A stretch of DNA of 64,000 bases, taken from contig NC_135357.1 in NCBI RefSeq assembly GCF_051622035.1, forward strand, positions 19,947,256-20,011,255, in the 5' to 3' direction. The notes beneath the pieces were generated by a model. It searched no databases. It was not told the origin of the DNA and was given only the letters and a program-made list of their open reading frames with translations. This DNA is from Arctopsyche grandis (lineage: Eukaryota; Arthropoda; Insecta; Trichoptera; Hydropsychidae). Shown in pieces: positions 1 through 64,000 of the stretch. Made by a program: the position numbers and the translations under genes. Every line of letters starts with the position of its first letter. Within the stretch, counting starts at the first letter, position 1.

Positions 1-490
1 CGGAGATATAAATTAAGATTATATATTCACAGTGGGATGCTGATTTAAGGGAATTACACCATTATGAAGAAATTTGAAAAATATTACATCGACCTTAATT
101 AATACGGAAAAATTCGACAAACTTTTTGAGATTTTGCTCAAAAAATGCTGGTGGTTTTTTGATCAACCTACATATGTAAACAAGCATATTCAATCATGAA
201 TATCAATAAAAACTCTTTACAATCAAGCATCACAGATGAAAATTTACAAGCATTTTTAAGAATTCAACTACAAAATTTTCTCCTGAAATTAAAAAACTGT
301 TAAAGATGTAAAACAGTTTCATTCGTCAAATTAAATTATTTTTTTGTATGAAATTTAAAAAAAAATTATGTTTTAATTCCATTCACGATAATAAATAATG
401 TATATCTAAAATAGTATTTTACTTGCGGCCCGCCGCTCATTTTTAATTTCTAATGTGGCCCTTCATCCAAAAAGTTTGCCCAGGCCTGTC
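1..490 (+). mobile_element. 3' end of a degenerate hAT transposon (ZBED/SCAND3-like transposase tail)
   Basis: Around 196-324 the plus strand reads as the tail of a hAT transposase. It has an SIMNI-type stretch followed by ITDENLQAFLRIQLQ, which matches the usual C-terminal 'SRITDENLEACLRIAL' pattern, and then frameshifts. Beyond it lie CGGCCCGCCG (about 425) and TGTGGCCCTTCATCC...GTTTGCCCAGGCCTG (about 454-489), which resembles the 3' tail and terminus of this hAT group. The 5' part lies outside the window. It is clearly inactive. The family assignment is from pattern memory. Confidence 0.6.
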
Positions 491-499
491 ATAAACCGT

Positions 500-667
500 T
501 CTCCAATACCCGAAAAAAAATTTTTGCTAGCACGAAACGAGTGTTAAGAAAATATTTTTAATGGAATTTAAAATTGCAACTTAAATTTTCATTTTTTTAC
601 GATTTTATCTCAATGAATAATAGTATTCTAATGTGGCCCTTCATTCAAAAAGTTTGCCCAGACCTGC
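500..667 (+). repeat. Second copy of the hAT tail repeat
   Basis: The stretch ending in CTAATGTGGCCCTTCATTCAAAAAGTTTGCCCAGACCTG (630-667) repeats almost exactly the terminus at 450-489. This suggests a tandem or nested hAT end. No coding sequence is visible in it. Confidence 0.45.
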
Positions 668-1795
668 TGTAGATGGATCACCTATTCAGACTATAAAAAA
701 ATTGGGCTAATTTTAAAATAAGGAGCTGTAAAAGAGAATTTTTAAATTCATTCTTCAAAAAAAGCTTAGTTTAGTATTCAATAGGTGCAGAATGATATTT
801 TGTGCAAATACTGAAACATATTGCAAGTTATACATTAGACAAACAATAAATATTTGTGGAACTTGAGAACCATTTAAAAAACATTACGTGTGAAAATATT
901 ATAGTAGTCTCTTCTTGTAAGCAACGAATTTTTGTATTGCTTTACAAAACGAAAATTTAATTTAATCAGAGTGAAGTCTGTTTTGCTCGGGATTCGAGTG
1001 TGACATTTATATTTCTAATATAAAGAGGTGCAATTAAATAAGAATACAAATATAAAATTTTATATTTTATTAAAATAATAGGATGAAAACAAAGTCAAAA
1101 ATTAAATACACAAAAAATATATATAAAAATGACGACCTATACGAAAACCATGTGAACTGTATAAGAGGTATGTAATATAAAATTAAAAGATACATATTAT
1201 ACCTACATATGTATATTAACACGAATTTATTAGTAAATAACTGATTTTCCTTAACTAATGAATGAAATAAAACTCAAAAATATTTGAATAAAAAACGTTG
1301 TACATAGTATACAAAAATACATATTGTAAATTGTAATACACACCTAAATTAAATTATACACATAAAAATAAAAATATATAAAATAATCACCTACTATATA
1401 CATACATACATACCTCTATGACAAACTACACACATGTTTATTAAGGTGATTTTGGAACACACATTTTCATTTAACTAGAGTATTTGCTAATTTTATTTGA
1501 TCTATTTAGAAAAATATTATATATTCTGCAAGGAATGAAACTCAGACTCTTGAAGGCTTTGATATGGCAGCATGAAATATTACATTGTTAAAATATTCAA
1601 ATTGGGTAATACATAATACATGTATTTCATAATATATGTATAATAAGATTCTCAACAAAGAGAATCTTAATGTTGAGCTAACTTTGATTATAGAAAACGT
1701 GGAAACCAACAAATAACTATTCTGAGGTGACAATAAGAACTTTCAAATACAGTCTTACAGATATAAATCTTACAATGCGGTTACTCTACATATAT
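668..1795. other. AT-rich intergenic sequence, no gene seen
   Basis: This stretch is very AT-rich, with short ACATACATATGTA-type simple repeats and no open frame that looks like protein. The 63-codon frame at 1542-1733 (minus) has low-complexity composition and no splice context. Confidence 0.5.
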
Positions 1796-2472
1796 CAGGG
1801 GTACCCAACCAAATTATGGTGTGGGCGCATGCCAGATTTTAAAACAATTCATATTGTATATATGTATATTAGATAGTTATTGAAGTATTAAATTTACAGA
1901 TTTTTTGTTTTATTTTTAAATAAAAAAAGCATAGTACAATTATTACGATCGTTGACATTGCATTTCAATTGATAAATTAAGTCAGGTAGGTCGAAATCTG
2001 ATTCTTGATTTAATTATGTTCATGGTGGAAAACGAAGATTCGCATAAATATATGGAACCAAAACTGGATTTGATTTCGCAAGCCCCCTTTTTAAAAAGAG
2101 TGTACCTTTTCTGGTCAGCTATGTTCCAAAAGTTTTCACACGTACCGTAGGATTTTAATGTCATTTTGAATTTTCAAAATCTCTTCTTCTATTTTTAATG
2201 TATCTTCTTAAATAATTCCTGCTATGTAGACACAGGTTCAATAATGTTTAATTGCTGGAATCTACTTTCAAATTGTTCCAAACGTTTTTAAGTTGCAATA
2301 AATAATTTTGGGTCAAAACTATTTTCATCAATCACCTTTTTCATCATTGGAAAGTGTAAGAGAAAATATTTTTAAAAATTATTCATCCAAAACTGTATCT
2401 TAGCCTTGAATGCTCTTACCGAGCTTATTATTAATCGGGCACATGCAAATAGCACAAGATTGGGAATCCCTG
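1796..2472 (-). mobile_element. Internally deleted hAT element with terminal inverted repeats
   Basis: The left end CAGGGGTACCCAA (1796-1808) and the complement of the right end CAGGGATTCCCAA (2472-2460) match at 11 of 13 bases. This is the classic CAGGGGTNCCCAA hAT terminus. On the minus strand 2164-1982 encodes FGSIYLCESSFSTMNIIKS, the conserved hAT dimerisation-region motif (usually FGSTYLCESAFSTMNFIKS). The rest of the transposase is missing or decayed. Flanks are acatatat and ctctatga, so no clean 8-bp duplication remains. It lies just downstream of TAF1B. Confidence 0.75.
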
Positions 2473-2518
2473 CTCTATGATATAAAATTGAAAATAAATA
2501 TTTTGCATTATTATTTAC

Positions 2519-5500
2519 TTACATGTAATTTGCTTTAAAAATACCGTTCTTTATTAATTTTTTTTCTAGCCTACAAACTTCAAAATATAAAAGATTATTT
2601 TCCATTTCACAAGTGATCGCACACTGTTTCAATAACCAAGCAAAACTTTTAGGAAAATAGTTATCCAACTCCAAATCAAATGTAGATTTACTAAAAGTTA
2701 GCAAATAATTATAATAATGCCGCAACCAATATTTTTTATAACATGATGTCAACTTGATGCGTTTTTTTATTTTGTCTTTAATTTCTATACAGTCGTTTGG
2801 GGTAATGGTAAACGTGATAATTTTATCTTCCAATATTTTTCTGTGTTCAATCTCTTCAATGGCTTGGTGAACTCTTTCGGTCTCTAAAATATTCATCCAT
2901 TTTGACAGTGAACAGTCTAATACTTCTACAGTGTTTCCATTACTCATCAGACCCTTCTTTTTTTTAGGCTCTGTCAATTTTGGATCAATGTGAATATTTC
3001 TTTCATTAATAATCTGCAAATCAACTCCTAATTTTTTTAATGACCTTTGAGTCATTTTGGGACTCAAAATATAAGACAAATTATAGCATGAAAAATCTTC
3101 TTCTAAAATATCTTTATTAAATTTTGGTCTGGATGGGAAGAAATTTCTTGTAAGTAAGTTTTCTACGGCAGAAGTCAGGGGATATAAAGAACAATCAAAT
3201 TTCGGAAAAGATTCCTTTTTAGAATCATACGCATCATCAACTCTATTTAAAACTGATTTGATAAACATATTTGTCATATTTTTGGTTTTGTATTCTTCAG
3301 TTTTGTCTTTTTTATCTATTTGGTTTTGGTGTAAAAATAAATTTGGCATATCACAATCATCAAAATCTGCTTGTATTCTTGTGGGATAATGATATTCGCT
3401 GATACACATTTTTCGATATTCAATATACCGCATCCAATCTTTCCAAACAAAAAGGCGCCTTTTTCCCGGTGGGTTTTTATTTTCATGAAATGAATACAAA
3501 TCGCTTGGAAAACTTTTTCTTTCTCTTTGAAAAGACAAATGATTATTGATTTCTTCAACTGAATTAGATATATCATTTTCTACATTATCATCTAATCCAA
3601 AAAGAATTTTTAAACATACAATTATATAAGACATTGCAATGCCTTCATAATTTGGTAATGTACCATTTTTTTTAGGTATATAGCACGGTAATGGTTCAAT
3701 CATAGAAATTATCCTAATAGTAAAATTGTATAATTCAGATGGCAACTCCAATTCCACTACGTATCTACGAATTAATGATGCTATATCAGGAGGCGCAATA
3801 TCATCCAACTTCAAATATTTTGCGATCATATTTATAGTATTCCTCATACCAACATGTGAAAGACTTGCTTTGTATATTACAAATTTTTTATCAATTTTTT
3901 TTAAAATCATATCTTCAGGAAAAAAGTGATCATAAACGCCATATGATATGTGACCTTCTCTACACCACCGCAAAATATCACCAACTTGTATCTCATTTCC
4001 AATTATTCTAAGAGATAAAATCAGTATAGCATAAAGATTAGTAATTCCTAGTTTATTTTTTCTTTGCCAAATACGATCAGTTTTATATTGAAGACATCTG
4101 CATCCTGGTCGACAAAGGCCATCCTTCATATGATTGGCTATTGTTGCGTGACTTAATTTTAGGCTTAATAATTTTATGGTTCTTGAAGTAAAAGATATAG
4201 TACTAGGTTTAGATTGTGGAACTTCTTTCAAATCTGCAAGGGTCTGTGAAACCACAGGACATGTAGAAACTTGACTATCGATTAACTTCTGATATTCTTG
4301 GTGAATTAACATTGCCTAGAAATACCACATATGTATTACAAAATAATTTATCAAATAAACATACCTAATATATTTAAAAATAAAAAAAAGCTTTTAACAT
4401 AAATGTTATGCATTATTATTAATACCTTTTTCTTGGCTATGCACCGTTTCATCTCAATGTGTCCCATATTCTGAGTATTCATTTCTTCATTCTTAATCTT
4501 ACGTTTTCTATTTTTAATTTTTCGAATATCATATAAAAATTCAAGATCTCTGCAAATAATTTTTTGAAAACATACTTTTATCAACAAAAAAATGTAGATA
4601 TATATTGCCTTAATGTCAAATGAAAGATTATATTGAAACTATGGTAGCTATGAAAGTAATTAATGAAATTTTAGTTAAGCACATATTTATTACCTATCTG
4701 TAAATCCAAACGGTAATCTGGGTCTTGCAGAAAAATTTTTTTCAAAGAATGCTATTTTATTAATCTTTAAAAACTTGGCAAACAACTGAAATGTTGTCAC
4801 TTTAAGTTCTTTTTCAGAAACACCTAAATTGGCTACTTCTTCCGTTAATCCTAATAGAATCAAATTGTGAGCATGCCAAGTACTCCACATTTCACCAACT
4901 AAAAGTTTAAAAAAATGCAAAATTTGTGAAAAAATATATTAAAGAGGTCTACCTCACGGGCCGGAATCTGAAATGCCGGAAAATGCAAATATCGGAAGGC
5001 AAACATCGAAAATCGAAAGATCAAAAAAAAAGGGTGCATGGTAAACGGTACATACTCACTTAATTTGCGCGAGTAGGATACAACAGGAACAAGAAGAACA
5101 GGCTTTTCCTCCCGTATTAAAGTGCGCGCGCAGAATACGGGAGGAAAAGCCTGTTCCTCTTGTTCCTGTTGTATCCTGCTCGCGCAAATTAAGTGAGTGT
5201 GTACGTGAGTATGTACCGTTTACCATGCACCGTTTTTTTTTTGATTTTTCGACTTAAGATCTTTCGATTTTCGATCTTTGCCTTCCGATATTTGCGTTTT
5301 CCGGCATTTCACATTCCGGCCCATCACGGAGACCGATATTAAAGATATATTACAACATACTATAAATTTATATGTAATACAAATGTTGAATACACATAAT
5401 ATTCAACATATAGAAAATAAATTATAATTTAAACATAAATCTATGAATTTTTACAAATAAGAACAAAACATAAAATAACAATACTGACGTTTTAAATTCT

Positions 5501-5690
5501 TTGATTTCAACCGAGTAGCTATTATTTTATTTATAGAAGGATTATATGACTGTGTGTATTCCATCAGTGGATTAGCATCACACTGGGTTCCACATTCAAT
5601 GCAATATTGAAATCCTGCTTTTATCACTGCTTTACTTATTCCACAAACTGCACATGGTTTCTTCAAATCAACTATATCATCGGTCTCCAT
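2519..5690 (-). CDS. Taf1b: TAF1B: RNA polymerase I SL1/TIF-IB subunit B, 4 coding exons
   Basis: The coding exons on the minus strand are 5690-5489, 4898-4694, 4549-4426 and 4315-2519. All junctions are GT/AG and the phases join (1, 2, 0), giving about 775 residues. The N-terminus has a zinc ribbon, C13-x2-C16 ... C30-x2-C33G, as in the Rrn7/TAF1B family. The second exon gives MWSTWHAHNLILLG, and exon 4 carries LYAILILSLRIIGNEIQVGDILRWCREG, the TFIIB-like cyclin-fold region typical of TAF1B. TAF1B is part of the selectivity factor that places Pol I on the rDNA promoter. The ATG follows an acceptor by 2 nt, so a 5' UTR exon lies upstream. Intron 1 (5488-4899) holds a foldback transposon. The stop at 2519-2521 overlaps a good donor (CAT/GTAAGT), so a further 3' exon cannot be excluded. 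Confidence 0.88.
4945..5335. mobile_element. Foldback (long inverted repeat) element in TAF1B intron 1
   Basis: The sequence from AGGTCTACCTCACGGGCCGG to the mirror-image CCGGCCCATCACGGAGACCG is one near-perfect palindrome centred near 5115, with inner arms ending in ACGGGAGGAAAAGCCTGTTCCT. It is flanked on both sides by ATATTAAAG (4936-4944 and 5336-5344), a 9-bp direct repeat (10 if the next A is counted) that reads as the target site duplication. Drosophila FB elements also make 9-bp duplications. It has no coding capacity. Related wording (CAAATTAAGTGAG, GGTAAACG, TTTTTCGACTTTCGAT) recurs near 44015-44150. Confidence 0.85.
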
Positions 5691-6720
5691 TGCTAAAAAC
5701 AATACAAAAAATTATTTCATCAGTAATAAAGTTAAGCGCCTATAAACCAAGTCAAATAATCAAAAATTTCTGAATGCATATCAAACATATTTTGTATACC
5801 ATCTACTCATATGTAATCTTGTGATGTAACGAGACGGTGATATTATGTTTCCATAAAAAAAAAGATATTCTACTACATGGGCGAACTAGTTGTGAAATAA
5901 TTTCTATTCAAAACTATTATCTAGATTTTGCTAAATGTAATAATAACCCGTCGGATGATTAATGTTAAAGTAAAAATAACTGGTAAGCTATGCAGTAAAC
6001 TTTATGCGAAGAGTGAAAAACCAATAAACAAATTATTATTTTAAACACAAGATCGGTGGAAAATTATTTTATATACAAATATTTAAAAAATCATATGTAA
6101 ATACACACATATAGATATAAATCATTCATCTTGAAAACAGAACATCATTTTCATATTATTTTAATTATAAAAGTTTTATTTACTGGCAAGGATTATATTG
6201 TAATAATCACTACTATTTTTAATCATTTGTAAAATTCTCATAAAAACCCCATCAATATAATAACAATATATTCAAATAATTACAGCGATTATAAATTAGA
6301 AAATAATCATTTATTTACATTGGTAAATAAAAACATATACAAATATGGAAAATGTAACGCTTTATATAAATGTTAAGTTGACACATTAAGCTGTTTCTCT
6401 TAAGCTCGGGTATTTCCCTTTGGTGAACCCAAATTACAACAAATAAATACATGTGACATAACCTATACGTAAACAAGATATATAGTCTTTAAGAAATTTG
6501 AAAATATACCTGCTGATTGGATTAATAAAAAGTAAAAGGTATATAAAATTGTACTACAATACAAAATCGTCTAAAATTAAAAACAGATTAAGCTTAAAGC
6601 TCATCAAGAAAATACTGTCATCACAACACTGAGCGTCATGTAGACATTATTTCTACATGCAATGTTGCCAGTACATAAAACTCATGGTTTTTCCAGTACG
6701 TACAGTACTAGTATTTTGGG
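5691..6720. other. AT-rich intergenic region upstream of TAF1B
   Basis: It contains the predicted intron upstream of the TAF1B start codon (acceptor AG at 5694-5693) and presumably its promoter and 5' UTR exon, which could not be placed. No open frame or RNA gene was recognised. Confidence 0.4.
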
Positions 6721-6960
6721 TGGTTCGGTGATTACTGGTCACAAATTACTCGTCACAAAGTCACTAAAATCTCTATAACGGAACATCTGGCAGCCGAAAA
6801 GTCCATCATACTATCGATAACTATCATAGTAACGAGAACTTGAGTGCCAAATATTGTGTATTCGCGATTTTCGTGGCAAAAATTGTCTTTGTGACCACCC
6901 CAATGTGACGAATAGTCCAATTGCCATTTTGGGTATCTGTCTTGACAAGTCATGAAATAA
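6721..6960. repeat. Dispersed repeat containing TCACTAAAATCTCTATAACGGAAC
   Basis: The phrase TCACTAAAATCTCTATAACGGAACATCTGGCAGCCGAAAA (6763-6802) recurs in altered form at 10334-10376 (TTACTAAAATCTCGATCACGGAACGTCTGGCACCCGAAAA). GTGACGAATAG also recurs near 21370. It is probably a non-autonomous transposon family; the ends were not resolved. Confidence 0.45.
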
Positions 6961-7087
6961 AACCAATATTCTTTTTTATCTAATAGACATTGAAATATTC
7001 AAAGTCTTCAATAAAAATAATGGCAAAACTTAGGAAAATTTGTCGAATCTTTTCTTTGTTTACCAAGAACAAATTTATTTGTCAAAT

Positions 7088-7159
7088 GGGGCCTTCAACA
7101 CAGTCAATATTTCTAACCCGTATCGAGTTCCCATATAGCCAGACTGTGTTGAAGGCCCC
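7088..7159. repeat. Perfect 18-bp inverted repeat with 36-nt loop
   Basis: GGGGCCTTCAACACAGTC at 7088-7105 pairs with GACTGTGTTGAAGGCCCC at 7142-7159. The loop contains TATCGAGTTCCCATATAGC. This could be a small MITE or the stem of a hairpin RNA. Confidence 0.6.
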
Positions 7160-7327
7160 ACTGACTTACTTAATTGATGAATAATATATGATTCAGTGAT
7201 AAAACGCAATAATTGAATGTAGAAACTTCAAAATATTTGATAATCACTATACATATTGTTGCGCGGACGTGAAGAGGGGTTTCCAGGATCGGAGAGAAAG
7301 ACGCAGTAGGTTGCAGAAGCGGTTTAA

Positions 7328-7543
7328 GGTCTGTTCATACCTATCCAGCACGACCCGTATCCTGCAGGTGTCATGCAAGTGCGGATAGTATTCTTTGGTA
7401 CATTATATGGACGTATTCATACTTCATTCGCGCATGCGCATTTACGCATTCATGCGCGTCCAAATAGAATGTACCAAATAATACTATCCGCACTTGCATG
7501 ACACCTGCAGGATACGGGTCGTGCTGGATAGGTATGAACAGAT
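7328..7543. mobile_element. Palindromic MITE, copy 1
   Basis: The arms CTGTTCATACCTATCCAGCACGACCCG... and ...CGGGTCGTGCTGGATAGGTATGAACAG are almost perfect inverted complements over about 80 bases each. A GCGCATGCGC-containing centre lies between them. A second copy of the family is at 7741-7813 plus 8915-9057. Confidence 0.75.
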
Positions 7544-7813
7544 CTTTATCCGTCTGCACCCGTCGGCGCTTCCGGTCGGAATGCTTTCCAGTTCGAGAGC
7601 CCCCAATATTTATACCCATTGGGTGTAACATAGATACAGACATAAGTATTAACCTATTGGTCGATGAGTCGGGCGATCCTATTGGCCGTTACATACGGCT
7701 CATTTATACGGTGAGGCCATTTTGGCGCGAACGACTGAACGTCTGTTCATACCTATCCAACACGACCCGAATCCTGCAAGTATCCTGCAAGTACGGACAG
7801 TATTCTTTAGTAC

Positions 7814-8914
7814 TGTGGCGGCTCGCTTATACGACATGGTCGAGTTTGGTTGCCTTCCTGCGAGTGGGGACCAACCCGGCTGGGTTCGGAGAGCCGCTAC
7901 CCACTCTGTCTTCAGCTGTCATATAATAAACACGTGCATTAACATGCCAGTCGTCTCATTCGTTCATCCTCCATACTGGTGACCCCCGACATCGAGTCAC
8001 GCAGCCTCGATCAATTTCAACATGCCGCTCATCCCTGCCTCGCCAAGCCAGGCGGGGAAGCTACCCGCCGCGCCCCCATCGCCATCAACACGCGTCGCGG
8101 CCCGCGGGTGACAATAAACGAGCAGACACAGCTACCTACCTACCTACCTACCTACCTACCTACCGACGTCCAGCCACAACGTCGATGACAGGTGCTTTAA
8201 AAAATGGGGGAGCGAATGAGACGACGATCTTGACAGCTGGATGTGGAGTCATGCGCGATCCACTACACATAGAACGGTCATCCAGCACCACAAGACATAC
8301 ACCACCTCAGCACCATCATCATCATCATCATCATCAAGGCCCCGTCCGTCCCCACGAGCGTCGTCACGCCGAGACGGGCGGTAGCGCTACAACACCTCCA
8401 CGAGCCACAACGACTCACAGTCCAGCTCGCAGTATCATCAACCACATCGATGCCCCTGCCGCCCCCGCCGCCCCACCAACCGACATCAGCCTCGGAAGAG
8501 CGGCGCCGCCGCAGCATCGCATCGCATCGGCGCGACCAACGGACCACCCACCGTCCTGCTCGCGACGTCACCGCCCTCGAATCTACCGACCATTCAGGGC
8601 GGTACACCTATGTACACAGCGGATGACCCACGTCAACAATTTTTTTTTTCTCCCACGTAATAATTTTTTCTCTTTGTGTAACAATAATTTTTTTCTTTTG
8701 TAAAATTTGTTTCTTTGTAATTTTGGTATCGCTGATGCTGGGGGGGGAGTGATGTGGCGGCTCGCTTATACGACATGGTCGAGTTTGGTTGCCTTCCTGC
8801 GAGTGGGGACCAACCCGGCTGGGTTCGGAGAGCCGCTACCCACTCTGTCTTCAGCTGTCATATAATAAACACGTGCATTAACATGCCAGTCGTCTCATTC
8901 GTTCATCCTCCATA
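7814..8914 (+). mobile_element. Miniature LTR retrotransposon (TRIM-like), 1101 bp
   Basis: Two 162-bp LTRs (7814-7975 and 8753-8914), beginning TGTGGCGGCTCGC and ending CATCCTCCATA, look identical on reading. A primer-binding-like TGGTGACCCCCGAC follows the left LTR (7977), and the purine tract GGGGGGGAGTGA precedes the right one. The flanks GTAC/ATAC could be a 4-bp duplication with one change. The 777-bp interior has no pol and only a His/Pro/Ala-rich frame of 172 codons (8185-8703). It is non-autonomous and young. Confidence 0.8.
8185..8703 (+). CDS. Uncertain 172-codon frame inside the miniature LTR element
   Basis: The frame encodes a low-complexity His-, Pro-, Ala- and Arg-rich protein with an eight-His run (CATCATCAT repeats). 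It shows no zinc knuckle, protease or other retroelement motif. The opposite strand is also open for 109 codons here, so the frame may reflect GC-rich repeats rather than coding. It could be a leftover gag or leader sequence of the parent element. I do not recognise it. Confidence 0.2.
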   Translation: MTGALKNGGANETTILTAGCGVMRDPLHIERSSSTTRHTPPQHHHHHHHHQGPVRPHERRHAETGGSATTPPRATTTHSPARSIINHIDAPAAPAAPPTDISLGRAAPPQHRIASARPTDHPPSCSRRHRPRIYRPFRAVHLCTQRMTHVNNFFFLPRNNFFSLCNNNFFLL

Positions 8915-9236
8915 ATACATTATATATGGACGCGCATGAATGCGTAAATGCGCATGCGCGAATGGAGTATGAATACGTCCATATAATGTACCAAAGAATA
9001 CTATCCGCACTTGCAGGACACCTGCAGGATACGGGTCGTGCTGGATAGGTATGAACAAACCTTGATCAGGTGATTAGCGCTCGTAAACCATCGGTCCACG
9101 AGCGCCACCCATCTAATCTCTACGTTACAATATGTATATAATTTTACTTAGTCGTGTGTAAAATTTTATAACAACATCCAAGAAAATTAATTAATATTTT
9201 CCCCGTAATTAAATATTAAAAATAGTGTTGTTTATT

Positions 9237-9467
9237 CGTCTGTTCTCGTCGGCGCTCTAGGTCGGAATGGTTTCCAATTCAAGTGCGCCCCATATTTATA
9301 CATATTTGGGCTCAATAACTATTGGTCGATGAGTCGGACGATCCCATTGGCCGTTGCATACGGCTCATTCATACGTAGAGGCCATTTTGGCGGGAACGAG
9401 AGATCAGGTGATCTGCGCTAGTAAACCATCGGTCCACGAGCGCCACTCACCTAATCTCTACGTTACA
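9237..9467. repeat. Partial second copy of the 7257-9129 LTR
   Basis: GTCGGCGCTCTAGGTCGGAATGG..., TATTGGTCGATGAGTCGGACGATCCCATTGGCCGTTGCATACGGCTCATT and GATCAGGTGATCTGCGCTAGTAAACCATCGGTCCACGAGCGCC follow the solo LTR in the same order, without MITEs, and end at the same CTCTACGTTACA. The 5' end is missing. Confidence 0.7.
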
Positions 9468-9469
9468 AT

Positions 9470-10000
9470 ATATTTAAGGGTGGGTAGCATCAACAGATTC
9501 GCACCCGCCGACTAACAACCTTCTTAGGACGAGTCTGTTTATAATATAGGGCGGGTTAAAGGTTTGGACCGTTTCCCGTCTTATGGAAATTCAGTTGGAT
9601 TTTGAAGAGGCTCTTTATTACTCGATTAATACATTTGTTATTGTATTGACGACGAAGTATAAATGTAATGAGGTTGCTTCGCGGAGTGAGCCATGTTCGA
9701 AGGGCTGAAGCTCACTGGCATCTGGGGACGATGCACTGGTTTATAAAGGTGTTGCTTGAGCAACGTGTAGCTGGGCTGGTGAGATCTCGTTCTGGAAGAT
9801 TCCGACGGGGTTGAGGTCTTCCTTTGTGTTCTATGTTTGATGCGTAGTTGCGTAGCTCCTTGGGATTTCCCGTGTACTCGTGATTGCGTATCTGGAGCGA
9901 GTCGAATCGCCTTTATAGGTAAGCTGGACGAAGTATTTCGGCCACGGCTAACTTTCGTGTACGAGAACAGGACACGATGATGTCATTTGGACGGATTAAG
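9470..10000. other. GC-richer block, probably transposon-derived, unidentified
   Basis: The block is clearly less AT-rich than its neighbours and contains AAGGGTGGGTAGCATCAACAG, GCGGAGTGAGCCATGTTCG and GAGCGAGTCGAATCGCC. No long frame or known motif was found. It may be internal sequence belonging to the LTR family next to it. Confidence 0.3.
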
Positions 10001-11640
10001 TTTAATGAGGGAAACATCATCGACCTAGTTTCGTATGGTACAAGTCGTACTATATCCCTACAATAAGCATTAAAATTACATTTTCTAAAAATGAACATCC
10101 ACGATTACTTAATGTTTGTTAAACTTTTTTGTAATAAATTGAAATATTGGAAAAAAATATGATTTTGAATTTGAAAAAAATGTTCACCTTATCATAAAAT
10201 AATTGATTATGTGTATTTAATTTCTTTAAATCGGATAGTTTAAAAATAGGATATTAAATGAAACTTTTGGAAAAATAAAAATGAAAACGAAATAATGTTT
10301 TATATGCTTCAGTGACTATTTCGTACAAAGCGACAATTTACTAAAATCTCGATCACGGAACGTCTGGCACCCGAAAATAATTCTTTTCGTTTGAAAAAAG
10401 CTGAGTACAATTGAACGAACTAAAATGCAGAGTGTGTATATTCGGTTAATCGGTTGAACGCATGCTTGTTATTTGAATTCCTGTCATTTGAAACGTTCAC
10501 GTCGTATTAAATTCCTTTAAACGGCTACATAAATGTACTCATGAATTGTAAGGTACAAGTTAATTTTTAATACTCTTTTATTTTGAATATATTCTACTAC
10601 ACGGAAAACAATGTCATGACCATACAATAACATAACCTCTTCAAAATCAAGTTGATAATATTTTACATCTCTCTAGATGAATGTGCTGTATTTTATCACT
10701 CTGCTTGTTTTCGTGAAGCACAGATTAATTTTAAAAATTTACAGAAAATACATATATAAAATAGATATTGTTATGATATTGTACTATACATTTACCCGTT
10801 TTGACTTAATGCTATTTTTTTTCCATACCTCTTACTTCCACTTACGATTACCATTATTTATATACATAAATATACAATAAATTATTATAGTACATATGTA
10901 TTTCTAATTTCGTCATGTCATCAATTAATCACAAAAATAATAATCCTGGTACTATGGACCAGTAGCATATTGCTACTAGCATACTAGTGTACAGTGATTT
11001 AATCTTGTGAGGGATCAAATTAAATTAATTTTTATTTGCAAATTCGATGAGATCCATTAAGCGATTATAAAAATGTATTTGAATTAAATCCCAGCTATCC
11101 CTTTCTTTTCTCATTTCACAGCTTGTGAATGACTGTAGTTGTAGTCTATTTTTTTTTTTTAATATTTTCTCTTTGGTTTTATGGGGAAGAGAATGCAGGG
11201 TCCTTGGGTATACAACTACTATGAACAAACATTAATTTATTGATTATAGATTTTTAAATTGAATAACATCATAATATTATTTAAATATTTCCGATACTTA
11301 AGTAGTTGTGTAGATACTCAACTTGTACTACGGATGATGTTCTATAAAGTTCATCTTATCATAAATTATAGTTATTTTGCTAAGAATTAACGTTCAAACA
11401 TTCAAGAATATGCTATTATTTGATTTGTTTTTGTCTTTCCTCAAAGTTTGTATTTCAACACTGAAATACATTTTCAAATAAGAAATTTTCCTAGTGATAA
11501 TCTGTTAAAAAAAATTGTCTATTTGTGTGTCCCAAGTCTGCCACGGAAATACCATTATGGACACATATTTACATGTTTACAAACTATTTTGATAAATTTT
11601 CAAATATTAATTCATTAAAAATTCACTAACATTATTAATT
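10000..11640. other. AT-rich intergenic sequence upstream of REXO4
   Basis: The sequence is AT-rich and carries one diverged copy of the dispersed repeat (10310-10376). No convincing frame was found. It probably holds the REXO4 5' UTR exon and promoter, because an acceptor (TTTGTTTGTTTCAG, ending 11656) precedes the coding exon. Confidence 0.4.
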
Positions 11641-11791
11641 TGTTTGTTTGTTTCAGATACGATATGTTACAAATGCATCAATTAAAATTTTAAAAATATT
11701 AGGACTGTTTTTAAATATCATCAAAGTGATCTTTGTTATCATCGTTAGATTTATAAACTTTATTTTTTCGTTGTTTTCAATATTCTTCGCT

Positions 11792-12692
11792 ATGTCTGAA
11801 ACAAAGAAAATGGTATCAAAAACGAAACGAAAGAACAATAAAGAATCGTCTACTATTACAGAACGCAATGCCATTAGCCCAAATTGGCAAGCCTTTCTCC
11901 AAAATCAGGAAAAAAATTCATTTAGTAACAAGAGCAAAATGAAACAAGAAGTTAACGATTACTACAAAGTGCTTCGTGCAGAGGCACAAATTCCTCAAAT
12001 GAATAAAAAATCTATTTTAAATAAAAAAAATATTAGCAATGTAAAGAATCCAGATGGATCTCCAGTTATCACTAGATACGTAGCAATGGATTGTGAAATG
12101 GTGGGCATTGGAGAAAAAGGTGTCGATAGTATGCTAGCACGAGTATCCCTCGTTAATAAATTCGGAGATTGCATCTATGACAAATTTGTTCAAGCTAGAG
12201 AAAATGTAGTAGATTACAGAACTTGTGTTAGCGGTGTTAGAAAAGAAGATTTAATAAATGGTGAACGTTTTGACGTCGTTCAAAAAGAGGTGGCTGAAAT
12301 ATTAAAAGGCAGATATCTCGTAGGCCATGCACTCAGAAATGATTTGGATGTATTATTTTTAAGCCATCCTGCTTCTAAAATCAGAGATACTTCAAAATAT
12401 AAACCATTTAAAATGGTAATTTTTTTGTGTACATTCTTGATATTGTACGACTGATTTGATTTATATATATTTTTAATTATGTATTGTTAATTTTTAGATC
12501 ACCAAAGGTAGAATACCATCATTGAAGAGACTTTCTGAGGAATTATTGGGAGTCAATATTCAAAAGGGAGAGCACAGTTCTGTTGAAGATGCACGTGCAA
12601 CTATGCAACTATATTGTCTACATGCCCGGCATTGGGAAGACATGATTAAAAAGAAAAAAAATCGAAAATTTGATCATTCAAAATCTACATAG
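11792..12692 (+). CDS. Rexo4: REXO4-like 3'-5' RNA exonuclease, 2 coding exons
   Basis: The exons are 11792-12415 and 12498-12692, joined in phase 0, giving 272 residues. The DEDDh exonuclease signature is complete: MDCEMVG (D100, E102), [12 protein letters not shown] (D184) and [14 protein letters not shown] (H234, D239). The arrangement and length fit RNA exonuclease 4, a nucleolar protein linked to pre-rRNA processing. The basic N-terminal tail (TKRKNNK) would suit nucleolar targeting. I chose the ATG at 11792 because the frame upstream (from 11648) crosses an acceptor at 11656 and encodes a hydrophobic, leader-like stretch that is better explained as 5' UTR. The gene converges with the unknown minus-strand gene ending near 13172. 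Confidence 0.9.
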
Positions 12693-13171
12693 AATTAAAA
12701 TTATACAAAATTTTGTAAATCAATTATGTATATTATATATAGGCGAAAATGTTTTTAATATTACAGTCGGCGCTTACCTAGCGGCATGTCGAATTTTATA
12801 ACCATTGTAATATATTTACATATTTACTAAGTACATTCCCTTTTCATACCCTCTGTTTATTCATGAATTTAGTAATCAGTGTTGTTAATATTAACAACCT
12901 ACATAGATCATTTATTTCACTCAATTGATATACTAATCCATTTATTGAACATATGAGAAAGCGCTGACTGTATTTTTGTTAAAAACGTGTCAAATTTTGA
13001 ATTGTATATTTATATATTTCTTCAGTAAAATATTTCTTTATTTAATTGTATTTATTTTATTGTTACATCTAATATTTCATATGAAACCTAAATTATTTTA
13101 TCACGATCACTGAACTACATGTTATTATATTAAGGCTTCTTGTTTATTATTCGTGCTTAGTTTCAATTTAC

Positions 13172-14743
13172 TTACACTATCTTATTGTGCAAAGAATGCA
13201 ATTGGTTGTTTTGTTCATCTTCATCTGGTTTAAAATACGGAGAGCACTATTTCTTCGGAAGCGTACGTAATAAATAATAAACATAAACTAAAAACAAAAA
13301 AATTGATAACCTTTTGATATGTGTTCTATGTACATACACATTATAAACACATACCTCTTTTCCATATAAAATACACATTTTTTTCTCTTCAATCACTTTT
13401 TTCGTTAAGATAATGTATAATATTGAAATAAAAAATTAAGTGTCAGTAAATTCTATTTACACTCCACTTGATGATGGTTATATTGAAAAATAACTTTCAA
13501 CACGTATCGCTTAGCTTAAAGGAGAATGCCCTCATTAATAGCTGATTTGAGGATAGGAAGAAATAATGGCATGATATTCAATGCTATGTTGTTCATATGT
13601 ATATACATACACACATATGTAGGTGGGCTGCTGTGATGATTTTGATTTAAGTTTTTACTTATTCGATTATAAAGATTTCAAAAGTTATCCATTTGAGCTA
13701 CACTGGCCTTTATTAACGTTCTCATTTTACATACATATGTATGTAGCATGAATAGTAAGCATATAAACAATGGCAAATCTAATATATGGACTAAGAAATG
13801 AATGCATGATTAACCAAATTATAATTCAAGATTGATCAATGGTCTACCATAACATTATATACATATGTATTATATTATATAAAGATTAATATTTTAAAAA
13901 TATATACACATTGTTTCCACTATACTTAAGTATATTGCTTGAAGAATAAGAAGAGGCTAGTAAAAAAAATAAATACTGTTTTCAAAGGTATATAAAAAAT
14001 ATTTATTTGTATTTACCAATCTATAAAGTGTACACTGTACACCGATTAATAAATGCTTTGGCTGAAGCCCGAAATCTTTATTAATTCGACTACGTTGATC
14101 TCGAATATAATATTGAAATTCTTTCATTCCAACAGGCTTATCTGTTACAACTACACAAACATCGACATCTTTCTCTTGTTTATTAGTTTTGTAGCGTCTT
14201 AACTCACAATATAAAAATATCGTATTGCTTATCTGGAAGATTAATTACATATGTATAACATATAAAGAAAAATCTTATTTATTTATTAAAATTATTCATT
14301 TTTTTCTGTAGGATTTTTCACTTTATTTTTAGTAAGATTAGATATTTCACCACAGTAAAAATTGGAAGAATTATACAATTTCTAACGTGTGTTTAAAAAT
14401 AAGAAAAATATAATAAAAAAACTTGTTAAGATTGTTTATTGTTTTCGTTTAATTTAATATCTACTTAAGTTTTTAAATTTTGTTTATTAAAATCGTCTAT
14501 TGTAAATTTATTTTGATTCCAAATTGCACTTTTCTAATTAATCTAAATTGATTTTTGTTTCCACATAAATTAACTGTTTTCAATACACAGCAAGAGTTCG
14601 AGGAAATTCAAAAGATTAACATTTTCTACAAATTATCATATCTTTGTTTTATATAGGAGTTTGAAGAATATTGCTAAGGTCAACTGCGTATTTATTGCAA
14701 AAACAAGTATGTCTACACTATGCAATCATTCTTTTTACATTTC

Positions 14744-14823
<80 letters not shown>

Positions 14824-17800
14824 TTGTACATACATATGTATATATGTATGTATACAAACTCAGTTACCAGTTCCTAATAAAAGCACATAAATAAATGGTC
14901 AAGTATGACAATTTAAACAATACTCGTGACACTTGCCAAGCGGGCTATTCCAGCCCTTACTACATACATAACAAATACGGGCTATACTCAGCCCTCACTA
15001 CATAAAAGATCAATACTTATCAAACTTTCCAATCATATTATTGCAGAGATATTTATTGAAATTGATATTTCATGATTTAAACAGTATTTGTTTTGTTATT
15101 TTAATTTCAATAGTATTTTTTCAGTAGTAACTGAAAAAATAATCCTGAACCAGAACTGAATAAGGAATACGGAAGCTAAACTAAAAAGGGAATCGGGATC
15201 CAGAACTGAAGCAGGAATCCGGAACCGGAACTGAAAGAGAAATCGGGATCCGAAAATGAAAAAGGAATCTGAATCCGGATCCGGAACTGAAACGGGAATC
15301 CGGAACTGGAAACGAATAAGGAATCCGGAACAGAAAAAGGAATCGGGATCCGGAACTGAAACATGTATTGGAATCGAAATCTATATATATTGTCGTCATA
15401 GAAAATTATATTTTTTCGATAACGTCACAGATTCTACCACCCAAGGTTTACATACTTACATTAAACCTTACAAAGTCTCTTTCGAAATTATATATTAGAT
15501 AAGTAAATATGAAGCTTCATTTTCGGAGTTATTGTTACCCCAAAAACCATATTTATACTGACGAAATGAAAATAAAAGTTCAGATCATACTGAAATTTAT
15601 AATAATTTGTACGGTGTTCGTTGATCGTAGACATTCAAGATTGGCCGTCCATATATAGTTGTTGAGTTCTATCTAGTTATGTCAGTTTTGTAACATCTGT
15701 CTTGACGAACAGCTACATATATCTCGCACGCAAGAAACTCGTGTGAGTAATTCGTGTATTTTTTACTGTATTTTTTTCTTTTGTTAAAACGGATTTGTCA
15801 CATTTATGCTAAAAAGTTCAAAAATGTTTAGTCTTCCAATAAATCTTTGTTCCACTGGTCACCCACTTAAATTTTATATATTTGGACAAATTTACAATAG
15901 TCGTTCACTTTTAGTCATTAAAATCATTTAAGTTGTCATAATTTTATTAGTGTTAAGAATATATATACATATATCTAATATGTATATATATATATAATCA
16001 AATGAATGTTACTATTAGATTGTTTTGCCATGTTTAAGCTGTTTGTATTAAAAATACCGAGCGAAGCGTGGTATAACCACTAGTATACAATACACATGTA
16101 GGTTTATGCAATTTAAGATTATTTGACTAAATTTAATTATTCTTCAAAGAAATATTCGTTTGTTTTCAAAAAACTTCATCAATAATGCATAATAGTAACA
16201 TTGTATTATATAATAACTAAATTTCGAATATTACGAAACATTATATCAAAATGTCAATGACTTACCTATGTATGTAGTCCAAACCGGTTGATGAATGTAC
16301 ATATATACATATGTACGGTTGACGATGTCTTATATGTAATAGATTCATAAAAACTTCTTTTCCTGAATTATTTAAAGAGTTATTTACGTATATCATTTTG
16401 AGTATGTACATATATAAGTGAATTTAAAATCTATTAGCTCCCTTATTCAGATGCTAAAATTTTTCGAAGTATCATATTTTGTCTTCCGTCACATCACTGG
16501 GTCATCAACGTAACCCGTGACCTGTTGATACAATACCCATTTATCTTGTTAGCAAGGTCATAATTATCGGTGGACACGCAATTACCAATTTCACAACCTA
16601 CTCGGTAAATTCTGTTGATGTCTATTACCTACTTGTTGGTATGATATTTAAAATATGTTTACCTAATCCTAGGTATGTAAAAATATGTTTTTACTTCATG
16701 ATCCCACATCCCTGTGTGAATCATGTACTTTGAATCAATTTATTATATATGCATATATATTCCTGCTATCCAGTCTTTTTTTTACATATTTTAAATATTT
16801 ATTTTTGGAAATGTGAAAACTTATACTTTGAAGTTTTTGCCAATTTAAGAATACATATTCTCTTTTACATCTAAATTATAATTTGTCTTTATATTTCTGG
16901 TAGGGTAAAGGGGTAACCTTATAATATAACCCTAGGCAATATTGAATCCGTTTCAAATTCTACTTACATATACAGTAGTTGGCAAATTATGGAAACCTAT
17001 GCATGTTTTATCAAAAAATACATGAGAGCAAGAAAACGTTCTTATGGAATTAAATACATATATATTATTTTATTGAAATATTTAACTTTATCCTTTTATA
17101 TTTATGCTGTCGTCTGGAATTCTGGTAATTATTAATTTTTCATTGCTTTCAACACATTGTAGTATACAGTATTATAATGGATTAGCTTAAACAATAAATA
17201 CAGTTGTGTATAGCAAATTTTTATATGTACATATGTACGTTTTTGTGTTGTGCTTAGTGACATCTACATATTTAAATTTACAATGAATTTCAATCCGTCA
17301 AACTTACCTTGTCCAGTAAATTATATGAATATATTGACTCAAAATTGTGTATTATATATTATGTATGTACTTTGAATTAAATAATTAACACAATTTAATG
17401 AACCAATTTTGATATTTCTCAGTAATACAATTTGAAAGTGAATAAAAATCGTTTGTGTTTCCAATTATTTATTAACAATTATTTTTGTGACTTGCCTTTG
17501 ACTTAATTTACATAAAACTTTATAATTATGCAACTGCACATATGTATTTCATTGGCCAGTCATTGGTCAAGTAATAGATTTATCCCTTTTTTAACTTTTT
17601 TAAATTTCCTTATTGGATTTTAATAAAATTTAAATTCAATAGTACACTTTATGTATGGATTGGTATGTACATATGTATATTTGCGATAGTTTAAAAGTCT
17701 TAAATACCTTTCTGATATAAATCCTAATTCATGGTCACGCTTTTTAGTTCTTGATTGATTTTTCGACTTTAGATCGAACTCTCCAAAAAATAGCTTTTGT

Positions 17801-20190
17801 TGCCATGTGATGTTATTTGAAGTGAAGAACAAGATATCACTGTGTGGACATCAATAGTGCTTTTTTATTACTATTAATATTCTTTTATTAAAAAGTAAAC
17901 CAAATTATAATCTTAACCCAAAAGGTTACCAAATGCAATTGTTTTTAATCGATTTCCATACAATAAATTAAAATAATTTAAAATTTATTTTAGAAAATTT
18001 CAAGTTCCATTCATGAAAAATATTTAAGAAATAAATTTTCATTTATACATACATATATGTCAGAAATGATTTGATATTTGAAACTGTTTATTTATCATTT
18101 TCAAAATAACCTTATTTTTGTTTGCAGTTACCCAAGATGAAGCTCTATTCAGAGTTTTTTTTCGCTGCTGCACTTTTATCAGTGTTTTGCAATGTCAATG
18201 CTGCTACAACACAGAGGAAACCCGCAAGACCTGTTCAGACTCAAGGTGCGGATTCTTTGACATCGAAGGTAATATAATACATGATAAATATGAATCATTC
18301 ACATGATTAATGTTTCCAGATCTGGTATTTTATTGGAACGTAGATACTGTAGAGATTCGGTATAAAATGTTAAATAGATAAATGTGTTGAATCATCCATT
18401 TCCAAATGACTAATTTTATTTTACTTTTTTCATTGAAATTATTTCGAAACTAAAATGATTCTTGATAGAATTATGACTTTTATCATAAAATCGAGCATCA
18501 CTGTGAAAATTTGTGTCATATTTTATTTTCGGCTTCAGCTAATTTTATCCATCAGAAAAACACATTTCAACAATTTTAGTACATATGTGTGTACATACAT
18601 ATGTCAGAACACAATTAAATTGAATCTGAATCAAATTCAGTTCTTTTGATGTGTAACACATGTTTGCTTAAATGTGATGGCTCTCAACTGAATATTGGTA
18701 TTTTATCTACGCAATAACTTTAAAATATATATGATTTAATGCGAAATACATTTCAATCAAAATAACCAAATTTTTACGCTATATAATTAATTTTTACAAT
18801 TGCCATAACAAGAAAATACACCATCACTTGTTTTGATGATATTTGTCGTCGGCTTATCAATTTATCTTCTTATTACAATTATTTTTTCCCTTCTATACAT
18901 GACTCATCGCCTTATCAATTCTTAAAGTCCTAAATTCTTTTTTTCTTCAATTTGCAACTATAAGTATGTATCGTTTAATACTAGAAGTTTGTGGACGACT
19001 AATACAAAGTTTATCTATTGAAATAGAATAATTACATACATATGTACAATACAAATGTATGTTTATATCATATATATGTATGTATGTAATTTTTTTATTT
19101 ATTTTTAGGAATATGTAATTTTTCTTTCATTTTAAACCATCTTAAAATACATCAATAATAGGTATGCTAGATACTAGAGTTTCCAATTATTTTTACTATT
19201 CGAATATCGAATAGTAAAATTCGAAATATTCGAATAATTTTAAACAACAGAACAGTTGACGTTGACTTAATTGTTAATAAAGGATATCTAAAGCACGCGC
19301 GTTCAATCCAATTATTTAATTTGAGAAAAAATACCCGGATCGATAACGTGTCACTACGAACTTCGAAACACAACTGAAGTGAAGTTCAAAACAACATAAA
19401 TGAAACGAAATATTTCTGCTTATCCATAAAAATTGCGTTCCCGCTTCGGACTATATTTTCGTTTCCATTTCAAATAAACGCTGCAATAAGTTCGCTTTCG
19501 TAAAATACATAAGTTCAATTTCTAAAGCGATCCATTGCATTGAGGCGATAAAATGACTCCGAGTCGACGACTTATAGTCTTTCACACAATACTGTTGCAT
19601 TAAACATTTCGAATTAAAAATAAAATTGTATTTTGTTAAAAAAATTTCAAATTTGTAAAATATTTTATTAAAATTTCACGAATATTATTCGAATAATTGC
19701 TCAAATATTCGAGTAACTAATAGTCCAAAATAGGCCGAATATATTCGAATATTCGGATTTAGAAACTCTACTATATACTATGTATATTAATATATTTGAG
19801 CACATTTTAATAGGATGCATGATTATTTGTACAAATGTTTATAAAATTATGCAAAAATATTTGAAAAATTCAGTTGATTTTGAGTTCAGGTTAGTGAATA
19901 TTTTTGAGTTTTTAATGAGGTGCTAAATTTATAGCCACTTCGTAACTTTTTAGTATCTCGTAAATTGCACACTTTATCGGATGTTAAGTATGTAGTTTTA
20001 TTTTTTAGACTACTGCATATAAACAATACTTACAAATTACATAAATGTATGAGTAATGTTGAGAAACACCGCTTTAATGCATATCTTCCACATCTTCCGG
20101 CGTTAGTACTATTGATACCAGTCGACTTATCAGTTTCATTTGGGCAACCGTCTGAACGACTCGTTTTTGCGTATTCGCTTGCAGTTTGTC
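13172..20190 (-). CDS. Unrecognised multi-exon gene, antisense to the gelsolin 5' region (partial model)
   Basis: Minus-strand exons with good splice sites and matching phases are 20190-20034 (51 codons, contains [20 protein letters not shown]), 17839-17708 (43 codons, NITWQQKLFFGEFDLKSKNQ) and 16611-16522 (30 codons, IYRVGCEIGNCVSTDNYDL). After a gap come 14232-14017 (72 codons, ends in phase 0: IFLYCELRRYK...DVDVCVVVTDKPVGM...LQPKHLLIGVQCTLYRL) and 13246-13172 (PYFKPDEDEQNNQLHSLHNK, stop). AATAAA follows at 13148-13143. Exons between 16522 and 14232, and at the 5' end, are missing. One candidate is a 31-nt microexon near 14375 that would add NCIILPIFTV and complete a membrane helix. Cysteines and N-x-S/T sites in the first exons, a hydrophobic segment and a charged tail suggest a type I membrane protein; that is inference. 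I do not recognise the family. Confidence 0.5.
14747..14818. repeat. (TA)n microsatellite
   Basis: About 36 uninterrupted TA units lie in an intron of the minus-strand gene. Confidence 0.95.
14935..15003. repeat. Two short repeats of CGGGCTAT...CAGCCCT...ACTACATA
   Basis: AAGCGGGCTATTCCAGCCCTTACTACATACA and TACGGGCTATACTCAGCCCTCACTACATA are about 40 bp apart. Each can form a small GGGCT/AGCCC hairpin. Confidence 0.5.
15140..15365. repeat. Minisatellite of GGAACTGAAnnnGGAATCnGGATCC units
   Basis: Degenerate units of about 18-36 bp built from CCGGAACTGAAA and GGAATC(C/G)GGATCC repeat about ten times. Open frames on both strands here (Phe-Arg-Ile-Pro-rich or Glu-Ser-Gly-rich) are by-products of the repeat. 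The units resemble the GGACCCGGATCC pair near 43300. Confidence 0.8.
15652..15742 (+). promoter_or_regulatory. Candidate gelsolin core promoter and leader exon
   Basis: TATATA at 15652-15657 lies 32 nt before the A of TCAGTT (15682-15687), the insect initiator consensus. A short exon, 15684-15742, would then end at a strong donor (CTCGT/GTGAGT). The next plus-strand acceptor with coding sequence is 18127/18128, which begins the gelsolin signal-peptide exon 9 nt before its ATG. The spacing is canonical, but the assignment to gelsolin is inferred from order and strand only. Confidence 0.45.
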
Positions 20191-23100
20191 CTGAGTAAAT
20201 ATACATATATTTTCTACTAATAACTGTAAAGGTTTTAACACTAGTTAACCTTGATTTTACGCATAGATGATTATGCGCTTTTTATGTACTTTTTATGAGC
20301 GGTTTAATTGCACTCATGCATTATTTATTTCGTGTGATGTACGAAGACTCTTTAATCGATGAACGTAAAATACAAGTATCACTTTTGTCAGTTGATATTT
20401 TTAGATTGCTATTTTCTTGTCATGCGCTAGCCGTTTATTGCATCCACTTTGCGTTATCTTCATTTTCAAATTTTCAATAAAAAAGTCTAACAATGCTAAG
20501 AGTCATAGTTTTTATGACTAATTTTTGTCATGTGTAATTTTTATATACGTGTGTGTGTTCGTGCTATGTTGGCAATTACATATATTCAATTAGTATAATT
20601 ACTTAAATATTATGTAATTTATTTAGACGAGTACTACATATATTAAATTTCGACTGACACATTTCATAAAACTGTCATACAAATTTCGTTAAAATATTTC
20701 TTAAATTAAATACACCCAACTCTTTTTGCATGTGTAATACCTTCCATTACTTTAAATCAACTCAAATTATGAAATTCTCAAACTCCAAAAGAAATTGAGT
20801 TTATTTTTTATTTATATATGTATAAAGTATTCTCATAAGACATATATGTATGAACATAAAGAAATAATAAACTGCCGGTAGCTGAAGACAACATATGTAT
20901 GCGCGCAATATAGACGACACTTTTTTTTATAAATATATATTTTTATCACTTTTTATTTTTTTAAACTTTCTTATAACAAATATGATTCATTTTATTGGAC
21001 CGTGCTATTTCTAAAACCGTACATAAAAAATGTCAAAATGAGAATCAGGTGTATACGAAACATACAAAATATATATATTTTTTTTTTGCTTTCCTGTATG
21101 CCTGCGTTGCATTACTAATTTATTACTCAAGAACACCGGTTTCACGGTTCTTGATCTCTGGGTTTTTAAACGTGTATTGTTGTTATTTTTTACTAGTTAT
21201 CGTTAAAATTCTACAAGGTGAGACATCTAACCTTGACTTGCATCATTAACGAGTTCTCGGTATCCAAGCGAAGCGCTAATAACAGTTTTCCGGCATCTAA
21301 CCATTTCAGTGAAATGTCACAAACCATTTGGGAACAATCGATATTTTGGTCGCCACGCTTATTCGGGGCGTGACGAATAGGCCACAACCCAGAACGGCCG
21401 TGAAAACATGGCCTATTTCAGTAAATGTCGATGTTCATTATTTTCATAGCAATAGCATTGACGCATACCCACATTGCTAACGGGAAATCATAATTGATGG
21501 TTATTTTAAAAAAAATAGGAGAAACAATAAGTTTAACTTTTTCACAAGTACATTTATTTTCTAATTTAGTGACAAATCTAGAATAAAAAAACAAAATATT
21601 GAATTTATAAATATGTAACATTATTAATGTACTAGTGTTGTGCCCGATGAAATATCATCGCATGACTGTTGGCATATTAACACACCTTAAGCGGGTCACG
21701 TAGTACTACGTTTCATATGAGCTTGACGAGAAATGTGGGATACGTAGTATTACGTTTGATATTGGTTCATCGCGGAAGGCGGGATACGTAATGGTCCGTA
21801 CGCACCAAACCAACGACGATTTTGGGCCAACTTTTAAAACCAGTAGCATACAAAATATCGAAATAAAAAAATTGAAATTAAATATCAAAATTAAGCTAAC
21901 GAGCGAGATTGAGCTAAAATTAGACCATCGTTGATGTTTTGAATTACAACAATGTTTTGAATTACGACGATACGCATTATAATCAGAGAAATATTATAAT
22001 TACGAGCGAAAAAAATCTTGTTATTGTTTCTTATAAGTCGTCACGATAACTACTGTGTTTCGCCGTCGATGAAATATTTAACAAAAAAAATGACGGTGAT
22101 TTGTCAAAGGGTTTTTTTTTCTTTCGTCGAAATAAAATTAATAATCACACATTATCCGATAAATTTTACCTCTGAGATGGATTCAATTATTTGATTTATT
22201 TCGACGAGAGAAACAATTGAAGACATTATCCGATAAAATTTACCTCTGAAATGATTTAATTAATTGATTTATTTCGACGAGAGAAACAATTGAAGACTAA
22301 AAAAATTTCGTTTGATAAACCGACAACGTGCCGGGTTGGGACCATCGCTCGGTCACCCATACTAACACATGATATATTCTCAGTAACTGCGCATTACGGG
22401 GAAGTAAAAATAATAATTCTTTGATTTTTTTTTCGATCTTAGTGCGTATCTTCGTAAGTCAAAACATCTTCGACAAACAAAAGTCGAGGATTACCTGTAT
22501 GTGATTGTTGATGATCTAATTTTAGGTCAATCTCGAAAATTTATTTAAATTGGGCATGTTCTGTTTTAACTTTCAATATTTTATTTTAAATTTAATATAT
22601 TGATTATAATTTTATTTTGATATTTGAATTTAATTTTAATTTAATAAAAATATTTTTAATTTTGATATTTAATTTCAATTTTTAAATTTAATTTTTATTT
22701 CGATATTTTGTACGCTACTGGTTTTATCCTGCTGGTTAAAACGTTGGACCAAAATCGTCGTTGGTTTGGTCCGTACGCAGCATAATACTACGTTTATTCT
22801 AATAGTATATGGAGATTTTTTTTATATAAGTTTGAGTTTTGAGCGATTTTTATAATCTATTGTATTTATTCGCGCAGCCTTGTGATTTTGCCCACTACCG
22901 CTAGTCGCCACAAAAAAAATTAGCCCGCTAAAGGTGTGTTAAGTTATTAAATTAAAAGAAATGTGTCGGTTCTGTGTTCGATCCACGCGGGTTCAATATA
23001 TTTAAAAGGTATTTTTTTCAAATATCTTTTAAATATATTTAAAAATAATGGTAAAACCTACCTACCTACCTACATATAAACAATATAAAACACCAATAGA

Positions 23101-26100
23101 AAAGTTAATTAATTAAATAAATTTTCAATAGATGGCGGTAAACGCTCGGAGACTAAGCGTCGTGTATTTGCCTAGAAAAAACATTCGTAACAACCAGTAT
23201 AAATAGAAGTTTTTTTCTTTTGTTATTATATTCGTATATACTAAGGTTTCTGCAATGGAACTTTTTCTGCAATGGAACACTTGGCAAACCCGGAAATTTT
23301 ATCGGAACACTTAACTTATATTTTAGGTTGGGTAATTCCCAGGGACCAGGGACAAGGCCGCCGAGAGGAATCTCGGGCCCTGGAAAAATAATTTCGGACC
23401 CTATGACAAACTAAAAATAGATATAGGTATTTTTAATATTCGAAAAATACATCAGAACTATTAGAAAAATACCTATAATATGTAACTATAATATAATATA
23501 AACATAAAAATATGAATATATAAAGCACTTAATGACTGATGATTTAAGTCCTCGAATTGCATATCTTCTTGATAACAGGTAAGTTGCATTCTACATAATA
23601 TCTGGTGTGGCGTCGAGCCTGTCCCTGCACTTTGACTTCGTTGCAGCATAATAAGAAAATCCCACTTCGCATAAATAGGTTGTAGAAAATGGAAGTAAAA
23701 CAATAATAGCTTGTTTTGAAAAATTGGGGTACTCTTCCGACAAACTCACCCAGAAATCATTTAAAGGTTGATCTTTGTATTTTTGTTTCAAATCAGTCAC
23801 TAATTAAATTAATTAGATTTTCATACTTACTTGCACTTAAGCCTACCGGTTTAGCTGTCACGGAAAATGGATTCCGAACCCAGGAATCGTCTTTACTAGT
23901 TTTCGGAAAATATTGCAAGAGTTGTTTTCAAGTTATATATATATATATAGGTGTTCTAAAAATACTTTGGAAAACTATCAAAATTATTAGATTCAACTAG
24001 GTTTAATCCAAAATTGTATTTTGTTATCAAAAGATGCAATTTTATCCCTTGTATTAAAAATTGTAATACTTTTTCCTTGTAATGATAAGATATGCAAGTT
24101 TTATCAACCATGAAGGATTTGTTAAAACTTCAACAAAATTTTGCCTGATCTATTTTGTTTTGTTGAATTATTCAATATGAAGTAGAAAATCTTTAAATGT
24201 GTTGCGGTGTATAAAACCTTTCCAAATTGTCGCGGAACACCTATTCAGGTTCAGCCGAACACTGGTGTTCCGTGGCTCGACGCGGCTCGAAAAATCGACT
24301 CGTCATAGAAATTTTGACTTTACGAAATTCCCAACCAAAGATACATTTATACATACTTACGTACAAAGTCTCTTTCGAAATTATATATTAGATTATGGGT
24401 ATAATTACCAAATATAAAAGACTATCGTTGATGTTGACTATTCTCTTAATTGAAGTTTTATTTTTTGACAGTTGTTTAATCTTTGTATATATCATAAACA
24501 TGGCTAATTGTGTATTGCTGTTTTACAGGACAGCAAAAGGAAAGGAATGGATCACCCGGCTTTCAGCAACGCAGGAGCCCACAAAGGCATTGAGCTATGG
24601 CGTATTGAGGTTCGTTATTATTTAAAGAAATGTCATATGTCATAACTGTTGAAAATAAAAACTTTTATTTTACATTTGTTGATAACCATATTTTTGACAT
24701 ACAAGTAGAAATATATATATCATTTCGATTATATTAGCTCCACGATTTTTGCAAAATTACACAGAATATATATGTACGTATAAAACTAATTCAATTGTGA
24801 TATTTTAGACTTTATTAAGATTCAATCATTTTAAGCCGATTTTTTCGGTTTATTGAAATGTTCACCAACCCCCCCCCCCCCCCCACCTTAATTATTTTTT
24901 ATTAATTACCTTTCGACATGGTACAATTTTCTGGGAGAAAGTCATATTTTGTGGGAAAAATTGAATTTTTATGAAAATAATTACATATTTAATATATGTA
25001 TGTATTGTAGTTGAAAAATTAAATTTAATAATTTATATTCAAAGTCGAAAAGTTCCTGCATATTGGAGTTAAAATGATATGTAGATTTTACTCAAGGCAT
25101 ATATATATATATATTATATATATGTATAATATAAACACTTTATGTTTAGGTTATTAAGTACTATGTATATGCATATGTAGACCTTCATATGTGAAAACGA
25201 GTTTGTAAAAAAAAAATATTTTTCTAGCATTTTCGTTACACTATTTCTAATACTTTCATAAAAATATTACTTTGTACAAAAAATACATTATCTAATCTTT
25301 CTTTTATCTCGATGGTATTTTATATATTAGATTGACATAGTATAATAACATATATACTATGTAAAATTTTTTTTTTTTGGTTTATACTATGTTTATATAA
25401 TATACTAGCCAATGTTGACCGGCAGAGCCAGGCAATTCTCGGTTTCAATCACCATTATTCAGGCAGCTGAAAGCTGGAAAAGAAACTTCAAAGAGCTCCG
25501 AGCTCTTTCAAATCAGGTCTACAGCTTAAAATAATATACCAAATACGGCAGTTCTTTGTATATTGAAATTTGTAAAATAGCATAGCGAACAAACAAACTT
25601 TTCTGGACGTTTTTTTTCTCCTCAATAGAATGAGTTGAACCTTGGACAATGAACTAAGGTTGAATTACTCCATATACATATGTACATATGTGTGTATTTA
25701 TGCACTTGTAGAGTCTTTATTTTCTTTATTTAGAATTTAAGAAGACTTATATAATAACATTGTTTCATTGATGAAATAACTCATTAATCCATGGTTTCAA
25801 TTGAGGTGCTAACATATGGCAGTTTTTCGATTTCAACATGTTTTTATTTTATTAAAATAAAAATTATATCGTAGAGACGTCGAGTATACTGTAGTTTATT
25901 GATTTTCATTGATTGCCAGTTTATCCAATGAGTCAAGAATATTTATAGAATATCAATGAAGTGGATTAAAATGTTGATATTATATATACCTGATATTAAA
26001 ACAAAGTAAATAAAACTTAAGTGAAAAGAGTTCTATCTAATCTAATCTAATCTAATCTTTATTTGCACATGTCATATTTTCAGTGTTTCATCGATACCAT

Positions 26101-29100
26101 GTACGTATGTATGTATATATGCAATGATGTAAAGTAATGCAAAACGTATTTTTTTTATATAAAACTAGTCAAATTTAGCACTTTAAAACTTGGGTGGGCA
26201 ATTAAAGCTTTTTTAGGATTTTTTTATGGTACCCCTTTCTACAGACTATGTAAGTTTGAATACTATGTGGTATTCCACACTGGAAAAATATTTGTACATA
26301 TAATATTTTGAATAGAATTATGTTTAATGATTCATTATGGAATTACATATATATATATTACGTATGTATGTACGTCCATATTCCCAATCACAAGATAATT
26401 CAAACGAAAAACATGTGTTTTTTTTAAATCAAATATTTTTTTGCTATTTTATGTAATATTTATTAATTTTAATTTATAATTTTTTCAGATTTCTCGTATG
26501 TATTGCATATTATATTCATTTAATATTTCATTTCAGAACTTTGAGCCAGTTCCTGTACCAACTGGTGAAATTGGAAAATTCTATACAGGAGATTCTTATA
26601 TAATTTTGAATGTAAGATCATTAATTATAATTCTAGGATGTTTATTTTAATACTAATAAAATTGTACTGTTTAGTAAATTAATGTGTAATATATTTTTTA
26701 AGACCAAAGAAGATAATCGCAAACGTCTTTCATATGATTTACACTTCTGGTTGGGAAGTAAAACCTCCATTGATGAAAGTGGCACAGCTGCGATTCTCAC
26801 TGTTGCCCTTGATGATAAACTTGGTGGAGCACCAGTCCAACACCGTGAAGTACAGGGACACGAGTCTCCCGTATTTCTCGGGTATTTCAAACCAGGTTTG
26901 TAATTTTTATTTCTAGTTCCTTGTATCACGTATTACAAATATATCTATATTCATATGTGTTCGAAATATATTTACGTAACGTAACCCCTGCGATAAATCA
27001 AAAAACTTTTAAAAAGTCTGTTGTTACCATTTTTTGGAAATAATTTTTTTAATTGTATTAATATGTCATTACATTACATATATAATTTTAGCTATTAGAT
27101 ACATGGATGGAGGTCATTCCACTGGATTTAACCATGTTACTACAAATGCTGGAGCCGAAAAAAGAATGTTCCAAGTTAAAGGAAACAAAAACATTCGCGT
27201 TAAACAGGTACATGAATAAAATATTTAATTTTTAAAGGGATACATTTATTGCTTTTTAATTTTCCTAACTTGTGGATTAACGTTGTTTACTACTAGGTTG
27301 GGCCTGGAGTGTCATCAATGAACACTGGAGATTGCTTTATTCTCAATATTGACCACGATATCTATGTTTATGTTGGACCAAAAGCGAGGAGAGTGGAAAA
27401 ACTTAAAGCTGTTTCGGTTGCAAATCAAATTCGTGATCAAGACCACAATGGAAGAGCTAAGATTGACATAATCGGTGAATATAATAAAATACTGTTATTT
27501 CGAATGAAATACTGTTATTTTTTTAATAAAATATTAAAAATTGGGTTTTAAAAAATCTTATTATTGAAATTTTATAGATGACTATTCGAGTGATCGTGAT
27601 TTCGATAAGTTTTTCGAAGCACTTGGATCTGGTTCTAAAAACACAGTACCTGAAGACAGTGCTGGTGGAGACGATGAGGTTTATATTGATATATATTTTT
27701 TTATATTCACATGTCTATTACATACATATTATTATACGAAGGATTAACACATTAAATAATTTATTATTTAATTTTTTTCAGACGTTCGAAACATCGGAAC
27801 AACAAATTGTATCACTTTATAGGATTACAGACGAATCTGGAAAAATGGAAGCAATTCCTGTTTCACAAAAACCATTTAGACAAGACCAACTCAATGAAAA
27901 TGTATGTATTTACATATTAGATTTATATTTGTTATGCAATGAATATATTGAAGGTGAATTATATATTTATGTTTTACTTTTTAGGATTGTTTTGTGCTTG
28001 ATACTGTTACTGGTGGAATTTACGTCTGGGTTGGAAAACAATGCAATCAAAAAGTATGTCCCTCATTATTAAATTTCATATTTTAAATTTATTTTGCAAT
28101 CATATTTAATAATTTTCAGGAGCGAGCAGAAGTTATGTCCAGGGCTCAAAACTATATAGAAACAAAGAATTATCCTTCATGGGTATGTTAAAAAATAATG
28201 TTTTCTGTATTTTGTATTAAGATATTGGTTTGATTAATTATATGTACATTGTACATATTTGAAAGTTTAAAATCAAATAAAATTGAATCGTATTGTTTAT
28301 ATATTTGTGTTTTAAAAATAGGTTCATGTCACCCGAGTGCCCCAGGGAACTGAACCAGCTGCTTTCAAACAATATTTCTCTACATGGAAAGACCATGGTG
28401 CATCACACACTAGACTAATTCGTTCTATCAGCGGTAATTCCTAGCATTAATATTAATATATTTTATGTACATATACATACATACATGCATTACATATAAA
28501 ATAAAAATTTCTTTTGATCGCCCACATTTGTTTTTAGATGAAGAAATGTATTCATCAGATGCAGAGGTAGCTGATGCAAGAATTAAAAAAGTTGTCAAAT
28601 CAGGAGCGGCACGTGGATTCATGCCGGATAAAGGCGATGGCCATACTATTGTTTACAGGTAAATATTTTATATTATGGTAAAATATTATTAAATATTACT
28701 TTATGTGAATGTGCATTAAATATTTCAGAGTTCAGGGAGATGATTTAATTGAAGTAGCTGATTCTGCCGATCCGGAGCGAAGTGCTGACGATGGATCAAA
28801 ATATGGTCAATTTTATCAGGGAGACTCTTATGTCATCAAATATGAATATACAAATAGTCAAGGGGATACTGCATATGTCATCTGCTATTGGATTGTAATA
28901 TAATATATTGTGTTTTATGTATTTATGTACATACAAAATTAAATTTTTCACTAAGTTTTCTTTAATTATAGGGAAAAGATTCTACTCCAGATGAACAAGA
29001 AAATTCATATGCACTAGCAAAAGTAATGAATGAAGATCTTGGAGGTGATCATATTGTAATAAAAGTACCACAAGGCTCAGAACCAAAACATTTCTTAAAA

Positions 29101-30791
29101 CTTTTCAATGGTAAAACTTTAAATTAGTTTATTTGTGTTATATAATATGTTTTAAATGTAAAATTTTATTAACTGCATGCTTTTTTTTATATTAGGTAAA
29201 ATGATTACACTCTTAGGTGGCCATGGATCCGAATTTAAATACTTCAACACTAAAGATTCATATGACACTGATGGCACCAGACTATTCAAAGTAATTTTTC
29301 TCTATTATTATTATATGTTTAAATAGTAATGAATCGTTACCACTTTTTTTTCATTTTTACATGTACATACATATATCTTTCACAGATTCAAGGTAATGAA
29401 ATGGACAGTGATATGAGAGTTGAACAAATTCCTGAAGATGCTTCTAATATTGATCACGAAGATGTCTTCCTGTTAGAGACGCCAGATAATATTTATGCTT
29501 GGATTGGAAAGGTTGTTGTAATATTTTGTCATTTTCTTTTTTTATTAATTTTATTAAATGTTTATTTCAAATAATAATAAAAAAATCTAGGAAAGCTCTG
29601 ATGAAGAAAGGCAAGCTGCTACATTCTTTAGTAAAGTATTATTTGGTGAAGACAAAGAGCCAATTACGATAAATGAGGATGAGGAATCTGAAGATTTCTG
29701 GAATGCACTTGGTATGTAAAATAATATTTTTCTGAAATAATAAAACAATAGTCTGGTCTAGTAGTTATGGTTTTTTATTATTTATTTATTTTTAAGGGGG
29801 TGCACCTGAAGAAGTGAGAAGATCTTCCATTCTTAAACAACGCACGAGACTGCGTGTGGGTCAAGAACCTCATTTGTTACAGGTTAATATTCGTAAAAAT
29901 GGACGTGTCAGACTTCAAGATATTGGAGGATATCAACAAGAAGTAATTATATTTTCAAATTTTTAAATTATTTATTAAGTTGAAGTATGTATGTTTATTC
30001 ATTATTTTTCTGTTCGATTTTAGGATTTAGATAGCGATTCTGTGTACATATTAGACTCTGGTGAAGAAATTTATGTTTGGATTGGAAGTGAAGCTTCAAA
30101 TGTTGAAAAAGATTCAGTTCAATCTTCATTCAGTGTAAGTATTATAGAAAGAAATATATTTTTACAACACAATACATATAATATACAGATTGGAGTTATT
30201 GATGTTATCAATACAAAATTCAATATTTACATCATAGCAGCAGTTAGCATACTGTTTTTCTGAAGCAGAATTATTGGCATTATCAAAATTAGTACCTCCA
30301 ATTTAAACACCTTTTAAAAACCTGACTCCATATACATTTTCAAAAACATAAAAAAGATATACCGAGTCCTTAGAAAAAATGAAATTCTTAATCATTCAAT
30401 CAACCATCCTAACACGTACATATTAAAGTTTGTTCATATAACATTGTTCTAGTAGGTATACACACATCGATTGAATTAATTGATAATTAACTTATCATTA
30501 TTTTTTGTAGGAATATCTTAAAGATGATCCAGCTGATAGAACAGTCGATAATGCTTTAGTTATAATCATTAAACAGAGTCGTGAGCCTGATGTTTTCAAG
30601 CGAATGTTTGAAGATTGGGATGATGATATGTGGACTGTAAGTACATGTTTTAATCAATGTTAATATTGTTCAATATTTCCAATTTATCTTTTATCATTCC
30701 ATTTTATCTAATTTGTCTATTTTGATTTCAGAACCAATTGTCTTATGATGATGTGAAGAATAAGGTTATTCAAACTAATGAAATTCTCTAA
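18137..30791 (+). CDS. Gel: Gelsolin, secreted form, six gelsolin domains, 21 coding exons
   Basis: The coding exons are 18137-18268, 24529-24609, 26537-26611, 26703-26895, 27092-27207, 27297-27474, 27578-27678, 27782-27901, 27985-28053, 28120-28182, 28322-28433, 28538-28658, 28729-28894, 28972-29110, 29196-29290, 29386-29511, 29591-29711, 29797-29942, 30024-30134, 30511-30636 and 30732-30791. All junctions are GT/AG and phases join without a break, giving 816 residues. Residues 1-22 are a signal peptide ([20 protein letters not shown]...). Domain 1 starts at [19 protein letters not shown] and carries [17 protein letters not shown]. Repeated (V/I)Y(V/A)W(V/I)G motifs mark later domains (IYVWVGK, IYAWIGK, IYVWIGS). 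Gelsolin severs and caps actin filaments under Ca2+ and PIP2; the signal peptide implies a secreted form. A cytoplasmic isoform with another first exon is possible but was not found. AATAAA lies at 30998 and 31005. Intron 1 (6.3 kb) is full of transposon debris. Confidence 0.96.
19178..19768. mobile_element. MITE-like element with AGAGTTTC ends
   Basis: The left end AGAGTTTCCAATTATT...ATTCGAATATCGAATAG and the right end CGAATATTCGGATTTAGAAACTCT are inverted complements in outline and share TATTCGAATA motifs. It has no coding sequence. It lies in gelsolin intron 1. The boundaries are approximate. Confidence 0.5.
21681..22938. mobile_element. piggyBac-type MITE with long inverted repeats, TTAA duplicated
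   Basis: The left end is TTAA/CACACCTTAAGCGGG and the right end is CCCGCTAAAGGTGTG/TTAA (TTAA at 21677-21680 and 22939-22942). The arms continue inward for over 200 bp: GGTCCGTACGCACCAAACCAACGACGATTTTGG on the left mirrors CCAAAATCGTCGTTGGTTTGGTCCGTACGC on the right, and CAGTAGCATACAAAATATCGAAAT mirrors ATTTCGATATTTTGTACGCTACTG. Inside, a unit of about 74 bp (ACATTATCCGATAAATTTTACCTCTGA...) is tandemly doubled at 22151-22298. No transposase is present. TTAA targets and C-A-C ends are the piggyBac pattern. Confidence 0.85.
23520..23800 (-). pseudogene. hAT transposase C-terminal fragment (ZBED-like)
   Basis: On the minus strand 23800-23591 reads [19 protein letters not shown]...[28 protein letters not shown], the conserved hAT C-terminal dimerisation region (usual form: [28 protein letters not shown]). 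It then shifts frame near 23600, and the tail continues in the frame of 23703-23473. It is a remnant inside gelsolin intron 1. Confidence 0.75.
24180..24400. repeat. Transposon-like fragment sharing an end with 15450-15500
   Basis: The phrase ACAAAGTCTCTTTCGAAATTATATATTAGAT occurs at 15470-15500 and again at 24363-24393, just upstream of gelsolin exon 2. It also contains CGCGGAACACCTATTCAGG and ACTGGTGTTCCG, which are partly complementary. The family is unknown. Confidence 0.4.
24868..24885. repeat. Poly-C tract
   Basis: About 16 consecutive C in gelsolin intron 2 sequence, next to ACCAACC. A homopolymer like this is error-prone in assembly. Confidence 0.8.
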
Positions 30792-32303
30792 GCTCATCAT
30801 GTTTGAAAGATGTCAGATTTACATTTACATTGAATTACAGTAATTATTAGTATTTGTCTTAATTAGTCTACCCTAGTTTATAAACTATGGGATTTTCTTT
30901 GAACATATAATAATACATATATTGTGAAAATCTTATGTATGTATGCATGCTAAAAATAGTGCTTACTTATTTGTTGTAATATTTATTTATATATCTTAAT
31001 AAATAATAAAACATAACTTACCAGTTTTTTTAATTTTTTTGAATCCAACTTTTTAAACCAAATTGAATTATGTTACTAAAATGTTAAATATATTTGCATG
31101 AATTGCACTTTTTCAATTTTATTTTTTTCGATAGTGTTATTATATTAAAATTTCAATAGTCAACAATATTATACATTTTTTATGCAATTTTGTATATTAT
31201 AGTGCGAATACATGGAGTATATTTATTTACGTTCAAATGTATGTGTTTATGGGAGCATGCATATCAGCTAATAATCGTAAGTGAAACGTAAAGGAGGTTT
31301 GTAAAAAGGTGGATTACGGTAGTGTGAGTGGAGATAAAAACGTATGTGAGATGCAATGCCCAATCGTCCTATCCTTAACCTATGAGCGTCTTTATTTATG
31401 TCAATCATCAATGACCAATGGTATTGCACAACATTACATCACTTACACTACTATCACACTAATCCACCTAAATTGAAATCTACTATAAATATTATGTATA
31501 ATATATACGTCAAAGTTCGTTCTTTCTCTCGCAAAATTGAATACTTATTATTAAAAAAAAATCTTGTAAAAAGAAGCAATTTACATACATATATACAATT
31601 TTTTTTAAATATGTAGTTCATATTTATGAAATTATATCAATTGATATCTATTTTGACGGTAGTGTTACATATTTCAAAAGATATAAAAAATATTTAAATT
31701 TTGTTGATTATTTATAAAAATTTATTCTTAATATTTTTTAAATATTAACAAATTTTATATTGTCATGCAATATGAGTACATTTTTTTAATAATAAATAAT
31801 CACAATTCATACAGGTACGCATTCAAACAATGTTTATCAAAGCTAACAGTGTATTAGTTTTGATATAATTTAAAAAAAATTTTTGAAATTATCTTGAAAA
31901 TGTCGAATTTTGTATAGTTGAATCTGTTGACTGGTCTTCACCGTTGTTCTTATGTAGATTTAGGTACTATAAAAATATAAATCAATTTAAATAGTTTTGA
32001 ATAATCAGTACAAAATGTAAGAAATGATTTCTGTATGTCGGTTTTAAATTTAGTAATGGTTTTTGGAAATAGTATTTTCAGTTGTGTAAATTGAAAAATG
32101 AAAAGAATATTTTATGGAATTATTAATAATGTATGATATATGTACATGCATATATAAAGTGGCAAATTTATTCTACACATATTTCTATTACATTTAATTT
32201 TGCTTTAATATTTTTCTTGTGATAAGATCAGATACAACACGTTTTGATTCAATTTCGTTAATCTGTAAATTTTGAAATGTACATATATTTATCCAATCAA
32301 TGG
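30792..32303. other. Gelsolin 3' UTR and intergenic AT-rich sequence
   Basis: Two overlapping AATAAA signals (30998, 31005) probably end gelsolin. At 32172-32167 an AATAAA on the minus strand is the likely signal of the Ser-rich gene. A weak inverted repeat (AGGTGGATTA...GTGTGA / TCACACTAATCCACCT) spans about 31308-31472. No gene was found. Confidence 0.5.
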
Positions 32304-33198
32304 TTAATACCATGGATAATAGTAGTTTCCATATGTAGGATATGCATATGGTGAATAGTTATATTTCGCAGGTCTTTTGTTATTATTATATGTAGAGGCA
32401 ATCGAATTTCCATCACTACTCCAAGCATTAGCAAAAGCACCACCACTTGCTTTACCAACAGAGTTAGCACCAGCCATAGATATAGCATTACTGCCGGCAA
32501 AAGCAACGGCACCAACTATAGGAAAACTGTTGGTACCAGCTACAGTACCAGCACGTGAAATTACTCCAGGTTGACTATCTGGAATACCAGTTTCATATAC
32601 AATGGGCATACCATTATGAATTATATCAGTTTTTTGACAGTAACTACCTAAATTTTCAGAATTACCTGTGTCTTTGTCAACGCTAGCATAGCTTTTAGCA
32701 ACTCCATCGCCAGTAGTGTGAGTATAAGTTTCTGGTGCTTTTCCATCTTCACTTTTGCTTATAGATACACTAGTTGATCCTTTACTATCAGTACTGCTAC
32801 TCCATGATTGGCTCTGTCCAGTCCCAGACGAATAGGAGGAAGAGGATGAACCAGGAGATAAATCAGATGATGGATTTTCAGATTTGTTGGTTTTGCAATT
32901 TGTAGGATCATCATTCGATTTACTTACAACTCCGGCATTATTTATGGCAACGCTTTGAGCTACACCACCACCTGTTGCCATTGCAATAGTTTTTGGATCC
33001 ATATCACCATTACTGGCACTTGCAGAATAACTGGTAGAATCATCATTTTTTGCGGAACTTGTGGCTTTTCCATCGCCAGTTGTGTATGTGTATGTTTCTG
33101 CAGTTTTTCCATCCTCACTTTTACTTTTCGATATACTTGTATTTCCTTTATCATCAGTACTAGTACTATATGAAACACTTTGTCCATTACCCGATGAT

Positions 33199-33230
<32 letters not shown>

Positions 33231-34434
33231 TGAAGAGGAACGAGAAGGGGAGTTTGTATTTGTATCGCAAATAGGACGTTCTTGAGGTGTATCATTTTGT
33301 TTTTTGCTAGAGGGTTCATCTTCAGAATGACTGACAACACCACTATTATTCACTGCATCACTGGAAGCCCTACCGCAACCAGTAGCTTTAGCGTATGTTT
33401 CTGGTTTATCGTTGCCATTGCTCGAACTTTGTGATATGGAACTAGATGCATCATTATCAGCAGTAGCAGTAGCCTTGCCGTTTCCTGTAGTGTATGTATA
33501 TGTCACTGGTGCATTTCCATTTTCACTCTTACTGCTCGATATTGAAACAGTTCCTTTATCATCACTACTCCATGAAGAACTCTGACTTGATGAAGAGCCC
33601 ATATTAGAACGCTTAGTATATTCCATATTTTCTTCAGGAGATTGTGTTGTAGTTGGAGGTGTTGTAGTTGGAGGTGGTGTAGGAGGTGTTGGAGCATCTT
33701 TTGGTCCAATATTATATGCACCACCCATTCCAGCTGCACTGCCCCTTCCATCGTCATTGACACTTATAGACCCACCAGGGCCAGAACTGGTATATCCACC
33801 ACCAGGGAGTGTACAGTGTGTTCCATTCTCATCAGTCCAACACCTAACCACATTATCATTTGCTACCGGAACAGCCTGTAAGAATACACACTTATATTAT
33901 AAATTTAGTGTGAAATACGTATACTTTTTATTTAATACATTAAGTATTTTAATTTTATTTTTTAAATATTACTGAGTCAATCCAAAATTTTTTCATTGCG
34001 GTTGCAACTGAGTTTTTATTTGCGTCGCTATTCTTTAATGTCTGTGAAGCAGTATATTATTTTCAATATATAACCAGCAAAAAATAATATTTATTCAATG
34101 ACAATTTTAAATGTTCACATTGTTAACATAAAGCTTTGTCATTAATTTAATGAATGTTTATTCAGGTTGTTTCTTTGACTTAAAATTTTACAATAAATTT
34201 TATGTAAACCAATAACCAATACAACTGTGTAATCAACGCAATAATTTCAGACCTGTAAACAGGTTTGATGGTATTTTTCCTTAAAAGGAACTTCCAAACA
34301 AATATTTGTTATTCAAATTTGCATATATTTTTTTCATAATATAATAATTATTTTTCTAATTAATCTAATTTAAATATGTTTGTATAATTATATTGGACAA
34401 TTTAAGCTTAATATAAATTCTTCTTTGAAAACAG

Positions 34435-34501
<67 letters not shown>

Positions 34502-34697
34502 CCCTATATTTTTTTCCCTATATATATATACTTTTTTCCCATGTAACGCGGTAGAACGGCGTTCCGGCACATTTTTTCTCAGCATTTTTTGTATTTCAAA
34601 CGAATATTCTATATATTATAATTTTAATATAATCTTTTCTAATAAAAAACTTGACACTAAGTGAGTTCCGGCACCTTTTTTTTCAAAAAAAGTCCTC

Positions 34698-34783
<86 letters not shown>

Positions 34784-35207
34784 TAAAATAAACTGTTTCA
34801 TTGATATACATATTATGTATATTAAAATACATATTATGTATATTTAAAATTCGTACATTGGTCTAGCAGTCAGGAATGAATGTACTTTAAAGCTATTTCT
34901 ATAATAATTCAGGTAATTCTCACCACTTTTGGAATAGTACTTTAAAAATGAAAGTGTGTAATTTTCAAGATGGTAAGAGTTTAAATACCTTTATTTATAT
35001 TGTATGCAACTTAAACTTTTCTTTATAATAAATTAAATTTTATTTGTATTATGTATTACGTATGTATGTAGATATGTATACTATCAACATGATGTAAAAA
35101 CCCTATTGATATTTTGGGATAAAAATATGTAATGAAATATGAAATTTACTTACCGATACAATCACCAGGCATAACAAGACACAGATACTTCGAGCGACAG
35201 CGTCCAT
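32304..35207 (-). CDS. Secreted Ser/Gly/Thr-rich repeat protein, 2 exons
   Basis: Exon 1, 35207-35154, encodes MDAVARSICVLLCLVIVS, a signal peptide. Exon 2, 33875-32304, joins in phase 0, giving 541 residues. The mature part starts AVPVANDNVVRCWTDENGTHC. A Pro/Thr linker (TPPTPPPTTTPPTTT) follows, then three imperfect repeats of roughly 95, 100 and 55 residues. Each repeat is built on (W/Y)SxSTDxKGxTSxSxSKSEDGK, ETYTYTTGDGKA and, in the first two, a MATGGGVA / INNAGVVSKS part. A run of about 17 Ser (AGx/TCx codons) separates repeats 1 and 2. The C-terminus has an Ala/Gly segment and a Tyr/Pro/Asn tail (YNYSPYAYPTYGNYYYPWY). Composition fits a structural secretion such as silk, glue, eggshell or cuticle material, but I recognise no family. 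Minus-strand AATAAA is at 32172. Confidence 0.85.
34440..34486. repeat. (TA)n microsatellite in the Ser-rich gene intron
   Basis: TA repeat followed by poly-T and AACGCGGTAGAACGGCGTTCCGGCAC, a phrase that looks like a small transposon end (compare TTCCGGCACCTTTTTTT at 34666). Confidence 0.9.
34697..34779. repeat. (TA)n microsatellite
   Basis: About 40 TA units with a single C interruption, in the same intron. Confidence 0.9.
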
Positions 35208-35966
35208 GTTCACGGTGTGTTGTCGACTGGCGTATTCCTAATGTGCTACTTCTGTTTGTATCTGAAGATTATTACTATGACGTATTTAATGTGCAGAACT
35301 ACCCAAATACACTAACCTTAAGACTTTTCTTTTGAAAAATCTAGTTGGTGTGTGTATGTACGACACAATTGACTTGACTAGTCTGTCGTGCAGGTGTTAC
35401 TGACAAACGCAAACATTATTTGTCTGTTATATATTTATATTAAAAAAATCGACAATGCGTTACTTCGCTTACATATTGATTCATAAGCAATGAGTATTGT
35501 TCGTGAGAAAAGGTGTATCATTAATTAACTACGTGATCTAATTATTTACCTCATTATGTTATATTCAATATATGTGTGTATCTGGGAGTCTGAGCTTAAT
35601 AATAATTCAGCTATTTTAAAATTATATATTCATTTATTTATTTTCAAATTAATATGAATTTAAAAAGATATTTGTTTGGTCAAACCAGATTCAAAGAACT
35701 ATCTTTGCTTACAATTGAGCTCAAAGAAGCAGCCAAAATGCACCTCAAACAACTACGTAATTCATGATTTTGCAAACAGTAAGGCTCGAAAAAAGAAATT
35801 TAAAAATTGGTGTGTTAAATTAAGATAATTAAATTATGTACATACATATTAACAATAATTATATTTATATTAATACTGCGTCGCGAAAGCAAAATTTTGG
35901 TATTTCAATTTAAAAATTCCTTGATGCTTTTTTGCTTACGCGGGTATATAAGCGCGGGTTTTCACA
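35208..35966. other. Upstream region of the Ser-rich gene
   Basis: No gene was found. GGGTATATAAGCGCGGG (35942-35957) looks like a TATA box in a GC-rich setting and may belong to an LTR or an old transposon. The sequence resumes beyond the hAT insertion at 37022. Confidence 0.4.
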
Positions 35967-37013
35967 CATGGGCGCCCGCAGAAAATTTTCTAAGGGGAGG
36001 CAAAATATTTTTTATAATGTTTTAATGTAGTTTTAATTTACTGTAGCGTATTTGTATGGCGAACGAACGGACAGTCTTCTCGCAGAGCTTGTTCAGACAA
36101 ATTGATCAAATCATTCTGCGTTTGGTGTGATATGTAACGTGCATTTCCAGCAGCTGTATCAAAATGGTTTTTTAAAATACTGTCTCCTCCCTCAATTCGA
36201 TACGTATAAAGTTGTTCGACATTTCCTTTGGTGCTATCTTTCCAACGAATTGCCAAATCATTTGTTCCGCAAAATAAGATTGTTGAAATAATAGGATACA
36301 GTTTCTTTCTGTTTTATTCAATAGTTCGTTTTACAGAATTATCTATCTGACAAATAATATCCTTATTTGGATCTCTAATGGTTGACGCGAAGTGTTCAGC
36401 ATCTCGTTGAGACCCACGATGCCATGCTGAGCTGGTATGGTTTCTGGCACATTCATTAAAATCTTTGTACTTTGTACAAGGAGTAGTAATGAATGCACCT
36501 TGAATTCCTCTTTGAACTGGTTACGGAAATAAAACACAGAAAATGCAAAAAGCAACTTTTAACCTAGGTGAATATGATAACCATGGAGTATACTGGGTTA
36601 GCCAAGATTCCCTGAAACAACGTTTTCCACTTCCTGACATGTCGCCTTCAAAATCATATGACGGGTGAGCTTGTATGGATCAGTTAGCAAACGATACTTA
36701 AGCTTAAGATCGATAGGAATCTTCGTAGTAGATTTTACATAGAGTCCAATGTCATAGGTTAACCTAGTATCTCCACTTTCAAGCTTGTCAGGGTTTGGTT
36801 CTGGTGATAGCGTTGCTGCTGCAGATGAACAAGCAACAGCATCCGTTTTCCGTTTTTTACAGACAGGAGTTAACGTTCTGTCTCTCCACACTTTCTTTAT
36901 GCTAACACGAAGTGATTTAAAATAAAAGTAACATTATTTGACTATTTTCAATCAATCCAGGGGGGAGGGGCAAGTGCCCCCCCTTGCCCCCCCCCCCCCT
37001 GCGGGCGCCCATG
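35967..37013 (-). mobile_element. hAT element (ZMYM/DUF4371-type) with 8-bp duplication TTTTCACA
   Basis: Perfect terminal repeats CATGGGCGCCCGCAG (35967) and CTGCGGGCGCCCATG (ending 37013) are flanked by TTTTCACA on both sides (35959-35966 and 37014-37021). On the minus strand the interior holds a broken N-terminal hAT/TTF-type transposase. 36891-36598 has a YDIGLY motif. A frame near 36520-36340 reads FITTPCTKYKDFNECARNHT and SAWHRGSQRDAEHF, and 36256-36038 reads YRIEGGDSILKNHFDTAAGN then SHQTQNDLI. Frameshifts and stops separate them and the catalytic region is absent. Confidence 0.88.
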
Positions 37014-37440
37014 TTTTCACAAATGAATATAATTATTACCGCAATGAGAGCCTCGTTGAAGATCAAAACAGCTTCCTCACTTCTGTTCATCAAAGCCGTG
37101 GGACCACCTTTGACACCTTTCGATCGTACAAAATACGTCGATCGGTGGTTACCCAGCGCAAAGCGAAGCTTATCAGTTGCATCACATGCAAATAACGATA
37201 TATTTTAAAAGACTAGGAAAGGAATTTAAAATAACAGTTTTCGTATTATTTTCTACAACTCCTCTTCATCAATATGCAGCAATAAAAAAAGCGATTTCGT
37301 CAATAGATAACATTATGAGGGGAATCATTGTAAATTTGGAGTAAAAATGAACATTTTTTTAATACCTGGAGTAGATTTCATGAATTAAAAAATCGATAAA
37401 AACGGATTTTTTTTTCTTCTTCAAGATTTTCAACATATAA

Positions 37441-40135
37441 AGGGGACTTCAAATAATAGTAGGGAATACAAATAAAAATGCTTTTTTATTTTAATATTTA
37501 ATGGGACCCCCTTTGTTTTTAATAAAGAATTTTATTCGTTTTAGTAGTGATCTAAATTATTTTTTTAATAATTCATCACTAATTTCATTGTATCATACAT
37601 CATAAATGTATGTATTTTAATTATTTTATGGTTTTTGGTTTCTTATCTCTAATTTTTTTGCCTATTTTGCTTCACATATTTTCGATTATATTTACATCCG
37701 AGCTGTTTCCTGGTCATTCAATGTAATTTATACCTAAATTATCTTTATCTTGATCGATATTTAAAAAAAAAATAATTCAAATTAATTGTGAAAACAATTT
37801 GAATACTCTCAAATTTTGAACAATGCGCCGGTGCTGAATCATCGTGAAAGACAAGATCCTTAACCATTTCCGGTAAGCCTTCTAATGTAGGAATAACGCT
37901 TTTGTCGATGATTTTTTTATACTCTTGTGAGTTGACTATCCCATCTAGTTTAATGATTGACCCAACACCATACCGTGTGATGGCCCCCAATCAGTGGCGG
38001 ACTGGGACTGAAATCGGTGCATGCCAGGAGTCAAAGAGGGCCCACCCAGGGTTAAAAAAATTTGTCCCCCCCCCTCCCCATATAACAATTTTATTTTCTT
38101 TCCATCACGCTAAAAATCATGGGAAAAAAATTTTTTTTTTCAAAAATGGTAATAAACAAAATTAGGTACGAGAAAAATGGCAAAAGCAAAATAGATCAAT
38201 AAATTACATTGTATATTTCGTTACTTTGGGGGGGGGGGGAGCAGGCAAAGATTGGTCAAATTGAATTTTTATTCAAAAAATCTTTTTTATATCGGAATAA
38301 AAATGGAAAATATTATTTATACACCTTATTGAGTTATAAAATATGAAAAAAATAAGCTTATTTTTGAAAAAACAATTATAAAAAAATATTATGTAAAAAG
38401 CGAAAAAAGCGCTGCAGCGAAAATTTTTTTCAAAAAATCTTCACATGGTCAACAAAAATTGACCATCAAACTGAGTCACTAAAAAACTATCAATTAACTT
38501 AATTTCTACCGACTGTCATTTCACTTTATCTACATACATATATATGTACATATGTACGTAATAACAATAGATAAAGTTTTGTGATCATGCGAAAATTTGA
38601 ACTGAGAATCGATCACTGATCAGGTTTACATAACATAGAATAATGTGTGTGGCTCTGTGTGTCTGAGTGTGTGTAAAATTTCGTGAACACCCGTTAACCG
38701 AAAGTGACCTTTCTAACGATTCGCTCCATAGGATGAACAATTTCTAAGAAGTTGACCCAAGGCATACCACTTAAAAACCAAAATATACTTGCTTTGAAAT
38801 AATTTTTTTTTTCAAAGCACACAGCAGCGATTATTTTATTAGTTACCCAAAAGTAACATATATAACAAATAAACGTAGCATTCATACATCCATAGTATCT
38901 CATTAATCATTAAATTCATAATATTTTCTAAATTCACACAATTCCTTAATTTGGGGGGGCGAGTGCCCCGCTATGCCCCCCCCCCCAAATTAAGTCCCTG
39001 AAAAAGATGCATAATATTTTCAATTAATGTTACTCGAAAATCGGGATTTTGGGGAGGGGGCCCCTATTCTATAATTCTATTTACATAGATGTGTCTAGAT
39101 TAGGAATAGATTTTATATTCGGAAACTGTTTAAAATTGTGTATTTAAATCTTACTCTATCGTCGAAGTATAATCAAATGTTATTTTTAAAGTATGAAGTA
39201 AATTTAAATCGCTGGTTGATGATGAATCGTCCTATCAAAATTGTTTTACGCAATTCAGTTTATATTATTCACGGAAATTTGTTTATTACTAATTTTATTT
39301 CAGTAGGTATTTGTTACATAGGTAGTGGTATATACATAATATTGACGTTGGAAATGGGCCCGGCAAAAGGGCCCACGCAAATGTTGAAACTTACATTTTG
39401 AGCCTAATAAAAAAAGTTAACCGATCCTTGGGCTGTTAAAGTAGGTATTAGTTGTTTTTGTATATCGTAATAAATTTGTTTTGTTGAAATACCCAAACTT
39501 TAGGTCCCAAAGTGCAATATCCTATAAATTTTTACACACGTGAAATAGTTAAAAGTTATTTAATTTTACTGAGGGCCCATATTTTCTAACAGATAGTGGG
39601 GCCCACATGCCAGCGGGCATGTACCATACCATGGCGAATGTTAAACAGTCTGCGCTTAGCACGATTATTTATCGCGTTCGCCTGATTTTCGTCGTAATAG
39701 CGCCATCCCATCTGATCCAATCAGGTTGAATTTGGATTCATCTGAAAAAGTAATCGTCTCCCAATCTTGAACTGTCCAATTTTTCTTCTCTTTGGCCCAC
39801 CAAAGACGAGTATCCTTCATTTTCTTCGTGAGGAGGGTTTTTTTTGCACGGCGCCGTTAAAATAGACCAAGTTCATTTAGTTTATATTGAACTGTTCTAA
39901 GGCTTACTGTTTTTTCCAACTTCAATGAACTCAGACCTAATTTCTGTAGCAGTTTTGAAACTGTTTTGAAGTAAAATTCTCTTTAAAATCCGGTTCTCTT
40001 TAAAAGTCAGTTTTTTTGCCATTTTTCCTCTTTTGTTATGTCGTTTATGATTTTGTGCAGTACGGTTTTCGATGGAATATGCTCGAGTGGGCGAAGGAGG
40101 GGCGCGGGGGCAGCTAGAAGCTTTGTCCGTACTGC
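37441..40135 (-). mobile_element. Tc1-like transposon, split by a hAT insertion
   Basis: The minus strand from about 40020 to 39640 encodes the N-terminal half of a Tc1-type transposase with frameshifts (LTFKENRILKRIL, then WAKEKKNWTVQDWETITFSD, then MALLRRKSGERD-like decay, ANAINNRAKRRLFN). After the hAT insertion, 37990-37745 continues GAITRYGVGSIIKLDGIVNS and VKDLVFHDDSAPAHCS, where the FxDDxAPxH motif is the second catalytic aspartate region of Tc1/mariner. A possible outer end, AGGGGACTTCAAATAATAGTAGGG, is at 37440. It is inactive. Confidence 0.75.
37992..39640. mobile_element. Non-autonomous hAT-like element (CAGTGGCGGACTGGGAC family), copy 1
   Basis: It starts CAGTGGCGGACTGGGACTGAAATCGG at the point where the Tc1 frame is broken and runs to about 39640, where the Tc1 frame resumes. 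The interior (TGCATGCCAGGAGTCAAAG, AAAAATTTGTCCCC, TGGGGAGGGGGCCCCTAT) is repeated at 63234-64000 with small changes. The right end is diverged (GGGGCCCACATGCCAGCGGGCATG) and no CCACTG end was found. No transposase was recognised. Confidence 0.7.
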
Positions 40136-40144
40136 ACTCCCAAC

Positions 40145-41278
40145 GAGTGGCGTAGCCAGGATTTTGTCAAGGGGGGGGGGGGTTGACAGGAAAAAAGGCA
40201 AGATAATTTATATTTAATTAATATAAAATCACAACATATAAAAATAAAGTAAATACGCAATAAAAATATGATATGAACAAAATTCAAATAAAATAAAAAT
40301 AATGAATACTTAAAAAAAGTACGAAATTCACAGATCCAATCTTCACGTCTTTATTGTAAACATATCTAATATTTTTTCTGTACTAACATTTATATCCCTA
40401 TGAATATTTAATAAAGCAAGTCCATTTAGTCGATTTTCCGACATCGTATTTCTGAAATATGTTTTTATTCGTCGTAGTGTGGAAAGGCTTCATTCACTTG
40501 TGGCTGTTGTCACCGGAAGTGTTGCTAGAATTTTTAGAAGTATGTAAATATTGGGGAATATTGAAGGATTGCAAATTGCAATTGCAGCTAGTGCGTTTTT
40601 TGGTCGATTTTCACTAGTACTTATATATTGCCACCACATTTCCAACTCTCCAATTAGAATGCAAGGCCCACAAAATATATCTTGTTTGTAAATTCCCCCC
40701 AAAGTTTTTATCTTATTTTTTAAAATACTTGATGGTTGAGAGCTTTTTCCATCAGGAAGCAAACATTGGAAATTTTCAAGTATATGTTTATGTCCTAAAA
40801 ATCTGTCATGGATTTCTGATCAAAAAACTATCCAAAAATGGTACAAAAATTTTTAAACGAAAATAGTGCGATGGATTAGATTCCAGATTTTAAACAAAAC
40901 TAGATTCTTCTATATTGAACTTTTTCGATATTTCTTTAACGTCACGGAATATAATTGAAAATTCACATTCATTATTTTGTTTAAGGTTTTTTATTATAGA
41001 TTCGATGTTTATGGCCACATCCATTGCAGTGCATAAATCTATATTTTCCGGTTGCAAAATTCTACTCAGTGGCAAACTTAGGTATAGATAAAACTTTGGC
41101 TAAGACATGAAGTGCTACAATGAATTCCATTTGTTTCATGGCACATATTAAATGATTCGCATTAATTGATGAATCTCGATCGTCCCATGATGAATTTTTT
41201 GCTAATGCTTTCATTACCAATTCTATCATTTCCAAAAAGACCCCCGGACCCCCCCCCCCCCCCTTCGCTACGCCACTG
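40145..41278 (-). mobile_element. hAT element with 8-bp duplication CTCCCAAC
   Basis: The left end GAGTGGCGTAGCC (a decayed CAGTGGCG) and the right end GGCGTAGCG complement ...CGCTACGCCACTG are flanked by CTCCCAAC on both sides (40137-40144 and 41279-41286). On the minus strand, downstream of a frame break near 40490, the sequence reads LSTLRRIKTYFRNTMSENRL (after TLPVTTATSE), the hAT C-terminal motif. Two upstream frames (41075-40890, 40762-40490) are transposase pieces. Stops and frameshifts make it inactive. C- and G-runs lie just inside both ends. Confidence 0.85.
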
Positions 41279-41344
41279 CTCCCAACAGTACACTTTCCTT
41301 ACACTTTCTATGTTTCTACACTTCCTTCTACACGTCACTTTAAA

Positions 41345-42304
41345 TATTTAAGATGGTATCAAAATCAAGAGAAGCTGAGCCAATGTTTTCAAGAACTTGA
41401 ATATTCTTCCGAAAATACTGATAAAACAATAACAGATTCTACCAATTTACTGAATACAATTTTTTATTTTAGTCAGAACTTTTTCACAAGTTAATGCCGC
41501 ATGTAGAAATTATTTATAACCAATTGCAATCTAGCAATATCGATGCATTTTCAATTAAAGTAAACTTAAAAAGTTTTACTAATGTCATTATACAAATACG
41601 AGATTCTTATAGCGAATAGAAGCCAAAAATATGTGATGCATATATTATATGCATATATTATCGCACATATTATAGAAGTCAAAAAGATGTGCGATGCTAT
41701 TATTAAGGATATAAAAGAAAGATATACTTTTTCCAATCCATTAAAAGCTGTGAAATTATTTAATAAAGAAAATTTTGAAAAGTACCGAAAGAAAATGCCA
41801 ATGGAAGATCTACTACTAACCATATCCAATCATATCCAATGTTAGATAAAGAAAAACTTCAAACTGAATTAGAATTGTTTTACTCTAGGAAATAAATGCA
41901 TAGTATTAATGATTTATTAATATTTTCAAAACTTATTTTAGCTATCAATTTATGAAAAGTTCGTGTGGAAATAACAAAACTTATTAAAATTCTGCTTACA
42001 ACTTCAACTATGTACTTCTGAGTCAGAACGGTGTTTTTCATCAATAAATAGAATAAAGGCATACATATATAAAAAAAACACAATGGTTCAGGAATGGTTG
42101 ACGGCTTTGTCTATGCTGTCAATTGAATAAAAATGATTATGAACAGTGAAAAATTTAACGAAAAGGTGATAGACCTTTTTTCAAGGAAAAAAGACAGAAG
42201 AATCAATTATATAATGAAATAAAATACATATAATGTTTAATTTTGATTTCAATAGTAAAATCAACCGCAGCACCCCCAGATATCTTATCCACGAGCCGCC
42301 ACTG
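41345..42304 (+). mobile_element. Decayed hAT transposase remnant with right terminus
   Basis: Plus-strand pieces read NTDKTITDSTNLLNTI, then LMPHVEIIYNQLQSSNIDAF, CDAIIKDIKERYTFSNPLKA and, near 42020-42120, SERCFSSINRIKAYI followed by VQEWLTALSMLSIE. This is the typical hAT C-terminal order. The right end CACGAGCCGCCACTG (ending 42304) is a hAT terminus. The left end was not found. Many stops are present. Confidence 0.75.
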
Positions 42305-43016
42305 GTTATATATAATAGATGATCTTAAAAACAATACAATTGATGATAAAACCCATGTCAAAATAACAATTTTAGCCATTTTCATATCTATGCACCGGAA
42401 GATAAAAAGGATTAGTAAAAACCTTTTTAGTGATAGTGGACTTTTACGCTACCTTTTTGAAATAATGGAAAAACCCCTTTCCAAAGTTCCTTTTTTACGG
42501 GATATCATAAATAAAGCACATTCAGTCTTAGTTCAACTTTCGTTTAAAACATTCATCCGTTATTTGTTTCTTTTCATTTCACATTTATCCGGCCCGTTTT
42601 TTTTATTGATTCGCGACTATTGAACTTATCTACTTGACTTCCCGCTACACATCTACAACCTGGACCACCCTTGGATTCATCTTAGAGAGTGCAGTAATTA
42701 TATAAATGTATGAATATAATTTTTCTTTTAATTAATCATTTTGAGATTTTTTATGTTGATGTGGTGAAATCTTAAAATTAATTAATATTGGGTATCCTAT
42801 TAAGTCTCACGTGTTTTGAAATTAAACAATACACTTACCTTGAACCCAACAATGAAATATCATGATATCATAAATTCTATTAGGACAATTATACATTAAA
42901 TTATTGGAATTTCATTCGTTTTAAACCATGAATTTCGTATAATCACATTTGCTACACTATATTTAGAATATGATCGATTAAATTATTTTTATTTTTTTGA
43001 ATATATTTTGTGAAAT
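42305..43016. other. Unassigned sequence between hAT remnants
   Basis: A plus-strand frame (42307-42623) with MHRKIKRISKNLFSDSGLL and hydrophobic C-terminal residues has no recognisable motif and no splice support. It could be transposon-derived. The rest is AT-rich. Confidence 0.3.
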
Positions 43017-43230
43017 ATGTCACAAAAGAAAACATCGAAAGTTTGGGATCATTTCACACTGTTGCCAGTAGCGGGATCTCCGTCAAAAACACGAAATAAA
43101 GCATGCTGCGAAGTATGTAAATCAGAAATAGCTGTTCAAAATTCAAGTACTAAATCAGCACTAATAAATCATCTTAAAACACATAATATATATCCAAATG
43201 AAAAACGAGAGAGTGACACGTCAATTAATT
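43017..43230 (+). pseudogene. BED-type zinc finger fragment (hAT transposase N-terminus)
   Basis: SKVWDHFTLLPVAGS...ACCEVCKSEIAVQNSSTKSALINHLKTHN shows the BED pattern: aromatic W/F, C-x2-C, then L-x2-H-x-x-x-H-like spacing. BED fingers usually begin hAT transposases. The frame stops after 88 codons, running into the repeats at 43283. A hAT-like end GTTGGGGACCCCTG lies at 44321-44334, so the (CA)n tract may sit inside one decayed hAT element. Confidence 0.65.
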
Positions 43231-43382
43231 CGGTTTTTATCGTCTTTTACATAATAAATAATTTAAAATCTGGAAGTTTTTGATTTTGATTTTGGACCTG
43301 GACCCGGATCCGAACCCGTCGGGTTTTCAAAATATTGGACCCGGATCCATCGGGTTTTGAAAACCCAGAATTTCGGAAACCC

Positions 43383-44160
<778 letters not shown>

Positions 44161-44871
44161 CACCGATAATTTAGGTATAAAATCTGTGTTTACATTATAT
44201 ACATATATACACAAAAAAGTTTGCAAGAAATATAAGCAAATTTGTTTGATTCCAATAAGATTTTTCTCATCTGGCCCTCCATAAATTTAAAAATTCTGAA
44301 CCAGTCCATTTCCCAAAAAAGTTGGGGACCCCTGCTTCACATGATAAATACTGCAATTTGGGAATAATATTAAAAAATACATATATGTACATATTTACAT
44401 ATTTTGAATTGAACTTGAAAAGTTATGAAAATTTAAAACAATTTCGAAATTATTTATGGAATATATAAATATATAAATAAAACTAGTGAATAGCCCGATG
44501 AAACATCATCGCATGGGTATAAAATTATTATATACTCTTATAAAACTAAAAAAAAAAATCCGGAACCGGAACCGTTATTTTCGTAGACTCTCATAGATAG
44601 TTTTCAATTCTTTATTTGTAATAATTTTCGATTCTTAAAAATACGCAGACTCCCATGGAGAGTTTTCAATTATTTATTTAAAGACTTCCTATTTTTTTCT
44701 ATTATTATTAGCTATCGCCCCGAGCGATACTGCAAATCGAAATCGATTCACTCGATCCATGACACCCGACTTCTCCCGACAACTACCGAAGATATGACTC
44801 CGTTTTGATTGGTTGTCCATACGTTCTGTACGATTATTGAATATTAACGTTATTTAGAGCAGCCTTTACAT

Positions 44872-44995
44872 CCGTATCATGGTGTACTGGTCAGTGTATA
44901 TTGATCTGGGCGCGATGGGGGTAGGTTCGAGTCGGCGTCCTGGAATTGATTTTATTTTTTCAAATATCGCTAAAATATAAATTAATTTCAATTAA
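44872..44995 (+). repeat. tRNA-derived SINE head, copy 1
   Basis: A Pol III A box TGGTGTACTGG (44880-44890) and B box GGTTCGAGTCG (44924-44934) lie 44 nt apart, as in a tRNA. The sequence ends in an A/T-rich tail. It does not fold into a proper tRNA cloverleaf with an acceptor stem that I can see, so a SINE is preferred over a tRNA gene. Confidence 0.55.
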
Positions 44996-45154
44996 AAATA
45001 TATATTTAATTGTTTTATATGAAAAGAAAAAAAAATGGTTCAAAACTTCGATAAATGAAATTATTAAAATTACGTATTTTTATATGGCGAGAAGGAATAT
45101 TTCAATTAATGTTTAAAAAAAAAAGGCGAAATGAAAAATTGGATTTGGCACGAT

Positions 45155-45230
45155 GTCCGAGACGATTAGCTCATTTAGACCCATATTCAGGCTATTTGGG
45201 GTGATCGGTTCGAGTCGCGACAAAGTCGTC
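45155..45230 (+). repeat. tRNA-derived SINE head, copy 2
   Basis: An A-box-like TTAGCTCATTTAGAC (45165-45179) and the same B box GGTTCGAGTCG (45207-45217) give tRNA-like spacing. It is probably a diverged relative of the copy at 44872. Confidence 0.4.
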
Positions 45231-45873
45231 TCGTCGAAAAATGAATTAATCGATTTTTATCGATTCGTTCATTATGTTCGGCGAGAGTTAGGACACACAC
45301 ACACACCCACACACACACAGATTACCGTCGTTATATATATGATGTATCTATTGTAATATTTCGTAATAAAAAATAATGATTATTTCAAGAAAATCTATCA
45401 AGATGTTTTGTTGTATGCGAATAATTGAAATTGTGAGAAAATATTAAATACTGCCGCAAGTGCATGAAACATGTAGTGTGTACATACATATACCTATATA
45501 CATGCTTCTAGAACTCTCATTTCAACTTAATTCACCACATAATTGATTCAGGTGCAAATACTTATTTGCATACTTTACATCATGCGAAATTCCTTGTAAA
45601 CATGTCGATATTCATTATAAATTTCAACTGAAACAATATTAAGTTGAATACATACATTTTTAGTGAAAAATAAATCATACTTGAGTTTTTTGTTAGCAAT
45701 GATCACACAAAAATGATACTGTCTGAAAAACATATAATTTAAATACTTTTTGATATCTTTGTCGATACTATCATATTTGTATAATATCGTCATTCCAACT
45801 TGTAATCTTTACAAATTCATTTTAGTTAAAATCAATATTTTTTACTTTACTTCTTAAGTTGAATCGGTCGTAT

Positions 45874-45987
<114 letters not shown>

Positions 45988-48874
45988 CAGTGGCGTGCGG
46001 TCCATGGATGCGGTGGATGCGGCGCATCCCCTATAACTTTAAAAAGCCAAGAGTATTTTTAATAAATATTTGAATTTCGCTTCGATGTATTCTTAGTGAT
46101 GTACGTGATTATGATGTAGTATATGAGTATATATATATATTTCACATATCACGTGTTTTTTGTTACATGATGCATTATATAGGATCTTTTGATAATTTTT
46201 ATTAAGGATTCGCATAGGCGGCCGGCCGGCCACAGGCGAGTGACGCTGGCGAGTAGACGCTGAGTGAAGTGCGCGCGCGTCATGGATTCGGAGTTCGGAC
46301 CGATCCCATTTGCGCATGCGCACTATGAGGCTGTCATATTCGCGCGGACGCGTTGACACTTGTTTAACCTCTACGGTGGATTCGGTTTCTCTGTTTGCTT
46401 ATCTATTGAGTTTCACTTGGAAGCCGCTGTTGATCGATATTTCCGCACGCTACGCCCCAAGTTATTTATCAAAAAGCTAGCCGATTCATTTCTTTAGACG
46501 AAGTTAATCATTTATACTGTAAGTTGGTTATTTTTTACTTTTGAATTAAGTTTTCATTTAAATTAGTTTCGTCTAACTTTATTTTTAGTTTACTGTTCCA
46601 CTACTTACGAGTTTTCATTATAGCCTTTAATATGGATATCGAAAATAACAATGAGAGTGGACTTGTCGTCGAGATCAATAATAATTGCAATTGTTTAATT
46701 GAAAATGTGCTGAAAAGAAGATTTGCTTCTCTCCCATTTAATGAAAAGGAGATTATTGTTAAGAGCCCCAAACCCACACCAATATTAAATATTCAGTCTA
46801 AAACAAAAACATTTAAAAGGTATTTTAACACAGAAACATACGAAAAAATTTCATGGATTTGTGGATGTGCTCACTTAACGAAATTATTCTGTTGGCCATG
46901 TATTTTATTTTCTCAAGAAGTGAATGTCTGGAGTAAATTTGGATTTTCTGACCTAAACAATTTAAGTAAATCGCGCAAGAGACATGAATGTTCTCAAGCT
47001 CACATATGTTCTGCTGCTCAATTTAAAAATTTTGAAAGGGACCTCGTATAGAAAATTTTTTAAGTGCTCAATTTAAAGCAAATATTGAAATGCACAACAA
47101 AGAAGTTACTGCAAATAGATACATTTTGTCGAAATTAATAAGCGCGATCTGTTTTTTAGCAAAACAAGAACAACCTTTACGAGGACATTTTGAACACCAG
47201 GAATCGGAAAATAGAGGGAATTATATTGAGTTGCTGTATCTGTTGAGTGAATCAGACATAAAATTGAAAACTCATTTAGATAACTCTACGGTGTTTACTG
47301 GACTATCGAACCATATACAAAATGACTTGGTATCCGCAATATCAAAAGTCTTGCTAGATGAGATTAAAACTGAAATACGTGCATCAAAATTTGTTTCCAT
47401 AATTGTGGACGAATCTACAGATATCAGTCGCAAAGCTCAGCTATCTACTATTTTTAGATATGTAGATGAAAAAAATGAAATTCAGGAGAGATTTGTTGGA
47501 TTTGTCGATGTTAGTCCCAATAGAACAGCTAATGCTCTTTTTCAGCACATACGTGAGACCTTGGAAGAATTTGGTTGTTTGGACAAATTAATTGCACAAA
47601 CGTACGATGGAGCGGCTGTAATGTCCGGGGAGCATAATGGAGTGCAACGAAAAATTCGAGATATTTGTCCTAATTCTTTATTTGTCCATTGTTACGCTCA
47701 CAGATTGAATTTAGTTTTGTCGCAATCTGTTAAACATATATCCGGATGCAAACGTTTTTTCAGCCGTATGTTGTCATTTTCAACTTTTTTTTGTAAGTCT
47801 TCAAGAAGAATTTCCCTTCTCGATTGTCAAATAAAAAAACGATTTCCCACTGCTGCCCCTACACGATGGAACTACAATAGCAAAATTTTAAATATGATAT
47901 TAGAATATCAAACAGAATTAATGGAAATATTTAATCAAATAATTAATGATGAAGACGAATGGGATACTGATGCTGTCATAAATGCTGAAGTCCTTCATCG
48001 TTATTTAAAAGAGTTTGAATTCAATTTCAATTTGCATTTATTTTCTGCAATATTTAATTCGGCAGATTTTTTATTTGAAATTTTACAAAAAAAAACCTTT
48101 GACATATCGTATTGCGTAAGTGAAATTAAAAAATTTGTAAAATATTTAGATAACAAAAAAGACGATTTTGATTCATTGTGGAACAAAGTAATAACTAAAA
48201 ATTTTAATAGAAAAAGAAAATATGCTGAATGTGAAGAAGATGTGAAAACAACGTATAAACTTCACTATTCTGAAATTTTAGAAACTCTTTCAGTAAATAC
48301 AACCAATCGATTTCGAGATATCGAAAATTTAAAATTTCTCGAATTTTTTAACGTCAAAAAATTTAAAGAATATGAAAATAATTTTCCAGATTTCCTATTT
48401 AAATCACTCCACCTAACTTATGGAAAATACTTTGATTTTATGAAATTAAAAAGCGAATTAATTTACATGTACTCAACGCAAGATTTTCATTTGAAATCTA
48501 TAAATGACGTAAAGGAATTAATTGTGAAAGATGATCTAATAGACGTTTTGGAACAAGTATTTAGTTTAATACAATTAATTTGTACGATACCTTCCACGAG
48601 CGCATCGGCTGAACGATCATTTTCGACTATGAAAAGAATTAAAACGTTCACCAGAAGTAGTCAAAATGAAGAAAGACTCTCTGGTCTTGCTTTAATTGCA
48701 ATCGAAAAGAAAATAATGTCAAATTTAAAAAACAATAAAAAATTCTATGATGCGGTTATCGATGAATTTTGTAAAAAGGAACGAAGAATAAAATTAAATT
48801 TTAAAAAATAAATTGGTCGGTTTTTTTTTCAAACAAGGGACAGCATCCCTTGTTTGAAAAGTCACCGCCCGCCA

Positions 48875-48877
<3 letters not shown>
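45988..48877 (+). mobile_element. Nearly complete hAT transposon, 2.9 kb, inserted in a TA microsatellite
   Basis: Ends are CAGTGGCGTGCGGT (45988) and the complement of CAGTGGCGGGCGGT (48877), 13 of 14 identical. (TA)n flanks both sides, so the duplication cannot be read. Just inside the right end is a perfect stem CAAACAAGGGA/TCCCTTGTTTG. The transposase fills the interior. A GC-rich stretch (46215-46350) precedes the start codon and may be its promoter region. Confidence 0.92.
46632..48811 (+). pseudogene. hAT transposase (TTF-type zinc finger, ZMYM/DUF4371 type), one frameshift
   Basis: Two frames, 46632-47051 (139 codons) and 47090-48811 (573 codons), are separated by one frameshift near 47041; the second frame is open back to about 47042. 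The N-terminal part has the TTF-type finger (GCAHLTKLFCWPCILF ... HECSQAH). The second frame carries SIIVDESTDISRKAQLSTIF (first catalytic Asp), QTYDGAAVMSGEHNGVQ (second Asp region) and SAERSFSTMKRIKTFTRS (C-terminal Glu and dimerisation region), ending ERRIKLNFKK. Apart from the shift it looks intact, about 715 codons in all. The shift could also be a short intron or a sequencing error. Confidence 0.88.

Positions 48878-48956
<79 letters not shown>
48878..48956. repeat. (TA)n microsatellite, right half of the hAT target
   Basis: About 39 TA units follow the right hAT terminus without a gap. Confidence 0.95.
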
Positions 48957-48959
<3 letters not shown>

Positions 48960-48984
48960 TTATATATGAATATGAATACAGAGA

Positions 48985-51258
48985 AGAGTCTACGGCGGTA
49001 ATGACTCACTCCTTGAATGGAATTCTCTCTCAAGTACCGCCTTTTTCTCAACACATCTTGGATAAATGCGAGAAAAATAATATCCAAACCTCCAACAAGG
49101 TAAGAGTGACGATGGATGATAGCTTAGCTAATAGAAACCTGTATTTAGCCACGTACAATGTAAGAACGTTATCGAGTGAAGGAAGTGTGTTTGCATTAGA
49201 GAATGAATTAGAAAATATCAAATGGGATATAGTAGGACTTAGTGAAGTAAGACGAAAACAGGAAAATCAAATAATCCTAAAAAGTGGTAACTGTCTCTAC
49301 TGGAGAGGGCTACCAAATGGTAGAATAGGAGGAGTAGGGTTTCTTATCAACAAGAGAATAGAAAGAAATATTATAGAAATAAGCGATATATCGGAACGTA
49401 TATGCTATGTAGTATTAAGAATCTCGAGCAGGTAAACTTGTCAAATCTTCCAAGTGTACGCCCCCACATCTAGCCACCCAGACGAGGAAATAGAAGACTT
49501 CTACAAAAAACTATAGGGCGCATACGATAATAGCCGCCACCACTTTAAAATAATCATGGGCGACTTAAACGCAAAAATAGGACAAAAGGCAAATACAGAA
49601 AAACAGTAGGCAATTTTGGTACCGGCCAAAGGAACGAAAGAGGCGATCGCCTCATAGAATTCGCAGAACACAACAGGCTCTTTATCACTAATTCAATTTT
49701 CAGGAAAAACACAAACAATAAGTGGACTTGGGAGAGTCCTAAAGGAGACGGAAACGAGATCGATTTCATCCTAACAAATGCCCTGCATTCCGTTAAAGAC
49801 GTTAGTGTTTTAAGTAAAGTAGTAGCGATCACAGATTAGTCCGTGCCAAGATGGCCATTAATATAAACTGCGAACGTAGGAAATTAATAAAAGGATGCAG
49901 TAACTCTCCAGATTTCGCTCAACTAAGGTCTAGGAAAAAGGAATTCGAACTCGAACTTGGAAATCGATACGGGAAATTAAACCCAGAAGCAGACATCGAG
50001 GAATTGAACACTGTAATTAGTTCGGTTCTAACCTCAACAGGTAAGAAACTAGGTGGATTCAGGAAACAGATTAAGCTAAGCAAAATTTCAGAGGAAACAA
50101 AAAACCTAATTAAGCATAAAAGGAAGTTAGATAGGGATAATAATAAGCAAGAATACAATCTAGTAAATAAGGAAATTAAAAAGAGAATAGTCAGGGATGT
50201 CAGGAATTTTAACAGCAAGCTAATAGAAAATACCATTAAGAATAACCGTAGCCTGAAAAAGTGCAAACAAGATCTTTTCTTAGGCAAAAACCAAATGATC
50301 GCAATCAGATCAGAGAGCGGAGTAATAATTAGGAATAGAGAAGAGATCATAGACAGAGTTTATACGTTCTATGCAAAACTTTACGAGAACAACAACGGTC
50401 AATTTCCCGCTCCGGAATCGACACACGGCCAAAGGGTTCCTGCAGTATTGCCTAGCGAAGTAGAGGCTGCGCTAAAAACTGCAAAGAATGGTAAAACCCC
50501 AGGGGAAGATAATATTCCCATTGACCTACTAAAATGTGGCGGCCCCCCCCTAATTAATATCTTAGCTAGGCTTTTCAGCAAATGCATCCAGAACCAAGCT
50601 ATACCAGAAGGATGGAATAACGCAACTATCATTTTAATACACAAAAAAGGCGACAAAAGTGATATCAAGAACTACCGACCCATTAGTTTACTTTCAGCGG
50701 TCTACAAGCTCTTCACGAAGGTTATTACAGAAAGGATGAAGAATATCCTCGACGAGAACCAATCTATAGAGCAGGCAGGGTTTAGGGCAAATTTCAGCAT
50801 AATGGACCACCTCCAAGTAGTTGGCGAACTAATCGAGCGCGCCAACGAATATCAACGGCCATTGTGCCTAGGTTTCGTCGATTATGAGAAAGCCTTCGAT
50901 ACAGTTAGCCATAATGCAGTACTTAACGCCCTACAAACACAGGGAGTCGCTTCTTGAGTCACCTTCGGTTCGCAGACGATATAGTTTTAGAAGCTCATGA
51001 TTCAGCTGACCTACTTATCAGACTAACACAGCTGGACAGGGAAAGTAGAAAAGTAGGATTAAAAATTAACGTAGATAAGACTAAACTAATGTTCAATAGT
51101 TATTGCATGCCTGGTAGCATCCCCTTAGATGATAAACCAGTAGAAGTAGTAAATAATTATTTATATTTAGGTCAAATAATTGACATGTCTGGTAGTAAAG
51201 ATGAAGAGATAGAGAGACGTATGAAATTTGGATGGAGTGCATTTGGACGGATGAATGC
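48985..51258 (+). mobile_element. RTE-like LINE, 5' part, degraded
   Basis: At 49111-49434 an APE-type endonuclease starts YLATYNVRTLSSEGS, then WDIVGLSEVRR. Frameshifts and stops follow (a YAPTSSHPDEEIEDFYKKL piece near 49455, MGDLNAKIG at 49557, NEIDFILTNALHSVKDV near 49755). At 49851-50957 comes the reverse transcriptase: NGKTPGEDNIPIDLLKCGG, KKGDKSDIKNYRPISLLSAV and CLGFVDYEKAFDTVSHNAVL. About 70 residues of the RT core are deleted at 50950, and the FADD motif resumes at 50955 (SHLRFADDIVL). The element is then split by the BEL insertion at 51258 and continues at 58463. Order and motifs fit RTE/endonuclease-RT LINEs. Confidence 0.88.
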
Positions 51259-51930
51259 TGTACAGACTCCAGGGATGTTCAACTCGAGAGCACCCCGGAA
51301 GTCGGTTTCGTAGAAGCTCGTGGTAAGCGTGGGCGGGGCTGGTTTCCTCCAAGGGATCTACAGGTCGTCGTCTGCGGTCTGGTCTCTGCTGCTGTCGGCT
51401 CGGCTCGATGTATATCTCTCTCTCTCTCTCGTACAGTGTGCGTAAGTGAGGGTGATACGGGACAAAGGCGGGAAATTGAATAGTAATGAAAACAGGTTAT
51501 AATTCTGTTTGTATGGTGACTGTATTTTATATATATATATATGTATATACAGAGATCAAGCAGGGGGGACAGAAAAAGGGGGGGGGGGGGGAGTCCGACT
51601 TGAAATTAGCGCGCACGTGTTCAAGAGGTTATGGTAACCTCACTCAACCACGTGGCTACGTGATCTGACTTCGACGAAGAGAGACCAGGAATTCCTCACT
51701 TCTCACCGGACGTATACTGAAGCTGTACTTCCAGTATCGTCTGCCGATCAAGGCTGAGCTGATCGGGACTCGGTGGTGGGAACCAACTCGGTAGCGAACA
51801 GAGATGTTCACTCGACCGACGCGGAAAACGAATAGGGGGCGGGTACGCGCGCTCGGCGCCGATCTCCCTCCAAAACGGCTCCTTTGGTCGTAACGCCACG
51901 AAAGCTGACCATGAAGACTTGGTCGGAACA
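51259..51930 (-). repeat. BEL/Pao 3' LTR
   Basis: Reads TGTACAGACTCC...GGTCGGAACA on the plus strand; TGTTCC...TGTACA in element orientation. It contains (TC)n and G-run microsatellites. Confidence 0.95.
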
Positions 51931-52375
51931 TACTCCCCCCGTTGGAAGTCAGAGGATCGAATTCCAAAACAAACAAGAATTAATGGTGCACAAGCGACTA
52001 ATGAAATACACAAAAACCAAGCAAGTAAGCAAAAAAATAACAACAAAATAAAAAACAACACAACAAAATAACCCAGTCAGCAAACAAAATAACATTAGTC
52101 CACCGTCAGTTTCCCATCCTACATAAGCAGCTGACTAAGCCGGCAAGAAACAAACAAAAAATAGACAAACAAACAACCAAAACACCAACAAATAACCAAC
52201 ACCAATGCTAGGTAACAATATTGTTCAACCGTTATCTGTCCCAATCTATCCTGATAGCTCCATTACAAAGCACCAATCAAACCAACAAGAGAAGCATAAA
52301 AGAAAAGCAACTCAAAAACTTAAGTTAAAACACATAAACTGAATCCACAACACAGATACAAATAACGCGCCAACT

Positions 52376-55300
52376 TTAATGTGGGACGTTATGAACGCTC
52401 GCCACTCCGTTGCACAAATTAACCGAATGTTGCTCAACAGGCAGTCGAGCAACTCGCCGAGCTGCTCTTTTGATAACTCCCTTTACTGTGCGAATGGTGA
52501 TGACTCGCACCACTCCGTCGTGGCCAGGATGAACGGCTAGGATCCGTCCCATGGGCCATTCCAAGGGAGGTGCGTTTTCTTCGGCGACTATCACCATATC
52601 CCCCGGCTGCAAGTTGGGTGACTCCCTGGAGCCACTCTTGTGGCGCTGCTGCAGTAGCGTGACGTACTCTCGGGCCCATCTCTTCCAGAAATGCTGCAAC
52701 ATCTGCTGCAGGTGCTTGTAAGTTGACACCCTCGCTAAGGGTTGATCGACCAGATCTTCCTGAGGTAGCGCAATCAGTGGCCCACCAACTAGGAAATGAC
52801 CAGGAGTGAGGGGAATTAGGTCGGAAGGGTCAGATGACAACGGGGTCAAAGGTCGCGAGTTCTATACGGCTTCTATTTGTGTTATTAGAGTATTCAAAGA
52901 CTCGTACGTTACGGTTGTACTACCCATGACGCGTTTTAAGTGGCGCTTCATTGACTTTACGGCGGCCTCCCACAGCCCACCAAAGTGCGGAGCCCGTGGT
53001 GGAATGAAGCGCCAGTTCATTCCCTTTTCAGAACAAAATGAATGTAGCGATTGCTTATGAGCGGTTGATGCTAGCAGTTTAGTGAGCATTCTATCGGTTC
53101 CTATAAAGTTAGTGGCGTTATCGGACCAGATCTCAGCCACGAGCCCCCTCCGAGATATGAATCTCTTCAGTGCGTCGATAAATGCCCTGGACGTTAAACT
53201 CTGCACTACCTCTAAATGAACAGCCTTGGTAGCAAGGCAAACGAATATGCAGATGTAGGCTTTCAGGAAAGACCGATTTCGGGACGCTTTCTCCTTGATG
53301 AGGATCGGGCCGGCGTAATCTACGCCACAATTAAGGAAGGGACGTGCCGGGGCAGTGCGTAATGCTGGCAAATCTCCCATTATGGGTTGTTGAAGTCTCG
53401 GTATGACCCGGGAGCACCGTACGCACCTTCGAATTTCGCGACTAACGGTGTTTCTCCCCCCGATTAGCCAATACCTTTCTCGAAGGTGGGCGGACACCAA
53501 TTGTGTGCCTGCATGGAGTAATTGTTCATGAGCGGCTCTAACTAGCAACTCCGTAATATGGGCTTTAGCTGGAACAATCAGAGGGTGCTTGCGCTCAAAC
53601 TGCCAATGAGTGTGGCTCAATCGCCCTCCCACCCGTAGGGCACCTTCTGGATCCAAAAAAGGTCTTAAGGCCTTCAGGCGATTGTTAGGAATTGGCAACG
53701 CTGATTCGAGTAGGGCAATTTCCCTTTTGTAAAATCGCGACTGAACGTGCTTGATGATTTTAGTTTCCGCGGCGATTAGTTCGGTACGCGATAGTGGACC
53801 ACTAATGGACCCCCTTCTTCTCAACGCCGCGATAAATCGTAGGCAATAGGCAGTAATTCTGGTCAACGTGTGCCACGAAGAGTATCGGGATAATAACTCC
53901 CAGTCACTAGTACTAGCGACTAGGGCTACACGCGTCCCTTTAGCCTCTATTTGAGGCTCTTCAATGGGAACCTGGCTCTTTGGCCATGTGTTCCTGTCCT
54001 GGAGGATCCATTTGGGTCCATTCCACCACAATGACATGGTTTGTAATTCAGAGGGCATGAATCCTCGAGACAAAGAATCAGCGGGATTGTCCTGGGAACT
54101 TATATGGTTCCAGGAATGCTTTCCACTCATTGACTGGATTTTGGCTACCCTATGGGACACAAAGGTCGTCCAACGTGAAGATTCACCCTTGAGCCAAGCT
54201 AACACGATGGTAGAATCAGTCCATAAAATCACCTCGTCAATCGGAACGGTGATTGCGACTCTAACTCGCTCTACCAATGTGTGAAGTAAATGGGCGCCGC
54301 ACAGTTCCAATCTGGGAATAGTCAAAGTCTTTAAGGGGGCGACTCGAGATTTTGCGCAAAACAATCTACAGACGCGATGTCCCAATCGGTCGGTGGACAG
54401 CGCATAAATGCATGCGCCGTATGCCTTTTGCGATGCATCGCAAAACCCGAGTAGCGTAATGCTCACCGGGTTAGGTAATAAAACATGTCTGGGAATCATT
54501 ATGTCCCTCAATTTGGGCAATTGTGATATGAAAATCTCCCATTGGGACGCTAATCTCTCGGGAATAGCCTCGTCCCAATTGAGGCCCCCGCGGAATAGTT
54601 CTTGCATTAACTGTTTTGCAAGAACGATGGTAGGGCCCAATAAGCCCAGTGGGTCAAACAACCGCGCTATTTGGGCTAGTATATTCCGTTTCGTGAATTG
54701 CGCATTTGTATTCAGATTGATGGGGAAAGCGAACGTGTCACATTTGGTGTGCCAGTTCAATCCGAGAGTGGATGTCTCGTCCTTGCTGATCACATGGCAG
54801 TGATCGGTGCCCTGATCGGAAGCGGGTATTATGGAGATGGGTTCAGTGGTGTTGGAAGCCCATTTTCGAAGAGGGAGACCAGCCCGAGCCAGAATATAGT
54901 TAATTTGCTCGGCCAGTTTTGTGAGTTCCTGGACGCTACTGGCACCCGAGAGCAAGTCATCGACGTAAAAGTCTCTGCTTAACACTGTGGAAGCTTCGGG
55001 AAATTCCGCCCTATGTTCATCGGCTAAGGCCCTCAAACAACGGGTTGCCAAGAATGAAGCACAGGCAGTGCCGTACGTCACAGTGTTTAGCTGATACGTT
55101 CGCGCCCCTTTACCCAAACCCCAGATAATGCGTTGAAATGGTTGGTCATCTGGATGTACCCTGATTTGTCGGTACATCTTTTCGATGTCCGCAGTCACTG
55201 CAACTGAGTGCTGCCGAAAACGTAATAAAATGTCGAATATGTCGTCCTGAACTCGTGGACCGACATGGAGAACGTCATTTAGAGATGTTCCCGAAGATGA

Positions 55301-57580
55301 CTTTGCCGACCCGTCAAACACTACGCGTAGCTTTGTAGTGAGGCTGCTTTCTTTGGAGACGGCGTGGTGAGGGAGATAGAAATTTGGGACGGATTCTGAA
55401 TTGCACTCCGACATATGCCCCAGATCGATAAATTCCTGCAGAAATGCCTCGTAACGATTGCGAAATTGTTCGTTACGAGCAAATCTGCCCTTAAGCGCAC
55501 GGAATCTTTTTTCCGCCGCAGTGCGTGAATCGCCTAATAAGTGACTGTCTGCCTTGAATGGCAGTCTGACCATAAACCGACCCGAAGAATCGCGAGTAGT
55601 CCCATGTATGAATGACTGCTCGGCGGGATGACCCTCATCTAACCCTACCTTGGAGGTGTTCGGTTCTTCTAGTTCCCAGAATGCTCTGATGGAGCGCATG
55701 AGTGAGAGATTGCAACTACGTGCATTGTTCGATGATGCGGGAGCGGCAATCGAACCACCTAAAATCCAACCGTACGCGGTGTTTAGCATGGTTATGCTTC
55801 CTTGTCTGTCACCGCGTGAAGGAATGGAAATGGTGCGCCTTCCGTTGCGCAATATGGCATGATAGATGTCGCTACCCATCACCATATCAACCGTACCGGG
55901 AGAGTCAAATGACGGATCAGCAAGGGGAAGATGAAGCGGCAAATGGCTCCGTATCTCAGACACATTGCGCGATGGCAGTTGATGCGTGATGTCGGACATG
56001 ATTGCGCAATCAATGTCCATGCCGGCGCCCTGGTTGGGGAGACGCGGTAGTATACGCACTACCGCGCCATAGGAGATGGACGTCCTATTTAAACCTACTC
56101 CCAGCAGGTTGACGTCCATCTTTTTTGACTTCAAGGCGAGTCGCCTTCTTAAGTCCTCGGACATTATGTTGACCTCGGAGCCATTATCAAGTAAAGCCCG
56201 CACTTTATGCAACTGCCCATCACGACCGCGTGCTTGTACTTCTACGGTACATAACAAAACGGTGCGGGAATGTGAAGGCGTCGCGTGTCTCACCGAATGT
56301 AAAACTGCTGACGGTTCTACGGGTTTGACGTACTTCGAATTCTGGGGGCTCTGGGAAGTTTTGACCTTGTTTGAAGGTGAAGCCTGATACGCCGTTGCGT
56401 CATGCAAGAGCGTGTGGTGCGCCCGACCGCAACGCACGCATCTTTGTTTGGTTCGGCACGCTTGAACCATGTGACCCGGTCTCAGACAGTTCAGACATAA
56501 CCTATGTTTGATAGCGGCCGCCCTACGCTCATCACCGCTCATACGGCGGAAAGATGTGCATGCTAGTAGCGAGTGCCTTCCGCTACAGTTGATGCAGGAG
56601 GGGTGTTCCCCTCCCACATGTAACGCGGCCGCCTTTTGGCCACTGACAACTCGAGGTTGGGCATTCGACTCGCCCTTTAGAACGAAGTCGGCATTTGCCA
56701 CGGCTTGGCACTGGCCCGTTAGGAAGTCCATCATGTTGACAAACGTGCAGTCTTCATACTTGGGAGCCTGAAGCTCCCATTGCTGAAGTGTGTGCCGGTC
56801 GAGTTTTCTGGTGATAAACATCACCAGAATCTCGTTCCAGGTCTCGACCCGGACGCCCAAGTTAACGAGCGCACGTACATGCATGTTAGCATCATCTATG
56901 AGACGACGCAAACTGACGTGATGGTTGCTCGCGACTGGCTCGGCTTCAAATAATGCCTGAAGATGATGTTGAATAACAATTTTTTTATTGTTATAGCGTT
57001 GATCCAAAATGGACCACGCGCGGGAGAAGGCATCGTCAGCTAACTCTAGGCCACTAACTACGCGACTGGGTTCTCCTTTCAGGACTGCCAACAAGTATTG
57101 GAAGCGGGCGATTTGCGAATTCTCGCCGGCCATAGCGGCCAAGAAGCGTTGTGCGAATTGGGGCCAATTTTGGATGTTGCCCTCAAACGTGGGCAACTCC
57201 AACTGGGGCAATTTGATTGCTGTATTTGATTGCGGTATCGGTGACTGCGGCACAGGTGTGACAGCGGATGTAACGACATCTAATGGCGGAACGTTAAATT
57301 GCGGCTCCCGTAAATTGATTGCTTCGGTGTATCGCACGATGGCGGCCATATATTCCCTATCAAATATGTCCACGACGGACTCGGAGGCCTGCGCCTCTTC
57401 TTGGTCCAGCTCGTCTATCTGATCTTGGACCGATTCAAATTCAGACAATAGTGGTTTGATCATTTCGAATCTAGCCTTGAGCTCGATGAGGCTTACATTG
57501 TCCCCCAATAGATTCGCGTTGCAAGTTAATTTAGCTCGAATACCTTTTCGTGCCTTTTTAAGAGCAATCAAAGCCTCCAT
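52376..57580 (-). pseudogene. BEL/Pao gag-pol polyprotein, split by one in-frame amber codon
   Basis: The frame starts at the ATG 57580-57578 (MEALIALKKARKG); upstream codons in the frame are hydrophobic leader noise. It is open to a TAG at 52864-52862 (1572 codons) and continues in the same frame to 52376 (161 more). In order it has: a BEL gag core (LPTFEGNIQNWPQFAQRF); a CCHC region (CLNCLRPGHMVQAC, CVRCGRAHHTLLH); an aspartic protease (VRALLDNGSEVNIMS, with DNG where DSG or DTG is usual); reverse transcriptase (TADIEKMYRQIRV, YVDDLLSG); RNase H (LLGFCDASQKAYGACIY); an integrase H2C2 finger (HEQLLHAGTQ...CVRC); and an integrase core (CGVDYAGP, IWSDNATNFIG, APHFGGLWEAAVKS). The stop falls after the integrase core, before the C-terminal domain (GDMVIVAEENAPPLEWPMGRI). 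Only this lesion was seen. Confidence 0.92.
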
Positions 57581-57789
57581 TATTGAACTGCGACGCAAAG
57601 CAAACAAAGGAAAAAATGGACGCGAAGAGAAAAAAAAATAAACAAAGGACAATGGATACGGACAAAACAAAATGGATGCTGGCGACCAAAAAAATAGCAA
57701 CCACAACAGAAAAATGCAAATGACGACCAACCTGGACTAGACGATGTTGGCAGACCAGCTCTGGAGGATTCGGCTATCGAAGGACCAAA

Positions 57790-58462
57790 TGTACAGACTC
57801 CAGGGATGTTCAACTCGAGAGCACCCCGGAAGTCGGTTTCGTAGAAGCTCGTGGTAAGCGTGGGCGGGGCTGGTTTCCTCCAAGGGATCTACAGGTCGTC
57901 GTCTGCGGTCTGGTCTCTGCTGCTGTCGGCTCGGCTCGATGTATATCTCTCTCTCTCTCTCGTACAGTGTGCGTAAGTGAGGGTGATACGGGACAAAGGC
58001 GGGAAATTGAATAGTAATGAAAACAGGTTATAATTCTGTTTGTATGGTGACTGTATTTTATATATATATGTATATACAGAGATCAAGCAGGGGGGACAGA
58101 AAAAAAGGGGGGGGGGGGGGGGGAGTCCGACTTGAAATTAGCGCGCACGTGTTCAAGAGGTTATGGTAACCTCACTCAACCACGTGGCTACGTGATCTGA
58201 CTTCGACGAAGAGAGACCAGGAATTCCTCACTTCTCACCGGACGTATACTGAAGCTGTACTTCCAGTATCGTCTGCCGATCAAGGCTGAGCTGATCGGGA
58301 CTCGGTGGTGGGAACCAACTCGGTAGCGAACAGAGATGTTCACTCGACCGACGCGGAAAACGAATAGGGGGCGGGTACGCGCGCTCGGCGCCGATCTCCC
58401 TCCAAAACGGCTCCTTTGGTCGTAACGCCACGAAAGCTGACCATGAAGACTTGGTCGGAACA
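57790..58462 (-). repeat. BEL/Pao 5' LTR
   Basis: Near-identical to 51259-51930. Differences noticed: a shorter TA run (near 58060) and a longer A/G run (near 58100). Confidence 0.95.
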
Positions 58463-58531
58463 AATGCTGTTTTTAAATCAAAAATGCCACTCTGCCTGAA
58501 AAAAAGGATCTTTGATCAATGCGTTTTGCCA
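58463..58531 (+). mobile_element. RTE-like LINE, 3' continuation
   Basis: After the BEL duplication the frame resumes as NAVFKSKMPLCLKKRIFDQC-VLPVM, which follows on from GRMNAV at 51258. It is cut off at the (ATG)n tract where the next LINE ends. Confidence 0.85.
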
Positions 58532-58532
58532 G

Positions 58533-58574
<42 letters not shown>

Positions 58575-58592
58575 ATTTATTTATTTATTTAA
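58532..58592. repeat. (ATG)n and (ATTT)n microsatellites at the LINE 3' junction
   Basis: About 13 ATG units are followed by ATTT units. Read on the minus strand they are the simple-repeat tail of the Jockey-like LINE. Confidence 0.85.
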
Positions 58593-60879
58593 TAGTTTTG
58601 GACCATTGTGGCATTACAGGAAGAACCTAATGCGCCACAATGGCCTACATTTGAAAAAGATATAAAAACATGATATAAAAACAAGTAAACTGGAAATAAA
58701 GGAAAAAAGCAAAAGCAGAAAACATGGTAAAATAAAATAATAAAAAAAAAGTAACAAAAGGAAAATAATACATCATTCAGAGAGAAAAAAAAAATAACAA
58801 AAGTGTAAAAATTAAAAATAAAATCCATAAATCCCATTCTTTGTTTACACTGAGCAAAATTAAAATAGTATATAAAAATGTACAAAGGAGAAAGAAAAAA
58901 TAAAATAAAATAAAACAAAATATGAATAAAAAATAAAATCACAGCGAGGCCCAAATGGAAGAGAGTAGATTAAGATTCCACACATTCAAATTAAGAAAGT
59001 AATGATGAGCGCAGGTTACCAGATAAATATGTTAAGATAATATCCGATAATCTACGCTCCCCAAGGTGGAAAATATCACATTCAGGGACAGCAGCAACGA
59101 TTTCATTGAGAAGTCGAATAGCTCGTGGAATAGGAGCCATTCGATAAAGAACTGTGCGAGCAGCAGGTACAACCATCAAATGATGATGTCTACCACGCAC
59201 ATAATTATTAGGGACATAAAGTCCCAACTGTTCCAGCAACAACGGGCATGACGTATTACCACGCAATAGCTGGAGAACGAAACGAATTAACGAGAAGTTT
59301 CTCCGAAGTTCAAGGGAATTATACCCAAGCATGCCCAAAAGGAAAGGAGTAGGATAGATATATGGGTAGTACCCATACTCTTTCTTATAAAGAAAACGAA
59401 GAAATGCTTTTTGCACTTTTTCGATAATAAGAGAGTAGTTTGCTTCATGCAGATTCCACACAATTGCATTATACTCTAGCTTACTTCTAACAAGCGAGTT
59501 GAAAAGCAAGCGAGAAGACAAGGGGTTGGAGAATAATCTAGCATATCTCAAGACAAATCCAAGTCGACGAAAGGAAACGTCAGCGATTGTCTTGATGTGG
59601 TTGTGAAAGGTGAATTGAGGATCAAAAGTGATACCCAAGTCGACCATTGATTCCAGACGCTTCAACAATACGGATCCAATGGAATATCCGTGACAATAGA
59701 GCGAATTCGCACGTCCATAACTCATAATAGCACATTTACTAGTATTCAGTTCAAGCCCTAAACTGGAACTGAACTCTAAAACAGCGTTAATATCAGCTTG
59801 AAGGAGAGAGGCTTGCCTCTCATCCTTAACAGCAAAGAATAGTTTAACATCGTCAGCAAACAAGAGACATGAAGCATTGCGTAGTACTTTTGGGAGGTTA
59901 TTAATGACTATTGTAAATAGTAAAGGGCCTAAGGTGGACCCCTGAGTTACACCAGATCGCGTAAAAAATGAAGGAGATTCATAAATACCATATCTAACAA
60001 AATGCTTCCTATCACTAAGATAAGAAGCAAAGAGTTTAAGAAGACGTGGAGAAAAGCCCACTTCAGCTAATCTGATCATAAGAGCGTCATTGTTGACAAG
60101 ATCAAATGCTTTTCGAAAGTCAAAGTAGGCTACATCAACTTGTTGTCCACGGTCAACTTTAGACATGGTATAATATGAAAAGCAGGCAAGATTAGTGGTA
60201 GTGGAACGACATGGTGAAAAACCATGCTGCTCATCACACAACAATCTTTTAAACTGCAAAAGAATCAAACGGTGAAGGATATTATCGAAAATTTTGGGAA
60301 TAGCCGAGATGATAGCAATAGGTCTGTAATTTTCAACCTCATTTTTAGAGCCACTTTTATGAATGGGAATGACTCTAGATAATTTCCATTTTTCAGGATA
60401 ATTACCAGAACCCAGAATAAGGTTAAAAATAAACTGAAGAGGCTCTAAGAGCGAATTACAGCATGCCTTTAACACTTTAAGGACCGCGGACGCCACATTG
60501 GCGTCCTGAATAGTCCAAGCATTGGCGCCCGCGGACGCCACATAGGCGTTCTCAAATACATGCAACTTTGCCAACAAAAAAAATATGGGTATTCCATTTA
60601 TGCTTCGAAAAATTATCAAGAGATGTCTAGATATATATACGAAAAATCAATTAATGATAAAATATATGTAAGTTTCACTATTTTCGGGAGATGTCAATCA
60701 TTTTGAAATTTCGTGTTTTTAAATACTGAAACATGAAATTTTTTTAATTTTATCATGCATACAGTGCATCCGATAATGTCGAAGAATTATTCAACGACAC
60801 ATCTGTGTCAAAAGAGCACTGTGAATAGACAAAAGTATCGTCTAGTTTCGCCCACTCTCCCGTTACAAAATTGACTCGT

Positions 60880-61085
60880 GTGAAAAAAATCGAAGCCCTT
60901 GGTTTAGTCGCATTATTGTATCGGATCACCATTCGTTTCGGTCGATGGAACATATTTTGAAGGAAAAAAATTTAAATCTGCAAACGAAGTGAAATCAGCT
61001 CTTCCCAACTATTTTGTATCTAAACCAGGAGGATTTTACGAAAAAGGAATTTATGATTTAGCCGAAAGATGACAGAGTTGTCGAT
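60880..61085 (+). pseudogene. mariner transposase C-terminal fragment inside the piggyBac element
   Basis: The plus strand reads SDHHSFRSMEHIL, then after a frameshift FKSANEVKSALPNYFVSKPG and FYEKGIYDLAER. These match the mariner end (third catalytic Asp in PSDYHLFRSM, and the FFxxGIxxLPERW motif). Only this end is present. Confidence 0.75.
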
Positions 61086-61619
61086 AATGTATGATTTATT
61101 TAATTTGTATAATTTATTTTAAAGTTAAAGAAAAAAAATTGAGTTTGATTTTTATTGAAAAAAATGAAATTAATTCGGGGTATATACCCGAGTATATATT
61201 ATGTATATATATGATAAATCGAGAGTTTAAAAATCGATCGATACACAATCGATTATTTAAAAATTTTTCCCATCAAAATATCTATCAAGTTCTTGGAAGG
61301 TCCAGTAATACACACCCCTATACTATAAACTATGTGAATTATGTGTTACAAACGTGTCAGAATTCGGAATTCCGAAACACATACTATGACCCACCCTTAC
61401 AGTCGGCCTGCACCATTTATATAAATGTGTTTTCGTTGTTTATTCGACTATTCACTATGCATTGAATGCAAGTTATTTGATATTTCCATATAGTATGGTT
61501 TGTTATCCATGGATGACTTTTCAACTTGATCCTGAAGGCACAAAAATATTTGAAAAAATCCAATGGACCATCGCGCGAATAGCATTGAGGTAACTTTTAC
61601 TCGAGTGATTATTATTTCA

Positions 61620-61890
61620 AAAATATAAAATATTTGTGTTTTTTTCGTAGTTTTATAATAAATATAGTTATTTTTAAATATAGTGCATTCAATTAGTGTA
61701 AACGTTTTTATAAACTCATAAAAAATCGATCACGGAGAATACAGGAGATGATACGCTGTTAGAGAAAAATTATACCAGAAATATAAAATATTAGTGTTTT
61801 TTTCGTAGTTTTATAATAAATATAGTTATTTTTAAATATAGTGCATTTAATTAGTGTAGACGTTTTTATAAACTCATAAAAAATCGATCA
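61620..61890. repeat. Direct repeat of about 120 bp, two copies
   Basis: ATATAAAATATT(T/A)GTGTTTTTTTCGTAGTTTTATAATAAATATAG...CTCATAAAAAATCGATCA(C/T)GG occurs twice at a period of about 155 bp, with three or four differences. Confidence 0.85.
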
Positions 61891-63233
61891 TGGATCATAA
61901 TTTTATATTTAACTTTTTTTCATTATAAAAATTAAACATACGCAAATGGTCATTCTGATTATACATAAAGACAGTTTATGTAATAATAATAACAAGATTT
62001 AAGAAAAAAAAAATATGGTTTTAAAAATATTGATAAACGAAAATTTATGAAATGCTATTGGTTAGACGGCAGGCAAGGGGTTAATAACCAATGAATGAAA
62101 GACATCCCTCGATCCATTATGGTCATGAAAACATTTCCTGAAAATTTTATACATATATGTCTATTGGTTTAAAAGTTACAAAGTTTTTAGTAAAACCATT
62201 CGTATTTGCCGATTTTCGCAAAAAATTATCGGTATTTGGCGTAAGTTTCTATGGTAATCGCGCGGTCCCTAAAGTGTTAATACGTCAGGGGGCACACCGT
62301 CAGGCCCAACAGACCCCTTCAGCTTCAAAATTGCTATCCTAACATCTCCAAGCGAGACCCGCGGAATGTCTATAACAACACCTTCAGTACCAATTTGGGA
62401 AGCCAAATTAGCATCAAGGGATTGTGATCTCTGATCAAATACAGAGCTAAAAAAACTAGCAAAAGCTTTAGCGATCTCAGGACCGACACAACTTATATTA
62501 TTAAATGAGAACGAATGCTCAAGGCCATGTGAAATATGCTTACTCTTAATAAATCTGAAAAAGTGGTGAGGATTACTTGCGATAGCACTCTCCATCTCTT
62601 TGAGATAGAGGGTATAACGCTCACTCACACCACGTTTCACGATCTTCCTAAGAATCGGAAATTTCTCATAGTCACGAAATGATTGGCTACGTTTCCATCT
62701 TCTATGAGACAACCATTTTGCACGAACATCAGTTATAAGTTTGGACCCAAATCACGGTGGAAAAACCCGACGATGTAGTTCTAAATTAGGATAACTGATG
62801 AACCGAGGAACATAACTGTCAAAAATATTATATAGTGTGTTATACAAAAATTCAACAGCATCACCAGTATTCATGAGGTACATTTGGCGCCAGTCAATAG
62901 AACGAACCTCATTATAAACCAATTCAGAATCAACGCGAGCAAAATTCCATCGTGATGAAGGAACCCCAACAGATGAACAAGCTGAAACAGGTCTCACAGA
63001 AGACAAAAACAGAAGCTCAATTTGTAATGCATCATGATATAGGTCCTCAGGGATGATCGCAGTTCCTTTTGGGCATAGGATCATCGTTGCTGACACATTG
63101 GATTCATTCACCAACATAATATCAAGCTTACTTGGACTAATGGGTGAACCAACCTGTACTAGGTCGCAATAGGAAATTACAAAATTAAATTTATTGCGGA
63201 CATGAATGATGATGATGTATATATATATATATA

Positions 63234-64000
63234 CAGTGGCGGACTGGGACTGAAATCAGTGCATGCCAGGAGTCAAAGGGGCCCCCCCAGGGTTAAAAAA
63301 ATTTGTCTCCCCCCCCCCATATAATAAAATTTTCTTCTTTTCATCACGCTAAAAATCAAGGGAAAATTTTTTTTTTCCAAAAATGGGAATAAACAAATGT
63401 AGGTAAAAGAAAAATGGCAGAAGCAAAATAGATCCATAAATTACATTGTATATTTCGTTTTAACTCTTTTCCTAGGTAATTAGAATGCATCATAAAAGAA
63501 TCAGGGACGCCATTTCAGCTTTTTCTTGGGCAGGCAAAGATTGCTCAAATTGAACTTTTTTTCAAAAAATCTTTTTATATCGGAATAAAAATGGAAAATA
63601 TTCTTTGCATACACCTTATTGACTAATAAAATATGAAAAAAATAAGATTATTTTTGAAAAAATAATTATAAAAAAATATTATGTAAAAAGTGAAAAAAGC
63701 GCCGCAGGCGAAAATTTTTTTCCAAAAATCTTCACATGGTCAAAAAAAATCGATCATCAAACTGAGTCACTAAAAAACTATCAATTTATCAACTTAATTT
63801 CTACCGACTGTTTTTTCACTTTCACTTTAGCGATTATTTTATTAGTTACCCCCTATGCCCCCCCCCCAAATTACGTCCCTGAAAAAAATGCATAATATTT
63901 TCAATTAATTTTTGGGGAGGGGGCCCCTATCCTGTATTTCTATTTACATGGATGTGTCTATATTAGGAAAGATTTTATATTCGGAAACTGTTTAAAATTG
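63234..64000. mobile_element. hAT-like element (CAGTGGCGGACTGGGAC family), copy 2, runs off the window
   Basis: It follows the copy at 37992 base for base with small indels: CAGTGGCGGACTGGGACTGAAATC, CATGCCAGGAGTCAAAG, AAAATATTATTTAT-like stretches, GGGGAGGGGGCCCCTAT, CGGAAACTGTTTAAAATTG. It carries an insertion (CTTTTCCTAGGTAATTAGAATGC... near 63468) and lacks others. Confidence 0.75.

Follow-up and report, generated by a model that had tools for sequence, protein, structure and literature searches.

Two coding-like minus-strand pieces at the 5' side and in intron 1 of gelsolin in Arctopsyche grandis: possibly two short separate genes, not one interleaved gene

The question raised by this locus is whether coding-like pieces on the strand opposite the insect-type gelsolin gene of Arctopsyche grandis belong to a gene, and if so to one gene or to more. 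The original prediction had joined such pieces into one membrane-anchored gene that runs from 20190 down to 13172 and is interleaved with gelsolin. In the window, a stretch of 64,000 nucleotides, our analysis favors, tentatively and with slightly less confidence than would tip the balance, two short, lineage-specific protein genes, or remnants of genes, that lie separately on the minus strand, with no single gene joining them.

The neighboring genes give the setting. A minus-strand gene of the Rrn7/TAF1B type lies at 2522–4309 (Pfam match), and a plus-strand gene for an RNase_T-type exonuclease, which we take to be REXO4-like, lies at 11792–12692 (with the Pfam match for 11792–12412). Gelsolin is on the plus strand, its later exons span 24529 to 30636, and Pfam gelsolin repeats were found in three of the four exons tested (26703–26900, 27297–27476, and 28972–29121). 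Its intron 1 lies between the following two exons:

18137–18268, plus strand: gelsolin signal-peptide exon (coding part)
24529–24609, plus strand: next gelsolin exon

Several repeats and open frames also occur in the window. Intron 1 contains a foldback-type element at 21690–22950, with 48-nt arms (21791–21838 and 22736–22783) that are 88% complementary and, by eye, a further outer arm pair near 21690 and 22940, as well as a fragment of a hAT transposase dimerization domain on the minus strand at 23594–23803 (PF05699, E 0.0023, 18.1 bits against a cut-off of 21.4). A 52-nt pair, 83% identical and 8.9 kb apart (15449–15500 and 24342–24393), flanks the gelsolin signal-peptide exon and may be a shared transposon end. 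A diverged tandem array of GC-richer units of about 25 nt occupies 15129–15378 and adjoins an (AT)n run at about 14743–14826. Farther right, a minus-strand 530-residue open frame at 32304–33896 is Ser/Gly-rich with repeated blocks, has no Pfam match at E 0.1, and perhaps encodes a secreted or structural product; a (CA)n/(GT)n microsatellite of about 600 bases at 43.4–44.0 kb is open in several frames; and 47036–60646 holds several open frames that are presumably retroelement-like and transposase-like, one of them of 1624 residues (52862–57736, minus strand).

Splice sites were scored with donor and acceptor tables built from the window's known sites, 17 of each kind, together with a general consensus. 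Scored leave-one-out, the known sites gave 3.2–9.1 for donors and 2.8–10.3 for acceptors (17 each). Ranks below are among the 503 AG and 617 GT sites on the minus strand of 12.7–24.5 kb. Two pieces look more coding-like than most of the surrounding DNA, 20190–20034/20074 and 14232–14017. The first lies inside gelsolin intron 1, where it can be joined to an exon upstream of it:

21232–21327, minus strand: candidate first exon (E1), with an ATG, 32 codons, and a phase-0 donor
20074–20190, minus strand: candidate second exon (A), frame 0, with 38 codons and then a stop

Among the 38 phase-0 initial exons of 14.26–24.45 kb with a donor of at least 3, E1 is the best (16.1, with the next at 10.2), and its donor, AAG/GTTAGA, scores 8.1 (rank 13 of 617). 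The acceptor at 20190 scores 6.7 (rank 18 of 503), and exon A has a codon score of 10.0 bits and an AATAAA at 20002. Joined in phase 0, 21327–21232 and 20190–20074 give 70 residues with both start and stop within the intron, and the frame ending at 20074 scores 32.8 (the sum of its parts), while no two-exon gene on the plus strand of the same stretch (18.4–21.69 kb) scores above 26.8. The same splice pair read in another frame, from a start at 21304 to a stop at 20030, scores 37.8, so the reading frame of E1+A is unsettled; five further ATGs lie just upstream of 21327. GC content is about 45% over 21.2–21.42 kb compared with 27% in 13–18 kb, and this GC-richer patch at E1 raises such scores. 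The exon at 20190 fits better as the end of this two-exon nested gene than with 17839, the acceptor to which the original prediction had joined it.

The exons and their splice sites can be read directly in the DNA; we infer their joining, and with it transcription and any function of the protein. The unit would then be a gene of two exons nested within intron 1 of gelsolin and expressed as an ordinary spliced mRNA antisense to gelsolin, and its candidate product, judged by its sequence, is probably a small soluble protein. E1+A would lie entirely within one gelsolin intron and on the opposite strand, and would in this be like the intron-nested antisense genes of insects, such as 2mit, which is reported inside Drosophila timeless2 (PMC3786989). 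Unlike genes of the 2mit/timeless2 type, the candidate here is known from its sequence alone and has no recognized family.

The second unit would lie between the exonuclease gene and gelsolin, and its coding part would include the first and probably then the second of these exons:

14017–14232, minus strand: exon C, 72 open codons in one frame (ISNTIFLYCELRRYK...GVQCTLYRL), phase 0 at both ends
13177–13287, minus strand: candidate terminal exon (T), 36 codons and then TAG, in phase after C

The peptides IFLYCELRRYK and VDVCVVVTDKPVGM, which the original prediction had read from its last exons, do lie in one open frame and in one exon, C. With 23.2 bits, C is the top-scoring minus-strand internal exon of 13.0–18.1 kb, where the next minus-strand exon scores 15.0 and the best plus-strand exon 15.5. 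Its acceptor at 14232 scores 5.9 (rank 28 of 503) and its donor at 14017, TTG/GTAAAT, scores 6.7 (rank 28 of 617). Both ends of exon C are in phase 0 and no start codon lies close to its 5' end, and thus the gene containing it is incomplete as known. The acceptor of exon T at 13287 is good (8.8, rank 6 of 503); the codon score of T, –0.249, is matched in 2307 of the 3398 noncoding windows that are open and is indistinguishable from noise. An AATAAA at 13148 lies beyond T, in DNA where one or other of AATAAA and ATTAAA turns up every 152 bases. As with the nested gene, exon sequences and sites are present as given, and the C/T join, like transcription as an ordinary spliced mRNA beside gelsolin and the role of any protein, is what the model would add. 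Two other arrangements were considered here. A possible start at 15634, from which an exon would lead into C, was set aside, as its donor scores only about 4 and nothing supports it, and the best minus-strand two-exon gene of 13–18.1 kb (25.9; 16302–15181) leaves C out and finishes in the tandem array.

Two small orphan units have similar odds to chance, and we regard the two as about equally likely; by the latter reading, which we also place somewhat below an even prospect, the minus-strand pieces are all noncoding DNA, intergenic or intronic, where splice-like sites and open frames happen to fall together. The score of C was matched in 1.5% of 400 Markov-simulated sequences of equal length, and in two sets of 300 shuffles that preserve local composition it was matched in 30 and in 21 runs; because 7–10% of local shuffles reach it, C alone is not significant. 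With the first codon table C scores 0.021 per codon, just below the 90th percentile of 299 open noncoding windows (0.029). It falls below the 18 gelsolin-region exons listed (25.5–49.2), and three loci in 13–24.5 kb outscore it, at 20190, 21412, and 23379, the last among transposon remnants. Chance is likewise favored by the hundreds of in-frame chains, on either strand, that are as good as that of the original prediction (below), by the lack of a family above cut-off, and by the absence of a paralog of C from the searches that follow. Against it stand the lead of C over the next minus-strand exon (8 bits) and over the best plus-strand exon (7.7 bits) of 13.0–18.1 kb, and the score of E1+A, which was reached in six of 150 shuffles of 100-base blocks and in none of 150 with 300-base blocks, a 0–4% chance.

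The original prediction had recognized no family for the minus-strand pieces, and Pfam and PDB searches agree, with no match above cut-off. Pfam gave no match for C+T or for the 70-residue E1+A, and its sub-threshold matches are taken as chance: Phage_TAC_7 for exon A in frame 0 (E 0.13), DUF3615 for the frame of 17839–17708, an exon of the predicted chain (E 0.33), and Collectrin for C (E 0.067–0.073). Sequence searches of the PDB gave no match better than E 0.96; one of them returned nothing, and for E1+A the best was a bacterial repressor (E 1). A weak phmmer alignment of NDUFB4, a complex I subunit, across the C/T join (E 0.96) is not significant. Foldseek returned no match at E ≤ 0.001 among 1049 with E ≤ 10, no relatives of C were found in prokaryote and viral contigs, and Rfam had no match at gathering scores. 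Predicted without an alignment, exon C folds at low confidence (pLDDT 58) as strand-strand-helix-strand. The folds nearest to this low-confidence model are C-terminal subdomains of adenylate-forming enzymes (PaaK2, 2y4o; an NRPS adenylation domain, 6uly), but tautomerase-type, secretion baseplate subunit, flagellar-ring, and Ohr/OsmC folds lie within 1 Z of them, there is no sequence match to those enzymes, and the minus-strand Pfam scans described below report no such catalytic domain upstream of C.

The membrane anchor that the original prediction considered probable is weakly supported. The peak 19-residue hydropathy is 1.59 across the 14017/13287 join, a borderline stretch that exists only if C and T are joined, and 0.53 in C alone. 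As to copy number, in the window's own assembly (476 Mb in 189 contigs) exon C found only itself, both as DNA and as protein, and the DNA of 20034–20200 (A) and 21220–21430 (E1) was each found once, in a search that scores best candidates only, skips very common words, and had one first-look candidate for each. More than one genome copy, the mark of a transposon, was thus found for none of C, A, and E1, and since each found only itself none of the three resembles a recent repeat.

A less likely explanation, to which we give perhaps a minor share of our confidence, is that C would be the final or penultimate coding exon of a larger gene whose introns hold gelsolin in whole or in part, with upstream exons that lie beyond gelsolin, that include E1, or that are too weakly biased to be seen. 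The phases and missing start of C agree with this, as does E1, which ends in phase 0 and could splice directly to C. In addition, real exons can escape codon scoring here, as shown by the TAF1B-like gene with its –0.052 per codon, and such scoring alone cannot exclude them. On the other side, among exons with splice scores of at least 3.5, no internal exon of 14.3–20 kb exceeds 11.9 bits, and Pfam found nothing at E 5 when the minus strand of 14.3–17.9 kb was searched in shorter pieces and nothing at E 1 when that of 12.5–22.4 and 22.4–32.3 kb was read with stops as X, which is a weak test, as the 22.4–32.3 kb scan missed the hAT fragment that was found when searched alone. One further segment has very strong splice sites:

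16266–16362, minus strand: acceptor rank 10 of 503, donor rank 2 of 617, poor codon score

It is a possible untranslated or noncoding exon upstream of C.

Flies make both secreted and cytoplasmic gelsolin, and the second gelsolin exon (24529–24609) has a Met two residues ahead of HPAF that could be the start of a cytoplasmic form made from another promoter. The GC-rich block at 21.2–21.45 kb and the block at 20.1 kb might be regulatory or untranslated parts of an alternative gelsolin promoter and not minus-strand coding exons, a reading to which a strong plus-strand donor at 21217 also lends itself. A plus-strand exon ending at 21217, however, would fall left of the GC-rich block and outside it, and we consider this explanation improbable.

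There remains the single interleaved gene. AG and GT dinucleotides and open frames are present at all the exon ends that the original prediction gave, its phases are compatible, and in scripted joining both 20034/17839 and 17708/16611 are in frame and stop-free with codons unbroken. Its description of the sites as strong suits the donors at 20034 (6.6, rank 30 of 617) and 17708 (7.9, rank 14 of 617) and fails for the acceptors at 17839 (0.1, rank 235 of 503) and 16611 (2.2, rank 139 of 503) and for the donor at 16522 (0.8, rank 321 of 617), each of which is below all 17 known sites of its kind. Exon 17839–17708 was rejected for its acceptor despite the rank of its donor, and exon 16611–16522 because neither of its sites reaches the known range; the codon scores of the two exons are unremarkable (equalled by 455 of 2132 and 1436 of 5413 open windows, respectively; the former windows noncoding), and no exon linking 20 kb to 14 kb was found. 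When acceptors must score 0.0 or more and donors 0.7 or more, exon 20190–20034 has 401 two-exon continuations on the minus strand of 14.3–20.03 kb; the plus strand offers 462 and the reversed sequence 160; because chains of equal quality are so abundant on either strand, unbroken joins carry no weight as evidence of a gene. The claim that exons of this gene lie within gelsolin introns is true of 20190–20034, which is inside intron 1; the others lie left of the signal-peptide exon, the first gelsolin exon identified. With three of the four splice sites of its two middle exons below those known, equally good chains in plenty, and a hydrophobic stretch that is borderline, this is the least probable of the readings and is not supported.

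It is conceivable, if quite unlikely, that gelsolin in this lineage hosts an orphan antisense gene in intron 1 and has a second orphan at its 5' side, whose expression is coordinated with, or mutually exclusive with, its secreted and cytoplasmic forms. If they are real, the two short units would be ordinary, probably unannotated, orphan genes. In DNA of 27% GC, in-frame splice joins are too common to count as evidence for a gene, and the main value of the present analysis is a corrected model, in which a two-exon nested gene replaces the interleaved chain.
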